Assembly: GCF_030064675.1 (NCBI RefSeq)
Contig: NZ_CP116413.1
Span: forward strand, 7,779,501 to 7,843,500
Source of the DNA: Crossiella sp. CA-258035
GTDB taxonomy: Bacteria; Actinomycetota; Actinomycetes; Mycobacteriales; Pseudonocardiaceae
Reading direction: 5' to 3'
DNA length: 64,000 nucleotides
The position numbers and the translations under genes are program-made. Positions 1 to 64,000 of the stretch are shown in pieces. Within the stretch, counting starts at the first letter, position 1. Each line of letters starts with the position of its first letter. Under the pieces are notes generated by a model. It saw only the letters and a program-made list of their open reading frames with translations, did no database searches and was not told where the DNA came from.

Positions 1-1157
1 CCCCGGAGCTGGGCCCCGGTGAGGCGCTGGTCGCGGTGATGGCCAGCGCGATCAACTACAACACCGTGTGGACCTCGATCTTCGAGCCGGTGTCCACCTT
101 CGGCTTCCTCAAGCGCTACGGCCGCACCTCGCCGCTGGCCTCCCGGCACGACCTGCCCTACCACGTGGTCGGCTCCGACCTGGCCGGTGTCGTGCTGCGC
201 ACCGGGGCCGGGGTGAACAACTGGAAGCCCGGCGACGAGGTGGTCGCGCACTGTCTCAGCGTCGAGCTGGAGAGCCCGGACGGCCACGGCGACACCATGA
301 TGGACCCGGAGCAGCGGATCTGGGGCTTCGAGACCAACTTCGGCGGCCTGGCCGAGATCGCGCTGGTCAAGACCAACCAGCTGATGCCCAAGCCGAGGCA
401 CCTGAGCTGGGAGGAGGCGGCCAGCCCCGGGTTGGTCAACTCCACCGCCTACCGCCAGCTGGTCTCCCGCAACGGCGCCGACATGAAGCAGGGCGACACG
501 GTGCTGATCTGGGGCGCCTCCGGCGGTCTCGGCTCCTACGCCACCCAGTTCGCGCTCAACGGCGGCGCCATCCCGGTGTGCGTGGTCTCCAGCCCGGAGA
601 AGGCGGAGATCTGCCGCAAGATGGGCGCGGAGCTGATCATCGACCGCTCGGCCGAGGGCTACAAGTTCTGGAAGGACGAGCACGAGCAGGACCCCAGGGA
701 GTGGAAGCGCTTCGGCGCCAAGATCCGCGAGCTGACCGGTGGCGACGACCCGGACATCGTGTTCGAGCACCCCGGCAAGGAGACCTTCGGCGCCAGCGTC
801 TACGTGGCCCGCAAGGGCGGCACCATCGTCACCTGCGCGTCCACCAGCGGGTTCATGCACAGCTACGACAACCGCTACCTGTGGATGAACCTCAAGCGGA
901 TCGTCGGCTCCCACTTCGCCAACTACCGCGAGGCATGGGAGGCCAACCGGTTGATCGCCAAGGGCAAGATCCACCCGACACTGTCCAATGTGTACTCGCT
1001 GACAGAGACGGGTCAGGCGGCCTGGGACGTGCACCAGAACGCACACCAGGGAAAGGTTGGTGTGTTGTGTCTCGCACCGGAGCCGGGCCTGGGTGTGCAC
1101 GACGCCGAATTCCGTGCGGCACATGAGGATGCGATCAACCGGTTCCGGGGCGTGTGA
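1..1157 (+). CDS. ccr: crotonyl-CoA carboxylase/reductase, 5'-truncated
   Basis: NADPH-dependent reductive carboxylation of crotonyl-CoA to ethylmalonyl-CoA, a key step of the ethylmalonyl-CoA pathway and of polyketide extender supply. The reading frame is open from base 3, upstream of the first in-frame GTG/ATG at 36/39, so the N-terminal part lies outside the window; about 385 residues of a roughly 450-residue family are present. It is a medium-chain dehydrogenase/reductase: GroES-like part first, then a nucleotide-binding motif (GASGGLGSYATQ, about base 510-550). The motifs INYNTVW, GFETNFGGLAEIA and FEHPGKETFGASV are typical of this family rather than of plain quinone reductases. A short perfect palindrome, GGAAATTTCC, overlaps and follows the stop region (1159-1168). 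Substrate assignment rests on family resemblance and on ecm and a hydroxybutyryl-CoA dehydrogenase in the same window. Confidence 0.93.
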   Translation, partial: PELGPGEALVAVMASAINYNTVWTSIFEPVSTFGFLKRYGRTSPLASRHDLPYHVVGSDLAGVVLRTGAGVNNWKPGDEVVAHCLSVELESPDGHGDTMMDPEQRIWGFETNFGGLAEIALVKTNQLMPKPRHLSWEEAASPGLVNSTAYRQLVSRNGADMKQGDTVLIWGASGGLGSYATQFALNGGAIPVCVVSSPEKAEICRKMGAELIIDRSAEGYKFWKDEHEQDPREWKRFGAKIRELTGGDDPDIVFEHPGKETFGASVYVARKGGTIVTCASTSGFMHSYDNRYLWMNLKRIVGSHFANYREAWEANRLIAKGKIHPTLSNVYSLTETGQAAWDVHQNAHQGKVGVLCLAPEPGLGVHDAEFRAAHEDAINRFRGV

Positions 1158-1245
1158 CGGAAATTTCCCGTTTTCCCACGGATGGCCTACTGCGTAGCGG
1201 GTGGCACGGCGACCACCCGCCACGCGGTGCGGGTAGCGTGAGGCC

Positions 1246-3543
1246 ATGGGTCTTGGCAACGGTGAGCTTGTGCCACTCGGTTCCGGCTTCGACACGGTGC
1301 GCCGCGGATATGACCGCGGACAGGTGGAGGAACACCTGGAGCGGCTGGACGCCGATCTCCGCATCCTGGCGGCTGATCGGGACGCCGCGGTCTCCCAGGC
1401 CGCGGACCTGGCGCGGCAGCTGGAGTCCAAGCGGATGGAGGTCGAGGACCTCAAGGGTTCGGTCGATCGGCTGTCCAAGCCGCCGACCACCCTGGAGGGC
1501 CTGAGCGAGCGCCTCCAGCGGATGCTCAAGCTGGCCCAGGACGAGGCGCACGAGACCCGCGCCCGCGCCGAGGAGGAGGCGGCCAAGACCCAGGCCGACG
1601 CCGAGAAGGCCGCCGCCGGGCTCCGCCGCAGGTACGAGCAGCTGATCGCCGAGCTGGACGCGCGCCGGGTGCAGATGGAGACCGAGCACCAGAAGGTGCT
1701 GGCCGACGCGCGCACCGAGGCCGAGCGGATGGTCGCCGAGGCCGAGGCCAAGATCGCCAAGCAGGACGCCGACTCGCTCGCGGTGCGCACCAAGGTGGAG
1801 GAGGACTTCGAGATCGCGATGTCCTCCCGCCGCACCGAGTCGATGCGCGGGCTGGCCGAGCAGGAGGCCAAGAGCAAGGCCGAGGCCGAGCGCCGGGTGC
1901 GGGAAGCCACCGAGGAGGCCACCAAGCGGCTCACCGAGGCGACCGCGGAGGCCAACCGCCGGTTGTTCGAGGCGACCGAGGAAGCCACCAAGCGCCGCAA
2001 CGACGCGATCAACGAGTCGACCACCATGGTCCGCGAGGCCACCGCCGAGGCGGAGAAGCGCAGGGCGGACGCGCTGGAGCAGTCCACCACGATGGTCCGC
2101 GAGGCCACCGAGGAAGCCGCCAAGCGCAGGGCCGACGCCAAGGCCGAGTCCGAGCGGATGGTCCGCGAGGCCACCGAAGAGGCGAACAAGCGGGTCGCCG
2201 AGGCCACCGCCGAGGCCGAGAAGCGCCGCGCCGACGCCCTCGAGCAGTCCACGACCATGGTCCGCGAAGCCACCGAGGAGGCGGCCAAGCGGCGCGCCGA
2301 CGCCAAGGCCGAGGCGGAGAAGCTGGTCAAGGAAGCCACGGACGAGGCGGAGAAGCGCCGCGCCGACGCGCTGGAGCAGTCCACCACGATGGTCCGCGAG
2401 GCCACCGAGGAAGCGGCCAAGCGCAGGGCGGACGCCCTTGAGGAGTCCACCACCATGGTCCGCGAGGCCACGGAGAAGGCCGAGCGCCTGCTCCGCGAGG
2501 CCACCGAGGAGGCCGAGGAGCGCCTGACCACGGCGACCAGGGAGTCCACCAAGCGGGTCGAGTACGCGACCAAGCGGGTCGAGCTGCTGCGCGCGCTGCG
2601 CGGCCGGGTGACCGGGCAGCTGACCACGATGCAGGCCGAGCTGAAGGCCATGCACTCGGAGATGGAGGCCATCCACGGCCTGTTCGTGGACGCCACCCCG
2701 CTGCTGGCCGAGGGCGACGACGAGAACCTGATCCTGGACCAGCCGGTGCTCCCCGAGCCGGAGCCCAAGCCGAAGGCCGAGGCCAAGCCCGAGCCGAAGG
2801 CGGAGCAGCCCGCCGAGGACAAGCCGGAGACCCCGAAGCCGCAGGCCCAGCCCGCCGCGGCCCCCGCGAACCAGGCCGCCGCGGGCAACGCCGCACCGGG
2901 CGGCCAGTCCGCCCCGGCCAAGCAGCCGGCGGCCCCGGCGAACCAGCCCGCGCCCGGCAACCAGCCCACCACCGCGGTCAGGCAGCCGGTCGCGCAGGGC
3001 GGCCAGCCCGCCCAGAGCAAGCAGCCCGTTGGGCAGGGCAACCAGCCTGCCGGACAGGGCAACCAGCCCGCCGGGCCGCAGGGCCAGCCGCCGGTGTCCC
3101 CCGCCGGAGTCGCGCCGGGCGCCCGCCCGCAGCACGCGCCGGCCCAGGGCCAGCGCCAGCCCGCGCCGCAGAACGCGAGCCAGGGCCGTCCGGCCCAGCA
3201 CAACCCCGCCCAGAACAACCCGGCGCAGGGCGGCCAGCCTGGCTCGCCGCAGGCTCCCGCCGACCCGGCCCGCACCACCGCGGTCCAGCCGCCCAAGGGC
3301 AACCCCGCCAAGCGGACCCCGAACGTCCAGGCGCAGAACCCCGCCTCCCAGCCGCAGCAGCCGCCCGCCCGGCGGGGCCCGCAGGCCCCGCATCCGCAGC
3401 GGCAGCCCGCGGGACAGCGGCCGAACCTCGATCCGCCGACCACCGCGATGAAGAAGCCCCCGGCCCAGCCCCAGTCCGATCTGGACGGTCCGACCAAGCA
3501 GCTGCGCAAGCCCTCCGGCCCGCAGAACCCGCCCCGCCGTTAG
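1246..3543 (+). CDS. DivIVA/Scy-like long coiled-coil protein with Pro/Gln-rich tail
   Basis: 765 residues in three parts. Residues 1-60 resemble the DivIVA N-terminus (GFDTVRRGYDRGQVEEHLERL). About residues 60-480 form a near-continuous Ala/Glu/Arg/Lys coiled coil with imperfect 22-26-residue repeats built on EATEEAAKRRADALEQSTTM, clearest between bases 1890 and 2530. Residues 500-765 are a low-complexity tail rich in Pro, Gln, Ala and Asn with NQPAxGNQP-type units. Established: DivIVA, Scy and FilP coiled coils organise polar growth in actinomycetes, and scy/filP lie near acyl-CoA metabolism genes in Streptomyces. Inferred role: cytoskeletal or polarity scaffold. The 88-bp gap to ccr holds a short inverted repeat (arms 1197-1204 and 1213-1220). 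ATG start chosen at the onset of the DivIVA-like homology. Confidence 0.8.
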   Translation: MGLGNGELVPLGSGFDTVRRGYDRGQVEEHLERLDADLRILAADRDAAVSQAADLARQLESKRMEVEDLKGSVDRLSKPPTTLEGLSERLQRMLKLAQDEAHETRARAEEEAAKTQADAEKAAAGLRRRYEQLIAELDARRVQMETEHQKVLADARTEAERMVAEAEAKIAKQDADSLAVRTKVEEDFEIAMSSRRTESMRGLAEQEAKSKAEAERRVREATEEATKRLTEATAEANRRLFEATEEATKRRNDAINESTTMVREATAEAEKRRADALEQSTTMVREATEEAAKRRADAKAESERMVREATEEANKRVAEATAEAEKRRADALEQSTTMVREATEEAAKRRADAKAEAEKLVKEATDEAEKRRADALEQSTTMVREATEEAAKRRADALEESTTMVREATEKAERLLREATEEAEERLTTATRESTKRVEYATKRVELLRALRGRVTGQLTTMQAELKAMHSEMEAIHGLFVDATPLLAEGDDENLILDQPVLPEPEPKPKAEAKPEPKAEQPAEDKPETPKPQAQPAAAPANQAAAGNAAPGGQSAPAKQPAAPANQPAPGNQPTTAVRQPVAQGGQPAQSKQPVGQGNQPAGQGNQPAGPQGQPPVSPAGVAPGARPQHAPAQGQRQPAPQNASQGRPAQHNPAQNNPAQGGQPGSPQAPADPARTTAVQPPKGNPAKRTPNVQAQNPASQPQQPPARRGPQAPHPQRQPAGQRPNLDPPTTAMKKPPAQPQSDLDGPTKQLRKPSGPQNPPRR

Positions 3544-3545
3544 TA

Positions 3546-3593
3546 GAGGTCGTGTTTCCGGTGTCACGCCAGCGACACCGGAAACACGACCTC
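3546..3593. terminator. bidirectional hairpin terminator
   Basis: Perfect 20-bp inverted repeat: left arm 3546-3565 (GAGGTCGTGTTTCCGGTGTC), 8-nt loop, right arm 3574-3593. It starts 3 bp after the coiled-coil gene stop, and its right arm runs into the stop codon of the convergent SnoaL-like gene, so one structure can serve both strands. No T-tract, as usual in actinomycetes. Confidence 0.85.
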
Positions 3594-3963
3594 AGGCGCA
3601 GCCGTGCGGGTTGTCGATCACGTATCGCCACCACCCGTCCGGCCCGCGCCGGGCGACATCGGTGGCCGTGCCGCTGAGGCCGGCCCCGCGGATCTCCCAG
3701 TCGACGATCAGCAGGGCCAGGTCCTCGACGACGTAGGTGTGCCGGGGCCGGACCTCGATCGGGTGGCCGAGGGCTTGCAGCCGGGCGTTGGCGGCCAGGC
3801 GGTCCTGGCCGGTGACCGGGTTGCCGGGCTGGGGGGCGAGCAGGCCGCCGGGCTCGTAGACCTGTTCCACGGCGGCCGGGTCGCCGGTGTTGAAGGCGGC
3901 GGCGAAGACGTGCGGGTGCTGGCCGGGATCGGTGGTCAGCCGCACACTGGTGTTGTGGTCCAT
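3592..3963 (-). CDS. SnoaL-like/DUF4440-type NTF2-fold protein
   Basis: 123 residues. The N-terminal stretch (VFAAAFNTGDPAAVEQVYEP) and the C-terminal WEIRGAGLSGTATDVARRG/WWRYVIDNP segment are typical of small NTF2-fold proteins (SnoaL/DUF4440) that bind or isomerise small hydrophobic ligands; the substrate is unknown. The ATG at 3961-3963 starts the recognisable fold; the frame stays open upstream only as the shadow of the neighbouring regulator. It is divergent from the HxlR gene with 24 bp between start codons, so the regulator probably controls it. The stop codon lies in the right arm of the 3546-3593 hairpin. Confidence 0.75.
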   Translation of the reverse strand: MDHNTSVRLTTDPGQHPHVFAAAFNTGDPAAVEQVYEPGGLLAPQPGNPVTGQDRLAANARLQALGHPIEVRPRHTYVVEDLALLIVDWEIRGAGLSGTATDVARRGPDGWWRYVIDNPHGCA

Positions 3964-3987
3964 GCCGACACCCAAGAGCCCCGCGCC

Positions 3988-4392
3988 GTGGGTCACCAAA
4001 CGGAAACCCCCGGCTGGGACGCCGAGCTGGTCCCCGACGAACGGGGCCGCACCGACCGGCCGGAACCGGACTGCCCGGTCGAGGTGGCGCTGGCCGCGAT
4101 CGCCGGGCGGTGGACGACGCTGGTGCTGCGCGAGCTGATGCACGGTCCGCGCGGCTTCTCCGAGCTGCGGGCCGCGCTGCCCACGCTCAGCGCCAAGATC
4201 CTCACCGAGCGGCTGCACGAGCTGACTGCCCGCGGCCTGGCGCACCGCGAGCAGGTCAACGCGTTCCCGCCCAGGGTCAGCTACCGGCTCACCGAGACCG
4301 GGCTGGCGCTGCGGCCGCTGCTGATCTCCCTCTACGACACCGGGGCCGCGCTCATCCGCTCGCGCGCAGGAACTCCAGCACCGCCGCGCTGA
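3988..4392 (+). CDS. HxlR-family winged-helix transcriptional regulator
   Basis: 134 residues from a GTG start. The body (DCPVEVALAAIAGRW, LRELMHGPRGFSELRAAL, ILTERLHELTARGLAHRE) is the characteristic HxlR winged helix; family members usually act as dimers and often sense redox or aldehyde signals. Cys near the start of the domain (EPDCPVE) is the position commonly conserved in HxlR proteins. It is divergent from the SnoaL-like gene and overlaps the 3' end of the following minus-strand hydrolase by 41 bp. The in-frame extension back to 3604 is the shadow of the SnoaL gene, so the GTG at 3988 is preferred. Confidence 0.85.
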   Translation: MGHQTETPGWDAELVPDERGRTDRPEPDCPVEVALAAIAGRWTTLVLRELMHGPRGFSELRAALPTLSAKILTERLHELTARGLAHREQVNAFPPRVSYRLTETGLALRPLLISLYDTGAALIRSRAGTPAPPR

Positions 4393-5116
4393 ACTCCTCG
4401 GGCACCTCCAGCGGCGGCAGGTGCCCGCTGCCGGGCAGCTGCACCAGGCGGGACGAGGGCACCAGTCCGGCCATGGCCGCGGCCAGCGCGGGCGGGATCA
4501 GCGCGTCCTCCCGGCCGGTGATGACCAGGGTCGGCACGGTCACCGCGGCCAGGGTGGCGGTGGAGTCCGGCCGGGCCGCCATCGCCCGCTGCGCCCAGCT
4601 GATCCCCTCGGCGGACTGGGCCGCGACCAGCTCGCGCACCGCGGCGACCACCTTCGGCCGTTCGGCGTGCGTGTACTGGCCGAGCAGGCCCTCGACCACG
4701 GCGCCCGGCAGCCAGTCCACGCCCTCGGCCTCGATCCGGGCGACCATGGCCAGCCGGTTGGCCCGCTGTTCCGGGGTGTCCGCGATCGCCTTGGTGTCGG
4801 CCAGCACCAGCCCGGACACCCGCTCCGGCGCCAGCCGCAGCAGCGCCATGGCCACGTAGCCGCCCATCGAGCAGCCGCCCAGCACGACCCGGTCCAGGCC
4901 CAGCTCGTCCAGCAGCGCGAGCACGTCCCTGGCGACCACGTCCAGGTCCGGTGGCTCCGCGCCGAGCGGGGTGCGGCCGAGGCCGCGCTGGTCCGGGGTG
5001 ATCACCCTGGCGTGGTCGGCCAAGGCGCGGCGCACCGGGTCCCACATGCGCGAGTCCAGCGGAAACGCGTGCAGCAGCACCAACGGGCGGCCAAATCCAG
5101 TGTCGTTGACGGGCAC
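4352..5116 (-). CDS. alpha/beta-fold hydrolase
   Basis: 254 residues with a complete alpha/beta-hydrolase pattern: oxyanion-side LLHAFPLDSRMW near residue 15, nucleophile elbow GGCSMGGY (Ser around residue 103), acid in the TLVITGREDALIPP segment, and catalytic His in LPGSGHLPPLE near the C-terminus. The family includes 3-oxoadipate enol-lactonase-like and haloperoxidase-like esterases; the substrate cannot be read from sequence. GTG start. Divergent from the kinase-GNAT fusion gene with 20 bp between starts, implying a shared promoter region; the 3' end overlaps the HxlR gene convergently. Confidence 0.85.
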   Translation of the reverse strand: MPVNDTGFGRPLVLLHAFPLDSRMWDPVRRALADHARVITPDQRGLGRTPLGAEPPDLDVVARDVLALLDELGLDRVVLGGCSMGGYVAMALLRLAPERVSGLVLADTKAIADTPEQRANRLAMVARIEAEGVDWLPGAVVEGLLGQYTHAERPKVVAAVRELVAAQSAEGISWAQRAMAARPDSTATLAAVTVPTLVITGREDALIPPALAAAMAGLVPSSRLVQLPGSGHLPPLEVPEEFSAAVLEFLRASG

Positions 5117-5136
5117 GGGTTCCTATCCTGCCCGCT

Positions 5137-6747
5137 GTGACCACGCCACGCCTGATCGTGCTGACCGGGATCTCCGCCGCGGGGAAGACCACCGTGGGCA
5201 GACTGCTGGCCGAGTCCTTCCCGCGCGGCGCGTTCGTCGAGGGCGACCAGGTGCGCGAGATGGTGCGCACCGGGCGGGTGGACATGAGCCCCGACCCCGC
5301 TCCGGACGCGCTGGACCAGCTGCGGCTGCGCTACCGGCAGGCCGCGGCGCTGGCCGACTCCTTCGTCGCCGCCGGGTTCACCGCGGTGGTCGAGGACGTG
5401 ATCATCGGGGCGGAGCTGCGCACCTTCCTGGCCGCGGTGCGCTCCCCGCTGGTGCACCTGGTGGTGCTCGCGCCGGAGACCACCGCGGTCGGCGCGCGGG
5501 AGACCGGGCGGGACAAGACCGGCTACGGCGGCGAGTGGACCGTGGACGTGCTGGACCGGATCTTCCGCGAGCAGACGCCCCGGCTCGGGCTGTGGCTGGA
5601 CTCCTCCGGCCAGACCCCGGCGGAGACGGTGCGGGAGATCCTGGACCGGCTGCCGGAGAGCCTGCTCAGCGATCCGCCGGAGCTGCTGCGCACCGAGCGG
5701 CTGCTGCTGCGCCGGGTCAGGGACGCGGACCTGCCCTCGGTGCTGGAGATCCAGTGCGACCCGGCCGCCAACGAGCACAACACCACACCGCCGAGCCCGG
5801 CGAAGGCCACCGCCCAGCTGGCGGACTGGCAGCGGGTCTGGGCCGAACAGGGCATCGGCTACTGGGCGATCGTGCTCGCCGGGACCGGCGAGACCATCGG
5901 CTTCGGCGGCCTCGCGCCACGCCGGATCAGCGGAACAGACTCGTTCAACCTGTACTACCGGTTCCGGCCGTCCGCCTGGGGCCAGGGCTACGCGACCGAG
6001 ATGGCCAGGGCCGCGCTCGACTGGGCCGCCGGGGCGAGCCCCGACCGCCCGGTCGTGGTGGCCACCATGCCGGACAACACCGCGGCCAAGCGGGTCGCGG
6101 CCAAGCTGGGCATGGTGCGGGTCGGCATCACCGAGGACTACGCCGACGAGGGCGATCCGGCGCTGGACCTGTTCCGCAGGCCACTGCCCGCGCCCGAGGA
6201 GCTGCACACCGAACGCCTGTGGTTGCGCCGGCTGCGCGAGGAGGACTTCGCGGAGTTCGCCGCGGTGCAGGGCGATCCGGCGACCAACCGGTTCAACCGC
6301 AAGCCGCAGACCCCGGAGCGGGTGGCCGAGCTGCACCGGATGTTCCTGGACGACTGGGGGCGGGAGGGCATCGGCTACTGGGCGGTGTGCCTGGCCGAGA
6401 CCGGCGAGCTGCTCGGCTACGGCGGGGTGCGCAAGACCGAGATCGACGACCGCCCGTCGCTCAACCTGGCCTACCGGTTCCGGCCGAGCGCCTGGGGCAA
6501 GGGCTACGCGCCGGAGATGGCCAGGGCCGCGGTGGACTGGGCGGCACGGGCGCATCCGGAGCTGCCGGTCAGCGTGGTCACCCACTTCGACAACCTGCCC
6601 TCGATCCGGGTCGCGGAGAAGCTCGGCTTCGTGCTCGCCGGGACCACCGAGTACGGCGGCCAGGGACCCTCGGCGCTCTACCGCGACCCGGCCCACTGCC
6701 GGGGCAGCGGGGTCGGGACCTCCGGCGCGACCACGCCGACCAGCTGA
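5137..6747 (+). CDS. P-loop kinase fused to two GNAT acetyltransferase domains
   Basis: 536 residues. Residues 1-180 are a small-molecule-kinase-like P-loop domain (Walker A GISAAGKTT at 11-19, then FVEGDQVREMV, and a lid-like RETGRDKTGYGGEW). About residues 184-350 and 354-516 are two homologous RimJ/RimL-type GNAT domains, each opening with LxTERLxLRR and carrying the acetyl-CoA loop AWGQGYATEMARA (280-292) or AWGKGYAPEMARA (452-464). The GNAT halves look like a tandem duplication. The kinase resembles chloramphenicol-phosphotransferase or zeta-like AAA proteins. Together this would allow phosphorylation and acetylation by one polypeptide, as in bifunctional modifying enzymes, but the substrate is unknown. 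GTG start. Overlaps the next minus-strand gene by 70 bp convergently. Confidence 0.85.
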   Translation: MTTPRLIVLTGISAAGKTTVGRLLAESFPRGAFVEGDQVREMVRTGRVDMSPDPAPDALDQLRLRYRQAAALADSFVAAGFTAVVEDVIIGAELRTFLAAVRSPLVHLVVLAPETTAVGARETGRDKTGYGGEWTVDVLDRIFREQTPRLGLWLDSSGQTPAETVREILDRLPESLLSDPPELLRTERLLLRRVRDADLPSVLEIQCDPAANEHNTTPPSPAKATAQLADWQRVWAEQGIGYWAIVLAGTGETIGFGGLAPRRISGTDSFNLYYRFRPSAWGQGYATEMARAALDWAAGASPDRPVVVATMPDNTAAKRVAAKLGMVRVGITEDYADEGDPALDLFRRPLPAPEELHTERLWLRRLREEDFAEFAAVQGDPATNRFNRKPQTPERVAELHRMFLDDWGREGIGYWAVCLAETGELLGYGGVRKTEIDDRPSLNLAYRFRPSAWGKGYAPEMARAAVDWAARAHPELPVSVVTHFDNLPSIRVAEKLGFVLAGTTEYGGQGPSALYRDPAHCRGSGVGTSGATTPTS

Positions 6748-7397
6748 TCCAGCACCACGTCCGCCTGCCCGACCAGCAGGTGCTTCGCCCCCGGCAGCGC
6801 CACCACCCTGGCCTGCGCCAGCGGCGCGAACCGGGCCCGTGCCTGCGCCGGTCGCAGGTGGTCGTCCAGCTCCGGCACCAGGCAGGTCACCGGCAGCCCG
6901 GAGGCCGTCCACCGGGCCAGCGCCGCCGGGGTGCTCCAGCGCAGCGGCGGCGCGACCAGCACCGCGCCCCGCACCGCCGGGTGCACGCCGTGCAGCAGGG
7001 CGAGGTCGGTGCCGAAGGACCAGCCGAACAGCCACACCTCGGGCAGGCCGCGGTCCTGGGTGAAGGCCAGCGCGGCGGCCAGGTCGTGCCCTTCGCCCGC
7101 GGCCGCCTCGAACTCGCCCTCGCTGCGCCCGGCCGCGCTGGCGGTGCCCCTGGTGTTGAACCGGAGCACCGCGAACCCGGCCAGCGCGGGCAGCCGCCAG
7201 GCGGCCTTGCGCAGCAGGTGGGAGTCCATCATGCCGCCGTGCGTGGGCAGCGGGTGCAGGCAGACCAGGGTGGCCCTCGGCGGCCGGTCCGCCGGCAGCG
7301 CCAGCTCGCCGACCAGGGTCAGGCCGTCCTCGGTGCGCAGCGACACGGGTTCGCGGACGGCCGGGAGCACGGTGTTCGGGCCGATCGGGGTGCTCAC
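6678..7397 (-). CDS. alpha/beta hydrolase, dienelactone-hydrolase/YqiA-like
   Basis: 239 residues. Motifs: LVCLHPLPTHGGMMDSH (oxyanion region), FGWSFGTDLALLHG (nucleophile Ser), and a late acid/His pair around LDDHLRPAQ and LPGAKHLLVG. This is the arrangement of short alpha/beta hydrolases annotated as CocE/DLH-like. The start codon GTG at 7395-7397 overlaps the stop of the upstream small gene as GTGA, indicating translational coupling. The first GTG in frame, at 7403, is also possible. Substrate unknown. Confidence 0.8.
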   Translation of the reverse strand: MSTPIGPNTVLPAVREPVSLRTEDGLTLVGELALPADRPPRATLVCLHPLPTHGGMMDSHLLRKAAWRLPALAGFAVLRFNTRGTASAAGRSEGEFEAAAGEGHDLAAALAFTQDRGLPEVWLFGWSFGTDLALLHGVHPAVRGAVLVAPPLRWSTPAALARWTASGLPVTCLVPELDDHLRPAQARARFAPLAQARVVALPGAKHLLVGQADVVLDQLVGVVAPEVPTPLPRQWAGSR

Positions 7398-7696
7398 GAC
7401 CACCGCCGGGTCGGGCCGCGCCGGGACCGGGCGCCCCAGCAGCCGCTGTGCCAGTGCCGCCGGTCCGAAGCCGAGCCCAGCTCGTCCGCGGGCCAGGCCA
7501 CCACGTGCGGCACGCCCGGCCGGATCTCGTGGTCGCAGCCGGGGCAGCGGTAGTTCTTGGTGGTCTGGGAACCGGGCACCGAGCGGACGATCCAGTCGCC
7601 GTCCGGGCCGGACTCGGTGCGGTTGTCCCCCAGGCCACCGCCCAGCGGCCGGTGGCCGCCACGATCGGGGCCCTGGGCGCGGTTACGGCGTGGCAC
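7394..7696 (-). CDS. conserved small actinobacterial zinc-finger-like protein
   Basis: 100 residues. The core YRCPGCDHEIRPGVPHVVAW, followed by a C-terminal RRHWHSGCW, gives a CxxC...H/C pattern suggesting a treble-clef-like metal site. Short actinobacterial proteins of this type are often labelled ATP/GTP-binding protein in databases, but no P-loop is visible here. GTG start; 4-bp overlap with the downstream hydrolase gene, so the two probably form one operon. Function unknown. Confidence 0.65.
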   Translation of the reverse strand: MPRRNRAQGPDRGGHRPLGGGLGDNRTESGPDGDWIVRSVPGSQTTKNYRCPGCDHEIRPGVPHVVAWPADELGSASDRRHWHSGCWGARSRRGPTRRWS

Positions 7697-7735
7697 GAGG
7701 AAAAACGGTAACCCGGGCGGGTTGGCGGGGCGCGA

Positions 7736-8284
7736 TCAGACCTCGGTGGCGATCCGCGGCCACAGCCCGCCGGGGTGCTCGGCCAGCGGCAGCCACAGGC
7801 TGGGCTGGCGTTCCCGGCAGGTGTCGCCTGCTTCCGGGTGCCATGGCCAGTGGCCGTGCCGGTCCGGCCAGACCACCTGGAGGAACGGCGGCGTCCGGTG
7901 CCGGTAGAAGCCGACCGCGATGCCGAAGAGGCCGTCGTGCCAGCTGTCATCGGCCGCGCGCAGCCGCACCGGGTGGCCTTCCAGCACGTCGGTCAGCTCC
8001 GCGCCGTCGGTCAGCCTGCCGCCGCCGGGCACCCGGTCGGCGAGTTCGTTCACCCAGGTCAGCATGTCCTGCCCGTGCAGGCCGAACATGGCCAGCTCCG
8101 GCTGCCGGTAGGAGTGCCAGAGGCCGTAGCTGAACGCCCAGCCGGGCTCCCGCGCGCCGTCCAGGATGCCCACCACGCCCCAGCCGTGCCTGCGCACGGT
8201 GCCGATCTCGCGCTCCCACTCCGCGCCGCCACGGGCATCCGGCGGCTCGCAGATCAGGCAGGCGCACTCCGTTGTGGTCGGCAC
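7736..8284 (-). CDS. DUF4262 family protein
   Basis: 182 residues. The N-terminal CACLICEPP, then REIGTVRRHGWGVVGI, WAFSYGLWHSYRQPELAMFGL and the late GFYRHRTPPFLQVVWPDRHGHWPW match the layout of DUF4262 proteins; no enzymatic role is established. The GTG at 8282-8284 is preferred over the ORF's first codon at 8323 because the CxxC element normally sits close to the N-terminus and the longer form would overlap the divergent FmdB gene. Confidence 0.7.
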   Translation of the reverse strand: MPTTTECACLICEPPDARGGAEWEREIGTVRRHGWGVVGILDGAREPGWAFSYGLWHSYRQPELAMFGLHGQDMLTWVNELADRVPGGGRLTDGAELTDVLEGHPVRLRAADDSWHDGLFGIAVGFYRHRTPPFLQVVWPDRHGHWPWHPEAGDTCRERQPSLWLPLAEHPGGLWPRIATEV

Positions 8285-8321
8285 AGCCGAACGGTAACCC
8301 CGGATGCCGCACAATGGCGGC

Positions 8322-8534
8322 ATGCCGCGTTATGAGTTCCGCTGCCGCGAGTGCGCTGGCACCTTCGAGCTGTCCCGTCCGATGAGCGCGTCCAGCGATC
8401 CGGCCACCTGCCCGGACGGCCACACCGACACGGTGAAACTGCTGACCACGCTCGGGATGACCGGTCGCGGTGGCGCCGCGCCCGCGCCCGCCGGTGGCGG
8501 CGGGGGCTGCTGCGGTGGCGGCTGCTGCGGCTGA
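8322..8534 (+). CDS. FmdB-type zinc-ribbon protein
   Basis: 70 residues. MPRYEFRCRECAGTFELSRPM followed by CPDGH is the FmdB/CxxC_CXXC regulatory zinc-ribbon signature. The tail is Gly-rich and ends with two CC pairs (GGCCGGGCCG), giving extra thiols. Proteins of this family are small and largely uncharacterised. The ATG at 8322 matches the family start; an ATG at 8304 would add six residues. It starts 37 bp from the divergent DUF4262 gene. Confidence 0.85.
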   Translation: MPRYEFRCRECAGTFELSRPMSASSDPATCPDGHTDTVKLLTTLGMTGRGGAAPAPAGGGGGCCGGGCCG

Positions 8535-8542
8535 TCCGCCCT

Positions 8543-8573
8543 TGACCTCCAGTTAGCTGGAGCAGTCAGCCTG
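8543..8573 (+). promoter_or_regulatory. MerR-type promoter/operator of the LLM gene
   Basis: A -35 element TTGACC (8543-8548) overlaps a dyad with arms CTCCAG (8547-8552) and CTGGAG (8557-8562). A -10-like CAGCCT follows 19 bp after the -35. A 19-bp spacer containing a dyad is the hallmark of MerR-family activated promoters. The LLM start codon at 8579 lies only 6 bp beyond the -10, so the transcript is predicted to be leaderless. Confidence 0.55.
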
Positions 8574-8578
8574 GCAGC

Positions 8579-9484
8579 ATGTCGTCCGCGAAGAAGCTCA
8601 CCCTCGGCGTGATCCTGCCGCCGATCCCCGCCACCGACCCGGCGCTGACCGTGCCCGCCGCCGCCCGCTTCGCCGAGGAGCTCGGCCTGGACGGGGTGTG
8701 GCAGGGCGACCACCTGGCCATCGGCAGGCCCAGCCTGGACCTCGGCGTCGGCCTGGCCGCGGCCGCCGCGGCGACCACCAGGGTGCGCATCGGGGCCAGC
8801 GTGTTCGTGCCCGCGATCCGGCCGCTGGCCTGGGCGGCGAAGCTGGCCGCCAGCCTGCAGGAGGTCTCCGGCGGCAGGCTGGTGCTGGGTATCGGCTCCG
8901 GCGGCGGCGAGGCCCAGTGGGCCGCGGCCGGGATCCCCTACGCCGAACGCGGCCCGCGCACCGACCACGCGCTGACCCTGCTGCCCAGGCTGCTCTCCGG
9001 CGAGACCGTGCTGCTGCCCGACGAGCCGGGCGAGCCCGAGCTGGACCTCGCCGTGCGGGTGCCGGTGCCGCCGTTCTGGGTCGGCAACGACTCCCCGCCC
9101 GCGCTGCGCCGGGCCGCCCGGCTGGGCCAGGGCTGGTTCCCCTCGCTGGTCTCCCCGGACCGGGTGCGCGCGGGCCGCGCCCAGCTGGCCGAGCTGGCCG
9201 GGGACCGCCCGCTGCCCACCATCGCGGTCGGCGCGGTCTCCGCCCTCGGCGACGAACCGGGCCTGGCCGACCGGCACGGCATCGCCGAGCAGATCAGCCG
9301 CGCCTACCAGCGGTCCGTGGCGGAGGTGCTGTCCGTGCCGCTGACCGGCACTCCGGCCCAGGCCGCCGAGCAGCTGGCCGCCTACCGGGAGGCCGGGGCC
9401 GAGCACATCGTGTGCGGGTTCGCCGGTGGTGCCTGGCGGCGGCAGGCCGAGCTGCTGGCCGAGGCGGGCAGGCTGCTGGACTGA
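8579..9484 (+). CDS. LLM-class (luciferase-like) F420-dependent oxidoreductase
   Basis: 301 residues of the bacterial-luciferase-like TIM barrel: LGVILPPIP at the N-terminus, DGVWQGDHLAIGRP, RVRIGASVFVPAIRPLAWAAKLAASL, then LVLGIGSGGGEAQWAAAGIPY and PFWVGNDSPPALRRAARLGQGWFPS. Actinobacterial members usually use F420 or FMN; the substrate is unknown. No Shine-Dalgarno precedes the ATG, consistent with the leaderless promoter just upstream. Stands alone between small genes. Confidence 0.85.
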   Translation: MSSAKKLTLGVILPPIPATDPALTVPAAARFAEELGLDGVWQGDHLAIGRPSLDLGVGLAAAAAATTRVRIGASVFVPAIRPLAWAAKLAASLQEVSGGRLVLGIGSGGGEAQWAAAGIPYAERGPRTDHALTLLPRLLSGETVLLPDEPGEPELDLAVRVPVPPFWVGNDSPPALRRAARLGQGWFPSLVSPDRVRAGRAQLAELAGDRPLPTIAVGAVSALGDEPGLADRHGIAEQISRAYQRSVAEVLSVPLTGTPAQAAEQLAAYREAGAEHIVCGFAGGAWRRQAELLAEAGRLLD

Positions 9485-9585
9485 CCTGACCGGGTGGCGC
9501 CACGCACCCGAACCGGCGACCGGGGCTGTCCCGGGCCGCCGCGACCGGCTAACCAGGGAGACAACCCGGCCAGTCGGAGGAAACC

Positions 9586-9828
9586 ATGCGCAAGCCAGTG
9601 GCAACGGTCATCATCGCGGCGGCCCTGGGCGCGGCCCTGGCCGGTCCGGCGGCCGCCGCGCCCGCCGACGCCGAGGAGTGCGTGGCCTACGCCGTGGCCG
9701 AGGAGGATGCGGGCTACCTGCTCGCGGACCTGGCATGCTCCGCAGCCACGCTGATGCAGTGCTACCGGCTCTTCCGCGCGGAGTACGGGCCGCAGCTGTG
9801 GGCGCTGACGGCCTGCTCGATGCGCTGA
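9586..9828 (+). CDS. small secreted four-cysteine protein
   Basis: 80 residues. Strong Shine-Dalgarno (GGAGGAAACC) just before the ATG. Residues 1-25 form a Sec signal peptide (positive start, Ala/Val/Ile-rich core, AAAAPA cleavage region). The mature part of about 55 residues has four Cys (EEC, LAC, MQC, TAC), enough for two disulfides. No family recognised. The stop is followed at once by three copies of an 18-bp tandem repeat. Confidence 0.75.
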   Translation: MRKPVATVIIAAALGAALAGPAAAAPADAEECVAYAVAEEDAGYLLADLACSAATLMQCYRLFRAEYGPQLWALTACSMR

Positions 9829-9882
9829 GGCTGGCCCCCACGCCCTGGCTGGCCCCTACGCCCTGGCTCGCCCGCGCGCCCT
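9829..9882 (+). repeat. 18-bp tandem repeat, three copies
   Basis: Three consecutive 18-bp units (GGCTGGCCCCCACGCCCT, then copies with 1 and several changes) directly after the stop codon of the small secreted protein. A decayed fourth unit follows to about 9900. In one forward frame the units would read as a hexapeptide repeat APTPWL, but that frame has no start of its own. Confidence 0.7.
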
Positions 9883-9928
9883 GGCTCCGCCGGCTGGCCC
9901 TTGCGCTCCCCCCGCCCGGCTCCTAGCG

Positions 9929-9944
9929 TTGCAAACGCTTACAT
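9929..9944. promoter_or_regulatory. LacI-family-type operator upstream of the GH28 gene
   Basis: TTGCAAACGCTTACAT matches 13 of 16 positions of the sugar-regulon LacI-family consensus TTGCAAGCGCTTGCAA. It lies 88 bp before the GH28 start codon, as expected for repression of a polysaccharide-degrading enzyme in the absence of its inducer. Confidence 0.55.
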
Positions 9945-10031
9945 TCTGTGCCGACTGAAAACCGCCGCCTCTTCGCAGCAGTCCCCGCTCCGCCACGCGG
10001 GCCAGTGGAACCGCATCGAGGAGACCCGCTC

Positions 10032-11528
10032 ATGAACCGAACCTGGCGCTCCCGCCTGCTCGTCCTGGGCACCGCGGCCGCCACCACGCTGGCCGTGGCC
10101 ACCCCAGTGCTGGCCGCACCCGGCGCCACCTTCAACATCCGCGACTACGGCGCCAAGGGCGACGGCAAGGCCATCGACTCGCCCGCCATCGACAAGGCGA
10201 TCAGCGCGGCCAGCGCCGCGGGCGGTGGTGTGGTCGAGGTGCCCGCCGGGACCTACCTGTCCCGGTCCATCCACCTCAAGAGCGACATCACCGTCAACCT
10301 GGCCGCCGGGTCGAAGATCATCGCCGCCGGCAGCGGCATGGACAAGCCGGAGCCCAACGAGTTCGACGACTACCAGGACTTCGGGCACAGCCACTTCCGC
10401 AACGCCCTGATCTGGGGCGAGCACGTGTCCAACGTCCACTTCACCGGCGCCGGCACGATCGACGGCGACAACAAGCTGGAGACCAGCAACACCCCGGCTT
10501 CCGGCGTCGCGGACAAGGCGATCTCGCTGAAGTTCTGCCAGAACGTCACCTTCACCGGCATCACCATGCGCCAGGGCGGGCACTTCGCGGTGCTGGCCAA
10601 CGGCTGCGACGGGATGAGGTTCAGCCGGGTCAAGATCCTCACCTCCGAGGACCGGGACGGGATCAACATCATCAACAGCTCGAACGTGGAGGTCGCCGAC
10701 TCCCTGGTGGAGGCCAGCGACGACGCGGTGGTGTTCAAGAGCGACTACGCGCTGGGCCGGACCTTTGTCAGCCGGCACAACGTGGTGCGCGACTCCACCA
10801 TCAAGTCCACCGAGAACAACGCACTCCAGTTCGGCTCGGAGACCTGCGGCGACTTCCGCGACCACCGGTTCAGCAACCTCAAGATCACCGGCGCGGGCAA
10901 GGCGGGGCTGGGCATCGTGTCCATGGACGGCTCGGTGATCGAGGACGTCCACTACGACAACATCACCCTGACCCGGACCACCGCGCCGATCTTCCTGCAC
11001 GTGGGCAAGCGCTCGCGCTGTCCAGGCAAGCCACCGGCGGGCAAGATCCGCAACATCACCTTCACCGGCATCTCCGGCACCAACCTGACCTCGCCGACCA
11101 CCGTGCCCGGCGGCCCCGAGCACACCAGCACCATCACCGGCCGCACCGACTCGGCGATCGAGAACGTCAGCTTCACCAACGTCAGGCTGACCGTGCCCGG
11201 CAACCACCCCGCCTCGGACGCGAACCGGGTGCCGCCGGAGAACAGCACCGAGTACCCGCCGCGGATCTTCGGCGTGCGGCCCTCCTTCGGCTTCTGGATC
11301 CGGCACGCCAAGGACATCAGCTTCACCGGCAGCACGTTCGAGTTCGACAAGAACGACGGACGGCCCGCGTTCCTGGCCAACGACACCAGCGGCGTGGTGA
11401 TCAACGGCGTCCGGGTGGAGCGCAGCACCGGGCTCTACGACGTGACCTTCCAGAAGAGCAGCGGCCAGTCGGTGACCGGCAGCTCCACCACCTCGGGCGC
11501 GGAACTGCGCACCCGCACGCAGAACTAG
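10032..11528 (+). CDS. secreted glycoside hydrolase family 28-like (polygalacturonase-type) enzyme
   Basis: 498 residues; ATG preceded by GAGGAG. Signal peptide about residues 1-28 (VATPVLA/AP). The mature protein starts FNIRDYGAKGDGKAIDSPAI, the entry motif of right-handed beta-helix GH28/pectate-lyase-3 proteins. Repeated beta-helix coils follow (NVTFTGITMRQ, NITFTGISG, NVSFTNVRL). The catalytic strip is recognisable as DRDGINI and SDDAVVFK. The usual GHG is replaced by FGSE and no clear RIK is seen, so it may be an exo-acting or divergent member rather than a classical endopolygalacturonase. Likely substrate class: pectin or related plant polysaccharide. The last 4 bp overlap the convergent next gene. 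Confidence 0.85.
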   Translation: MNRTWRSRLLVLGTAAATTLAVATPVLAAPGATFNIRDYGAKGDGKAIDSPAIDKAISAASAAGGGVVEVPAGTYLSRSIHLKSDITVNLAAGSKIIAAGSGMDKPEPNEFDDYQDFGHSHFRNALIWGEHVSNVHFTGAGTIDGDNKLETSNTPASGVADKAISLKFCQNVTFTGITMRQGGHFAVLANGCDGMRFSRVKILTSEDRDGINIINSSNVEVADSLVEASDDAVVFKSDYALGRTFVSRHNVVRDSTIKSTENNALQFGSETCGDFRDHRFSNLKITGAGKAGLGIVSMDGSVIEDVHYDNITLTRTTAPIFLHVGKRSRCPGKPPAGKIRNITFTGISGTNLTSPTTVPGGPEHTSTITGRTDSAIENVSFTNVRLTVPGNHPASDANRVPPENSTEYPPRIFGVRPSFGFWIRHAKDISFTGSTFEFDKNDGRPAFLANDTSGVVINGVRVERSTGLYDVTFQKSSGQSVTGSSTTSGAELRTRTQN

Positions 11529-12526
11529 TCGGCGCCGGTCGCGGCCAGCACGGCCACCGCGCCGTCCGGCCGCACCGCGAGCAGGCCCAGCGAGCCCGGC
11601 TCGCGGTAGAACCACGGGCCGTCCACCACGAACTGCCACCACCGGCAGCGCGCCTCGCCCGGCCGCGCGACATCGGCGAGCCGGGCGAGCGCCTGTCTGG
11701 TGTGCAGCCGGGCGTAGGCGCCGCTGCCCTCCTGGGCGGTGGTGGCGAACACCGCGGCGAAGGCCCCGGCCAGGGCCAGCTCGCGCACCCGCACGCTCTC
11801 CGCCCCGGCCAGGCACTCCAGCGGCAGGCTGGTCAGCAGGTCCGGCTGCCAGGGCGCGCTCAACCGGAACAGCCCGCTCTCCACCCGGCCACCGGCCCCG
11901 GCCAGGCGATGGCTGGTGCCGGGGGCGACCTCGTCCAGCGCCCAGGGCAGCCGCTCGACCGTCGCGGTCGGCTCCGCGCCACCCTGGTCCGGCCACAACG
12001 GCAGCGTCCGGTAGGGCTCGGTGACGGCGCGGACGTGCTCGAACTCGGCCAGCCGCAGCGGCAGCTCACCCAGCGGGTGCGTGCCGTGCAGCGCCTCGGC
12101 GTAGGCGACGGCCTCCGGCACCGCGGACAGGTCGCCGTGCCGCAGCACCGTCTCCTGCAGCAGACAGGCCAGCACCTCGTCCTTCGGCCCGGCGTCGGCG
12201 AAGAAGGCGTCCAGGTTCTCCAGCGGCTGCCCGGCGGCCAGCAGCGCGGCGGCCCTGCGCTTGTCCGGCACCGGGATCCGCTCGTCCCCGGCCAGCTGCA
12301 GGGCGGCCACCACGCTGAACGCGCCCGGCCGGGCGGCCAGCGCGGTGATCACGCCCCAGCGCACCGCCGCCGCGGCGGCGGAGTCCGCCTCCAGCAGCGC
12401 TTCGCCGAGGTGTAGCAGCTCGTCGATGCGCCCGGCGTCCGCCCAGCCCTGGACGAGGGTCAACTCCTCGTCGCAGGACTCGGCGGTGCGCAGCCTGCTG
12501 ACCATCTCGTCGATCGTGGCCTCCAC
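11525..12526 (-). CDS. conserved hypothetical protein (possibly DUF6183-like)
   Basis: 333 residues, predominantly helical, Leu/Ala-rich, with no signal peptide or membrane segment. The N-terminal half (ELTLVQGWADAGRIDELLHLGEALLEADSAAAAAVR) looks like HEAT/TPR-type helical repeats. The C-terminal end (RCRWWQFVVDGPWFYREPG, LLAVRPDGAVAVLAATGAD) is compact and resembles DUF6183 proteins as far as memory allows; this is tentative. Convergent with the GH28 gene (4-bp overlap). Function unknown. Confidence 0.6.
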   Translation of the reverse strand: MEATIDEMVSRLRTAESCDEELTLVQGWADAGRIDELLHLGEALLEADSAAAAAVRWGVITALAARPGAFSVVAALQLAGDERIPVPDKRRAAALLAAGQPLENLDAFFADAGPKDEVLACLLQETVLRHGDLSAVPEAVAYAEALHGTHPLGELPLRLAEFEHVRAVTEPYRTLPLWPDQGGAEPTATVERLPWALDEVAPGTSHRLAGAGGRVESGLFRLSAPWQPDLLTSLPLECLAGAESVRVRELALAGAFAAVFATTAQEGSGAYARLHTRQALARLADVARPGEARCRWWQFVVDGPWFYREPGSLGLLAVRPDGAVAVLAATGAD

Positions 12527-12550
12527 GATCCCTGAGGCTACCGAGCCCGC

Positions 12551-14323
12551 TCAGGCGGTGTAGTCGCGGAATCCCTTGCCGGTCTTGCGACCCAGTCGAC
12601 CTGCGGTAACCAGGTGTTCCAGCAGCGGCGCCGGCGCGAACCCGGCCTCGCGGAACTCCAGGTACAGCTCGCGCTGGATGGCCAGGGCCACGTCCAGGCC
12701 GACCACGTCCAGCAGTGCGAACGGGCCCATCGGCAGGCCACAGCCGACCTTCATCGCGTTGTCGATGTCATCGGCGGAGGCGTAGTGCGCCTCCAGCATC
12801 TTCACCGCGTCGTTGAGGTAGGGGAACAGCAGCGCGTTGACGATGAAACCGGCGCGGTCGCCGCAGGTCACCGGGTGCTTGCCGAGCTTGCGGCAGACCG
12901 CCTGCGCGGTGGCCACCACCTCGGGCGCGGTGGAGATGGTGTGCACCACCTCGACCAGCTTCATCACCGGCGCGGGGTTGAAGAAGTGCAGGCCGACCAC
13001 GTCGGCGGGGCGGCTGGTGACCGCGGCCAGCTCGATCACCGGCAGCGAGGAGGTGGTGGTGGCCAGCACCGCGCCCGGCTTGCACACCTCGTCCAGGGTG
13101 GCGAAGACGGCCTTCTTCACCGAGAGCTCCTCGGCGACGGCCTCGACCACCAGGTCGGCGTCGGCCAGGTCGCCGAGGTCGGTGGTCACCTGCACCCGGC
13201 CCAGCGCGGCGTCCCGGTCCTGTTCGGACAGCTTGCCGCGCAGCACGGCCTTCTCCAGCGAGCGGCGCAGCGCGTCCAGCGCGGACTTGGCCTTGCCCTC
13301 GCTGCGGGCCCGCACGACCACGTCGTGCCCGGCCTTGGCGAAGACCTCCACGATGCCGGTGGCCATGGTCCCGGTGCCGACCACGCCGACCCGCTGCACC
13401 TCGCGGACCTGCTCGTGCTCGCCACCCTCGGCGCTGACCGCGTCCACCACGGTGGGCGAGTCGGGCGCGTCGTAGGTGTAGAAGCCGCGCCCGGTCTTCC
13501 GGCCGAGCAGCCCCGCGGTGATCATCTGCTTGAGCAGCGGCGCGGGCGCGTGCAGCCGGTTGCGGGACTGGTGGTACATCGTGTCGAGGATCTCGTAGGC
13601 GGTGTCCAGCCCGATCAGGTCGAGCAGCGCCAGCGGGCCCATCGGGTAGCCGCAGCCCAGCTTCATGGCCGCGTCCAGGTCCTCGCGGGTGGCGTAGCGG
13701 CCCTCGAACATGCGCACGGCGTGGTTGAGGTAGCCGAACAGCAGCGCGTTGGCGATGAAGCCGGCCCGGTCGCCGATGACCACCGGCACCTTGCCCAGGC
13801 GCTCGGCCAGCGCGGTCACGTCGTCGACCACGTCCGGCTCGGTGACCACGGTGCGCACCACCTCGACCAGCTTGAGCACCGGCGCCGGGTTGAAGAAGTG
13901 CATCCCGACCACCTTGCCCGGCCGGGAGGTGTGCACGGACAGCTCGGTGACCGACAGCGAGGAGGTGTTGGAGGCCAGGATGGTCTCCGGCGGGCAGATC
14001 CGGTCCAGCTCGGCGAAGACCTGCGCCTTGAGCTCCATCCGCTCCGGCACCGCCTCGATCACCAGGTCCGCCTCGGCCAGCGCCTGCAGCGAGGTGGTGA
14101 ACTCGATCTGCGCGAACAGCGCGTCCTTGCCGGCCTCGTCCAGCTTGCCCCGGCGCAGCGCCCGGTCGGTGGAGTGCTCCACGTGGCCACGGCCGCGGGC
14201 CAGCGCGTCCTCGGTCACCTCAACCGCGATGACCTTGAGCCCGGTGCGCGCGAACACCTCCGCGATACCAGCGCCCATGGTGCCCAGACCGACGACTCCC
14301 ACGGTGGTGAAATCACGCGTCAC
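12551..14323 (-). CDS. two-module 3-hydroxybutyryl-CoA/3-hydroxyacyl-CoA dehydrogenase
   Basis: 590 residues containing two complete 3HCDH units in tandem. Module 1 (about 1-285) starts VGVVGLGTMGAGIAEVFA; module 2 (about 300-590) starts VGVVGTGTMATGIVEVFAKAG. Both keep the NAD-binding GxGxxxxG motif, the SNTSS or TTTSS region, and the catalytic segment GMHFFNPAPVLKLVEVV / GLHFFNPAPVMKLVEVV, followed by the C-terminal NALLF...GCG.PMGPLALLD domain. Reaction: reversible oxidation of 3-hydroxybutyryl-CoA, feeding crotonyl-CoA to Ccr. Tandem forms of this length are known in actinomycetes. The GTG at 14323 has a GGGAGG site 8 nt upstream; the frame continues open to 14431 but without homology. 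Confidence 0.92.
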   Translation of the reverse strand: MTRDFTTVGVVGLGTMGAGIAEVFARTGLKVIAVEVTEDALARGRGHVEHSTDRALRRGKLDEAGKDALFAQIEFTTSLQALAEADLVIEAVPERMELKAQVFAELDRICPPETILASNTSSLSVTELSVHTSRPGKVVGMHFFNPAPVLKLVEVVRTVVTEPDVVDDVTALAERLGKVPVVIGDRAGFIANALLFGYLNHAVRMFEGRYATREDLDAAMKLGCGYPMGPLALLDLIGLDTAYEILDTMYHQSRNRLHAPAPLLKQMITAGLLGRKTGRGFYTYDAPDSPTVVDAVSAEGGEHEQVREVQRVGVVGTGTMATGIVEVFAKAGHDVVVRARSEGKAKSALDALRRSLEKAVLRGKLSEQDRDAALGRVQVTTDLGDLADADLVVEAVAEELSVKKAVFATLDEVCKPGAVLATTTSSLPVIELAAVTSRPADVVGLHFFNPAPVMKLVEVVHTISTAPEVVATAQAVCRKLGKHPVTCGDRAGFIVNALLFPYLNDAVKMLEAHYASADDIDNAMKVGCGLPMGPFALLDVVGLDVALAIQRELYLEFREAGFAPAPLLEHLVTAGRLGRKTGKGFRDYTA

Positions 14324-14441
14324 GACTCTGCCTCCCACGACTTCGGGGGACCCGCTGACGGGTGCTACGGGCCAGTAACTTGTGGTGATAGTGCCACGCT
14401 GCGTGTTGTTTTCCCCGGTGAGGTTCGCCACGGGGGTAAGC

Positions 14442-15359
14442 CTAGAGAGCGGGCAGCCTGGGCCAGACCTCGGTGGCCACCTCGCGAGCGAGGGGACAGT
14501 TCTCCTCCGCAGGCAGGGCGCTGTACACCGCGACCCGCGCGTTCTCCAGGTAGTCCTGGCCGAACCGGATGTGCCTGGTGTCCACCCGGCAGGAGGGCAG
14601 CAGGCCGCCGCCCGCGGGCTGGGCGCGGACCAGCGAGTCCCGTCCGCCGATGCGCTCCTCGGCCGCGGGTGTGGCCGGGTCGGGGTCCACCACGCTGAAG
14701 GTGACCAGCAGCGAGGGCGAGTCGGGGCGGCGGCCGCCCCACTGGCAGACGTGCCGGTTGCCGTCGCCGTTGGGCTGCGGGGTGTCGATGCCGGGGACCT
14801 TGGCGGCCAGTCCGGCAGGCACCAGCGGGCAGGGGTCCACGCCGGCCAGGGAGTTGGGCGGGTAGGCGCGGGTGCGGGCGCCGCCGGCGCGCAGCACCGT
14901 GCGCACCGACTCGGCCGCGGCCTCGGCTACCTCGCAGAGCTGGGCGTCCGCGCCGCTGACGTCCACCGTGACGTAGCGCAGGTCGGGCAGCAGCACCACC
15001 GAGCCGCAGGAGTCGGCCACCGCCCTGGCCCGGCCCACCCGCACCCCGTCCCGCTCCACCAGCTCGAAGCCGAGCTGGTCGGCCGCGTTCGCCGCGGCGA
15101 GGCGGCCGCCGGAGGCCAGCGTCACGGTCAGCTCGTCGACCCCGTTGCGCAGCGCGAAGCGGCAGTCGTCGAAGTTGAGCTCAGGTCCGGGCACCTGGGT
15201 GCCGAAGCGGCTGAGCGCGTCCGGCGCGACCAAGCTGCACGGGTCGAGGCGAGGCCAGTCCGGCGCGGGGGTGGTCGCGCCAGGACCGGCCGCCGGCGTG
15301 CCGCAGCCGGCCAGCACGGTCGCCAGGACCGCGCAGGTCAGAACGCCGCGGGCACCCAT
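14442..15359 (-). CDS. DUF3558-like lipoprotein, two modules
   Basis: 305 residues with a lipoprotein signal (lipobox LAGC, Cys about 19). Two related modules follow, each opening with DPC: LDPCSLVAPDALSRFG...FDDCRF and VDPCPLVPAGLAAKVPG...HVCQWG. This is the pattern of DUF3558 lipoproteins abundant in Pseudonocardiales and mycobacteria; their role is unknown. Expected on the outer face of the membrane. The 118-bp spacer to the dehydrogenase start shows nothing notable. Confidence 0.75.
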   Translation of the reverse strand: MGARGVLTCAVLATVLAGCGTPAAGPGATTPAPDWPRLDPCSLVAPDALSRFGTQVPGPELNFDDCRFALRNGVDELTVTLASGGRLAAANAADQLGFELVERDGVRVGRARAVADSCGSVVLLPDLRYVTVDVSGADAQLCEVAEAAAESVRTVLRAGGARTRAYPPNSLAGVDPCPLVPAGLAAKVPGIDTPQPNGDGNRHVCQWGGRRPDSPSLLVTFSVVDPDPATPAAEERIGGRDSLVRAQPAGGGLLPSCRVDTRHIRFGQDYLENARVAVYSALPAEENCPLAREVATEVWPRLPAL

Positions 15360-15389
15360 GATCCGCAGGGTAGGCGCGGATCAGCGGGC

Positions 15390-16124
15390 TCACTCGTCGA
15401 AACCGCGTTCCGCCAGCGCTGCCACCCGAGCGAGTGCCTCCTGGGCGTCCGGGCCGACCGCGCGCAGCGTGATCCGGTCGCCGCCGCGCGCGCCCAGGCC
15501 CATCAGCGCGAGCACGCTGGCCGCGCTGACCTCCTGGTCGCCGAAGCGCACCGAGGCCTCCACGTCCAGCTCGGCCACGGTCCTGGCCAGCAGCGCGGCC
15601 GGCCTGGCGTGCAGGCCGACCTCGTTGCGCAGCTCGATCTCCAGCTCGACCAGCCCGCTGGAGCTGGGTTCGGCGTGGCCGTGCCCGTGGTCGTGCCCGT
15701 TGGCGCCCAGGAACAGCTCGTCCACGGTCTCGCCGATGGCGAAGGCGGTCGCGGTCGCGGCGGCGTCGGCCACCTCGTCCAAAGTGGACCCGCCCTGCGC
15801 GGAGACCGCGGCGGCCACCGCGCCCTCGGCCAGCGGCGCGTCCACCACCACCGCGCGGCCGGGGTCGCCCAGCACCTCCACGGCCAGCTCGGCGATCATC
15901 TGCGCGCTGCCCAGGTCGTAGAGCAGCACCACGCCCTCGCCGTCGTCGGCGCGTTCCAGGGCGGCCGAGACGGTGTCCAGGTCGGTGCCAAGGCCGCCGT
16001 CCTCCGGCAGGCCGCCCGCGGCCAGGATGCGCACCTCCGGCGCCATCTGCTGGGCCAGCTCCACCACGCCCTCGGCCAGCTTCGCGCTGTGCGAGACGAT
16101 CACCAGCCCCACCCGGCGGCTCAT
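15390..16124 (-). CDS. dhaM: dihydroxyacetone kinase phosphoryl donor subunit DhaM, fused to HPr
   Basis: 244 residues. Residues 1-135 are the EIIA-Man-like DhaM domain (GLVIVSHSAKLAEGV; phosphoryl-accepting His12). A His-rich linker follows (NGHDHGHGHAE, about 142-151), then an HPr-like domain (about 158-244) with NEVGLHARPAALLA, phospho-His about 172. Together they relay phosphate from PEP/enzyme I to ADP held on DhaL. Start ATG overlaps the dhaL stop (ATGA). Last gene of dhaK-dhaL-dhaM. Confidence 0.92.
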   Translation of the reverse strand: MSRRVGLVIVSHSAKLAEGVVELAQQMAPEVRILAAGGLPEDGGLGTDLDTVSAALERADDGEGVVLLYDLGSAQMIAELAVEVLGDPGRAVVVDAPLAEGAVAAAVSAQGGSTLDEVADAAATATAFAIGETVDELFLGANGHDHGHGHAEPSSSGLVELEIELRNEVGLHARPAALLARTVAELDVEASVRFGDQEVSAASVLALMGLGARGGDRITLRAVGPDAQEALARVAALAERGFDE

Positions 16125-16759
16125 CGCGCGCCGCCTGCGTGCCGCGCCAGCGCGGTCAGCAGCAGGGAGGTCGAGCGCGCACCCGGGTCGATGTGCCCCG
16201 CGCTGCGCTCGCCAAGGTATGAGGCGCGGCCCTTGCGGGCGACGAGGGGCTCGGTCGCCGCCGCGCCGTCCGCCGCCGCGGCGGCGGCCGCGGACAGGGT
16301 CGCGGGCACATCGGCGCCCTCGGCCGCCGCGGACTCCGCGGCCAGCACCGCGGGGGTCAGCGCGTCCACCATCGTCTTGTCCCCGGGTTCGGCCTTGCCC
16401 CTGGCCACCACGCCGTCCAGCGCCGCCCGCAGTGCCGTGGCCACGGCGGTCGCGTTCAGCTCGGCGAGCCCGTCCACCGCGGCGCCCGCGCGCAGGAACG
16501 CGGTGCCGTACAACGGCCCCGCCGCCCCGCCCACCGTGGAGATCAGCGTCTTCGCCGCCGCCTTGAGCACCGATGCCGGCCCCGACCATCCTCCTCCGTC
16601 CATTGTGGACACCACGGCGGTGAAGCCCCTGCGCAGGTTCTCCCCGTGGTCGGCGTCACCGATCCGGCGGTCCAGCTCGACCAGCTCGTCCCGGTGTTCG
16701 ATCACCACCGCGGCCGCCGCGACCAGCGCGGCGACAAGATCCTCTGTCGAACAGCCCAT
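16121..16759 (-). CDS. dhaL: dihydroxyacetone kinase ADP-binding subunit DhaL
   Basis: 212 residues. The Mg/ADP site motif RRIGDADHGENLRRGF, then MDGGGWSGPASVLKAAAKTLISTVGGAAGPLYGTAF and PGDKTMVDALTPA, are diagnostic of DhaL. It transfers phosphate from its bound ADP/ATP to dihydroxyacetone on DhaK. The ATG at 16759 shares one base with the dhaK stop (TGATG) and the stop overlaps dhaM, so all three are translationally coupled. The frame is open to 16804 but the ATG at 16759 fits family starts. Confidence 0.93.
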   Translation of the reverse strand: MGCSTEDLVAALVAAAAVVIEHRDELVELDRRIGDADHGENLRRGFTAVVSTMDGGGWSGPASVLKAAAKTLISTVGGAAGPLYGTAFLRAGAAVDGLAELNATAVATALRAALDGVVARGKAEPGDKTMVDALTPAVLAAESAAAEGADVPATLSAAAAAAADGAAATEPLVARKGRASYLGERSAGHIDPGARSTSLLLTALARHAGGAR

Positions 16760-17760
16760 CACATCCCCCACCGCAGTGCCGCGGTCCGCACCGGCGCGTC
16801 CCAAAGATCAACCAGTTCGTCATCGAGCTTGAGCAAGGTCAGGCTCATCCCCTGCATCTCCAGACTGGTCACATAGGACCCGACCAGTCGCCGTCGCACC
16901 GTGATACCGCGTTCGGACAGCAACTTCTCCGCGATTCCGTGCGCGAGGTAGAGCTCGATCTGCGGGGTGCCGCCCATCCCGTTGGTCAGCAGCAGCACCT
17001 CGTCGCCCTCGGCGAAGGGCAGGTCCTCGACCACCGCGTCCACCAGCCTGCGCACCAGCGCGTCGGCGGGCTCCACCGGCAGCCGGGCCCGGCCGGGCTC
17101 GCCGTGGATGCCGATGCCCAGCTCCATCTCGTCCTCGGCCAGGGTGAAGCTGGGCTGCCCGGCGTGCGGCACGGTGCACGCGCTCAGCGCCATGCCCAGG
17201 GTGCGGGTGCGCTCGACCACCTTGCGCGCCAGGTTCTCGCACGCGTCCAGGTCGTCCCCGCGCTGCGCGGCCGCACCGACGATCTTCTCCACCAGCACGG
17301 TGCCGGCCACGCCCCGGCGGCCCGCGGTGTAGAGGGAGTCCTTGACCGCCACGTCGTCGTCGACCACCACGGTCCGGACCTCGGTGCCCTCGACCGCGGC
17401 GAACTCGGCCGCGGTCTCGAAGTTGAGCACGTCCCCGGTGTAGTTCTTCACGATCAGCAGCACCCCGGCCCCGCCGTGCGCCGCCTCGATCGCGGCCTGC
17501 ACGCCGTCCGGGGTCGGCGAGGTGAACACCGGGCCGGGCACCGCGGCGTCGAGCATGCCGGGCCCGACGAACCCGCCGTGCAGCGGCTCGTGTCCTGATC
17601 CCCCGCCGGATATCAGCGCGACCTTTCCGTCGACCGGCGCGTCCACCCGGTGGACCACGGCCGGATCGGTGCGCACGGTGAGCAGGTCGGCATGGGCCAG
17701 TGCCATCCCGCGCAGCGCCTCGGACACCACGTCGGCCGGATCATTGATGATCTTCTTCAC
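16759..17760 (-). CDS. dhaK: dihydroxyacetone kinase substrate-binding subunit DhaK
   Basis: 333 residues. ISGGGSGHEPLHGGFVG (His57), KNYTGDVLNFE (Asp110) and the covalent-hemiaminal His219 in GIGIHGEPGRAR are all in place, so the enzyme should be active. It binds dihydroxyacetone covalently for phosphorylation to DHAP. GTG start preceded by GAGGAG. First gene of dhaKLM; the 142-bp spacer to the divergent siderophore-binding lipoprotein gene carries that gene's iron box. Confidence 0.94.
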   Translation of the reverse strand: MKKIINDPADVVSEALRGMALAHADLLTVRTDPAVVHRVDAPVDGKVALISGGGSGHEPLHGGFVGPGMLDAAVPGPVFTSPTPDGVQAAIEAAHGGAGVLLIVKNYTGDVLNFETAAEFAAVEGTEVRTVVVDDDVAVKDSLYTAGRRGVAGTVLVEKIVGAAAQRGDDLDACENLARKVVERTRTLGMALSACTVPHAGQPSFTLAEDEMELGIGIHGEPGRARLPVEPADALVRRLVDAVVEDLPFAEGDEVLLLTNGMGGTPQIELYLAHGIAEKLLSERGITVRRRLVGSYVTSLEMQGMSLTLLKLDDELVDLWDAPVRTAALRWGM

Positions 17761-17865
17761 GCCGGTCTCCTCGCGGTTGGGGGACTGATCGTCTTTACTA
17801 CACCGCCTTCGCCCCAGTGCCAAAGGGCACATCCGCGATGGGCCTGACGAGCGCTTTCCCGGAGT

Positions 17866-17884
17866 TATGGTGAGCCTAACCTCA
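17866..17884 (+). promoter_or_regulatory. iron box (IdeR/DmdR1 operator)
   Basis: TATGGTGAGCCTAACCTCA matches 14-15 of 19 positions of the DtxR/IdeR consensus TTAGGTTAGSCTAACCTAA, with the right half almost perfect. It sits 18 bp before the GTG of the siderophore-binding lipoprotein, so iron-loaded repressor would block expression. Confidence 0.75.
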
Positions 17885-17902
17885 GGAAAGTCAGGAGAAC
17901 CG

Positions 17903-18913
17903 GTGACAAACAGGACCAGGCGGCTGGCGGCGACGGCCATGGGCGGGCTGCTCGTCCTGCTCGCGGGCTGCGGCGGCGCGAAGCCGGCCGACGTGCCCGC
18001 GGTGGCCGCGGGCGGCGCGGACTTCGGCAAGGCGGGTGAGCAGTCCGCGCAGTTCGGCACCACCGCGGCGCCGGGGGTCTTCCCCAGGGTGGTCAAGCAC
18101 GGCATGGGCGAGACCACGCTGCCCAAGCGCCCGGAGCGGGTGCTCGTGCTGGACACCGGCGAGCTGGACAACGTGGTCGCCCTCGGCGTCAAGCCGGTTG
18201 GCGTCGCCTACACCGAGGGCAGCCCGGCCATGCCCGCCTACCTGGGCGATCGCGCCGGGACCCCGGAGAACGTGGGCACCGCCAACGCGCTGAAGCTGGA
18301 AGCGATCAAGAAGCTGCAACCGGACCTGATCCTGGGCTCCAAGCTCCGCGCCGAGGCCCAGTACAAGATCCTCTCCGACATCGCCCCCACCGTCTTCAGC
18401 CTCCGCCCGGGTTACACCTGGAAGGAGAACTTCCGCCTCAACGCCGCCGCCCTGGACCGCACGGCCGACGCGGAGAAGATGATCAAGGACTACGAGGCGC
18501 ACGCGCTGGCCGCGGGCAACCGGATCGAGGCCAGGCAGGGCAAGCGCCCCACGGTGTCCATGGTCCGGTTCATGCCCGGCCGGATCCGGCTGTACGCGAA
18601 CAAGTCGCTGATCGGCACCGTGCTCGCCGACGCCAAGCTGCCCCGCCCGCAGTCCCAGCAGGTCGACGACCTGGCGGTGGAGGTCAGCTCGGAGAACCTG
18701 GCCAAGGCCGACGGCGACGTGATCTTCATCGGCACCTACGGCGACCCGGCCAAGACCGCGCAGAAGGACGTGCTGGCCTCCCCGATCTGGCAGCAGCTCG
18801 GCGCGGTCAAGGCGGGCAGGTCCCACTCCGTCAACGACGAGACCTGGTACCTGGGCCTGGGCGTGCTCGCCGCGGACTCGGTCATCTCGGACCTGGAGCG
18901 CCTGCTCGGCTGA
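17903..18913 (+). CDS. iron-siderophore ABC transporter substrate-binding lipoprotein
   Basis: 336 residues. Lipobox LLAGC (Cys about 23) and a FepB/FhuD-type fold: HGMGETTLPKRPERVLVLDTGELDNVVALGVKPVGV, LKLEAIKKLQPDLILGS, WYLGLGVLAADSVISDLERLLG. It binds a ferric siderophore outside the membrane for an ABC importer. The GTG at 17903 has AGGAG upstream; the iron box lies just before. No permease or ATPase genes are adjacent, so it is an orphan receptor whose partners must be elsewhere. Confidence 0.9.
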   Translation: MTNRTRRLAATAMGGLLVLLAGCGGAKPADVPAVAAGGADFGKAGEQSAQFGTTAAPGVFPRVVKHGMGETTLPKRPERVLVLDTGELDNVVALGVKPVGVAYTEGSPAMPAYLGDRAGTPENVGTANALKLEAIKKLQPDLILGSKLRAEAQYKILSDIAPTVFSLRPGYTWKENFRLNAAALDRTADAEKMIKDYEAHALAAGNRIEARQGKRPTVSMVRFMPGRIRLYANKSLIGTVLADAKLPRPQSQQVDDLAVEVSSENLAKADGDVIFIGTYGDPAKTAQKDVLASPIWQQLGAVKAGRSHSVNDETWYLGLGVLAADSVISDLERLLG

Positions 18914-18919
18914 CCCGCG

Positions 18920-18942
18920 AGGGGCGGCCCAGCGCCGCCCCT
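18920..18942. terminator. hairpin between convergent genes
   Basis: Arms AGGGGCGGC (18920-18928) and GCCGCCCCT (18934-18942) around a 5-nt loop, 6 bp after the lipoprotein stop and before the convergent aldehyde dehydrogenase stop. Confidence 0.6.
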
Positions 18943-18964
18943 TGCCGGCGGCGTTCCGGCCGGC

Positions 18965-20449
18965 TCAGCGGCGGTGCACCAGTCGCAGGATGCGCAGCAG
19001 CCGCCGCACGGTCCGCGAGCCGCGCGCGAAGGACATCGGCTGCAACGGCGCCTTGAACTTCTGCCGCGTCACCGCCTGCGTCCTGGCGAACTCGCGCAGC
19101 CCGTCCGCGCCGTGGATCCGCCCGAACCCGGAGTCCCCGATCCCGCCGAAGGGCAGCGCGGGCACCGCGGCGAAGGAGACCACCGAGTTGACCGAGACCA
19201 TCCCGGCGCGCAGCCTGCGGGCCAGCTCCATCCCGCGCGAGCGGGAGAAGACCGTGCCGCCGAGCCCGTAGCGCACCGCGTTGGCCAGCCGGACCGCCTC
19301 GTCCACATCGGCCACCCGGTTGATGGTCAGGGTCGGCCCGAAGGTCTCCTCGGTGATGGCCAGCGAGTCCTCCGGCACGTCCAGCAGCACCACCGGTTCG
19401 ACGTAGGGCGCGCGCACCGACTCCTTGCCGCCGACCACCGCCATCGCGCCCTTGCTCAGCGCGTCCTCGATGTGCGACTGGATGATCGGCACCTGACCCG
19501 GCATGGTGATCGGCCCGAGGTCGGCGGTCGACTCGGCCCCTGGCTTGAGCCGCCCGGCGATCCTGGTGACCCGCTCGGTGAACTCCTGCGCCACCGAGTC
19601 GACCACGTACACCCGCTCCACACCGACACAGGTCTGCCCGGCGTTGGCCATCGCGCCCCACACCGCGGCCTGGGCCGCGGCCTCCAGGTCGGCGTCGGCG
19701 TCCACGATCAACGCGTCCTTGCCGCCGCACTCCACCAGCACCGGGGTCAGCGTCTCCGCGCAGGCGGCCATCACCCGCTTGCCGGTGGCGGTCGAGCCGG
19801 TGAACGCGAGCTTGTCCACCCCGGCCTTGCACAGCGCGGCCCCGGTCGCGCCGAACCCGGTGACCAGCGAGAACACCGGCCACTCCGGCACCACCTCGGC
19901 GAAGGTGTCCACCAGCCAGGCGCCGACCCCAGGGGTCAGCTCACTCGGCTTGAACACCACCGCGTTGCCGGCGGCCAGCGCGTAGGAGATGGAGCCCATC
20001 GGCGTGTGCGCCGGGTAGTTCCACGGCCCGATCACACCGATGACACCCAGCGGCAGGTACTCCACCGTGGCCGCCTGGTTGGACATCAGCAGACCGGCGG
20101 AGACCTTGCGCCGCTTGAGCACCTTCTCCGCGTTCTTGGCCGCCCACTGCAGGTGGTCGACCACGAGCACCAGTTCCAGCCGGGCGTCGTCCAGCGGCTT
20201 GCCGGTCTCCGCGCAGATCACGCCCGCCAGCTCGTCCAGCCGCTTGAGCAGCAGGTGCCGCCAGACGTCCAGCCGCTTCTTCCGCTCGGCGAACCCCAGC
20301 TCGCCCCACCACTGCTGAGCCTCGCGGGCCCGCTCCACCGCGGCGCGCACCTGCAACGCCGAGTGCACCGGGTACTCGCCGACCACCTCGGCGGTCCGAG
20401 GGTCCAGCGAGGTGAAGGACTCGGCCTGTTCGCGTACCGCCCCGGTCAT
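18965..20449 (-). CDS. aldehyde dehydrogenase, succinate-semialdehyde dehydrogenase-like
   Basis: 494 residues. Complete ALDH: GVIGPWNYPAHTPMGSISYALAAGNAVVFKPSE, GSTATGKRVM, catalytic Glu in LVECGGKDALIV, catalytic Cys in MANAGQTCVGVERVYV, and EETFGPTLTINRV. The C-terminal basic tail (SRTVRRLLRILRLVHRR) is unusual. NAD(P)+-dependent oxidation of an aldehyde to the acid; actinobacterial homologues are usually annotated succinate-semialdehyde dehydrogenase, but the substrate is unproven. The ATG at 20449 is the family start; the ORF upstream is a shadow. Confidence 0.88.
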   Translation of the reverse strand: MTGAVREQAESFTSLDPRTAEVVGEYPVHSALQVRAAVERAREAQQWWGELGFAERKKRLDVWRHLLLKRLDELAGVICAETGKPLDDARLELVLVVDHLQWAAKNAEKVLKRRKVSAGLLMSNQAATVEYLPLGVIGVIGPWNYPAHTPMGSISYALAAGNAVVFKPSELTPGVGAWLVDTFAEVVPEWPVFSLVTGFGATGAALCKAGVDKLAFTGSTATGKRVMAACAETLTPVLVECGGKDALIVDADADLEAAAQAAVWGAMANAGQTCVGVERVYVVDSVAQEFTERVTRIAGRLKPGAESTADLGPITMPGQVPIIQSHIEDALSKGAMAVVGGKESVRAPYVEPVVLLDVPEDSLAITEETFGPTLTINRVADVDEAVRLANAVRYGLGGTVFSRSRGMELARRLRAGMVSVNSVVSFAAVPALPFGGIGDSGFGRIHGADGLREFARTQAVTRQKFKAPLQPMSFARGSRTVRRLLRILRLVHRR

Positions 20450-20574
20450 CGGCGCCTCCGACAGCTCAACGTCGCACGGACCCTTGTTACCGCACAGTAG
20501 TCGTCCGTGTGGGCTGCTGTCAGCCCGCCCTCGGGGGCAGCCCCGGGCATGAACCGCCCGGATGACCCGCGGGG

Positions 20575-21579
20575 TCAGGTCTTGGGGAACTTGGCCTTGA
20601 GCGCCTTGACCACGCCGATGGCCTTGCCGCAGGCGTCGTAGCCTGGCGTGTTGGGCACGTCGGTGACCTCGACCGTGACCACCTCGGCCTTGGTGCCCTC
20701 GGTCGTCCGGTAGGGCCAGCTGATCTCGCACCGGGGGTGGCTGGTGTTGAAGAACTTCTTGTAGACGGTCAGGCTGTCATCCACCTTCACCTCCTCCGGC
20801 TTGAGCGACTTGATCTCCTTGGGGTTGGTCGCCACGCCCAGCTCGATCTTGAGCGCGAGCCCGTCACTGCGCCGCCAGCTGCACTGGTGCAGCCGCCACG
20901 GGAAGATCGACGGCACGTTGGTCAGCACCTCGGCCAGCGCGACCTGGTCCAGCACGGTGCAGGTGTCCACCTGGGCCAGCACCCCGGACTCGGGCGTCCG
21001 CTGCGGCGCGTTGCCCTTGATCCGGTTGATCACGGCCGCGCCCGCCTTGTTGCTCAGGTCGCAGCGGTTCTCCACCTCGGACCGCACCGAGACGCCGATC
21101 CCGAGCGAGTACGAGCCCTCCTGAACCAGGATCTTGTGGTCGCAGAAGCTCTGGTTCACGCTCTGATCCGCTTTGAGCCCGCCCACCTCCTTGGTCAGCC
21201 GCTTGCTCTCCAACAGCATGTTGATGCCCAGCTCGACCTTCACCGAGGCGGTCTTGCCGTCCTTGCGCAAGGTCACCGAGCACTCGTCGTACCCGGTCTG
21301 CACCGGCGACCCGGCCTCACCCAGCTCCGCCAGCGGCTCCGCGTCGATCACCCCACACGGATCCACCTTGCGCAGCCGCTCCGGCGCGAACGCGGGATCC
21401 ACCGGCCGCCCTTCGGGCACCCCGCCGTTGCTCCCGGACGGCTCGGCGGCCGGGATGGTCGACCGCGAGTGGTTCACCTTGGCCAGGTTGGCGTCGGTGC
21501 CACAGGAGGCCACTCCCGCCAGCAGGGCGAACGCGGCGAGCAGTGAGGGCAGAGGCTTCACGCGGAACACGAGGTGCAC
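20575..21579 (-). CDS. DUF3558-like lipoprotein, two modules
   Basis: About 334 residues. Lipobox VASC after a short hydrophobic segment (PLPSLLAAFALLAGVASC). Two related modules: VDPCGVIDAEPLAELGEAG...YDECSVTLRKDG and VDTCTVLDQVALAEVLTN...LHQCSWRRSDG, paralleling the lipoprotein at 14442-15359. Further Cys pairs suggest disulfides. The start is uncertain: GTG at 21579, 21570 or 21561, the last giving a classical MKPLPSLL signal. No clear Shine-Dalgarno. Function unknown; envelope location expected. Confidence 0.75.
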   Translation of the reverse strand: MHLVFRVKPLPSLLAAFALLAGVASCGTDANLAKVNHSRSTIPAAEPSGSNGGVPEGRPVDPAFAPERLRKVDPCGVIDAEPLAELGEAGSPVQTGYDECSVTLRKDGKTASVKVELGINMLLESKRLTKEVGGLKADQSVNQSFCDHKILVQEGSYSLGIGVSVRSEVENRCDLSNKAGAAVINRIKGNAPQRTPESGVLAQVDTCTVLDQVALAEVLTNVPSIFPWRLHQCSWRRSDGLALKIELGVATNPKEIKSLKPEEVKVDDSLTVYKKFFNTSHPRCEISWPYRTTEGTKAEVVTVEVTDVPNTPGYDACGKAIGVVKALKAKFPKT

Positions 21580-22295
21580 GGTAGCGAGCCCACGCCCACG
21601 CCGTGCGCCGAACCCGCCGATCCAGGCCGCGACATCCGCGGACCGCCGGGGTGCAGCGCCCGGGGACAGCCGGGTTGGAAGCCGCGGAACAACCGCGCGG
21701 ACGCCCCGAAACCGCCGCAGCCATCGCCACCACCGCGCCACCACCGGGTGCGCCGCGGATGCTCGCCGGTCTGCCTCGCGCGATGGCTCGCCGGGTTGCG
21801 CCGCGTGATGGCTGGTCGGCTTGCGCCGCGCGGTGCTTCGCCGGGTTGCGACGCCATGGGCACCGGAGCTGTCCCTGCCGACAGCCGGGGCCGTGCTCGA
21901 CGACCGATCGCCTCCTGGCCGCTCTGCTATCTGAGTCGCATCTGGTCCTCCTCCGCTCGCTGGGCTGGTCGCCGGGCCACGGGAACGACGCTGCCAGACC
22001 AGCCGAGGCCGGGAAAGCCAGCTCGGCGCCGCCTGTGGACAACTCGCCACTTGTGGATAACTCGGCGGATTCGCCAGCGGGCGGGGCGGGAGGGCCGCCG
22101 GGATGCGGTAGGCAGGTTCCATGCGACGACGAGCAACAACGCAGCTTGGTTACCGCAAGTCAACAGGCGCGTTAAAGCGCCAGGTGAACCGCCGTGTGCC
22201 GGATCACGGACGGTTTCGGGAACGATACAGAAGCCTGGAGCGATGTATTAGGTGAGCGGATCGACCGCTCAGGCAACGAACCGCGAAGGAGCAAG
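21580..22295. other. 716-bp gene-free region with DnaA boxes
   Basis: No credible coding sequence: the open frames here lack ribosome sites, domain patterns and actinomycete-like codon bias. It contains imperfect copies of a GCCGGGTTGCG / CTTGCGCCGCG element between about 21786 and 21850, and a pair of perfect DnaA boxes at 22034-22060. The right end is the leader of the 46-residue gene at 22296. Confidence 0.6.
22034..22060 (-). other. two direct-repeat DnaA boxes
   Basis: On the minus strand, TTGTCCACA (22034-22042, the Streptomyces-type DnaA box) and TTATCCACA (22052-22060, the E. coli R1-type box) lie in the same orientation, 18 bp start to start. Both are perfect 9-mers and the region is non-coding. 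They may titrate DnaA or mark a DnaA-regulated site; dnaA, dnaN and the rest of an origin are absent. Confidence 0.5.
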
Positions 22296-22436
22296 ATGAG
22301 CGACCGCAACACCAGGAACGCCGGGCCCCGCACTCGTCCGGTGCGCGCCAGGCTGGGCCGGGCGGTGCGGTGGGTGGACGCCTGGACGCTGGAGGCGTTC
22401 AACCCGGTCTACCCGCACCGCCGGACCAACCGTTGA
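22296..22436 (+). CDS. 46-residue basic small protein
   Basis: ATG preceded by a good Shine-Dalgarno (AAGGAGCAAG). The product is Arg-rich at the N-terminus (TRPVRARLGRAVRWVDAW) and ends PVYPHRRTNR; no signal peptide. It is too short for family assignment, but the ribosome site, GC-rich third codon positions and independent leader support expression. It converges on the small membrane protein gene with 8 bp between stops. Confidence 0.55.
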   Translation: MSDRNTRNAGPRTRPVRARLGRAVRWVDAWTLEAFNPVYPHRRTNR

Positions 22437-22444
22437 GCTAGCGG

Positions 22445-22741
22445 CTAGTGCCCGCCGGCGCCAGTGGCGTCGTCGGCGGCTTCCGCCTCCGCCGGCATCC
22501 GCAGCGGGCGCGCGACGGTCCAGATGACGAAGAACGCGGTGACCGCGAGCATCGCGACGCCGGTCCACAGGTTGATGTTGATCCCGCCGGTCTTGAACAG
22601 GTCGGTCTCGGTGGTGTCGAACAGGCCCACGAAGGTGAGGACCACCCCGTAGATCCCGAACAACAGCGCGATGATCAGGCGCAGGTCGAACAGGCTCGCC
22701 ATCCCACTGGACGGCTTCGCCCCGGTCGCTTGTTCAGCCAT
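22445..22741 (-). CDS. small two-helix membrane protein, symporter partner
   Basis: 98 residues with two predicted transmembrane segments (LRLIIALLFGIYGVVLTFVGLF and LWTGVAMLAVTAFFVIWTVA) and a hydrophilic, acidic C-terminus (AEAEAADDATGAGGH). Its start is 10 bp after the sodium:solute symporter stop, and small proteins of this kind commonly accompany SSS transporters in actinobacteria, so an accessory-subunit role is inferred. Confidence 0.75.
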   Translation of the reverse strand: MAEQATGAKPSSGMASLFDLRLIIALLFGIYGVVLTFVGLFDTTETDLFKTGGININLWTGVAMLAVTAFFVIWTVARPLRMPAEAEAADDATGAGGH

Positions 22742-22751
22742 GGTCCCTCCC

Positions 22752-24455
22752 TCAGCCGACGAAGATGTTGAGCAGGATGGTCAGCACCAGCACGCCGCCG
22801 CCCAGCAGCGCGGGCGAGCGGTACCAGCCGGCGTCGTCGCCGGTCTTGGAGTGGGTGCGGGTCTCCTTCGGGGTCAGGCTGTAGACCAGGCCGACCAGCT
22901 CGGAGTCCGGCTTGGGCTTGGTCGCCAGCGAGACCGCGACGCTGACCAGGATGTCCACCACGAACGCCGCGCCGGCGCCGATGAAGCTCGCGCCCTGGCC
23001 GGGCAGGTCCAGCACCTGGATGCCCAGCTTCGGCTCGGACAGCAGCCACACGGTGACCGCGGCCAGGGTGCCCGCGACCAGGCCGGTCCAGCCCGCGGTC
23101 GGGGTCATCCGCTTCCAGAACATGCCCAGGATGAACGTGGCGAACAGCGGCGCGTTGAAGAAGGAGAACAGCGCCTGGATGTAGTCCATGATGTTGGACC
23201 CGCCCAGGTTCGCCGCGATGAACGCGGTGCCGATCGCGATCACGCACGCGCCGACGGTGGCCAGCCTGCCGATCCGCAGGTAGTACTCGTCCGGCCGGTC
23301 CTTGCGGATGTAGTCCTGCCACAGGTCGTAGGTGAAGACCGTGTTGAACGAGCTGACGTTGGCCGCCACACCGGCCATGAACGAGGCCAGCAGACCGGCG
23401 ATGGCCACGCCGAGCACACCGTTGGGCAGCAGGTCGCGCATCAGGTACAGCAGGACCTGGTTGTACTCCGCGCCGGAGCTGTGGTCACCGGCCTTGATCG
23501 CGGCGATGTCCGGCACCAGGACCGCGCCGATGATGCCGGGGATGATGATGATCGCCGGGATCAGCGCCTTGGGGTAGGCGCCGATGATCGGGGTGCGCCG
23601 GGCGGCCGACATGCTCTTGGCCGACATCGCGCGCTGGACCTCGGCGAAGTTCGTGGTCCAGTAGCCGAAGGACAGCACGAAGCCGAGGCCGAAGACCAGG
23701 CCGATGACGCTGAGCGTGCCGTCGGCGATGCCGGTCAGGTTGCTGGCCGGCCAGGTGGACAGGTTCTGCGCGCCGCCGGTGCTGGCGGTGACCTTGGCGA
23801 CCAGGCCCTCCCAGCCGCCGATCTTGTGCAGCGCGATGATCGTGATCGGCGCCAGCGCGGCCACGATGACGAAGAACTGCAGCACCTCGTTGTAGATGGC
23901 CGCGGACAGCCCGCCCATCGTGGTGTAGGCGAGCACGACCACCGCGGCGATCACGATGGACAGCCAGATCGGCCAGCCGAGCAGCACGTTGATGATCACC
24001 GAGAGGGCGAACAGGTTGATGCCGGCGATGAGCACCTGCGCCACCGCGAAGCTCAGCGCGTTGACCAGGTGCGCGGGGCGGCCGAACCGCCGACGCATGA
24101 ACTCGGGAACGCTGCGGACCTTGGATCCGTAGTAGAACGGCATCATGACCAGGCCGAGGAAGACCATGGCCGGGATGGCGCCGATCCAGTAGTAGTGCAC
24201 GGTGGCCAGGCCGTACTGGGCGCCGTTGGCCGTCATGCCCATCAGCTCGAGGGCGCCGAGGTTGGCCGAGATGAAGGCCAGCCCGGTCACCCACGCCGGC
24301 AGCGAACGGCCGGAGAGCAGGAAGTCGAGACTGGTGGACACCGAGCGTCGGGCCATGTAGCCGATGCCCAGCACCAGTACGAAGTACACCGCGAGCAACG
24401 CGTAGTCGAGCAGGCTTGCGTCTAGACGCAGGCTCGAAGCGGCGAGCGCTTCCAC
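22752..24455 (-). CDS. sodium:solute symporter (SSS family, SGLT-like)
   Basis: 567 residues with about 14 hydrophobic helices. SSS hallmarks: YYWIGAIPAMVFLG, MPFYYGSKVRSVPEFMRRRFGRPAHLVNALSF, AYTTMGGLSAAIYNEVLQFFVIV and GYWTTNFAEVQRAMSAKSMSAARRTPII. These lie closest to the sugar-type (SGLT) branch, so Na+-coupled sugar uptake is likely. It heads an operon with the 98-residue membrane protein. A LacI-type operator at 24569-24582, 114 bp upstream of the start, supports sugar control. Confidence 0.88.
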   Translation of the reverse strand: MEALAASSLRLDASLLDYALLAVYFVLVLGIGYMARRSVSTSLDFLLSGRSLPAWVTGLAFISANLGALELMGMTANGAQYGLATVHYYWIGAIPAMVFLGLVMMPFYYGSKVRSVPEFMRRRFGRPAHLVNALSFAVAQVLIAGINLFALSVIINVLLGWPIWLSIVIAAVVVLAYTTMGGLSAAIYNEVLQFFVIVAALAPITIIALHKIGGWEGLVAKVTASTGGAQNLSTWPASNLTGIADGTLSVIGLVFGLGFVLSFGYWTTNFAEVQRAMSAKSMSAARRTPIIGAYPKALIPAIIIIPGIIGAVLVPDIAAIKAGDHSSGAEYNQVLLYLMRDLLPNGVLGVAIAGLLASFMAGVAANVSSFNTVFTYDLWQDYIRKDRPDEYYLRIGRLATVGACVIAIGTAFIAANLGGSNIMDYIQALFSFFNAPLFATFILGMFWKRMTPTAGWTGLVAGTLAAVTVWLLSEPKLGIQVLDLPGQGASFIGAGAAFVVDILVSVAVSLATKPKPDSELVGLVYSLTPKETRTHSKTGDDAGWYRSPALLGGGVLVLTILLNIFVG

Positions 24456-24568
24456 CCGGGCTCCACCTCCAAGGTCAGCACGGTCGTCGTCCGACGTGAC
24501 GGCGGTACCGTAATGCCTTCATCACAGGTCAGCTACACAGAGGTCAGGGGCCTCTCCATCGATGCAGG

Positions 24569-24582
24569 TGAGAGCGCTTTCA
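24569..24582. promoter_or_regulatory. LacI-family-type operator
   Basis: TGAGAGCGCTTTCA is a near-perfect 14-bp LacI-family palindrome (consensus TGAAAGCGCTTTCA; one difference). It lies between the divergent symporter (start 24455) and zinc-ribbon gene (start 24643) and could control either; the sugar-type symporter is the more natural target. Confidence 0.6.
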
Positions 24583-24642
24583 AATATCTGGCCTGTGGAT
24601 GTCTCCACCACCTCGGGGGCAAAGCTGCGTACTCTCGCATAT

Positions 24643-25005
24643 GTGATTTGTCCGAAGTGCCAGAACGTGATGCAGACCGTGGACCGCGGCGGGGTGCACA
24701 TCGAGCAGTGCCAGGGCTGTCGGGGGATCTTCCTCGACCGCGGCGAGCTCGAGCAGGTGGCCGGCGCCGAACGCAACTACTACGCGGCCGCGCCGCCGCC
24801 CCCGCCGCCGATGGCGCCGGGGTACCGGCACGACTCGCCGCCCCCCTACGGTGGCCACCGCAGCCACGGTGGCCACGGCCACCGGGACTCCCCGCCGCCC
24901 TATGGCGGGCACCGGCCGGGCCACCGCGACTCGCCGCCCCCCTACGGCGGCCACGGCTACGGCCACAAGCGGAAGAAGAGCTTCCTGGAAGGGCTGTTCG
25001 ACTGA
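24643..25005 (+). CDS. TFIIB-type zinc-ribbon protein with PPPYGGH repeats
   Basis: 120 residues. ICPKCQNVM (Cys3, Cys6) and EQCQGCRGIFLDRGELEQV (Cys23, Cys26) form the zf-TFIIB ribbon found in small bacterial proteins of unknown function. After an Ala/Pro spacer comes a His/Pro/Gly/Tyr-rich tail with repeated DSPPPYGGHR units (about 65-105) and a basic end (KRKKSFLEGLFD). The GTG at 24643 is chosen because the ribbon normally begins at the start; the frame is open to 24562. The downstream P-loop gene follows after 17 bp. Confidence 0.75.
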   Translation: MICPKCQNVMQTVDRGGVHIEQCQGCRGIFLDRGELEQVAGAERNYYAAAPPPPPPMAPGYRHDSPPPYGGHRSHGGHGHRDSPPPYGGHRPGHRDSPPPYGGHGYGHKRKKSFLEGLFD

Positions 25006-25022
25006 TTCCCGGCCCGAACCCC

Positions 25023-25679
25023 GTGGACCTCAAGATCTGCGTCAACTGCGGCGACAAGGCCGAGGTCCCGGTGGTCCTGCCGGGCGATCCGGTCCTGCTC
25101 TGCGTGCGTTGCGGACATCGGCAGCCGTTCCTGCGGCTGCCGATGTTCGCGCTCACCGGGCCCAGCGGCACCGGGAAGTCCACCGTGGGCAAGATGCTGA
25201 CCGCCGAACTGGGCGACGCGGTCGTGGTCATGGAGCAGGACGTGCTGTGGTCGGCCGGGTTGCAGGACCCGGCCGACGACTACCGCGTCTTCCGCGCCAC
25301 CTGGCTGCGGATGGTCGCGATGGTCAACCAGAGCGGCCGTCCGGTGGTGCTGTGCGGCACCGTGGTGCCGATCCAGTTCGAGCGGCTGCCCGAACGCGCC
25401 TTCCTCGGCGACATCCACTACCTGGCGCTGACCTGCGCGCCGGACCTGCTGGCCACCCGGCTGCGCGCGCGGCCGGCCTGGCGGGAGTGGGACGACGAGG
25501 ACCGGATCACCGAGATGCTGGAGTTCAACGAGTGGGTCCGGGCCAACGCGGCCACCATGGACCCGCCGATGGAGCTGCTGGACACCACCGGCATCAGCCT
25601 GGCCGAGTCGGTGCGGGTGGTGACCGACTGGGTGCGCAGGGGGCTGGCTCAGGAGGAGGGCAGCCGGTCCACCGGGTAG
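25023..25679 (+). CDS. zinc-ribbon P-loop kinase-like protein
   Basis: 218 residues. An N-terminal ribbon has CVNC (6-9) and CVRC (27-30); a P-loop domain follows with Walker A GPSGTGKST (46-54), then EQDVLWSAG and a C-terminal half (LTCAPDLLATRLRARPAWREW, FNEWVRAN) resembling small nucleoside or gluconate kinases. Substrate unknown. GTG start 17 bp after the preceding zinc-ribbon gene, probably co-transcribed. Confidence 0.75.
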   Translation: MDLKICVNCGDKAEVPVVLPGDPVLLCVRCGHRQPFLRLPMFALTGPSGTGKSTVGKMLTAELGDAVVVMEQDVLWSAGLQDPADDYRVFRATWLRMVAMVNQSGRPVVLCGTVVPIQFERLPERAFLGDIHYLALTCAPDLLATRLRARPAWREWDDEDRITEMLEFNEWVRANAATMDPPMELLDTTGISLAESVRVVTDWVRRGLAQEEGSRSTG

Positions 25680-25695
25680 CCGCCCCCCGAGCGAA

Positions 25696-26355
25696 TCAGA
25701 ACAGGCGGAACTCGTCCGACTCGATGCCGCGCAGCGCGTCGTAGTCCAGGGTGACGCAGCGGATGCCGCGGTCCTCGGCCAGGGTGCGGGCCTGCGGCTT
25801 GATGATCTGCGCCGCGAACACGCCCTTGACCGGGGAGAGCAGCGGGTCCCGGTTGAGCAGCTCCAGGTACCTGGTCAGCTGTTCCACGCCGTCGATCTCG
25901 CCGCGGCGCTTGATCTCCACGGCCACCGCGGCGCCCGCGCCGTCCCTGGCCATGATGTCCACCGGGCCGATCGCGGTGGGGTACTCGCGGCGGACCAGCG
26001 TGTAGCCCTCGCCGAGGGTGACGATGTGCTCGGCGAGCAGTTCCTGGAGGTGGGCTTCGACGCCGTCCTTGACCAGGCCGGGCTCGGGGCCCAGCTCGTG
26101 CGCGGAGTCGTGCATGACCTCCTCGAGGGTGATCACCAGCTTCTCCCCCGCCTTGTTCTGCACGGTCCAGACCCCTGGGTCCTGGATCAGCCAGCAGGGC
26201 GGGCTCATCCAGTTCAGCGGCTTGTAGGCACGGTCGTCGGAGTGGATCGACACCGAGCCGTCGGCCTTGATCAGCAGCAGCCGATTGGCCATGGGCAGGT
26301 GGGCGGTCAAACGTCCGACGTAGTTGACCTGGCAGCGGGCGATGACGAGGCGCAC
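25696..26355 (-). CDS. nucS: endonuclease NucS (non-canonical mismatch repair)
   Basis: 219 residues. An N-terminal beta-rich DNA-binding half ([31 protein letters not shown]) is followed by the RecB-like nuclease core: VDIMARDG (Asp133) and AVEIKRRG (Glu147, Lys149), then [15 protein letters not shown]. The C-terminal DEFRLF is the segment that contacts the sliding clamp in this family. NucS replaces MutS/MutL in actinobacteria, cutting both strands at mismatches. GTG start. Corresponds to Rv1321 in M. tuberculosis. Confidence 0.96.
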
Positions 26356-26479
26356 CGCGACAGGTTAGTGACTGCCTGGCACAGCCGTTTCACCGGCGCT
26401 CCGGTGAGGCGGCCCCCACCGCGCGAGCGCTGGTCTGCCGCATGGTTCACCGGCCCCCTCGTGACCAGGCTGAGCTGCC

Positions 26480-26977
26480 ATGAAGCAACGCAAGAGCAGA
26501 CGGGCCAAGCGGTGGTGGGACATCGTGCACCTGGGCAGCGGGGTGGGCTGGTTCGGCGTGGCGCTGTGCCAGCTGGTGCTCAACGTGATCAGCCGGGTGA
26601 CCGCGGACGCCGGGCTGCGGCAGGCCGCGCACAAGATCGGGCACACCCTGGACATCTGGCTGCTGATCCCGCTGGTGCTGCTCGCCCTGGTCTCCGGGGT
26701 GGTGCTGGCCTGGCGGTCCAACTGGGGTGTGTTCCGGCACTGGTGGATCGTGGTGAAGCTGGTGGCCACCCTCGCGTTGATGACCTTCAGCGCGATCTGG
26801 CTCGGCGGCTGGATCGGCACGGCTGTCGAGCTGGCGCTGACCACGCCGCCGGACTACTTCGAGGTGCGCAACAAGCTGCTCGCCGGGTCGATCTTCAACA
26901 ACGTGTCCATCCTGCTCATGGTGGTGATCTCGGTGTTCAAGCCGTGGGGTCGTATTCGACAAGTCACACCGGGCTAG
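26480..26977 (+). CDS. DUF2269-like small membrane protein
   Basis: 165 residues, four predicted membrane helices (WDIVHLGSGVGWFGVALCQLV; LDIWLLIPLVLLALVSGVVL; WWIVVKLVATLALMTFSAIWLG; FNNVSILLMVVISVF). A very basic N-terminus (MKQRKSRRAKRWW) suggests the N-in orientation. It resembles the DUF2269 group; function unknown. ATG start. The permease gene follows 35 bp downstream on the same strand. Confidence 0.75.
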   Translation: MKQRKSRRAKRWWDIVHLGSGVGWFGVALCQLVLNVISRVTADAGLRQAAHKIGHTLDIWLLIPLVLLALVSGVVLAWRSNWGVFRHWWIVVKLVATLALMTFSAIWLGGWIGTAVELALTTPPDYFEVRNKLLAGSIFNNVSILLMVVISVFKPWGRIRQVTPG

Positions 26978-27012
26978 AGGCCGGACTGGAGTGGCCGGTA
27001 GGTTCGCGCCTC

Positions 27013-28416
27013 GTGCCGCCGAACAGCCAGCGCAGCCTGCTGCGCACCAAGCCAGTGGAACAGCTCACCAGCGAGGGCGAGCACAGTGGCCTGCGCCGGA
27101 GCATGGGCCTGATCTCCCTGGTCTCGCTCTCCGTCGGCGCGACCCTGGGCACCGGGATCTTCGTGGTGCTCGGCGAGGCCGCGCCCAAGGCCGGGCCCGC
27201 GGTGGTGGTCTCCTTCGCGCTGGCGGCGCTGGCGGCGCTGTTCTCCGCGCTGTCCTACGCCGAGCTGGCCGGCGCGGTGCCGGTGTCCGGCTCGGCCTAC
27301 TCCTACACCTACGCGACGCTGGGCGAGCTGGTCGCCTGGGTCTGCGGCTGGTGCCTGCTGCTGGAGTACGGCGTGTCGGTGGCCGCGGTCGCGGTCGGCT
27401 GGGGCGGCTACCTCAACGTGTTCCTGGAAGCCACCATCGGGGTGCGCATCCCGGAGGAGCTGGCCGCGCCGCCGGGCGCCGGTGGCGTGGTGAACATCCC
27501 GGCCGCGGTGGTGGTGCTGCTGGCCACCGCGGTGCTGCTGGCCGGGGTCAGGGAGAGCGCGCGGGCCACCACGGTGACCACGATGATCAAGGTCGGCGTG
27601 CTGGTGTTCTTCGTCGCGGTGGCGGCCACCGCGTTCAACACCGGCAACATGACCCCGTTCGCGCCGGAAGGCCTGGTCGGCATCGCCGGTGGCGCCTCCG
27701 CGGTGTTCTTCTCCTTCATCGGCTTCGACGCCGCCTCCACCGCCGGTGAGGAGGCGCGCAACCCGCAGCGCGACCTGCCGAGGGCGATCATGATCTCGCT
27801 CGGCATCGTGACCTTCGTCTACGTGGCGGTCGCGCTGACCGCGATCGGCGCGATCGGGGTGGACAAGCTGAGTGCGAAGGGCGCCTCGCTGTCCACGGTG
27901 ATGGCCGAGGTGACCGGCTCCGGCTGGGCCTCCACCGTGCTCGCGGTGGGCGCGGTGATCGCGATCGCCTCGGTGGTGCTGACCGTGCTCTACGGCCAGA
28001 CCCGGGTGCTGGTCTCGATGTCGCGGGACGGCCTGATGCCGCCGGTGTTCGCCAAGGTCGGCTCCCGCGCGGTGCCCACCACGAACATCCTGGTGGTCGG
28101 CGTGCTGGTGGCGATCCTGGCCGCGCTGGTGCCGCTGGGCGAGCTGACCAACGCCACCAGCATCGGCACCCTGGTGGCCTTCGGACTGGTCAACGTGGGT
28201 GTGCTGGTGCTGCGCCGGACCAAGCCGGACCTGCCGCGCTCCTTCCGCACCCCGCTGATGCCGCTGGTGCCGCTGCTGGGCCTGGTGCTGTGCGTGATCC
28301 TCATCGTCGGCCTCGGCGCCACCACCTGGATCGCGTTCCTGATCTGGACCGCGGTCGGCCTGGTGCTCTACTTCGCCTACGGCAGGCGGCGCTCGCGGCT
28401 CAACAACGACGCCTAG
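27013..28416 (+). CDS. APC-superfamily cationic amino-acid permease
   Basis: 467 residues, about 12 membrane helices. SVGATLGTGIFVVLGEAAPKAGPA (helix 1 substrate loop), FALAALAALFSALSYAELAGAVPVSGSAYSY and FFSFIGFDAASTAGEEARNPQRDLPRA are the signature of the CAT subfamily of APC transporters. Import of an amino acid such as lysine or arginine, or exchange, is likely. The GTG start gives a roughly 35-residue cytoplasmic N-terminus; no strong Shine-Dalgarno. Confidence 0.88.
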   Translation: MPPNSQRSLLRTKPVEQLTSEGEHSGLRRSMGLISLVSLSVGATLGTGIFVVLGEAAPKAGPAVVVSFALAALAALFSALSYAELAGAVPVSGSAYSYTYATLGELVAWVCGWCLLLEYGVSVAAVAVGWGGYLNVFLEATIGVRIPEELAAPPGAGGVVNIPAAVVVLLATAVLLAGVRESARATTVTTMIKVGVLVFFVAVAATAFNTGNMTPFAPEGLVGIAGGASAVFFSFIGFDAASTAGEEARNPQRDLPRAIMISLGIVTFVYVAVALTAIGAIGVDKLSAKGASLSTVMAEVTGSGWASTVLAVGAVIAIASVVLTVLYGQTRVLVSMSRDGLMPPVFAKVGSRAVPTTNILVVGVLVAILAALVPLGELTNATSIGTLVAFGLVNVGVLVLRRTKPDLPRSFRTPLMPLVPLLGLVLCVILIVGLGATTWIAFLIWTAVGLVLYFAYGRRRSRLNNDA

Positions 28417-28426
28417 GGTGGAAGGC

Positions 28427-28960
28427 GTGGACAAGGTCGACACCCGTGAGGTCTACGCGAACGCCTGGATGACGGTGCGCGAGGACGGCATCCGCCGCGC
28501 CGACGGCTCCCTTGGCATCTACGGCGTGGTGGACAAGCCCGACTACGCCCTGGTCATCCCGCTGGACGGGGAACGGCTGCACCTGGTCGAGCAGTACCGC
28601 TACCCGATCGGCCTGCGCCGCTGGGAGTTCCCGCAGGGCACCGCGCCGAACCGGGCCGAGCTGGACACCGCCGAGCTGGCCGCCCGCGAGCTCCGCGAGG
28701 AGACCGGCCTGCGCGCGGGGAAGATGACCGACCTCGGCCTGCTCGACGTGGCCCCCGGCATGTCCAGCCAGCGCGGCCGGGTGTTCCTGGCCACCGAGCT
28801 GACCACCGGCCAGCCGGAGCGCGAGCACGAGGAGCAGGACATGCGCACGGCCTGGTTCGCCAGGGCGCGGTTCGAGGAGATGATCGCCTCGGGTGAGGTG
28901 ACGGACGCGCAGTCGATCGCGGCGTACACGTTGTTGCTGCTGCACGAGCACCGCAGCTAG
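28427..28960 (+). CDS. Nudix hydrolase, ADP-ribose pyrophosphatase-like
   Basis: 177 residues. The Nudix box spans GTAPNRAELDTAELAARELREETGL, with the catalytic REEETG-type end (LREETG) intact and a few extra residues after the first Gly, as in some ADP-ribose/NUDT5-like members. LVEQYRYPIGLRRWEFPQG precedes it, as expected for that group. It cleaves a nucleoside diphosphate linked to another moiety. Start chosen at GTG 28427 behind GGTGGA; GTG 28418 is also in frame. Only 10 bp from the permease stop. Confidence 0.88.
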   Translation: MDKVDTREVYANAWMTVREDGIRRADGSLGIYGVVDKPDYALVIPLDGERLHLVEQYRYPIGLRRWEFPQGTAPNRAELDTAELAARELREETGLRAGKMTDLGLLDVAPGMSSQRGRVFLATELTTGQPEREHEEQDMRTAWFARARFEEMIASGEVTDAQSIAAYTLLLLHEHRS

Positions 28961-29053
28961 TCCCTCGTTGCGCACCGAGCTGACCCGCGCCGAGCGCAGG
29001 CTGGCTGCTCACCCCGCCGTGGTGGCCGGGCTGACCAACGCGCTCGAGCGGGA

Positions 29054-29827
29054 CTAGTCCGGCCAGACCGGCTTGCGCTTCTCCAGGAACGCGGTCATGC
29101 CCTCCTTCGCGCCGCCGGTCTGCGAGGCCGCGGCCATCACCTCCAGCGCGATCGCATAGGCGTCCGCCTCCGGCCGGTCCAGCTGGGCGTACAGGGTCTG
29201 CTTGCCGAGGGCCTTGCTGGCGCGGCTGCCCCTGGTGGCGCGGGCGAGCAGGTCCGCGACCGCTTGGTCCAGCTCGGCGTCGGGGACCACCCGGTTCACC
29301 AGGCCCCAGGACTCGGCGGTGCGGGCGTCGATGACGTCGCCGGTGAGGGCCAGTTCCATCAGGCGTTTGCGGCCGACGGCGCGGGCCACCGGGACCGCGG
29401 GGGTGTGGCAGAACCAGCCGCCCTTGCCGCCGGGCAGGGCGAAACCGGCCGACTCGGCGGCGATCGCCAGGTCGCAGCCGGCCACCAGCTGGCAGCCTGC
29501 CGCGGTGGCCAGGCCGTGCACCCTGGCGATCACCACCTGCGGGATGGACTGCATGGTGTGCATGAGCTTGGTGCACAGCTTCAGCAGTTCCCGCACGCCG
29601 AGCAGCTCGCGGTCGACCAGGTCGGCGAAGTCGTGGCCCGCGGAGAACACCGGGCCGTTGCCCGCCAGCACGATGCCGGTGGCCGCGGTGTCGGCGACCG
29701 TGACGAACGCGTGCTGGAGCTCGGCCAGGTGCTCGCCGGAGAGCGCGTTGCGCCGGTCCGGCCGGTTCATGGTGATCCGCGCGATGTCGCCGTCCACGGA
29801 GACGATCACGTTGCGATAGGCGGCCAT
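29054..29827 (-). CDS. enoyl-CoA hydratase/isomerase-superfamily protein, ECHDC3-like
   Basis: 257 residues of the crotonase fold: MNRPDRRNALSGEHLAELQHAF, FSAGHDFADL (oxyanion loop), VHGLATAAGCQLVAGCDLAIAAESAGFALPG. The two catalytic glutamates of true hydratases are replaced: the Glu of the GGGCE motif is Gln (AAGCQ), and the second position is Gly in FALPGGKGG. This matches the ECHDC3 group, whose activity is uncertain. ATG start. The monooxygenase gene lies 17 bp upstream on the same strand, so the two are probably co-transcribed. Confidence 0.85.
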   Translation of the reverse strand: MAAYRNVIVSVDGDIARITMNRPDRRNALSGEHLAELQHAFVTVADTAATGIVLAGNGPVFSAGHDFADLVDRELLGVRELLKLCTKLMHTMQSIPQVVIARVHGLATAAGCQLVAGCDLAIAAESAGFALPGGKGGWFCHTPAVPVARAVGRKRLMELALTGDVIDARTAESWGLVNRVVPDAELDQAVADLLARATRGSRASKALGKQTLYAQLDRPEADAYAIALEVMAAASQTGGAKEGMTAFLEKRKPVWPD

Positions 29828-29844
29828 GAGGCGACCGTAGCGCC

Positions 29845-31353
29845 TCAGCGGGCCGGGGTCAGCGTGGCGCCGAGCCAGGTTTCCAGCGCGGTCCGCAGGC
29901 CGGCCCGGTCCGGGTTGTCCCGGTCGGCGGCCCAGGCCACGTAGCCGTCCGGGCGGATCAGCGCCGCGGCCAGCTCGGGGCGGGACGGGTCCTCGGCCGG
30001 GAACACGCGCACGTGGTCGCCTGCCAGCTCGGCCAGCTCCGGGTCGCCGGTGAGGTCGGCCAGGACCCAGCCAGGGTAGACGGGCAGGTTGAGCGGCGGG
30101 GCGAACCGGCCGGTCAGCTGGTGGCCGCCGCCCAGGTCGTAGCGGGTGTGCTGGCCCGCGATGAACTTGACCAGGTACTGGTTGGTGTCCCCGGTCCCGA
30201 TCAGCTCGGTGAGCAGCTCGCGCAGCGCGGCCGCCTGCGGGGTGGGCTGCATGACCGCGATCTGGGCCCGGTTCATCCGCAGCACGAACTCCGCGGCCGG
30301 CCGACGTTCCGCGGTGTAGGTCTCCAGCAGCGACTCCCCGGCCCGGCCCGCGACCACCGCGGCCAGCTTCCAGCCCAGGTTGGCCGCGTCCTGCAGGCCC
30401 AGGTTGAGGCCCTGGCCGCCGAAGGGCGGGTGCACGTGCGCGGCGTCGCCCGCCAGCAGGATCCGGCCCCTGCGGTACTCCGGGACCAGGCGGGCGTTGT
30501 CGGTGAACCGGGTGGCCACCTCCACCTTGGTCACGGTGACCTCGATGCCGCTCACCCGGCGCAGCGCCCTGGTCAGCTCCTCGGCCGTGATCGGCGCGTC
30601 CCGGTCGGCGGGCGGGCCGTCCAGCTCCACGGTGAGGATCCGGCCTGGCGTCGGGCCGTAGACCAGCACGCCGCCGGGAAGGTGTTGCCAGCCAAGGGAA
30701 AGCGCCAGCGGGTCGTCCAGCTCCACGATGGCCTGGTAGCCGGTGGTGGTGGCCGGGGTGCCGGGGAAGGGGAAGCCGCCCTGCTTGCGCACCAGGCTGC
30801 GGCCGCCGTCGCAGCCGACCAGGTAGGAGCCGCGCACGGTCTCGCCGGAGGCCAGCGTGACGGTCACGCCCTCGGCGTCCTCGGCGAACCCGGTCAGCTC
30901 CACGCCGCGGCGCACCGGCACGCCGAGCCGGGCCGCCCAGCCGCCCAGGATCGCCTCGACCTCCTGCTGGGTCAACGGGTACACGCCCTCGGCCGCGCGC
31001 GGGCTGAGGTCGGGGTCGGTGAGGTCCAGCCGGGACAGGTCGAGGCCGGTCAGCCCGGCGAAGTGGCCGCCGAACTTGGCCGGGCGGTAGTCCTCGGGCA
31101 GGTCGGGATTCTGCCGGCGCATCATCTCGACGAACCTGTGCAGGTTGTCGCCGATCGCCCGGTGCACCTCGGCCAGCAGGCCGTGCCTGGCCAGGGTGTC
31201 CGCGGTGCGGGTGTTGATGGCGCCTGCCTTGACCACCTGGCTGGGCTCGGCGAGTCGTTCCAGGACGAGCACGTCCGCGCCATGGGTGCGCAGCTCGCAG
31301 GCCAGCATCAGTCCGGTGGGGCCTGCGCCTGCCACGATCACGGGTTTGGTCAT
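29845..31353 (-). CDS. FAD-dependent aromatic monooxygenase
   Basis: 502 residues. Group A flavoprotein monooxygenase motifs: FAD Rossmann VAGAGPTGLMLACELR at the N-terminus, DG motif LVGCDGGRSLVRKQGG, and GD motif ILLAGDAAHVHPPFGGQGLNLGLQDA. The C-terminal thioredoxin-like tail is that of MhpA/rifampicin-monooxygenase-type enzymes, so hydroxylation of an aromatic compound, possibly detoxification, is likely. ATG at 31353. Divergent from TetR with 60 bp between starts and a dyad in between. Confidence 0.88.
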   Translation of the reverse strand: MTKPVIVAGAGPTGLMLACELRTHGADVLVLERLAEPSQVVKAGAINTRTADTLARHGLLAEVHRAIGDNLHRFVEMMRRQNPDLPEDYRPAKFGGHFAGLTGLDLSRLDLTDPDLSPRAAEGVYPLTQQEVEAILGGWAARLGVPVRRGVELTGFAEDAEGVTVTLASGETVRGSYLVGCDGGRSLVRKQGGFPFPGTPATTTGYQAIVELDDPLALSLGWQHLPGGVLVYGPTPGRILTVELDGPPADRDAPITAEELTRALRRVSGIEVTVTKVEVATRFTDNARLVPEYRRGRILLAGDAAHVHPPFGGQGLNLGLQDAANLGWKLAAVVAGRAGESLLETYTAERRPAAEFVLRMNRAQIAVMQPTPQAAALRELLTELIGTGDTNQYLVKFIAGQHTRYDLGGGHQLTGRFAPPLNLPVYPGWVLADLTGDPELAELAGDHVRVFPAEDPSRPELAAALIRPDGYVAWAADRDNPDRAGLRTALETWLGATLTPAR

Positions 31354-31367
31354 GTCCCCAGAGTCCA

Positions 31368-31402
31368 ACCAAACTTTTACCGAGTCAAATTATATGTTTG
31401 GT
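31368..31402. promoter_or_regulatory. candidate TetR operator between monooxygenase and tetR
   Basis: Inverted arms ACCAAAC (31368-31374) and GTTTGGT (31396-31402) in an AT-rich 60-bp spacer. A third GTTTGGT lies at 31344-31350, inside the first codons of the monooxygenase. The arrangement suits repression of both divergent genes by the adjacent TetR protein. Confidence 0.5.
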
Positions 31403-31413
31403 ACATTTCCGAC

Positions 31414-32025
31414 ATGGACATGGACATGGGGCTCCGGGAGCGGAAGAAGCGCGAGACGCGGCAGCGGATCTCCAACGTGGCCACCACGTTGTTCCTGGCC
31501 AGGGGCTTCGACGAGGTGACCGTGGCCGAGGTCGCCGAGGCGGCCCAGGTGTCCAAGATGACCGTGTTCAACTACTTCCCGCGCAAGGAGGACCTCTACC
31601 TCGACCGGCACGAGGAGATCATCGAGGTGCTGACCTCGGCGATCACCGGCCGCGGCGAGCTGTCGGTCACCGCGGCGGTGCGCCGGTTGTGCCACGAGCT
31701 GACCGCGGCCGGCCACCCGCTCTCCGGCGCGGACGACGGCGTCCCCCGGTTCTGGAGTGTGATCAAGGCCAGCCCCGCGCTCCAGCTGCGCGTGCTGGAA
31801 CATCTCCGCGACACCGAGGAGGCGCTGGTGGAACTCCTTGGCGGGCAACGGGATCCGCGAGCCTGGCAGGTCGCGGGCATGCTGCTGGCCACGGTCCGCT
31901 CGGTGTTCTTCGCCAACGCCAGGGCCGTCCTGGACGGCACCCCGGCCAAGACGGTGGCCCGGCGGCGCGCGCACATCGACCGGGCCTTCGACCTGCTGGA
32001 GTCCGGGCTGGGTCAGCTGGCCTGA
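31414..32025 (+). CDS. TetR/AcrR-family transcriptional regulator
   Basis: 203 residues. The N-terminal HTH (RQRISNVATTLFLARGFDEVTVAEVAEAAQVSKMTVFNYFPRKEDLYL) is canonical; the C-terminal ligand domain is helical and variable. It is divergent from the monooxygenase and probably represses it in the absence of an inducing aromatic compound. The start is within the repeated Met-Asp run: ATG at 31414, 31420 or 31426 are all possible. It overlaps the next minus-strand gene by 13 bp. Confidence 0.88.
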   Translation: MDMDMGLRERKKRETRQRISNVATTLFLARGFDEVTVAEVAEAAQVSKMTVFNYFPRKEDLYLDRHEEIIEVLTSAITGRGELSVTAAVRRLCHELTAAGHPLSGADDGVPRFWSVIKASPALQLRVLEHLRDTEEALVELLGGQRDPRAWQVAGMLLATVRSVFFANARAVLDGTPAKTVARRRAHIDRAFDLLESGLGQLA

Positions 32026-32963
32026 TGGGTCCGGCGGTAGGCCGCCGGGCCGACGCCGAGCTCGGCGTGCAGGCGGCGGCGCAGGTTCGCCGCGGTGCCC
32101 AGCCCGGCCCGCTGCGCCACCCTGGCCACCGGCAGCGCCGTGGTCTCCAGCAACTGCCGGGCGAAGCGCAGCCGCTCGGCCTGCAACCAGCGGCCCGGCG
32201 TGGTGCCGGTGGCGGCGGTGAACGCGCGGTGGAAGGTGCGCTCGCTCATGCCCGACCGCTCGGCGAGCTCCGGCACGCCAAGGGGTTCGGCCAGCCGTTG
32301 CCGCGCCCAGTCCACAGTGGACCCGATGTCCGGGCCGTCCGGAAGGCCGGGCAGCGGGGTGTCCACGAACTGCCGCTGGCCGCCGGAGCGGGCCGCCGGC
32401 ATCACCATCCGCTTGGCCAGCCGGGCGGCCAGGTCCGCGCCGAAGTCCCGGCGCACCAGGTGCAGGCACAGGTCCACGCCGCCGACCACGCCCGCCGAGG
32501 TGAGCACGTCGCCGTCGTCGGTGAACAGCACCTCAGGGCTCAGCCTGGCCAGCGGCGCGCGCTCGGCCAGCGCGGCCAGCAGCCGCCAGTGCGTGGTGGC
32601 CGGGCGGCCGTCCAGCAGGCCGGCGGCGGCCAGGGTGAACGCGCCGGAGCACAGCGAGGCCAGGGTGGTCCCGGCGGCGTGCGCCTGCCGCAGCACGCGG
32701 AGCGCGGCCGCCGGGACCTGCGCGTGCGGGTCGGCCCGGCCCGGCGCGATCACCAGGTCGCAGTCCAGCAGGCCGGAAAACCCATGTGTGGCACGAAGAT
32801 CGCCGACCGGGTGCAGTGCCAGCGGCTTGCGGCCCTGGGTGCAGATCCGCAGCGCGAACGGGCCGATGGCGGAGTCGGTCCGGTCCACGCCCCACACCTC
32901 GGCAGGCACCGCGATGTCGAAGGTCCGGGTGCCGGGCAGCACGAGCAGGCCCACGGTGTACAT
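32013..32963 (-). CDS. GlxA-type regulator (DJ-1/PfpI domain plus AraC HTH)
   Basis: 316 residues. Residues 1-180 are a DJ-1/PfpI-like domain (VGLLVLPGTRTFDIAVPAEVWGV; SLCSGAFTLAAAGLLDGRPATTHW with the characteristic Cys). The C-terminal part is an AraC HTH pair (LGVPELAERSGMSERTFHRAFTAATGTTPGRWLQAERL). Such proteins sense a metabolite, often amino- or quaternary-amine-related. The divergent isochorismatase-like gene starts 71 bp away and is the likely target. Confidence 0.88.
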   Translation of the reverse strand: MYTVGLLVLPGTRTFDIAVPAEVWGVDRTDSAIGPFALRICTQGRKPLALHPVGDLRATHGFSGLLDCDLVIAPGRADPHAQVPAAALRVLRQAHAAGTTLASLCSGAFTLAAAGLLDGRPATTHWRLLAALAERAPLARLSPEVLFTDDGDVLTSAGVVGGVDLCLHLVRRDFGADLAARLAKRMVMPAARSGGQRQFVDTPLPGLPDGPDIGSTVDWARQRLAEPLGVPELAERSGMSERTFHRAFTAATGTTPGRWLQAERLRFARQLLETTALPVARVAQRAGLGTAANLRRRLHAELGVGPAAYRRTHQAS

Positions 32964-33034
32964 GGCAGAAAAGTAGCGCAACGTGCCAGTTCTGCCACTC
33001 CCCCGCGGGCCGCGGCACGGCGCAGACTTCCGGC

Positions 33035-33616
33035 ATGACCACCGCATTGATCCTGATCGACGTGCAACGCGGCTTCGACGACAGCGCCTTCTGGGGCCGC
33101 CGGAACAACCCGGAAGCCGAGGCCAACATCCGCGCGCTGGCCACCACCTGGCAGCAGGCTGGACTGCCGATCGTGGTGGTGCGCCACGACTCCGCGCAGC
33201 CCGGCTCGCCGCTGGCCCCCGGCACGCCCGGCAACGAGCTCAAGCCCGAACTGGACGGCGTCACCCCCGCGCTGCTGGTGCGCAAGAGCGTGCACTCGGC
33301 TTTCCACGGCGACGTGGACCTGCACAAGTGGTTGCACGACAACGGGATCCAGGACGTGGTGACCACGGGTATCCAGACCAATCGGTGCGTGGAGACCACC
33401 AGCCGGGTGGCCGGCGACCTGGGCTACCGGCTCCGGCTGGCGCTGGATGCCACCTTCACCTTCGACGAGACCGCGCCGGACGGCTCGGTGATCACCGCGG
33501 CGGAGTTCACCAGGGCCACCGCGGCCAACCTGCACGGCAACTTCGGCGAGGTGACCACGACCGCCGCGGTGCTCGCTACCGTCCCGGCAGCCCGTGCGCT
33601 TCCCGGACCACGGTGA
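33035..33616 (+). CDS. isochorismatase-family cysteine hydrolase
   Basis: 193 residues. The triad is readable: Asp in LILIDVQRGFDDS, Lys in LVRKSVHSAFHG, Cys in TTGIQTNRCVETTSRVAGDLGYR. The family includes nicotinamidases and other amidohydrolases acting on small amides or vinyl ethers; the exact substrate is open. Divergent from the GlxA-type regulator; the 3' end overlaps ecm by 41 bp convergently. Confidence 0.88.
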   Translation: MTTALILIDVQRGFDDSAFWGRRNNPEAEANIRALATTWQQAGLPIVVVRHDSAQPGSPLAPGTPGNELKPELDGVTPALLVRKSVHSAFHGDVDLHKWLHDNGIQDVVTTGIQTNRCVETTSRVAGDLGYRLRLALDATFTFDETAPDGSVITAAEFTRATAANLHGNFGEVTTTAAVLATVPAARALPGPR

Positions 33617-35600
33617 CGATCTCGTCCATGATCTCGGTCAGCTCGTAGTCCTTGGGCGTGAACACCCTGGCCACGCCTCGGCTCAGCAGCACTTCGCCGT
33701 CCTCCGGCGGGATGATGCCGCCCAGGATCACCGGCACGTCCTCCGCCCCGGCCGCGCGCAGGCCCTCGACCACCGCGGGCACCACCTCCAGGTGCGAGCC
33801 GGAGAGCACGGACAGGCCGACCACGTGCACGCCCTCCTGCACCGCGGCGGCCACGATCTGCGCCGGGGTGAGCCGGATGCCTTGGTACACAACCTCGAAC
33901 CCGACGTCCCGGGCGCGAACCGCGACCTGCTCGGCGCCGTTGGAGTGCCCGTCCAGGCCGGGCTTGCCGACCAGGATGCGCAGCCGGGAGCCGATCTCCT
34001 CACCCGCGGCCCGCACCCGCTCGCGCACCACGGCCAGCGCCTCACCGGCCGGCCCGGCGGCCGAGGCCGCGGCCACCCCGGTGGGCGCGCGGTACTCGCC
34101 GAAGACCTCGCGCAGCGCGCCCGCCCACTCGCCGGTGGTCACCCCGGCCTTGACGCAGGCCAGGGTGGCCTCCACCAGGTTGGCCTCGGTCTTGGCCGCG
34201 TCCCGCAGCTCGTCCAGCACTCTGTCCACAGTGGACTGATCGCGGTCCGCCCGCCAGGCGGCCACCGCCTCGGCCGCGTGCCGCTCGACCGCGGGGTCGA
34301 TGGACTCGATCGCCTTGGCGCCCTCGGCCTGCAACGGACTCGGCTCGGTGGTGGTGAACTTGTTCACCCCGACCACCACGTCCTCGCCGGACTCCACCCG
34401 GCGGCGGCGCTCCACCAGCGAGGAGACCAGCGCGGACTTCATGTAGCCGCTCTCCACCGCGGTCACCGCACCGCCCATGGCCTGCACCCGGTCGATCTCC
34501 GCGCGCGCCCCGCTGACGATCTCCTCGACCTTGGCCGCCACCACCGGCGAGCCGTCGAAGAGGTCCTCGTACTCCAGCAGGTCGGTCTCGTACGCCAGCA
34601 CCTGCTGCATGCGCAGCGCCCACTGCTGGTCCCAGGGCCGCGGCAGGCCGAGCGCCTCGTTCCAGGCGGGCAGCTGGATCGCGCGGGCGCGGGCGTTGCG
34701 GGACAGGCTCACCGCGAGCATCTCCAGCACGATCCGCTGCACGTTGTTCTCCGGCTGCGCCTCGGTCAGCCCGAGCGAGTTGACCTGCACGCCGTAGCGG
34801 AACCGGCGCTGCTTCGGGTCGGTGATGCCGTAGCGCTGCTCGGTGATCTCGTCCCACAGCTGGGCGAAGGCCCGCAGCTTGCACATCTCCTCGACGAAGC
34901 GCACCCCGGCGTTGACGAAGAAGGAGATCCGCGCGACCACCGCGCCGAAGCGCTCCGGCGGCACCTGCCCGGAGTCGCGCACCGCGTCCAGCACCGAGAT
35001 CGCCGTGCACATCGAGTAGGCGAGCTCCTGCACCGGCGTCGCGCCGACCTCCTGCAGGTGGTACGAGCAGATGTTGATCGGGTTCCACTTCGGCACGTGC
35101 TGCACCGTCCAGGCCACCATGTCGGTGATCAGGCGCAGGCTCGGCCCCGGCGGGAAGACGTAGGTGCCGCGGGAGAGATATTCCTTGATGATGTCGTTCT
35201 GGGTGGTGCCGGACAGCTTGCCCAGCACCTCCTCCGGGTCCTGACCCGCCTCGACGGCCTGCTCCTGCGCGACGGTGACGTACATGGCCAGCAGCCACAT
35301 CGCGGTCGCGTTGATGGTCATCGAGGTGTTCGCGGTGTCCAGCGGGATCCCGTCGAAGAGCTGCCGCATGTCCCCGAGATGACTGACCGGCACCCCGACC
35401 TTGCCGACCTCACCCTTGGTCAGCTCGTGGTCGGGGTCGTAGCCGGTCTGGGTCGGCAGGTCGAAGGCGACCGAGAGCCCGGTCTGCCCCTTCTCCAGGT
35501 TCCGCCGGTAGAGCGCGTTGGAGGCCGCCGCCGAGGAATGGCCCGCGTACGTGCGCATCACCCACGGACGGTCGCGCTCGTGGTCGGTCGGGTACGGCAT
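33576..35600 (-). CDS. ecm: ethylmalonyl-CoA mutase (MeaA), adenosylcobalamin-dependent
   Basis: 674 residues. The N-terminal mutase barrel includes RTYAGHSSAAASNALYRRNLEKGQ, LSVAFDLPTQTGYDPDH, NTSMTINATAMWLLAMY and LSGTTQNDIIKEY. A fused C-terminal B12 domain carries GKPGLDGHSNGAEQVA (the cobalt-ligating DxHxxG). Length and sequence fit MeaA/ethylmalonyl-CoA mutase rather than the roughly 730-residue methylmalonyl-CoA mutase. It converts ethylmalonyl-CoA to methylsuccinyl-CoA, downstream of Ccr. In Streptomyces ccr and meaA are adjacent; here they are 32 kb apart. ATG start. Confidence 0.9.
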   Translation of the reverse strand: MPYPTDHERDRPWVMRTYAGHSSAAASNALYRRNLEKGQTGLSVAFDLPTQTGYDPDHELTKGEVGKVGVPVSHLGDMRQLFDGIPLDTANTSMTINATAMWLLAMYVTVAQEQAVEAGQDPEEVLGKLSGTTQNDIIKEYLSRGTYVFPPGPSLRLITDMVAWTVQHVPKWNPINICSYHLQEVGATPVQELAYSMCTAISVLDAVRDSGQVPPERFGAVVARISFFVNAGVRFVEEMCKLRAFAQLWDEITEQRYGITDPKQRRFRYGVQVNSLGLTEAQPENNVQRIVLEMLAVSLSRNARARAIQLPAWNEALGLPRPWDQQWALRMQQVLAYETDLLEYEDLFDGSPVVAAKVEEIVSGARAEIDRVQAMGGAVTAVESGYMKSALVSSLVERRRRVESGEDVVVGVNKFTTTEPSPLQAEGAKAIESIDPAVERHAAEAVAAWRADRDQSTVDRVLDELRDAAKTEANLVEATLACVKAGVTTGEWAGALREVFGEYRAPTGVAAASAAGPAGEALAVVRERVRAAGEEIGSRLRILVGKPGLDGHSNGAEQVAVRARDVGFEVVYQGIRLTPAQIVAAAVQEGVHVVGLSVLSGSHLEVVPAVVEGLRAAGAEDVPVILGGIIPPEDGEVLLSRGVARVFTPKDYELTEIMDEIVTVVREAHGLPGR

Positions 35601-35680
35601 TCGCCACCTCGCTCACGACTGTGTGTGCGAGTCAGCGTACTGGCCAGTAACCAGCCTGCGAGGTGCAATTCCTCACACGC

Positions 35681-35769
35681 GTGTTGGCCGTTGTCGTACC
35701 CGGTGTTGGCCGAAATGGTCGGGTGGCCGCATGAGAACGGCCAATACTCCGTACGACAACGGCCAACAC
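35681..35769. repeat. extended intergenic palindrome
   Basis: Perfect 18-bp arms GTGTTGGCCGTTGTCGTA (35681-35698) and TACGACAACGGCCAACAC (35752-35769). Nested inside, TGTTGGCCG (35704-35712) can pair with CGGCCAATA (35738-35746) with one G.T wobble, so a two-tier hairpin of about 89 nt is possible. It lies between the murA stop and the ecm start. It may terminate murA, lie in the ecm leader, or be a repeated extragenic element. Confidence 0.75.
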
Positions 35770-35781
35770 TCGTGTCCGGGC

Positions 35782-37050
35782 TCAGCGCTCCGGGTCGGCG
35801 GTGACGCGCTGCACGTCGGCGCCCAGGCGCTGCAGGTTCTCCACGAAGCGCGGGTAGCCGCGGTCGATGTGGAAGACGTCCCAGACCTCGGTGACGCCCT
35901 CCGCGCACAGGCCCGCGATGACCAGGCCGGCGCCCGCGCGGATGTCGGAGGCCCAGACCGGGGCGCTGGAGAGCTTCTCCACGCCGCGGACCACCGCGTG
36001 GTGGCCGTCGGTGCGGGCGTCGGCGCCCAGCCGCATCATCTCCTCGATGAAGCGGAAGCGGGCCTCGAAGACGTTCTCGGTGATCATCGAGGTGCCCTCG
36101 GAGACCGCGGCCAGCACCACCGCAAAGGGCTGGTTGTCGGTGGCGAAGCCCGGGTAGGGCAGCGTGACGAAGTCCACCGCCTGCGGGCGGCCCTCCTGCA
36201 CGACCCGGAAGCCCTCCTCGGTCAGCGTGACCTCGGCGCCCGCGGCGCGCAGCTTCTCCAGCACCAGGTCCAGGTGGTGCGGGTCCACGCCCTTGATGTG
36301 CAGGTCGCCCCGGGTGGCCACGGCGGCCAGCGCCCAGGTGGCGCCCACGATCCGGTCGCCGATGACCCGGTGCTCGGTCGGCTCCAGCTTGGTCACCCCG
36401 TGCACGGTCAGCGTGGAGGTGCCCGCACCCTCGATCTTGGCGCCCATCTGCTGCAGCATCACGCACAGGTCGACGATCTCCGGCTCGCGCGCGGCGTTGT
36501 CGATCAGCGTGGTGCCCTCGGCCAGCACCGCGGCCATCAGGATGTTCTCGGTGGCCCCGACGCTCGGGAAGTCCAGCCAGATCTGCGCGCCGTGCAGGTT
36601 CTCCGCCTCGGCGACCACGCAGCCGTGCTCGATGCCGCTGGTGGCGCCCAGCTTGCGCAGGCCGTTCTGGTGCATGTCCAGCGGCCGGGAGCCGATCGCG
36701 TCCCCGCCGGGCAGCGCGACCACGGCCTTGCGGCAGCGAGCCACCAGCGGGCCCAGCACGCACACCGAGGCGCGCAGCTTGCTCATCGAGGCGAAGTCGG
36801 CCCGGTGGTTCAGCTCGGCGGGCGTGGTGATCCGCGCGACGTCGCCGTCGATGTCCACCTCGCAGCCAAGACCCCGCAGCACGTCACCCATCAACGGGAC
36901 GTCCAGGATCTCCGGGCAGTTCGTGATCGTGGTGGTGCCCTCGGCCAGCAAGGCTGCCGCCATGAGCTTCAACACGCTGTTCTTCGCGCCTACGACGTCG
37001 ACCTCGCCGACCAGTCGTGCGCCACCCTTGACCCGGAAATGCTCACCCAC
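35782..37050 (-). CDS. murA: UDP-N-acetylglucosamine 1-carboxyvinyltransferase MurA
   Basis: 422 residues, first committed step of peptidoglycan synthesis. [48 protein letters not shown], and [18 protein letters not shown] are MurA signatures. The active-site loop reads PGGDAIG: Asp117 replaces the Cys found in most bacteria, as in M. tuberculosis, which makes the enzyme intrinsically insensitive to fosfomycin. GTG start. The divergent adenosyltransferase gene begins 56 bp away. Confidence 0.96.
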
Positions 37051-37106
37051 GATGACCCATCGTATGGGGACGCCGGAGCGTGACCGAAACCCGTACTGTG
37101 CAGGGC

Positions 37107-37679
37107 ATGTCGGTGCACCTCACGCGTATCTACACCCGTGTCGGCGATGACGGCACCACCGCGCTCGGCGACGGCGCCAGGGTTGCCAAGACGGACCCCA
37201 GGCTGGCCGCCTACGCCGACGTCGACGAGACCAACGCCTCGCTCGGCGTCGCGCTGGCCCTCGGCGACCTGGCCGAGGCCGTGCGGCCGGTGGTCCAGGC
37301 CATCCAGAACGACCTCTTCGACGTCGGAGCGGACCTGTGCGCCCCGATCGTGCCCGACCCGCCCTATCCCGCGCTGCGCATCACCCAGGCCTACGTGGAC
37401 CGCCTGGAGGGCTGGTGCGACGAGTTCAACGCCGACCTGCCCAAGCTGAATTCGTTCATCCTCAACGGCGGCACCCCCGGCGCGGCCCTGCTGCACCAGG
37501 CCCGCACCATCGCCCGCCGGGCCGAGCGCAGCACCTGGGCGCTGCTGGCGGCCGACCCCGAGCGCACCAACAAGCTGGCCGCGAAGTACCTGAACCGGCT
37601 CTCCGACCTGCTGTTCATCCTGGCCAGGGCGGCCAACCCGGACGGCGACGTGCTCTGGGTGCCCGGCAAGAACGGCTGA
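37107..37679 (+). CDS. PduO-type cob(I)alamin adenosyltransferase
   Basis: 190 residues. [40 protein letters not shown] and [30 protein letters not shown] match the ATP-binding and helical core of PduO enzymes. It makes adenosylcobalamin, the cofactor needed by the mutase at 33576-35600. The ATG at 37107 is preferred; a GTG at 37080 would add nine residues. Corresponds to Rv1314c, next to murA in mycobacteria as here. Confidence 0.92.
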
Positions 37680-37684
37680 CACGA

Positions 37685-37719
37685 CTGTGGCCCGCCAGCG
37701 AGGAGCTGGCGGGCCACAG
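37685..37719. terminator. bidirectional hairpin terminator
   Basis: Perfect 15-bp arms CTGTGGCCCGCCAGC (37685-37699) and GCTGGCGGGCCACAG (37705-37719), 5-nt loop, placed between the convergent adenosyltransferase (stop 37679) and DUF2550 gene (stop 37730). Confidence 0.85.
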
Positions 37720-37729
37720 GTCGAATGCT

Positions 37730-38173
37730 TCAGGACGCCCAGGGAATGGAGCGGCCGGGCGGCGCGGACTCCAGCCAGGACAGGAAACCGGTGAGCGCGT
37801 CGGTCGGCATCGCCAGCTCCAGCTCCAGGTCCTCGCCCCGGCAGCGCAGCACGGTGGACCCGGCAGGCACCACGTAGGTCTCCGAACCGGTGGGCTCGCG
37901 CCGGGTGTCGATCTCCAGCCCGGCCCGGCTGATCACCTTGTCCGGGCCCGAGCGCAGGCTCAGCACGCGGTACCAGGTGAACTCGTCGCCCCGGTACCGG
38001 CCGATGCCCAGGTGCCAGCCGCGTTCCTTCTCACCGAGCTGGTCGCGCAGGGCGACGTCGATGCCGCCCTGGCGCAGCAGGCGCAGCCGGCGCCAGGCGA
38101 GCAGGGCGATGGCGACCGCCACCGCAGCCAGGACCAGTCCGATGATTTCGGCGATGTCCACGGCTGCGTCCAC
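37730..38173 (-). CDS. DUF2550 membrane-anchored protein
   Basis: 147 residues. One N-terminal transmembrane helix (IAEIIGLVLAAVAVAIALLAW), then a compact soluble domain (GGIDVALRD...ERGWHLGIGRYRGDEFTWYRVLSLR...LRCRGEDLELEL). This is the DUF2550 protein that follows atpC in many actinobacteria (Rv1312); function unknown. GTG start 12 bp after the atpC stop, so co-transcribed with atpC. Confidence 0.88.
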   Translation of the reverse strand: MDAAVDIAEIIGLVLAAVAVAIALLAWRRLRLLRQGGIDVALRDQLGEKERGWHLGIGRYRGDEFTWYRVLSLRSGPDKVISRAGLEIDTRREPTGSETYVVPAGSTVLRCRGEDLELELAMPTDALTGFLSWLESAPPGRSIPWAS

Positions 38174-38185
38174 CCGTCCCGCGCG

Positions 38186-38551
38186 TCAGACCGGCTGACC
38201 GGCGGCCTTGAGGCGGGTCGCGGCCCTGGCCCTGGCCGCCTCGTCGGCGTGGCTGAGGTCCTGGCGGGCCGCCTCCACGTCGATCTCGTGGCCCAGCTCG
38301 GCGCTCTCGGCCAGCACGCTCACCGTGTCGGCGGTGACGGACAGGAAACCGCCGTGCACGGCCGCGGTGACCACCTCGCCGTCGGTGGTGGTGATCCGCA
38401 CCACACCACCTTCGACCAGCTGCCCCAGCACCGGCTCGTGGTTGGGCAGGATGCCGATCTCGCCCTCGGTCGTCTGGGCGACCACCATCTTCGCGGTACC
38501 AGACCACAGGCGGCGCTCGACAGCGACCAACTGGACGGACATCTCAGCCAC
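38186..38551 (-). CDS. atpC: ATP synthase F1 epsilon subunit
   Basis: 121 residues, the short actinobacterial length. [41 protein letters not shown], then [21 protein letters not shown] and a short helical C-terminus ([21 protein letters not shown]). It couples and regulates F1 rotation. The GTG at 38551 has GAAGGAG 6 nt upstream. Unusually, it is separated from atpD by a 1.4-kb stretch carrying an opposite-strand gene and a strong hairpin, so it probably has its own promoter in 38552-38666. Confidence 0.93.
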
Positions 38552-38666
38552 GGGCATCTCCTTCGCGTGCTCGTTGAAGGCCAGTTTAGTCGGTGCCCTG
38601 GCAACTTGGTGGGGCGGGCCGGTGTCAGAAGTGCTGAAGGGACGAAAGAACCGGGGAGGGGGGCTC

Positions 38667-39908
38667 ATGGGGCGAGCCGATGAGGGCTTCGACGCGTTCG
38701 TCGAGACCCGTTCGACCGCCTTGCTGAGAACGGCGTACCTGCTGTGCGCCGGGGACCGGGACGCGGCCGAGGACCTGCTGCAGGACGTGCTGGAACGCAC
38801 CTACGGCAAGTGGCGCCGGATCAACACCGCGCCGGAGGCCTACGTGCGCGCCGCACTGGCCAACGCCGCGGCCAACCGCTGGCGGCACCGCTCCCGCCGG
38901 GTCAGGGAGGCCCCGCTGGAGGACGGGGTCCCGCCCAGCCTGCCCGGCCACGAGCAGCAGGTCCCGGCGGTCGTGCTGCTGCACCGGGTCGCGGTCGACG
39001 GCGACGCCTGGCAGGGCACCATGCTGTCGCTGGTCGCCAGGGACGCGGCCAATGGTCAGGTGCGGCTGCTCGGCGTGGACCTGCCGCGTCAGCAGGGGGC
39101 CCCGGCGGGCGCGTTCCTGTTCGGCCCCGGCGACCGCACGCTGCTCGCGGTGGACCAGGGCAGGCCGGTGGAGTTCTCCCTCGGCCTGACGGTCGCCGAG
39201 GACGGCGCGGTGACCAGGGAGCGCTCGCGGCTGCTGTTCAGCGATGGCGTGGCGATCCGCACGCTGCCCGCCTGGGCCGAGCCGGTGCAGAGCGTGCTCA
39301 CCCTCGACGGCGACGGGCCCCTGCTGCGACCGCAGCTCGCCGCCGAGCACGTCTGGCACCTGGACCTGCCGCCGCACGACCCGAGCCGGGAGCTGCCGAT
39401 GCCCAGGCCGGCGGCAGGCGTCAACTGGCACGGGCCGCAGGGCCTGCCGTTCCGGCGCTCCACCGGCCAGCCCTTCCTGCCGCCGAACGAGCTGCGCGCG
39501 GCCGGGCAGGCGGAGCTGGCCAAGCCCCGGTACCGCGATCCACTCGGCGAGCCCCAGCCGAAGCGCTGGGAGCTGCTGGCGGGCCTGTCCGGCAACCGCT
39601 CGCTCTACGTCACCGAGATCGCCGATGGCGGGCCCACGCGGATCTACGGCGTGGTGGTGCGGCCGGACGGCTCGGTGGAGACCGTGCGCTACGGCGGGCC
39701 CGGCAGGCTCTCCGCGCTCCCGGTCCAGCTGCGTCTGCCCGGCGAGGAGGGCTGGCTGGTCGCCCAGCAGCACGCCGAGCTGCGCTGGCGCACCGGCCCG
39801 GACGTGCCGTGGCAGGCCGCGGGCCAGGAGGTCGCGGTGCTGCCGGGCAACGCGCGGGAGGTCGAGGTGACCGTGGGCGGCCGGGCCGAGCGGGTCGCGC
39901 TCGGCTAG
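38667..39908 (+). CDS. SigE-family sigma region 2 fused to an unrecognised beta-rich domain
   Basis: 413 residues. Residues 7-80 are a clear ECF/SigE-family region 2 ([65 protein letters not shown]). Region 4, needed for -35 recognition, is missing: after about residue 98 the chain runs straight into a 315-residue beta-rich domain ([33 protein letters not shown]) that I do not recognise; no transmembrane helix. ATG behind GGGGAGGGGGG. It may be a deletion fusion of a sigma gene with its downstream partner gene, and may not work as a sigma factor. It lies opposite to, and between, atpD and atpC. Confidence 0.8.
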
Positions 39909-39919
39909 TCCCGGCACGC

Positions 39920-39960
39920 GCGAAGGCCGGGCCTCCCAACGGGAAGCCCGGCCTTCGCGG
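39920..39960. terminator. strong bidirectional hairpin after atpD
   Basis: 19-bp arms at 39920-39938 (CGCGAAGGCCGGGCCTCCC) and 39942-39960 with a single mismatch and a 3-nt loop. It lies 20 bp past the atpD stop and 12 bp past the sigma-fusion gene stop. It would end atpD transcription before atpC. Confidence 0.85.
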
Positions 39961-39979
39961 TGTTCGGGGGTGCTACCGG

Positions 39980-42332
<2,353 letters not shown>

Positions 42333-42340
42333 GGGTCAGC

Positions 42341-43987
42341 TCACTTCTTCGCCGGGTCGGGGCGGTTGACCTTGACGGACTCCGCGCCGACCTTGTCAGC
42401 GGCCAGCGCGTCCGCGGCGGCCTCGTTCACCACGCGGCTGCCGTCGGAGGTGGTGAAGTCCTGCTTGAACTTCTCGATCGCGGCCGACAGGCGCTCCTCG
42501 TTGTCCGAGGAGAAGTCCCGGCTCTCCCGGATCTCGTCCAGGATGCCCTTGTGGTTGCGGCGCAGCGAGTCGAGCAGCTCGGACTCGAAGCGGCGGACGT
42601 CGCCGACCGGCACCGAGTCCAGGAAGCCCTTGGAGCCGGTGAAGATCGAGACGACCTGCTCCTCGACCGGGAACGGGCTGTACTGGGACTGCTTGAGCAG
42701 CTCGGTCAGGCGGGCGCCGCGCTCCAGCTGGGCCTTGGAGACCGGGTCCAGGTCGGAGGAGAAGGCCGCGAAGGCCTCCAGCTCGCGGTACTGGGACAGC
42801 TCGAGGCGGAGCGAACCGGCGACCTTGCGCATGGCCTTGATCTGCGCCGAACCACCGACTCGGGAGACCGAGATACCGGTGTTCACCGCGGGCCGGACAC
42901 CCTGGTTGAACAGGTCCGACTCGAGGAAGCACTGGCCGTCGGTGATCGAGATGACGTTGGTCGGGATGTAGGCCGAGACGTCGTTGGCCTTGGTCTCGAT
43001 GATCGGCAGGCCGGTCATCGAGCCCGCGCCCAGCTCGTCGGAGAGCTTCGCGCAGCGCTCCAGCAGACGGGAGTGCAGGTAGAAGACGTCACCCGGGTAG
43101 GCCTCGCGGCCCGGCGGGCGGCGCAGCAGCAACGAGATCGAGCGGTAGGCCTCGGCCTGCTTGGTCAGGTCGTCGAAGACGATCAGGACGTGCTTGCCCT
43201 GGTACATCCAGTGCTGGCCGATGGCCGAGCCGGTGTACGGCGCCAGCCACTTGAAGCCGGCCGCGTCGGAGGCGGGGGCCGCGACGATGGTGGTGTACTC
43301 CATCGCACCGCGGTCCTCCAGCGCCTTCTTCACCGCGGCGATGGTGGAGCCCTTCTGGCCGATCGCGACGTAGATGCAGCGCACCTGCTGCTTCGGGTCG
43401 CCGGTCTCCCAGTTGGCCTTCTGGTTCAGGATGGTGTCGACGCAGACCGCGGTCTTGCCGGTCTTGCGGTCACCGATGATCAGCTGGCGCTGGCCGCGGC
43501 CGATCGGGGTCTGCGCGTCGATGGCCTTGATGCCGGTCTGCAGCGGCTCCTTCACCGACTGCCGCTGCACCACGGTGGCCGCCTGCAGCTCCAGCGCGCG
43601 GCGCTCCTCCGCGACGATCTCGCCGAGACCGTCGATGGGGTCGCCCAGCGGGTTCACCACGCGGCCGAGGAAGCCGTCGCCGACCGGCACGGAGAGCACC
43701 TGGCCGGTCCGCTTGACCTCCTGGCCCTCTTCCAGACCCTCGTAGTTGCCGAGGATCGCCACGCCGATCTCGCGGACCTCCATGTTCAGCGCGACACCAA
43801 GCACGCCACCGGAGAACTCCAGCAGCTCGTTGGTCATCGCCGAGGGCAGGCCCTCGACAGTGGCGATGCCGTCACCGGTGGTGGCGACGACCCCGACCTC
43901 TTCCCGGCTGACCTCCGGGGAGTAGCTGGAGACGTAGTTCTCGATCGCACTGCGGATCTCGTCCGACGAGATCGTCAGCTCCGCCAT
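42341..43987 (-). CDS. atpA: ATP synthase F1 alpha subunit
   Basis: 548 residues. N-terminal [19 protein letters not shown], Walker [44 protein letters not shown]. The C-terminal extension ([19 protein letters not shown]) resembles the actinobacterial alpha tail that in mycobacteria suppresses ATP hydrolysis. Regulatory and structural subunit of F1. ATG at 43987; the frame upstream is not homologous. An 85-bp spacer precedes it after atpH. Confidence 0.97.
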
Positions 43988-44072
43988 TGTCGTTCCTGCT
44001 CTCGCTTCGTTCTTCAAGAAGGGGGGTGCTTCGTCGTGGGGGACCCGGGTCCCGGATCCCCCTGCCCTGGCG

Positions 44073-44915
44073 TCAGCCGGCCAGGGTTCGGCGCAGCGCC
44101 TCCAGGCGGCCTGCCGCGCTTCCGTCGATGACCTCGTCACCGACCTTGATCACCAGGCCACCGGCCAGCGATGGGTCCAGCTCGACGTGCAACGCGATCG
44201 GCCGCGAGTAGATCCGCGTCAGGGTGGCGGTGAGCCGCTCCTGCTGCGCCTCGGTCAGCTCGAACGCGGTGCGGACGTGCGCCACCGAACGCTCCCGGCG
44301 CTTGGCGGCCGCATCGGCCAGCTCTTCGAGACCGTCCACCGCGTTGCGCCCGCGGAGGCTGGTGACCAGCTGCTCCGCCAGTGCGAGGGTGGCCTTCTCG
44401 ACCTTGCCGCCGAGCAGCCCGCGCAGCAGCGCGCGCTTGCCCTCGGCGTCGCCGGTGGCCTCGGAGAGCAGCCAGTCGAGCTGACCGTCCGCGGCCACGA
44501 TGCGGCCGAGGCGGAACAGCTCGTCCTCGACCGCGTCCAGCCGCCCGGCCCGCTCCGCCTGCGTGAGCAGGGCGGTCCGGCCAAGCGTCTCGACCCCGTC
44601 CACCAGCTCGCGCGGGCTGGACCAGCGCGCGGTGACCACCGCGGAGAGCACGCTCAGCGTCTCCTTGGTCACCTTGCCGCCGAGCAGCCCTCGGACGAGC
44701 TGGTCCCGTGCGGCCGGGTCGGTCGCCGGGTCGGCCACCGTCCGGCGCAGCCCGGGCTCCTTGCCGAGCAGGCTGACGACGGCGAACAGCTCGTCGGCGA
44801 GCGTGCCCAGCGTGTCGCCGCTGGCGTCGGAGGTGACCTGGGACAGCCGCGCGTCGGCGGCGGCGAAGGCCTCTCGGCTCGCGGCGTGCTGCGTCGCAGT
44901 CATCGTCCCGCTCAC
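44073..44915 (-). CDS. atpH: ATP synthase F1 delta subunit
   Basis: 280 residues, longer than the E. coli protein (about 177) as usual in actinomycetes. [43 protein letters not shown] and the C-terminal [33 protein letters not shown] are delta signatures. Unlike mycobacteria, delta is not fused to a b-type domain. The GTG at 44915 overlaps the atpF stop (GTGA); ATG 44903 is the alternative start. Confidence 0.95.
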
Positions 44916-45469
44916 TTCCCGGCCGGCGCCGAGGTGGCGTCCAGCTCGTCGAGGAAGCGGTCGACGGTGCCGCGACGGCGGGACTCGTCCTTAAGGGACT
45001 CGCCCACCACGCGACCGGCCAGGTCGACCGCGATCCGGCCCAGGTCACCGCGGAGCTCCGCGACGATCTGCGCCCGCTGCGCGGCGAGCGCGGCCTGGCC
45101 CTGAGCCACGATGCGCGCGGACTCGGCCTGCGCCTGCTCCCGCATCTCGGCGACGATCTGCTGCCCTTCGGCACGCGCGTCGTCCCGGATCCGGGCCGCC
45201 TCGGCGCGCGCGTCGGCCAGCTGCGCCCGGTACTGCTGCAGCGCTTCCTCTGCCTTCGCCTGGGCCTGCTCGGCCCTGGCGATACCGCCCTCGATCGCCT
45301 CGGTGCGAGCCGCGTACGCCTTCTCGAACTGCGGGAAGACGTACTTGTTCAGCACGAAGAGGACGACGCCGAAGGCGATCAGGCCGAGGATGATCTCGCC
45401 GAGGGGCAGGCCGAGCGGGCTCAGCTCTCCCCCGGCGGCCAGCACGGTGGCTGCCGAAACCTCAGTCAT
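44912..45469 (-). CDS. atpF: ATP synthase F0 b subunit
   Basis: 185 residues: one N-terminal transmembrane helix ([29 protein letters not shown]), then a long charged coiled coil of Ala/Glu/Arg/Gln forming the peripheral stalk, with the C-terminal [27 protein letters not shown] delta-contact region. ATG at 45469 behind TAGGAG. Confidence 0.95.
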
Positions 45470-45499
45470 CACGACTCCTACGGATCAGCTGGGCGTTGG

Positions 45500-45769
<270 letters not shown>

Positions 45770-45809
45770 TTACTTGCCGCACCGAGTGCGGAAGATCTTG
45801 CTGGGCGAC

Positions 45810-46610
45810 TCAGTGCTCGTCGGCGAGAGCACTCTGGATGTAGAAGGCGGCCAGGACCGTGAAGACGTAGGCCTGGAGACCCGCCACCATCAGCTCGAAG
45901 AAGGTCATGATGATCAACATGCCCGCGGACAGCGGCGCCACCACAGTGACCAGGCTGGCCTGGTCGATCATGTAGAGCGTCGCGGTGCCGAAGATCGTCA
46001 GGATCAGGTGACCAGCGAAGGTGTTCGCGAAGAGCCGGACCGCCAGGGTGAACGGGCGGATCAGGAAGTTGGACGCGAACTCGATGGTCATCACCAGCGG
46101 CAGCACCGCGACCGGGACGCCCGGCGGGATGGTCATCAGCTTGAAGTAGCCGACGAAGCCGTGCTTGCGGATACCGACCACGTTGTAGATGACGTAGACG
46201 ATGCCGGCCAGCACGACCGGGATGGCGAAGTGGCTGGTCACCGGGAACTGGGCCAGCGGCACGATGCCGAAGAGGTTGAGCACCAGGATGAAGATGAACA
46301 GGGAGGCCAGGAACGGCGCCCAGCGCAGCCCGTCCCGCTTGCCCATCATCTCCACGGCGATGGAGTTGCGCACGAAGCCGTAGAGGCTCTCACCCAGGAA
46401 CTGGAGCTTGCTCGGCACGACCTTGGCGTTGCGCGAGGTCCAGATCATGAACGCGATGATCAGCACCACGCCCAGGCCGAGCAGCGTCATCGCCTTGACC
46501 GACGCGATCCACGAGCCATCGCCGATCTTGTCGAAGAAGAAGGCGTGTTCGACGGTCGGCGGCTTGTACTTGTCGCCCTCGCCGGTCGCGGCCAGCAACA
46601 TCTGGCTCAC
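45810..46610 (-). CDS. atpB: ATP synthase F0 a subunit
   Basis: About 266 residues with five to six helices. The stator Arg lies in FTLAVRLFANTFAGHLIL, and the partner helix reads FFELMVAGLQAYVFTVLAAFYIQSALADEH. Proton channel subunit. The GTG at 46610 overlaps the stop of the preceding gene (GTGA); the ATG at 46601 with AAAGGG upstream is the alternative. Confidence 0.96.
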   Translation of the reverse strand: MSQMLLAATGEGDKYKPPTVEHAFFFDKIGDGSWIASVKAMTLLGLGVVLIIAFMIWTSRNAKVVPSKLQFLGESLYGFVRNSIAVEMMGKRDGLRWAPFLASLFIFILVLNLFGIVPLAQFPVTSHFAIPVVLAGIVYVIYNVVGIRKHGFVGYFKLMTIPPGVPVAVLPLVMTIEFASNFLIRPFTLAVRLFANTFAGHLILTIFGTATLYMIDQASLVTVVAPLSAGMLIIMTFFELMVAGLQAYVFTVLAAFYIQSALADEH

Positions 46611-46945
46611 CCTTTGTCCTCCGTGTCGTCAGTCCTACTAGGCGGCACGTCAGCCTTGGGGGAACCGGGAAGGTCGCCCTGGCGGCCGTACTTCATCATG
46701 ATCAGGTAGATCGACCCGGCGAAGCCCAGGAGGACACCGACCGGAGTCAGGAACCTGGTGCCGAACAGCTGGTCGAATGCCCATCCGACGCCGCCCCAGA
46801 AGATGAGACCGGCGAACAGGACGGAGATCACGGACCATGCTTGGCCGACTCCCGCGTGACCGGCTGGGGATCTATCCTCATCGGTCGAAGGCACCATATC
46901 AGGCGATTGCGGGCCGCCCGGACGGGGGTTTTCGGTGTTGTTCAT
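46607..46945 (-). CDS. AtpZ/AtpI-like small membrane protein
   Basis: 112 residues with two helices (WSVISVLFAGLIFWGGVGWAFDQLF and FLTPVGVLLGFAGSIYLIMMKYG) between hydrophilic termini. This is the AtpZ-type protein at the head of atp operons, thought to help ring assembly or Mg2+ supply. The ATG shares a base with the upstream TAA (TAATG), so translation is coupled. Confidence 0.85.
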   Translation of the reverse strand: MNNTENPRPGGPQSPDMVPSTDEDRSPAGHAGVGQAWSVISVLFAGLIFWGGVGWAFDQLFGTRFLTPVGVLLGFAGSIYLIMMKYGRQGDLPGSPKADVPPSRTDDTEDKG

Positions 46946-47388
46946 TACTTACCGGAGCCAGGTCGCACGCCGCCGAGCCCCGGTCGCATCCGCACCACGG
47001 TGATCGTCATCGAGACGCACCAGCCGAGCACGGCGGCGACCACGCCCGCGCCGATCCACATGGGCGGCAGACCGGCCGCACGCAGCAGGAACAGCGTGCC
47101 GAGCACCGCGAGCAGCCGGAAGATGTAGGAGCCGAGACCGACCGCGAGGACCATCTCGGGCATGTGCCGGGCGACCCGGGAGACCACCCAGGCCCCGGAG
47201 AAGAAGAACAGGACCGTGATCAGCGCGCCGACCACCGGGGACAGCGCCGCCAGCGGTCCGGCGGCGAACCAGCCCACCACGGCGACCGCGACGGCGAGTG
47301 CGCCGACGACCAGGATCGTCGGCCTCGTCTTCGGTTCCACCCAGTTGACCTGGACCTCTTCGCTCACGGGCACCAGTGTGTCAGCCAC
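46945..47388 (-). CDS. atpI: AtpI-family membrane protein (ATP synthase protein I)
   Basis: About 147 residues with four helices (TILVVGALAVAVAVVGWFAAG; VVGALITVLFFFSGAWVVSRVA; MVLAVGLGSYIFRLLAVLGTLFLL; WIGAGVVAAVLGWCVSMTITVV). Position, size and topology match the AtpI/Rv1303-type protein at the head of the operon. The start is uncertain: GTG at 47388, 47373 or 47367; none has a strong Shine-Dalgarno. First gene of the operon. Confidence 0.8.
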   Translation of the reverse strand: MADTLVPVSEEVQVNWVEPKTRPTILVVGALAVAVAVVGWFAAGPLAALSPVVGALITVLFFFSGAWVVSRVARHMPEMVLAVGLGSYIFRLLAVLGTLFLLRAAGLPPMWIGAGVVAAVLGWCVSMTITVVRMRPGLGGVRPGSGK

Positions 47389-47780
47389 GTTAAGCCGCCC
47401 TAACAGGGGGGTTGACCTGACGCCGGAACAGGCGTATCTAGACGATCTTGTCCGGCCCCGCCCGGCGCTGTCCCGGTCGAATTCACCGCCATTCCCGACG
47501 TACCGGACATTTGCCCGCACCGGACCGTGGCGCGGAATAGCGCCGCGCATTTCCCAGGGCCTCCGAAAAAAATCACCCAAAGGAATTCATCAGTGAATTC
47601 CCGGCCGGGCGGCCGGCCGCCGCGAACCGGGACCGCCACCCCCGGCACAGGTCCGGCTCGTGCGCGCGCTCGCGCGGGGGCACACCCGGCCGCGCCCGCG
47701 AACCCGTCGCCGCGGTGTCCCGGCCACCATCCCGTACCGCGCAATGGTGGGCTCGAGCACCGCTCTGGGCGCGGGAAAAA
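47389..47780. other. gene-free leader/promoter region of the atp operon
   Basis: No coding sequence supported. It must hold the main atp promoter (minus strand). A tight hairpin at 47582-47601 has 8-bp perfect arms GGAATTCA and TGAATTCC with a 4-nt loop, next to an A-rich run (CCGAAAAAAATCACCC), the most AT-rich patch nearby. The hairpin could be an operator or a leader structure. Confidence 0.5.
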
Positions 47781-47811
47781 CGGAAATCACGGTGCCGGAC
47801 AGTGATTTCCG
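47781..47811 (-). terminator. hairpin after wecA
   Basis: Arms CGGAAATCAC (47781-47790) and GTGATTTCCG (47802-47811), perfect 10-bp stem with an 11-nt loop, about 45 bp downstream of the wecA stop on the minus strand. Confidence 0.65.
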
Positions 47812-47856
47812 CGGCCAGACTCAGCACTCTTCCGAATGAGGGTGACCAGCCGACGA

Positions 47857-49002
47857 TCACCGCGCGCGACGGGCGTCCCGCAGCCTCGGCACCGCGGAGG
47901 CGAGCAGGGCGAGCAGCAGTCCGATGCTCACGCCCCAGACCACCGTGGAGATGTCGAACAGGCTCAGCGAGACCGCGCCGAAGGCCAGCACGGCGGCCCA
48001 CAAGTAGATCAACAGCACCGCCCGCCGGTGCGAGTGGCCGATCTCCAGCAGCCGGTGGTGCAGGTGCATCTTGTCCGCCGAGAACGGGCTGCGCCCGGCC
48101 CGCGTCCGGCGGACCACGGCCATCACCAGGTCCAGCAGCGGCACGAACAGCACCGCGGCCACCACGACCAGCGGGGACAGCATCGCGATCAGGTCGGAGG
48201 CCTTGTAGGCGCTGTAGTCCATCTTGCCGGAGGCGGTGGTGCTGGCCGCGGCCAGCATCAGGCCGATCAGCATCGAGCCGGAGTCGCCCATGAAGATCCG
48301 GGACGGGTTGAAGTTGTGCGGCAGGAAGCCCAGGCAGGCCCCGGCCAGCACCGCGCCGATCAGCGCGGGCGAGTAGACCTGCACGTCGCCGTTCCGCTCG
48401 ACCAGCAGCCCGATGGAGAAGGCGCAGGTGGCCGCGGCCGCGATCATGCCGATGCCGGCGGCGAGGCCGTCCAGCCCGTCCACGAAGTTCATCGCGTTGA
48501 TCATCGTCACGGACAGGAACACGGTCAGCAGCGCGCCCTGGTCCGGCCCCAGCGAGAGCACCCCGCCGCCGTTGGCCTCCCACGGCACCCAGAAGTAGAA
48601 CCAGGAGACGCCGAAGAGCACGAGCAGCCCGGAGGCGGTGATCTGCCCGGCCAGCTTGGTCAGCGAGTCCAGCTCGAACCGGTCGTCCAGCGCGCCGACC
48701 AGCACGATCACCCCACCGGCCACCACCACCGCGACGATGTCGGAGGAGTAGTCGAAGGCCCGGCGCAGCGCGGGCAGGTGCAGCGCGAGCAGCATCCCGG
48801 CCAGCACCCCGCCGTACATGGCCACCCCGCCCATCCTGGGCATGGGTTTGGCGTGCACGTCGCGTTGCCTCGGGTAGGCCACCGCGCCGACCTTGCGGGC
48901 CAGCAGCCGGACGAGCCCGGTGAGCAGGAAGGTCACCGCGGCGGTGACCAGGCAGACGAGCAGGTACTCCCGGACGGGGAGTCCGGCTGCGATGGCAGGC
49001 AT
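47857..49002 (-). CDS. wecA: undecaprenyl-phosphate GlcNAc-1-phosphate transferase WecA
   Basis: 381 residues, about 11 helices. PNPT-family motifs: PMPRMGGVAMYGGVLAG, VGALDDRFELDSLTKLAGQ, MINAMNFVDGLDGLAAG, GDSGSMLIG, and the cytoplasmic HLHHRLLEIGHSHRR. In actinobacteria this enzyme makes the lipid-linked GlcNAc that starts arabinogalactan linkage or other wall glycans; equals Rv1302. ATG at 49002 fits the family start. The 292-bp spacer to the divergent deacetylase shows no gene. Confidence 0.93.
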   Translation of the reverse strand: MPAIAAGLPVREYLLVCLVTAAVTFLLTGLVRLLARKVGAVAYPRQRDVHAKPMPRMGGVAMYGGVLAGMLLALHLPALRRAFDYSSDIVAVVVAGGVIVLVGALDDRFELDSLTKLAGQITASGLLVLFGVSWFYFWVPWEANGGGVLSLGPDQGALLTVFLSVTMINAMNFVDGLDGLAAGIGMIAAAATCAFSIGLLVERNGDVQVYSPALIGAVLAGACLGFLPHNFNPSRIFMGDSGSMLIGLMLAAASTTASGKMDYSAYKASDLIAMLSPLVVVAAVLFVPLLDLVMAVVRRTRAGRSPFSADKMHLHHRLLEIGHSHRRAVLLIYLWAAVLAFGAVSLSLFDISTVVWGVSIGLLLALLASAVPRLRDARRAR

Positions 49003-49294
49003 CGGGCCCACTTCGGAGACAAACCTCGCGGATCGGGAGCGCGGTGGGGACGACCTTCGGGGAGATGATCTTCCCAGCCGAGCGACGGTGGCGTGCGGGG
49101 TGGCTGGCTGCGCTCCAACGTTACCCGCCCGAGATGCGACGGCCGGAGCTAGGCCAAGCGTAGGGGCAGGGCCGGTCGGCACCTGAAGAGGGGACGCGGG
49201 AAGCCCCGGTCAGGTTGCACGCCTGAGCTCGCCGGCGTGGCGGGGAACACGTCCTGCCGCACAACCGCACACTCGCACGCGCGTCTCAACCCAT

Positions 49295-50101
49295 GTGAGG
49301 GACGCACGATGGAGAACTCTGCTCGCCCTGGGTATCGCCACGGCCGCCCTGGTCGCCTGCGGCACCCCCGACCGGGTGGAGCAGCCGCCCCCGTCCGCGA
49401 GCTCCACGACCTCCGGCGCACCCGACCCGGCCGCCCGCCCGCTGCCGCCCATCCCGCCGCCCCGCCCCGGCGAGCCCCAGCTGGTCCGCAAGGGCCCCGC
49501 GGACGCCGGGAACCGGTTCGCGCTCACCATCGATGACGGGACCTGCAAGGAGTGCGTCGCCGGGTACGTGGCGCTGGCGGAGCGGGGGCTGCACCTGACC
49601 TTCTGTCCCAACGGGCAGTACCACGCCAACTGGGAACCGTTCGCCGACCGCATCCGCAGGCTGGAGCAGGCCGGCACCGTGCAGCTGTGCAACCACACCT
49701 ACAGCCATCCCAACCTGCTCAAGCTCTCCGACGAGGAGATCGGCCGGGAGATCGAGCGCAACGAGGCCTGGATCGAGAAGACCTTCGGCGTGACCGCGCG
49801 GCCCTGGCTGCGGCCGCCCTTCGGCAACCGGGACGCCAGGGTGGACCGGGTCGCGGCCAAGCACGGGTACACCCGGATGGTGCTGTGGAACGGGTCCTTC
49901 GGTGACTCCGGCAAGCTCGCGCCCGACGTGCTCTACGGCGAGGTCGAGAAGTGGCTCAAGCCCGGCTCGGTCATCCTGGCGCACGCCAACTACCCGACCG
50001 CGGTGCACGAGTTCGGCCGCATCCAGGCGCTGATCGAGCAGCGCGGACTCCAGCCGGTGACCCTGGACGAGCTGTTCGGGACCTCGCGGGCGACCGGCTA
50101 G
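49295..50101 (+). CDS. polysaccharide deacetylase (NodB-type) lipoprotein
   Basis: 268 residues. Lipobox LVAC (Cys22), then a Pro/Ala/Ser-rich spacer (about 30-60) and a NodB domain. Motif 1 FALTIDDG (Asp pair), motif 2 NHTYSHPNLL (both zinc His), motif 3 RPPFGNRD, and a late HANYP segment complete the site. Metal-dependent removal of acetyl groups from a cell-wall or exopolysaccharide is expected on the outer membrane face. The GTG start overlaps an ATG (ATGTG). It ends 4 bp into the convergent cyclase gene. Confidence 0.88.
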   Translation: MRDARWRTLLALGIATAALVACGTPDRVEQPPPSASSTTSGAPDPAARPLPPIPPPRPGEPQLVRKGPADAGNRFALTIDDGTCKECVAGYVALAERGLHLTFCPNGQYHANWEPFADRIRRLEQAGTVQLCNHTYSHPNLLKLSDEEIGREIERNEAWIEKTFGVTARPWLRPPFGNRDARVDRVAAKHGYTRMVLWNGSFGDSGKLAPDVLYGEVEKWLKPGSVILAHANYPTAVHEFGRIQALIEQRGLQPVTLDELFGTSRATG

Positions 50102-50745
50102 TCCGGAACGACCGCGACCGCGCGGACCGGCAGCGTGGCCATCCCCGCCACCGGGGCGGGCAAAGCGGTGAACCGGGCGCCGCGGGCCGGCAGGGCGGCC
50201 AGGCCGGTGAGGTGCTCGATGATCGGGATGCCCGCGCCGAGCAGGCCGTGGTGGACCGGGCGGGCCGGGTCGGTGTTGTCGTCGATGTTGAGCGAGTCGA
50301 TGCCGACCAGGGCCGGGTCGGCGGCGATCAGGCCGGCCACCAGGTCGGCGGTCAGGAACGGGTGGCCGAGGAAGTAGTCCTCGCTGCCCCAGTGCCGGGA
50401 CCAGCCGGTGTGGATCAGCACCGCGCAGCCTGCCAGGTCGCCGGCGTCGCGGAGCAGGTCGGGGCCGATGCCGCCGGTGGCGTCCAGCACCACCGCGGGC
50501 ACGTCGACCACCCTGGTCAGCGGCAGGCCGGCCAGGTCGTAGCCGTCCGGGTGGAAGTGCGCCGGGGTGTCCAGGTAGGTGCCGGTGTTGCCGACCAGCT
50601 CGAGCCGGTCGATGCGGAAGCTGACGCCGGGGGCCATCCGGGCGGCGGTCTCGGCGTAGCTGACCTCGGTGCTGATCCGCGGCGCGGCCATGCCGGGGTA
50701 GGTGCGCAGGCCGTCGGTGATCCGGTGGCTCAGGTCGATGATCAC
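50098..50745 (-). CDS. cyclase-family (kynurenine-formamidase-like) protein
   Basis: 215 residues. VIIDLSHRITDGLRTYPGM and the later AVLIHTGWSRHWGSEDYFLGHPFLTADLVAGLI are typical of the family. The metal-binding HxGTHxDxPxH is changed to NTGTYLDTPAH (about residue 50), as in a known sub-branch, so metal use may differ. Hydrolysis of an amide or lactone is possible; substrate unknown. The GTG start overlaps the tsaC stop (GTGA): translationally coupled to the Sua5 gene. Confidence 0.85.
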   Translation of the reverse strand: MIIDLSHRITDGLRTYPGMAAPRISTEVSYAETAARMAPGVSFRIDRLELVGNTGTYLDTPAHFHPDGYDLAGLPLTRVVDVPAVVLDATGGIGPDLLRDAGDLAGCAVLIHTGWSRHWGSEDYFLGHPFLTADLVAGLIAADPALVGIDSLNIDDNTDPARPVHHGLLGAGIPIIEHLTGLAALPARGARFTALPAPVAGMATLPVRAVAVVPD

Positions 50746-51392
50746 TGGGCCAGCTGGACGTCGAAGCCCAGCACCTGGCTGATCTCGGCGAGCTTGACCG
50801 CGCCCTCGCGCAGCACCACCGGGTCCGAGCCGGTGAGGTCGACGATGGTGGAGGCCACCGCCTGCTCGCACGGGCCGCCGTCGAGGTAGATCGGCACCAG
50901 CTCGCCCAGCTGGTCCCTGGCCTCGGTGACGGTGGTGGCCGGCGGGTGCCCCGACCGGTTGGCGCTGGAGACCGCCATCGGGCCGACCTCGCGCAGCAGC
51001 TCGATGGCCACCGGGTGCAGCGGCATCCGCAGCATCACCGTGCCCCTGGTGTCGCCCAGGTCCCAGGCCAGCGAGGAGGCGTGCGGCAGCACGATGGACA
51101 GCCCGCCCGGCCAGAACGCCTCGATCAGCGACCGCGCCTGGTGCGGCACCGAGAGCACCAGGCCGTCGATGGTCGTCCAGCTGCCGACCAGCACCGGGAC
51201 CGGCATGTCCCGGCCCCGGCCCTTGGCGTCCAGCAGCGACTGCACGGCGTTGGCGTCGAAGGCGTCGCAGCCGATGCCGTAGAGGGTGTCGGTCGGCAGG
51301 ACCACGAGCTGACCGGCGCGCAACGCGCCGGCCGCGGCGGCCAGCCCGGCCTCGCGGGACTCCGCTTGGCCACAGTCGTAGACGGTGCTCAC
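50742..51392 (-). CDS. tsaC: threonylcarbamoyl-AMP synthase (Sua5/YrdC)
   Basis: 216 residues. AAGALRAGQLVVLPTDTLYGIGCDAFD, LLDAKGRGRDMPVPVLVGS, FWPGGLSIVLP, RMPLHPVAIELLREVGPMAVSSANRSGHPPAT are diagnostic. First step of t6A tRNA modification: threonine, bicarbonate and ATP to threonylcarbamoyl-AMP. Equals Rv1301. ATG/GTG start at 51392. Confidence 0.93.
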   Translation of the reverse strand: MSTVYDCGQAESREAGLAAAAGALRAGQLVVLPTDTLYGIGCDAFDANAVQSLLDAKGRGRDMPVPVLVGSWTTIDGLVLSVPHQARSLIEAFWPGGLSIVLPHASSLAWDLGDTRGTVMLRMPLHPVAIELLREVGPMAVSSANRSGHPPATTVTEARDQLGELVPIYLDGGPCEQAVASTIVDLTGSDPVVLREGAVKLAEISQVLGFDVQLAQ

Positions 51393-51402
51393 ACCGTGCA
51401 GC

Positions 51403-52509
51403 CTACGAGACCGGGGTCAGCGCCGGACGCTGCTCCTCCGGTTCGGCCTTCGGCTTGCCCGCGATCACCCGCCGGCCCAGGTTGATCATCGGCACCTCGA
51501 CCGTGCGGTAGAGCACCGCGGCCAGTGCCAGCGCGACCACAGTGACCGCGGTGGCCAACCAGCTGCCCTCCAGGCCGAACCCGAGGCCGATGACGATGCT
51601 GGCCGCGATGGACTGCACCAGGTACAGCGAGTACGAGCGCTCGCCGATGTAGGCCATCGGGCGGCAGGACAGCAGCTTCTGCACCGGGCCCGGCGCGACC
51701 ACCGCGGGCAGCAGCAGGGCGATGGCCAGCGGGTAGAACGAGAGCACCCAGACGAAGCCGGGGATGCCGGCCTGGCCGTTGAGCGCGTCGCCCAGCGGCT
51801 TGAGGAAGCTGTGCAGCACGACCGCCGCGATGGCCACGCCGATGGCGGTCACCGGGTGGGTCAGCGGCTGCAGGAACCGGTAGCCGGCCTTGTGGTGCAT
51901 CAGCAGCGCCACCACGCAGCCCAGCAGGATCGAGATGTAGTGCGCGGGCCAGCCGGAGGCCAGCGGGGCGATGGTGAACGGGGTGGCCACCACCGCGAGC
52001 GCGATCAGCAGGCCGGTGATGCCCAGTCGCTTGCGCAGGCTGAACGCGCCGAAGGCGAAGGCCAGCAACGGCCACAGCAGGTAGAACTTCTGCTCCACGC
52101 CCAGCGACCAGGAGTGGCCGTACGGGGTGCCGCCGGCGAACTCGTTGAAGAAGGTCAGGTACAGCGGCATCTCGGGGCCGAGGTTGGAGCTGACGTAGGT
52201 GCCCGCGACCAGGGTGATGATCGCGGTGACCGCCAGGACCAGGAAGTACACCGGCAGGATGCGGAAGACCCGGCGCAGGTAGAACGCCTTGAGCGCGACC
52301 TTCCCGGTGCGGCTCTCCTCACGCAGCATCAAGGTGGTGATCAGGTACCCGGAGAGCACGAAGAACACCTGCACCCCGATCCAGCCCTGCAACCGGTCCG
52401 GTCCGCCGTAGTGGAAGAAGACGACCATCACCGCGGCGATGGCGCGGAGCCCGTCCAGGCCGTCGAAACGGCGCATGGCCAGATAGTCGGAGTGGGCTAG
52501 TGACCTCAT
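51403..52509 (-). CDS. acyltransferase 3 (OafA/YrhL-type) membrane protein
   Basis: 368 residues, about ten helices. RRFDGLDGLRAIAAVMVVFFHYGG (catalytic His), VQVFFVLSGYLITTLML, RRVFRILPVYFLVL, HSWSLGVEQKFYLLWPLL and SYSLYLVQS are acyltransferase-3 signatures. It adds O-acyl groups to a cell-surface sugar or lipid. The ATG at 52509 has GGGAG 8 nt upstream. Its position between prmC and tsaC is not part of the conserved block. It could act with the nearby polysaccharide deacetylase on envelope glycans. Confidence 0.88.
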   Translation of the reverse strand: MRSLAHSDYLAMRRFDGLDGLRAIAAVMVVFFHYGGPDRLQGWIGVQVFFVLSGYLITTLMLREESRTGKVALKAFYLRRVFRILPVYFLVLAVTAIITLVAGTYVSSNLGPEMPLYLTFFNEFAGGTPYGHSWSLGVEQKFYLLWPLLAFAFGAFSLRKRLGITGLLIALAVVATPFTIAPLASGWPAHYISILLGCVVALLMHHKAGYRFLQPLTHPVTAIGVAIAAVVLHSFLKPLGDALNGQAGIPGFVWVLSFYPLAIALLLPAVVAPGPVQKLLSCRPMAYIGERSYSLYLVQSIAASIVIGLGFGLEGSWLATAVTVVALALAAVLYRTVEVPMINLGRRVIAGKPKAEPEEQRPALTPVS

Positions 52510-52634
52510 GCTGCTTGCTCCCGAAGTTGGCGCGTTCGTGAGCAAGTTGCCGGAACGGGCTAGTGCGTTGCAAAAAACGGACACTTGGTGGCGTTGATCA
52601 CGTCCGCTTGCCGGTTTCAGCTAGGCCGTCCGGG

Positions 52635-53501
52635 CTACTGGGTGCGTCGGGCCGTGACGAACCGCGGACGGCCGGCCAGGTCCAGGTGCCCGGTGACCTC
52701 GGCCAGCACCCGGCGCGTGGACAGCAGCGCGACCGCGGCCTCGCCGTGGGTGTCGTCGTGCTCCACCGCGAGCCCGCCGCCGGGCCGCAGCAGCCGGGCC
52801 GCGCAGCGCACCACGTGCCGGATCACCGCCAGCCCCTCGTCCTCGGCGAAGACCGCCGCGTGCGGGTCGTGCTCGGCCACCTCCGGCGGCACCGGGGTGC
52901 CCTCCGGCACGTACGGCGGGTTGCACAGCACCAGGTCGACGGTGCCGTCCAGCTCGGCCAGCAGGCCGGGATCGGCCACATCGCCCGCGTGCAGCCGCAC
53001 CCTGGTGTCGCCCCGGTCGGCCTGGGCGTCGGCGTTGCGCCGGGCCCAGGTCAGCGCGGCCGGGTCGCGCTCGACCGCGTGCACTGTCGCGTCCGGCCGC
53101 TCGTGCGCCACCGCCAGGGCCAGCGCGCCGGAGCCGGTGCACAGGTCCACCACCACCGGCCTGCTCGCCCCGGCCAGCGCGCGCAGGCCCCACTCCAGCA
53201 GCAGCTCGGTCTCCGGCCGAGGCGTGAACACGCCGGGGCCCACCGCCAGCTCCAGCGGGCCCAGCCAGGCCCGGCCGGTCAGGTGCTGCAACGGCACCCG
53301 CTGCGCGCGCCTGCGGACCAGCCGGTGGAACGCCTCGATCACCGGCGGGTCGACCAGCGGGATCAGGCCGAGCTTCATCCGGTCCACGCCGAGCACGTGC
53401 GCGGCGAGCAGTTCGGCGTCCACCCTCGGGCTGGCCACCCCGGCCTGGGTCAGGATCCGCTCGGCGTCCATGACCGCGAGGCGCAACGGCTGTCGGTTCA
53501 C
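52635..53501 (-). CDS. prmC: peptide chain release factor N5-glutamine methyltransferase PrmC
   Basis: 288 residues. An N-terminal helical domain (LGVDRMKLGLIPL) contacts the release factor. The Rossmann methyltransferase part has PRPETELLLEWGL, VDLCTGSGALALAVAHERP and the catalytic CNPPYVPEGTPV. It methylates the GGQ Gln of RF1/RF2, including the prfA product next door. It is normally directly downstream of prfA; here a HAF-repeat gene on the opposite strand lies between. Confidence 0.94.
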   Translation of the reverse strand: MNRQPLRLAVMDAERILTQAGVASPRVDAELLAAHVLGVDRMKLGLIPLVDPPVIEAFHRLVRRRAQRVPLQHLTGRAWLGPLELAVGPGVFTPRPETELLLEWGLRALAGASRPVVVDLCTGSGALALAVAHERPDATVHAVERDPAALTWARRNADAQADRGDTRVRLHAGDVADPGLLAELDGTVDLVLCNPPYVPEGTPVPPEVAEHDPHAAVFAEDEGLAVIRHVVRCAARLLRPGGGLAVEHDDTHGEAAVALLSTRRVLAEVTGHLDLAGRPRFVTARRTQ

Positions 53502-53635
53502 AACGGGCGAGGTTACTGGCTACCGGGTATCACTCGATTGATCGACGCGTTGCGCCGATCAGCAGTCAGCTCTCCGGAGGGCCGCTCACTAGCTTCGGCG
53601 GCAAGTTCATTCGTTCCGGGGAGGGGACATCGAAC

Positions 53636-54610
53636 GTGCGTAATTCACTCACACTCATCACGATCACCGGGGCTCTGCTGCTCGGCGGCTCGCCCGCCCA
53701 GGCCGCGCCCGTCATCACCGATCTGGGCACCTTGCCCGGCAACCACCTGTCCTGGGCCAACGACATCGGCCTGGCCGGGGTGGTCGGCGCTTCCAGCACA
53801 CCCAGCCAGGTCCAGGCGGTGTTCTGGCCGAACGGCGGCGCCGCGGTCAGGCTTCAGCCCACCGCGGCCGGCTGGGCGACCGCCGAGGCGATCAACGGCA
53901 ACGGGGTCGTCGTCGGCCAGTCCGGCGACCAGGCGGTCCGCTGGGCGAGTCCCGGCGCGGCGCCGACCGTGCTGTCCAGCCCGGCGGTCTACACCAAGAC
54001 CGTGGCGAAGTCGATCAATGACAAGGGAGTGGTCGCGGGCAACGGCGACCACCCGGAGACCTACCGGACCAGGGCGCTGCGCTGGAGCTCCAGCCGCCCG
54101 CCCAGGGTGCTGCCGCCGCTGCCCGGTCACCAGGAGAGCTCGGTCGGCTCCAGCGGGGCGCTCGGGGAGGACTCGGTGGTGGTCGGCAACTCCGACGGCG
54201 TCGCGGTGTTCTGGGACGCCGGCGGCGCGGTGCACCGGCTGCCCCAGCTCGACGGCTGGGCCCGCAGCGAGGCGCACGCGGTCAACCGGCACGGCGTGAT
54301 CGTCGGCTCCTACGACCTGCCGGGCGGCGGGGGCGGGGCGGTGCGCTGGGAGCGGGGCAGGGTCACCGTGCTGCCGCACCTGCCGGGCACCGACCACAGC
54401 GTCGCTTCCTCGATCAACGACGCCGGGGTGGCGGTGGGCGCCTCCAGTGGCCGGGCGGTCCGCTGGGACGCCGCGGGCGCGGCGACCGAGCTGCCCAAGC
54501 TCAGCGACCAGCTGCCCGGTCACGCCAAGGCGATCAACGAGCGCGGCGAGGTCGCCGGGACCAACAGCCCGGTCTGGCGGCAGGACCACGCGGTGCGCTG
54601 GACGCCCTAG
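53636..54610 (+). CDS. secreted HAF-repeat protein
   Basis: 324 residues. Signal peptide 1-23 ([16 protein letters not shown]). The mature part begins [18 protein letters not shown] and contains at least five HAF-type repeats: [50 protein letters not shown]. These alternate with AVRW/AVFW blocks, giving a probable extracellular beta-propeller-like fold; function unknown. GTG start with GGGGAGGGG upstream. Inserted opposite to prfA and prmC; its stop codon overlaps the prfA stop (CTAG). Confidence 0.82.
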
Positions 54611-55686
54611 GCGTTGGCTCCGGCCGCGGCGAGGCGCTCCGCCTTGTCCGCGGCCGTGAGCGCGTCCAGCACCCCGTCCAGCTCGCCGTCGAGCACCTGG
54701 TCCAGGTTGTAGGCCTTGTAGTTGACCCGGTGGTCGGAGATCCGGTTCTCCGGGTAGTTGTAGGTGCGCACCCGCTCGGAGCGGTCCACCGTGCGGACCT
54801 GGCTGCGCCGGTCCGCGGAGGCCTTGCGGGCGGCCTCCTCCTCGGCCAGGGCGACCAGCCTGGCCTGCAGCACGGCCATCGCGCGGGCCTTGTTCTGCAG
54901 CTGGCTGCGCTCGTTCTGGCAGGAGACCACGATGCCGGTGGGCAGGTGGGTGATGCGCACCGCGGAGTCGGTGGTGTTCACGCTCTGGCCGCCGTGGCCG
55001 GAGGAGCGGAAGACGTCCACCCGCAGGTCCTTGTCGTCGATCTCGACCTCGACGTCCTCCTGCTCGGGGTAGACCAGCACCCCGGCCGCGGAGGTGTGCA
55101 CGCGGCCCTGGGACTCGGTCACCGGCACCCGCTGCACCCGGTGCACCCCGGCCTCGTACTTCAGCCGGGCCCACACGCCGTCCAGCTCGGCCCCGCCCTT
55201 GCTCTTGACCACCATGGTGACGTCCTTGAACCCGCCCAGGTCGGACTCCACCGAGTCGAGCACCTCGGTCTTCCAGCCCTGCCGCTCGGCGTAGCGCAGG
55301 TACATCCGCAGCAGGTCGCCCGCGAACAGCGCGGACTCCTCGCCGCCCTCGCCGGACTTGATCTCCATCACCACGTCGGCGGAGTCGTGCGGATCGCGCG
55401 GCAGCAGCAGCTCGGTGAGCTTGCGCTCCAGCGCCGGGATGGTCTCGGCCAGCGTGGCGGCCTCGGCGGCGAACGCCTCGTCCTCACCGGCCAGCTCCAG
55501 CGCGGCCTCCCGGTCGGAGCGGGCCTGGTCCAGCTCGCGCAGGGTGCGCACCACCGGGGTCAGCTCGGCGTAGCGACGGCCCAGCTTGCGCGCCACCGCC
55601 TGGTCGGCGTGCACCGCGGGATCGGCCAGCCGACCCTCCAGCTCGGTGTACTCGGTGAGCAGGGTGTCCAGCGAGGCGGTGTCCAC
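54607..55686 (-). CDS. prfA: peptide chain release factor 1
   Basis: 359 residues. The RF1 tripeptide region and the GGQ loop ([26 protein letters not shown]) are intact, followed by [43 protein letters not shown]. It terminates translation at UAA/UAG. GTG start 73 bp after the rpmE stop. Equals Rv1299. No hairpin lies between it and the convergent HAF gene, so read-through antisense transcription is likely. Confidence 0.97.
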
Positions 55687-55705
55687 GGCGGTCCTTCCGT
55701 TGGCG

Positions 55706-55763
55706 GTAGCCGACACGACAACGGCGCCCACCCCGATGGGATGGGCGCCGTGAAGTCGGCTAC
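55706..55763 (-). terminator. two-tier hairpin after rpmE
   Basis: Outer arms GTAGCCGAC (55706-55714) and GTCGGCTAC (55755-55763); inner arms ACGGCGCCCA (55721-55730) and TGGGCGCCGT (55742-55751). The rpmE stop codon lies in the outer right arm. It could attenuate transcription between rpmE and prfA or be a regulatory structure. Confidence 0.65.
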
Positions 55764-55972
55764 TTGTTGCGCTTGCCGTAGCGGGCCTCGAAGCGCGCCA
55801 CCCGGCCGCCGGTGTCGAGGATCTTCTGCTTGCCCGTGTAGAACGGGTGGCAGTTCGAGCAGACCTCGACCGTGATCTGGCCGGTCTTCTTGGTGCTGTG
55901 GGTCTCGAAGGTGTTGCCACAGCCGCAGTTCACCTGGGTGACCACGTAGTCTGGGTGGATACCGCTCTTCAC
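55760..55972 (-). CDS. rpmE: 50S ribosomal protein L31, zinc-binding form
   Basis: 70 residues. [23 protein letters not shown] and [34 protein letters not shown], with CxC and CxxC motifs, identify the zinc-containing (C+) L31 paralogue; zinc-free copies in actinomycetes are usually Zur-controlled. ATG start. Equals Rv1298. In most actinobacteria rho precedes it; here it borders the accessory region instead. Confidence 0.97.
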
Positions 55973-56194
55973 CTGTTGTGTCCTTTCTCAGGGGCCGCCG
56001 GGTCCCCACGAGCCGTACAACGGGGTGAACCGGAGCCTTATTCCGACCTGTGAGTATGCCAGGTCTTCGGGGGTGCTCTCGCCGTGGGACCGCTCACCTC
56101 CAGAAACCGACCTCCGGGCGCAATGGCCGGACCATCGGGCGCATTGCCAGCGCAGACTGCTGTTATCGGTGACTGCGAGCAGCACACTGACCAC

Positions 56195-56599
56195 GTGCTG
56201 TGTGCAGCGAGCTGGCGGCTTCCCGTGCGGACCTGGCTGGGCATCCCGCTGCTGGTCATCGGGTCGATGATCGGCCTCGGCGGGCTCGGCCTGCTGGCGG
56301 TCGGCTCCCCCACCGAGCTGTTCAGCGCCATGTTCGGCGTCGGCGCCGCGATGGGCCTGCTCACCAGCCGCAACATCGCCTGGCGGGCGTCCTGGCAGCG
56401 GCACGGCCTGCGCTGGCCCTACCTCGTCGCGGTGGTGGCCGCCGGGGTCGCGCTGGACGGGGTCGAGCTGCCCTCCGGGCTGGCGGTGGCCATCGGCACG
56501 CCCTGCCTGCTGCTGCTCGTGCGCACCCTGCGCCAGCTGCAGACCGTGGACCCCGACGGCGGCTGCGCCGAGACCAGGGACCTGATCAGCTCCACCTAG
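56195..56599 (+). CDS. small multi-helix membrane protein
   Basis: 134 residues. Hydrophobic segments TWLGIPLLVIGSMIGLGGLG, LFSAMFGVGAAMGLL, WPYLVAVVAAGVALDGV and LAVAIGTPCLLLLVRTL suggest four helices; the short C-terminus is hydrophilic (DPDGGCAETRDLISST). No family recognised. The start is uncertain: GTG 56195 or 56225; the frame is open to 56084. Divergent from rpmE. Confidence 0.6.
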   Translation: MLCAASWRLPVRTWLGIPLLVIGSMIGLGGLGLLAVGSPTELFSAMFGVGAAMGLLTSRNIAWRASWQRHGLRWPYLVAVVAAGVALDGVELPSGLAVAIGTPCLLLLVRTLRQLQTVDPDGGCAETRDLISST

Positions 56600-56621
56600 C
56601 CCGCTCCCCTGCTGAAACGGG

Positions 56622-56659
56622 AACGGCGCGTCCCCCGCAGGCCCGGGGACGCGCCGTTT
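56622..56659. terminator. bidirectional hairpin terminator
   Basis: Arms AACGGCGCGTCCCC (56622-56635) and GGGGACGCGCCGTT (56645-56658), 9-nt loop, between the convergent membrane protein gene (stop 56599) and the ketosynthase gene (stop 56677). Confidence 0.8.
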
Positions 56660-56676
56660 CCGGCTTGCTGAGGCGA

Positions 56677-57939
56677 TCAGCCGTCCCAGCGCTTGGCGAC
56701 CAGCACCGCGTTGTGCCCGCCGAAGCCGAAGGAGTTGCTCATCGCGTACCGCACCTCGTGCTCCTGCGGCGCGTTGGCCACGAAGTTCATCTCCGCGTCC
56801 AACGGCTGGTGCAGGTTCATCGTGGGCGGCACGATCCCGGTGCGCATGGCGAACCCGCAGGCGATCAGCTCGACCGCGCCGGCCGCGCCGATCATGTGCC
56901 CGGTCATCGACTTGGTGGAGCTGACCGGGATCTTGGTGGCGTGCTCGCCGAGGACCTGCCGGATGGCGAAGGTCTCGGTCTTGTCGTTGAGCTCGGTGCT
57001 GGTGCCGTGCGCGTTGATGTAGTCGATCTGCTCCGGCGTGATGCCCGCGTCGGCCAGCGCCCTGCTCATCGCGCGCACGGCGCCCGCCGCCTCCGGGTGC
57101 GGGGCGGTCCAGTGGTGCGCGTCGGAGGTCGCCGCGTAGCCGGCCACCTCGGCCAGGATCGGCGCGCCCCGGCGCAACGCGTGGTCCAGCGACTCCAGCA
57201 CGACCACCCCGGCGCCGGCGGCCATGATGAAGCCGTCCCGCTCGGCGTCGAAGGGCCTGCTGGCCCGCTCCGGGTCGTCGTTGCGCCGGGACAGCGCTCT
57301 GGCGTTGGAGCTGGAGGCGATGTCCAGCGGGGTGACGCTCATCTCGGTGCCACCGGCGATGACCACGTCGGCCTCGCCGTACTGGATCCACCTGGTCGCG
57401 GTGCCGATGGCGTCGGTGCCGGTGGCGCAGGCCGCACTGATCGCCAGCGTCGGGCCTGCCGCGCCGAACATCAGGCTGACCTCACCGGTGGGCGAGTCGT
57501 GCGCGCCGGTGATCGCCTGGTAGGCGCCGACCGCGCGGCCGCCCTTCTCCTGCAACAGCTTCACCGAGTCCTGCATGTACTTCATCGCGCCGTAGCCGGT
57601 GCCCAGCAGCACGCCGGTGCGCGGCGCGAGCTCGCTGTCGATGGTCAGCTTGGCCGACTCCACCGCCTGGATCGAGGCGGCCACCCCGTACTGGGCGAAC
57701 AGGTCCATCCGCCTGCTGAGCTTGCGCGGCATGTGGTCCTCGGCGACGAAACCCTTGACCTCACCGGCGATCTGGGTCGGGAAGGGTTCGGCGTCGAAGG
57801 TGGTGATCCGGGCGATCCCGCTGCGCCCGGCCATGAACGCGGCCCAGGTGTCCTCCGCGGTCAGGCCGACCGGGCTGATGGCTCCCCAGCCGGTGACGAC
57901 GACCCTGGGCCGCCGCTTCCTGAACTCCTCTACCGACAT
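56677..57939 (-). CDS. 3-oxoacyl-ACP synthase II (FabF/KAS II-like)
   Basis: 420 residues. Catalytic triad intact: Cys171 (ISAACATGTDAIG), His311 (INAHGTSTELND), His348 (GHMIGAAGAVE), with Lys343 in STKSMTGH. Decarboxylative condensation of an acyl primer with malonyl-ACP. No acyl carrier protein, fabD or fabG is adjacent, so it is not part of the main fatty-acid operon. It lies 30 bp downstream of the ligase/ALDH fusion in the same direction, so the pair probably works on one acyl substrate. ATG start. Confidence 0.9.
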   Translation of the reverse strand: MSVEEFRKRRPRVVVTGWGAISPVGLTAEDTWAAFMAGRSGIARITTFDAEPFPTQIAGEVKGFVAEDHMPRKLSRRMDLFAQYGVAASIQAVESAKLTIDSELAPRTGVLLGTGYGAMKYMQDSVKLLQEKGGRAVGAYQAITGAHDSPTGEVSLMFGAAGPTLAISAACATGTDAIGTATRWIQYGEADVVIAGGTEMSVTPLDIASSSNARALSRRNDDPERASRPFDAERDGFIMAAGAGVVVLESLDHALRRGAPILAEVAGYAATSDAHHWTAPHPEAAGAVRAMSRALADAGITPEQIDYINAHGTSTELNDKTETFAIRQVLGEHATKIPVSSTKSMTGHMIGAAGAVELIACGFAMRTGIVPPTMNLHQPLDAEMNFVANAPQEHEVRYAMSNSFGFGGHNAVLVAKRWDG

Positions 57940-57969
57940 CAGCTCTTCTCCACCTCGTGTGTCCGCCGG

Positions 57970-60600
57970 TCAGGCGTTGGCCATCCGGTTCTTGCGGGCT
58001 GCCGGCAGGTGCTCGGCGACGGCCTTGGAGATCAGCAGCGGCTCGGCCACCCGCTGCCCCTGGTACGCCACGTAGTTCGCGGCCACGCCGTACCCGCCGA
58101 ACGGCTTGTTGCCGTCGTCGGTGTCCAGCACGGTCAGGTTCACCGACACGATGTGCCGCTTGCCCAGTGCCGCGACCACGTCGGGCGCGTCGCCGTAGAC
58201 CATCGCCCCCATCGCCCGCTCGTTGACCGTGGGGTGGTTGGCGAAGGCGCGCAGCTGCTGGGTGTTCTGGTAGATGACCACGTTGAAGATCGGGGCGAAG
58301 GTCTCCTCGATCGGCATCTTCTTGTTGTAGGGCCGCACCAGCACCGCGGGCTCCAGGTGCCGGGACCGGAAGTCCAGCCGCCCGCCGGCCACGATGTGCT
58401 CACGGTTGAGCCGCAGGTAGTCCGCGGCCGCCTCGATCGCGGTCTCGTAGTACAGCGGGCCGTAGTCCGCGCCGGGGTCGGTGTAGCTGCCGTAGCGCAG
58501 CTCGGAGACCCGTTTGGTGAGCTGGTCCACGAAGGCGTCCGCCTCGTTGGCGTGCACCAGGAACACGTCGGGGGCGAAGCAGTCCTGGCCGGAGTTGAGC
58601 ATCCGGATGCGCACCGCGTCGGTGACCGCGAGGTCGATGTCCGCGCCCTCGGTCACGATGAACGGGTTCACGCCCTGGCCGAAGAACAGCAGCATCTGGT
58701 CATCGCGCAGCTCGGCGCGGACCAGCTCGGCGTTCTGGTACGCGCCGGTGAACACCAGCACATCGGCCTCGGCCACCGGCACCTCGACGAACTGCCGCTG
58801 GCTCAACGTGGTCAGCTCGATGTTGTCCAGCTTGTGCACCGGCGCGAGCAGCTCGTGCAGCCGCTTGGTGGTGCCGGTGACCTGGCTGGACGGCCGGAAG
58901 ATGATCTCGTCGGTGTACAGCGACGGGATCAGCGTGTAGAGCACGTAGGAGTAGAACAACACGTTGGAGGACATGAAGACCGCCATCTTCGGCACCCGGC
59001 CGGGGCGGTAGGCCGAGACCTCCGAGAGCGCGCCCTCCAGCGCGCTCAGCCCGGCCTCGACCTCGTCGAGCACGGCCTTGTGGTTGGAGATCTCGGTCAG
59101 CACGTCGATCAGCGGCTGCGGGTCGTTGCGGATGAACTCGGCCACCGCGCGCAGGGCGGCCAGCCGCTGCGGGTGCGGCACCGCGGCCAGGTCGGTGAGC
59201 CGGGTCAGGTCGGGCTTTCCGTTGTTGTTCAACGGGAACTCGGTCACCACCAGCACCTGGTTGGGCTGCTCGTAGGAGGGCAGCAGCGCGCAGATCTTCT
59301 CCCGCCAGTAGCGGGCCTCGCGCAGTTCCGGGTCGGCCACCACGAACACCAGCTGGCTGCCCCGGCGCTCGTCGTCCAGCGCGACCACCTTGACCGGCGC
59401 TCCGGCCTCCTCGGCCTTGCGGGCCAGGGCTTCCGGGTAGAGCGTGTGACCCATCCGGTGCACCGCGTACTTGCGCCCCACCACGTAGAGGTTGCCCTCG
59501 GCGTCGGTGTAGCCGATGTCGTTGGTGCGGTAGACGTCCTCGGTGTGCTCGGTGACCGAGCCGTCCGCGGCCAGGTAGCCGGTGAGCTGGCCAGGCGAGC
59601 TGACCAGGATCTCGCCGATCTCGCCCGGCGGGACCGCGTTGCCGTCCTCGTCCAGGATCCGCACCACGACCCCGTCCAGCGGCTGGCCGCAGCCGACCGC
59701 GTTGCCGGGGGCGGCCAGCGCGATGTTGCCGACCTCGGTGCTGCCGTAGCCGTCCAGCAGGGGCTGGCCGGTGGCCGCGATGAACTTCTCCGCCAGCGCG
59801 CGGTCCAGCGGCGCGCCGCCCACGCACCACATCCGCACGTCCCGCAGGCTCGCCGCGGACTCCGGCCTGCGCTCCACCAGCTTCAGCATGGTGTGGTAGG
59901 TCGCGGGGGTCGCGTCCACCACGGTCGCCCGGTAGCGCCCGGCCATGTCGACCGCGTGGTCCAGGCGGGCGTACGGCGCCACGATCAGCGAGCAGCGGGC
60001 CACCCACCACAGCAGCACGAGCGAGAGCCCGTACTGGTGCGAGAAGGGCAGCAGCGGCATCAACACGTCGGCCTCGGTGTAGCTCATCCGCTGCTGGGTG
60101 CGCTCGATGTTGCCCAGGAAGGAACGGCCCGAGCGGACGATGCCCTTGGGCTCGCCGGTGGTGCCCGAGGACCAGGCGATCAGCGCGTCCGGCCGGGTGA
60201 ACCAGTCCACAAAGGACAGTGAGCCGCCGAGGGCGGGGATCGACTGCGCCTCGTCCAGCAACCCGTCCAGGCTGATCACGTGGTCGGGGTCGAGCACCGT
60301 CAGGTCCTGGCTGACCTCGGGGCGCACCAGCGCCCAGCCCGCCCTGGCGAAGGCGGTGATCCGCGCGGTCTCCTCCGGCGTCTGCCGGTGGTCCACCAGC
60401 ACGATCGAGGTGTCCAGGTGCACCAGGGCCAGGAGCACGGTGACGTACCCGGCCGAGTTGTCCGCCTTGAGCATCACCCGGCTGCCTGGACACAGCCCAC
60501 GTGCGCGCAGCGCCGCGGCCACCCGCAGCGCGTCCTGCTCGACCTCTGCCGCGGATCGCACGGAGTTCGCTGTCACCAACCTGGCTGCCACAGGTTCCAC
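57970..60600 (-). CDS. acyl-adenylating ligase fused to an aldehyde dehydrogenase
   Basis: 876 residues. Residues 1-480 are an ANL-superfamily ligase: A3 LIAWSSGTTGEPKGIVR (about 140-157), GYGSTEVGN, YRTNDIGY, and the A10 Lys in LNNNGKPDLTRL (about 462). Residues 535-870 are an ALDH-superfamily domain with nucleophile Cys about 674 (NSGQDCFAPD), EETFAPIFNV and a GGYG C-terminal loop. No carrier-protein domain. It could activate an acid and reduce it to an aldehyde (or thioester), or run the other way. The GTG at 60600 has GGGAG upstream and a 29-bp palindrome 40 bp further. Followed by the FabF-like gene. Confidence 0.85.
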   Translation of the reverse strand: MEPVAARLVTANSVRSAAEVEQDALRVAAALRARGLCPGSRVMLKADNSAGYVTVLLALVHLDTSIVLVDHRQTPEETARITAFARAGWALVRPEVSQDLTVLDPDHVISLDGLLDEAQSIPALGGSLSFVDWFTRPDALIAWSSGTTGEPKGIVRSGRSFLGNIERTQQRMSYTEADVLMPLLPFSHQYGLSLVLLWWVARCSLIVAPYARLDHAVDMAGRYRATVVDATPATYHTMLKLVERRPESAASLRDVRMWCVGGAPLDRALAEKFIAATGQPLLDGYGSTEVGNIALAAPGNAVGCGQPLDGVVVRILDEDGNAVPPGEIGEILVSSPGQLTGYLAADGSVTEHTEDVYRTNDIGYTDAEGNLYVVGRKYAVHRMGHTLYPEALARKAEEAGAPVKVVALDDERRGSQLVFVVADPELREARYWREKICALLPSYEQPNQVLVVTEFPLNNNGKPDLTRLTDLAAVPHPQRLAALRAVAEFIRNDPQPLIDVLTEISNHKAVLDEVEAGLSALEGALSEVSAYRPGRVPKMAVFMSSNVLFYSYVLYTLIPSLYTDEIIFRPSSQVTGTTKRLHELLAPVHKLDNIELTTLSQRQFVEVPVAEADVLVFTGAYQNAELVRAELRDDQMLLFFGQGVNPFIVTEGADIDLAVTDAVRIRMLNSGQDCFAPDVFLVHANEADAFVDQLTKRVSELRYGSYTDPGADYGPLYYETAIEAAADYLRLNREHIVAGGRLDFRSRHLEPAVLVRPYNKKMPIEETFAPIFNVVIYQNTQQLRAFANHPTVNERAMGAMVYGDAPDVVAALGKRHIVSVNLTVLDTDDGNKPFGGYGVAANYVAYQGQRVAEPLLISKAVAEHLPAARKNRMANA

Positions 60601-60639
60601 CGCTGGTCTCCCACCCCTCGCCCGGTTACCCCGGCGTGA

Positions 60640-60668
60640 CCGTGTCCGTACCCGGAGTACGGACACGG
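60640..60668. promoter_or_regulatory. long palindrome upstream of the ligase/ALDH operon
   Basis: Perfect 12-bp arms CCGTGTCCGTAC (60640-60651) and GTACGGACACGG (60657-60668) around CCGGA, centred about 54 bp before the ligase start codon. Size and position suggest a dimeric-repressor operator (TetR-like) or a leader hairpin. No regulator gene lies next to it in the window. Confidence 0.65.
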
Positions 60669-61654
60669 GCGATTGCCTACCGGAGTTTCAATGCGTTACT
60701 TTTGATCACGTTGTGTGTCGGCCCGCTGACTGTGGGTTCCCACCCGGGTCAGCAGTCCCAGTGCCTCGTGACCCGCCACCGGTCACGGTTCCGAGCCGCG
60801 AATTCCAGCATTGGTCGGAACACCCACTCAAATTACCGGGGCACCGTCGTGTTTCGACAATGAGAACTTTCTGACGTTCTTCCGGCTAGATAAAACTTCC
60901 TGAAGCAAGTACCGGCGTGAGGGCTTCGCGACCGTCCGCACTCGATCGCCGCCTGAGGTACCGCTCGATGGAGGCAGTCCACCACCCGCGTCTGCGGAGA
61001 ACCACCATACCCGCCCTGATCTGCCCCGATCACCGGACGTCCGGCCCGTTGGGCTGCCCGGACAGGCAGACCGGGACCAGCGGGGCAGGCTCGTCCTACC
61101 TAGTCCGGTTCACGCCAGGACTAAGCCGTACAGCCCAGTGAGCACCCGGCCGAACGGACCAGTCAACCCGTTTCCCGTGTCCCGGAGAGCGCGCAATGCG
61201 GCCCGCTGACACACACCACGTCAACTCCGGGCAAACCTTTCCCTCACCCTTGCGACCGACACGAACTCTATTATTGAACAGGCGACCGAATTCCCCGCTT
61301 TTCCGGGAAAAGACGTCAAGTCTGTGCAAAGTGTGTCGGCTAATAGCCCACCGCCGGGCGGCAGAACCGTGAACCCGCGACCGGCCCCGCGCGGCCCCCT
61401 CGCCCCAGGCCCCCGGCGGCGGGCACCGGGCTGATCAGGGGGCTCCGACCTGCGCGGAAGGGCGGCCACCCCGGGCCGGACGACCGGCGGCCCTGGCACT
61501 GCACGGACGGCGCTGGAAGTCCAGCGGCGGCGCCGCTGTGGATCAGCGAAGTGAGAGTCGGGCGGGTCGCGCGGGCCGGGCCCGCAAGCCGGTCGAAGCG
61601 GACGCCCCGGGGTGCGAGATGTCGATGCGGGCGCGGATCGGCCCTGGGCATGGG
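60669..61654. other. gene-free spacer of about 1 kb
   Basis: No supported gene on either strand; the open frames lack ribosome sites and domain patterns. The middle part is less GC-rich than the surroundings (for example around 60690-60900 and 61255-61350), as promoters usually are. A tight dyad CTTTTCC/GGAAAAG lies at 61298-61312. It separates the lanthipeptide operon terminator from the ligase operon promoter. Confidence 0.55.
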
Positions 61655-61693
61655 TCGGGGGATGCTCCCGGTCGCGGCGAGAGCATCCCCCGA
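61655..61693 (-). terminator. terminator of the lanthipeptide operon
   Basis: Perfect 13-bp arms TCGGGGGATGCTC (61655-61667) and GAGCATCCCCCGA (61681-61693) with a 13-nt loop, 24 bp past the precursor gene stop on the minus strand. A smaller dyad, GCACACA/TGTGTGC (61696-61710), lies in between. Confidence 0.8.
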
Positions 61694-61716
61694 TGGCACA
61701 CACTGTGTGCGGTGGA

Positions 61717-61821
61717 TCACCAGCAGATCAGCAGACTCAGCGTGCTGATCAGGCCCATGCCGAGCTCGGCAGGGCTGTCGACCTCGGCAGGTTCGATGGC
61801 CTGCAGGTCAAGAACGTCCAT
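61717..61821 (-). CDS. lanA: class III lanthipeptide precursor peptide
   Basis: 34 residues, too short for usual gene calling. Leader MDVLDLQAIEPAEVDSPAEL carries the LDLQ box recognised by class III synthetases (compare LLDLQ in RamS-type peptides). The core ends ISTLSLLICW: Ser26-x2-Ser29-x3-Cys33 is an exact labionin/lanthionine motif, followed by a terminal Trp. Only one ring can form. ATG 8 bp after the LanKC stop; the Shine-Dalgarno GGGGAGG overlaps that stop, so translation is coupled. Confidence 0.88.
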   Translation of the reverse strand: MDVLDLQAIEPAEVDSPAELGMGLISTLSLLICW

Positions 61822-61829
61822 CCGGGTTG

Positions 61830-64000
61830 TCACCTCCCCTCGCGCACTCGTCCGAACAGGGGCAACGCCCCGGTGGCCACGGTGTGCAGCGCGAGCAGCA
61901 CACCCGCCGATCCGGTGGCGAGATCGTGGGACAGCCGCAGCAGCGCGTCGCCGGGGAAGGCCAGGCCGCCGCCGTGCGGCACCGCGTGCCAGGCCAGCCT
62001 GCTGACGTGCCGGTGCAGCGCGGCGTCCAGCTGGCCTGCGTCGACCTCGGGCAGGCCGCGCAGCGCGGCGAGCGCGCAGACCAGCCCGGCCCGGCCGGTG
62101 AACAGCCCGCTGTGCACGGTGAACTCGGCTTCCAGCGCCCTGCGCACCGAGGGCAGCGCGCCGAGGAACACCGGGTCCGGCCGCCGCCGCAGCAGCTCGG
62201 CCATGGCGATGGCGATCCCCGCGGTGCCCGCGGCCAGGTAGGGCAGCAGCTTGCGGCCCGCGCGCACGTGCAGCGCGCCGGCGGCGGTCAGCTCGGCGTG
62301 CTGGAGGTCCCGGTGCAGTGCGGTGCCCGCCGCGTCCAGCAGCCGGTCCGGGCCACCCTCGGCGTGCGCGTGGCTGAGGAACAGCGCCGCGCCCGCGCCG
62401 CCGCGGCTGAGCCCGGGCAGTCCGAACGGGACCGCCTCCACCCCGGCGAGCACCCGGCCCGCCACCCGGTCGGCGAGGTCGAGACCCCATTCGGTGAGCC
62501 AGCTCCGGCCGACCGTGCGCCCCAGGTGCAGCAGGGTCAGCCCGATGCCGGAGAGACCCTCGTACAGGTCGGCGCCCGCGCAGGCCTCGGTGCTCGCGGC
62601 GGCCCGCTCGATGAGCTCCAGCGCGGTCCCGGTGTGCCCGAACTCGGCCAGCACCAGCGCGATGCCGTGCCGTCCGGCGAACAGGCCGGGCCGGCCCGCG
62701 CCGCGCCGGATCAGCGCGCGCAGCAGCCAGTCCTCGAACTCGGGGAAGCGCCCGCAACCGCTGGTGTGCAAGGCGTGCAGCACCCCAGCCGCGCCGTGCG
62801 CCAGGCCGAGCCCGTCCTCGGCGAATTGGGCGATGTCGCCGGGGAAGAGCCGGTCGCTGCGCTGCGGGGTGGCCGAGGCCAGGATCGCCGCGGTGATCTG
62901 CTCGCGCAGCCGGTCCAGGTCGGCCGGTCCGGTCGGGAACATCGGCGGCACCGCCTCCGCGTCCGCCACCGGCGGCGGCACCGAGCCCGCGCAGAGCCGG
63001 TCGAGGATGGGCCGCACGTACTCCGGCGGCACCGGGAACCGGGCCAGCACCGCCGCGCACAGCGAGCGGACCTTGCCGGGCGCCAAGGCGCACAACGAGT
63101 TCAGCGGCAGGAACAGCGCGAGCCGGAGCGCGGCCAGCGCGTAGTGGTCCACGTCGAAGCCGCCGACGCCGGGCGGCGCGGTGTAGCCGGGCGCGCCCAG
63201 CGGCGGCCGGGTCGCCGCGCCCACCGGTGCGGCCAGCTCGAAGTCCAGCAGGGTGACCCGGCCGTCCGGGCCGACCATCACGTTGTTCGGGTGCAGGTCG
63301 CCGAAGACCACGCCGCGCTCGTGCAGCGCGGCCATCGCGGCGGTGACCTTCTCCACGACCTCCAGCGCCCACCGGGTGTACCCGGCCACCTCGGCCTCGT
63401 CCGCGGCCGCCCCGGCCAGCGGGTAGCGGCGGACCAGCTCGGTGGCCAGCGGCACGCCCTCGACGTGGCTGAGCGCGAGGAACTCGTGCTCCCAGCAGCG
63501 GAACCGGCCCAGCACCTCGGGCACGCCGGGCGCGCCGGCCAGCAGGGTGAGCATGTCGTGCTCGTTGGCCAGCCGGTGCACCGCGTCGTGGCCGTCGGTG
63601 TCCAGCCCGGCGTGCGGACGGGCCTCCTTGAGCACCACGGTGCGCCCGGTCTCGGGCTCCTCGGCCAGGTAGACCCCGCCCGCGTTGGAGAAGTGCAGCG
63701 GGCGCAGCACCCGGTAGGGCAGCGCGGCCCTGGCCCGGCGGCGGGCCAGGTGCGGTCGCAGCACCTCCGGGATGGCCACCCAGTCCGGCGGGCTGAACCG
63801 GGGGCCGCGCTCATCCGGCACCAGGTTGCCCTCGGGGTCGGCCAGCGCCGGCACCAGCTCGCCGCGCGCGGACTGGCAGTACCGCTCGGTGAAGGCGCCG
63901 TAGCGCACGTAGAGCGGGCCCTCGCCGAAGCGCAGGTCGTTGAGGATGTACGGGCCGGGCCGCCCGGCCAGCCGGGGGCCGAGCCTGCGCAGCTGGCGGG
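61830..64000 (-). CDS. lanKC: class III lanthipeptide synthetase LanKC, 5'-truncated
   Basis: About 723 residues visible; the frame is open past the window end, where PGPYILNDLRFGEGPLYVRYGAF belongs to the N-terminal lyase domain. The kinase domain spans about 63720-63050: VVLKEARPH (Lys near 63628), catalytic VFGDLHPNN (Asp near 63298) and LLDFELA (metal Asp near 63244). A LanC-like domain (about 62850-61850) has repeated (S/A)GxAG turns such as HGAAGVLHALH and GTAGIAIAMAEL but none of the Cys/Cys/His zinc ligands, which distinguishes class III from class IV. It phosphorylates, eliminates and cyclises the adjacent precursor. Confidence 0.92.
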   Translation of the reverse strand, partial: RQLRRLGPRLAGRPGPYILNDLRFGEGPLYVRYGAFTERYCQSARGELVPALADPEGNLVPDERGPRFSPPDWVAIPEVLRPHLARRRARAALPYRVLRPLHFSNAGGVYLAEEPETGRTVVLKEARPHAGLDTDGHDAVHRLANEHDMLTLLAGAPGVPEVLGRFRCWEHEFLALSHVEGVPLATELVRRYPLAGAAADEAEVAGYTRWALEVVEKVTAAMAALHERGVVFGDLHPNNVMVGPDGRVTLLDFELAAPVGAATRPPLGAPGYTAPPGVGGFDVDHYALAALRLALFLPLNSLCALAPGKVRSLCAAVLARFPVPPEYVRPILDRLCAGSVPPPVADAEAVPPMFPTGPADLDRLREQITAAILASATPQRSDRLFPGDIAQFAEDGLGLAHGAAGVLHALHTSGCGRFPEFEDWLLRALIRRGAGRPGLFAGRHGIALVLAEFGHTGTALELIERAAASTEACAGADLYEGLSGIGLTLLHLGRTVGRSWLTEWGLDLADRVAGRVLAGVEAVPFGLPGLSRGGAGAALFLSHAHAEGGPDRLLDAAGTALHRDLQHAELTAAGALHVRAGRKLLPYLAAGTAGIAIAMAELLRRRPDPVFLGALPSVRRALEAEFTVHSGLFTGRAGLVCALAALRGLPEVDAGQLDAALHRHVSRLAWHAVPHGGGLAFPGDALLRLSHDLATGSAGVLLALHTVATGALPLFGRVREGR

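Follow-up and report, generated by a model that had tools for sequence, protein, structure and literature searches.

The window, the whole 64,000-nucleotide stretch that was analysed (G000:C1:7779501-7843500, from the 9.17 Mb single-contig genome of a Crossiella strain), contains a locus that probably encodes a one-ring class III lanthipeptide of the SapB/AmfS type, likely a surface-acting morphogen or signal. We found the locus at the same place in all five Crossiella genomes examined, always in the order rho, HK, RR, LanKC, LanA, a spacer of about 1 kb, ligase/ALDH, and KS. The genes, their domains, the conservation of the core, a hairpin, and the synteny could be established from the sequence, and the locus is real, conserved, and apparently uncharacterised, although one-ring peptides of such kind already recur elsewhere.

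Precursor and synthetase

The precursor gene lanA (61717..61821, minus strand) starts with an ATG behind the ribosome-binding site GGAGGTGA and encodes a product of 34 amino acids, MDVLDLQAIEPAEVDSPAELGMGLISTLSLLICW, with the leader box VLDLQ and the core ISTLSLLICW. It thus carries the LxLQ leader box and the S-x2-S-x(2-5)-C core of class III precursors, the core motif being taken as defined in an excerpt of PMC11251773, and it passes both the Pfam model RamS (29.1 bits, cut-off 24.3) and the NCBIfam model SapB_AmfS_lanti (29.3 bits, cut-off 25). The class III lanthionine synthetase gene lanKC (lyase-kinase-cyclase, 61830..64388, minus strand, 852 aa), which extends past the window end at 64000, finishes 8 bp from lanA. 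Its product reached 990.8 bits against the NCBIfam model lanthi_synth_III (cut-off 575), compared with 399.1 bits against the class IV model, below the cut-off of 650. The RamC_N, kinase, and LanC-like domains of class III synthetases are all present, solved class III synthetases align to the protein, and its kinase has DFE, as class III enzymes are reported to have (PMC10604976, in the part consulted). The window LanKC shares 74-98% identity with its orthologues in the other four Crossiella genomes. The first-pass annotation of this DNA had proposed a class III operon, which is borne out by the scores above cut-off for RamS, SapB_AmfS_lanti, and lanthi_synth_III alike.

That annotation had also described a 34-residue precursor with a leader box, a single exact S-x2-S-x3-C motif, and Trp after the Cys, and we found these features kept in all five Crossiella genomes, with the C-terminal Trp directly past the Cys in each. 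ISTLSLLICW itself is identical throughout. Within the last ten lanA codons, three have synonymous changes and none has a replacement, whereas the leader linker and the two residues preceding the core vary among the five genomes, the linker of G016 being two residues longer. Because the codon changes in the core are only silent while the linker varies, the observation goes beyond chance, and the core is, on this pattern of codon changes, under purifying selection in all five genomes. As for the true substrate, a second precursor was considered, but no second leader-box open reading frame with a Cys was found in the locus of any of the five. Downstream of the lanA stop lies a hairpin with a 16 bp stem (61655..61693, minus strand), which has no T-run and is the likely transcript end; it is kept in all five genomes, and none of 200 shuffles was as stable (z -4.35, 83 nt folded).

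Among 84,980 species, each represented by one genome, the exact core followed by a stop was found at four places; records of the window itself or close to it may be missing from this collection. Two of the four are Crossiella, and the other two were rejected as chance matches without any leader. Among the species scanned, the exact core was therefore found only in Crossiella. The core letters had no match in the literature searched, and characterised homologues with an identical core, which would have told against novelty, did not come to light there. This search returned no paper joining Crossiella and SapB and none on the present locus. An antiSMASH class III cluster in Crossiella, 50.2% similar to a Streptomyces curacoi synthetase, is mentioned in the part of PMC9415966 consulted and could be any Crossiella locus. 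The predicted [M+H]+ is 1225.70 for LISTLSLLICW minus two H2O and 1282.72 for GLISTLSLLICW, the leader cuts being hypothetical in both cases.

Occurrence of one-ring precursors

LanKC was found in at least 134 of the 249 genomes searched, and 115 loci were fetched, giving 101 distinct LanKCs. This census is a chosen sample, mostly best-scoring loci plus those reached through a ligase/ALDH search, which adds lipolanthine-type loci, and in its motif either position may be Ser or Thr, with a gap of 2-5 residues to the Cys. By precursor, 29 LanKCs have one ring, 53 have two, 10 have three, 4 have no motif, and 5 have no recognised precursor. The one-ring group comprises the five Crossiella island LanKCs, 11 of lipolanthine type, and 13 others, ten of the latter in a single genus (g3); several carry an extra linker Cys. 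A single Cys in one S-x2-S-x3-C occurs outside Crossiella at five loci (L049, L018, L059, L191, and L199). One-ring precursors thus recur in the sampled family, so that one ring alone is no sign of novelty. Andalusicin, a characterised class III peptide, is reported with one labionin (PMC10604976), a pneumococcal Sx2Sx3C family is known (PMC7268733), and 179 predicted single-Cys lanthipeptides, which share the single-cysteine topology of Crossiella LanA, are catalogued in PMC11251773, each of these sources having been consulted in part. The excerpt of PMC11251773 names lipolanthines as the only characterised single-Cys lanthipeptides, which is at odds with this reading of andalusicin. The first-pass expectation of a compact and unusual product is weakened by the 29 one-ring LanKCs and the andalusicin precedent, although the exact core is confined to Crossiella in our scan.

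In the LanKC tree, which was built by a quick method with a midpoint root and has 17 open forks, the Crossiella island clade has a support of 100 and a stem of 0.83 changes per column. It lies inside a group (SH-aLRT 99) of one-, two-, and three-ring loci that also holds a few loci lacking the motif or the precursor, and the lipolanthine-type LanKCs form a separate clade (support 100). The long stem suggests that the function of the island LanKC may have shifted.

Some loci differ further from these patterns. L057 and L203 are LanKC loci with one-Cys precursors that lack S-x2-S-x(2-5)-C, for example one ending in ...NPSNVLSTALHSTLCLG. Three further Crossiella LanKCs, L243-L245 (in G016 and G108), are left out of the census: the precursor of L244 is Cys-rich (MVILDLQSLEPDDVQQGCGASNFSIGCSFSVLCTGKGM), that of L245 is odd, and none was recognised for L243.

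Comparison with characterised systems and proposed pathway

SapB and AmfS have two rings each, and in their family an ABC transporter pair lies 3' of the precursor gene. The Crossiella locus resembles this RamS family in its LxLQ leader box, S-x2-S-x3-C motif, LanKC, and precursor model score above cut-off, but it differs in having one ring motif in all five genomes, a Trp end, no ABC pair past the precursor, and a two-component pair upstream. A scan for signature motifs, by which genes can be missed, gave no ABC transporter signature near LanKC in any of the five Crossiella loci, which agrees with the transporter-free locus described at first pass. Upstream of base 64000, where it had been advised to look, LanKC continues to 64388 and is followed by the two-component pair and rho, again with no ABC signature. 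Among 22 non-lipolanthine LanKC loci of other genera, 14 have two ABC open reading frames past the precursor, one has a single one (L050), and seven have none adjoining. Those without ABC genes next to LanA include the one-ring loci L210 and L211, the context loci of two of the five non-Crossiella single-Cys loci. When the window's genome was searched with the two ABC proteins of L054, each gave 83 matches, the best-scoring being just 29% and 33% identical, and unclustered orthologues of the pair were rejected on this ground.

The absence of a second ring and of the transporter pair, set against the 53 two-ring LanKCs in the census and the ABC pairs at 14 of 22 loci, might be taken to mean that a two-ring SapB locus is decaying in Crossiella. 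We regard this as highly improbable, since in all five genomes LanKC is open, the core changes are only silent, and the signals are conserved.

Instead, we favour a functional one-ring SapB/AmfS-type locus, for which the ring chemistry, export, regulation, and function of the peptide may be pictured as follows. LanKC would bind the VLDLQ leader box of LanA, phosphorylate and eliminate both Ser residues of S-TL-S-LLI-C, and close a single thioether ring of either the lanthionine or the labionin kind; the resulting hydrophobic peptide would end in Trp. The leader would be trimmed by proteases encoded outside the locus, and a non-clustered exporter would release the mature peptide. M1-type peptidases can trim class III leaders, and seven M1 peptidase matches lie in the genome outside the locus. 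At the cell surface, the product would act as a surfactant-like morphogen or signal, which by analogy is its most likely role. Durhapeptin, according to an excerpt of PMC13380574, connects aerial hyphae with a hydrophobic class III core, and neither the strain that makes it nor distant species were affected by it. Andalusicin (ThurA1/ThurKC) is reported with a single C-terminal labionin and leader proteases outside its cluster (PMC10604976, in part), to which the predicted Crossiella ring may be likened, but it differs in its eleven dehydrations, seven precursors, methyltransferase, and Bacillus host. The Crossiella peptide would be a relative of SapB outside Streptomyces, and its natural core, very short and with a single ring motif, may be a small test case in which to study the choice between lanthionine and labionin by class III synthetases.

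Transcription signals

Tandem palindromes, GCGACTAAAGTTGC and GCGACTTTCGTGGC, stand between RR and lanKC with a spacing of 30 bp. The first is exact in all five Crossiella genomes and the second in four, with one change in G016. The palindrome pattern, which was derived from these very sites after seeing them, matches the genome exactly at 16 places, compared with 58 for a reversed control, and the lanKC sites are the only close pair among the 16. The adjacent HK/RR pair probably controls the lanKC-lanA transcript through these palindromes, to which the RR would bind. Near the ligase gene there is no exact match to the palindrome; with one mismatch allowed, the window is not enriched (4 found, 12.2 expected), and L009 as a whole has 4 where 3.5 are expected. 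No RNA family reached the gathering score in 60000-64000.

A conserved non-coding element (60816..60907, minus strand) lies upstream of the ligase/ALDH gene and is a probable promoter or operator. It is strongly conserved in all five genomes inside the 1 kb spacer, which is mostly poorly conserved, and contains AGAAC-N8-GTTCT. A regulatory element common to both units was considered and rejected, since the ligase upstream element has just one copy in the genome.

The rho-rpmE insertion and its lipid-type genes

The lanKC-lanA unit shares one insertion with an AMP-binding ligase fused to an aldehyde-dehydrogenase-fold domain (57970..60600, minus strand; the longest open reading frame starts at 60666, and the start is provisional) and a FabF-type beta-ketoacyl-ACP synthase (56677..57939, minus strand). 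The insertion is flanked by rpmE (L31; 55775..55969, minus strand) and by rho, outside the window. From rho to rpmE, the distance is about 10.8 kb in the window's genome and 134-1418 bp at 16 of 18 rho loci of other genera (19 genomes searched), rpmE falling outside the fetched flank at the other two. Because the rho-rpmE interval is short in other genera, the island, ligase/ALDH and KS included, was most likely inserted there in the lineage of Crossiella, and since one insertion holds both units, a shared origin is plausible.

This raises the question of whether a fatty aldehyde or an acyl chain made by the lipid-type enzymes is attached to the lanthipeptide or released together with it. Such a hybrid agrees with the single insertion, with the presence of all six genes in the stretch from rho to the prfA region in all five genomes, and with the 11 lipolanthine-type LanKC loci, of which all carry ligase and ALDH and eight carry KS; seven of these 11 were fetched through the ligase/ALDH search, so that just the four Crossiella ones are free of this bias. 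In one alignment, the ALDH has retained the catalytic Cys but not the Glu of LELGG, as is also the case in acylating ALDH types. However, between lanA and the ligase gene lie the hairpin and the mostly poorly conserved spacer of about 1 kb, the ligase gene has an upstream element to itself, and no GNAT was found in the insertion by tblastn with the L010 GNAT as query (matches above 80 bits), a search that a remote GNAT could escape. In addition, the ligase/ALDH has its closest relative in a paralogue at 1.334 Mb (76-77% identical), where the 19 kb read contain no LanKC, and the modules found elsewhere are in many cases without LanKC in the stretch read; between the window fusion and the versions at lipolanthine loci, identity is about one half. 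We thus consider the hybrid unlikely, and quite unlikely the narrower idea that the island is one system under its own two-component control that yields a GNAT-free lipid-lanthipeptide conjugate, for example with an aldehyde joined to a peptide amine.

We lean slightly towards a lanthipeptide operon and an unrelated small-lipid operon that became accidental neighbours at one site, which is compatible with the SapB/AmfS-type reading. The separate transcription signals and the modules without LanKC elsewhere support this, the two modules checked carrying a TPP enzyme; the association is, on the other hand, stable in five of five genomes and inside one insertion. The paralogue locus L099 (G000:C1:1326000-1345000) has, at 8312-12753, an AMP-ligase/ALDH fusion and a TPP enzyme, and L092 has, at 8640-14534, such a fusion, a TPP enzyme, and a KS. 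Given these TPP enzymes, other pathways can also make use of the module, and these two modules perhaps make acyloin-like lipids.

Lipolanthines and the second class III locus

A flavoprotein Cys decarboxylase is expected near lipolanthine genes, and the genome has three PF02441 matches, none near the island. Lipolanthines (microvionin, nocavionin, goadvionin, and nocaviogua) resemble the window locus in having one ring per precursor and a class III synthetase (PMC10435860, in part). They differ in ending in avionin, formed at a C-terminal Cys, and in carrying a long acyl chain, whereas the Crossiella peptide has Trp after the Cys in all five genomes and neither GNAT nor decarboxylase was found near its genes. 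On these grounds, the window locus was rejected as a lipolanthine, and the distinction already drawn at first pass stands.

The same genome has a second LanKC locus at 1.28 Mb, L010 (G000:C1:1272000-1290000), with LanKC at 7175-9811 and three precursors of 27 aa each at 6721-6804, 6864-6947, and 7088-7171. These have S-x2-S-x2-C ends (GSTVSNSC, GSTVSNGC, and ASPISMGC), and the neighbours are a GNAT, an R2-like diiron protein (oxidase), ligase/ALDH, KS, and an acyltransferase; no PF02441 decarboxylase was found nearby. Because its core resembles that of nocaviogua, given as Ala-Avi-Val-Ser-Avi-Asp/Asn-Gly-Avi in the excerpt of PMC10435860, L010 looks lipolanthine-type. A locus of this type occurs in four of the five Crossiella genomes, and related loci occur in three other genera; the fifth, G016, has two other LanKCs without such a precursor in the flank read. 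A second rho-like gene with 63% identity was found at G000:C1:5543284-5544387 and is also present in several other family members.
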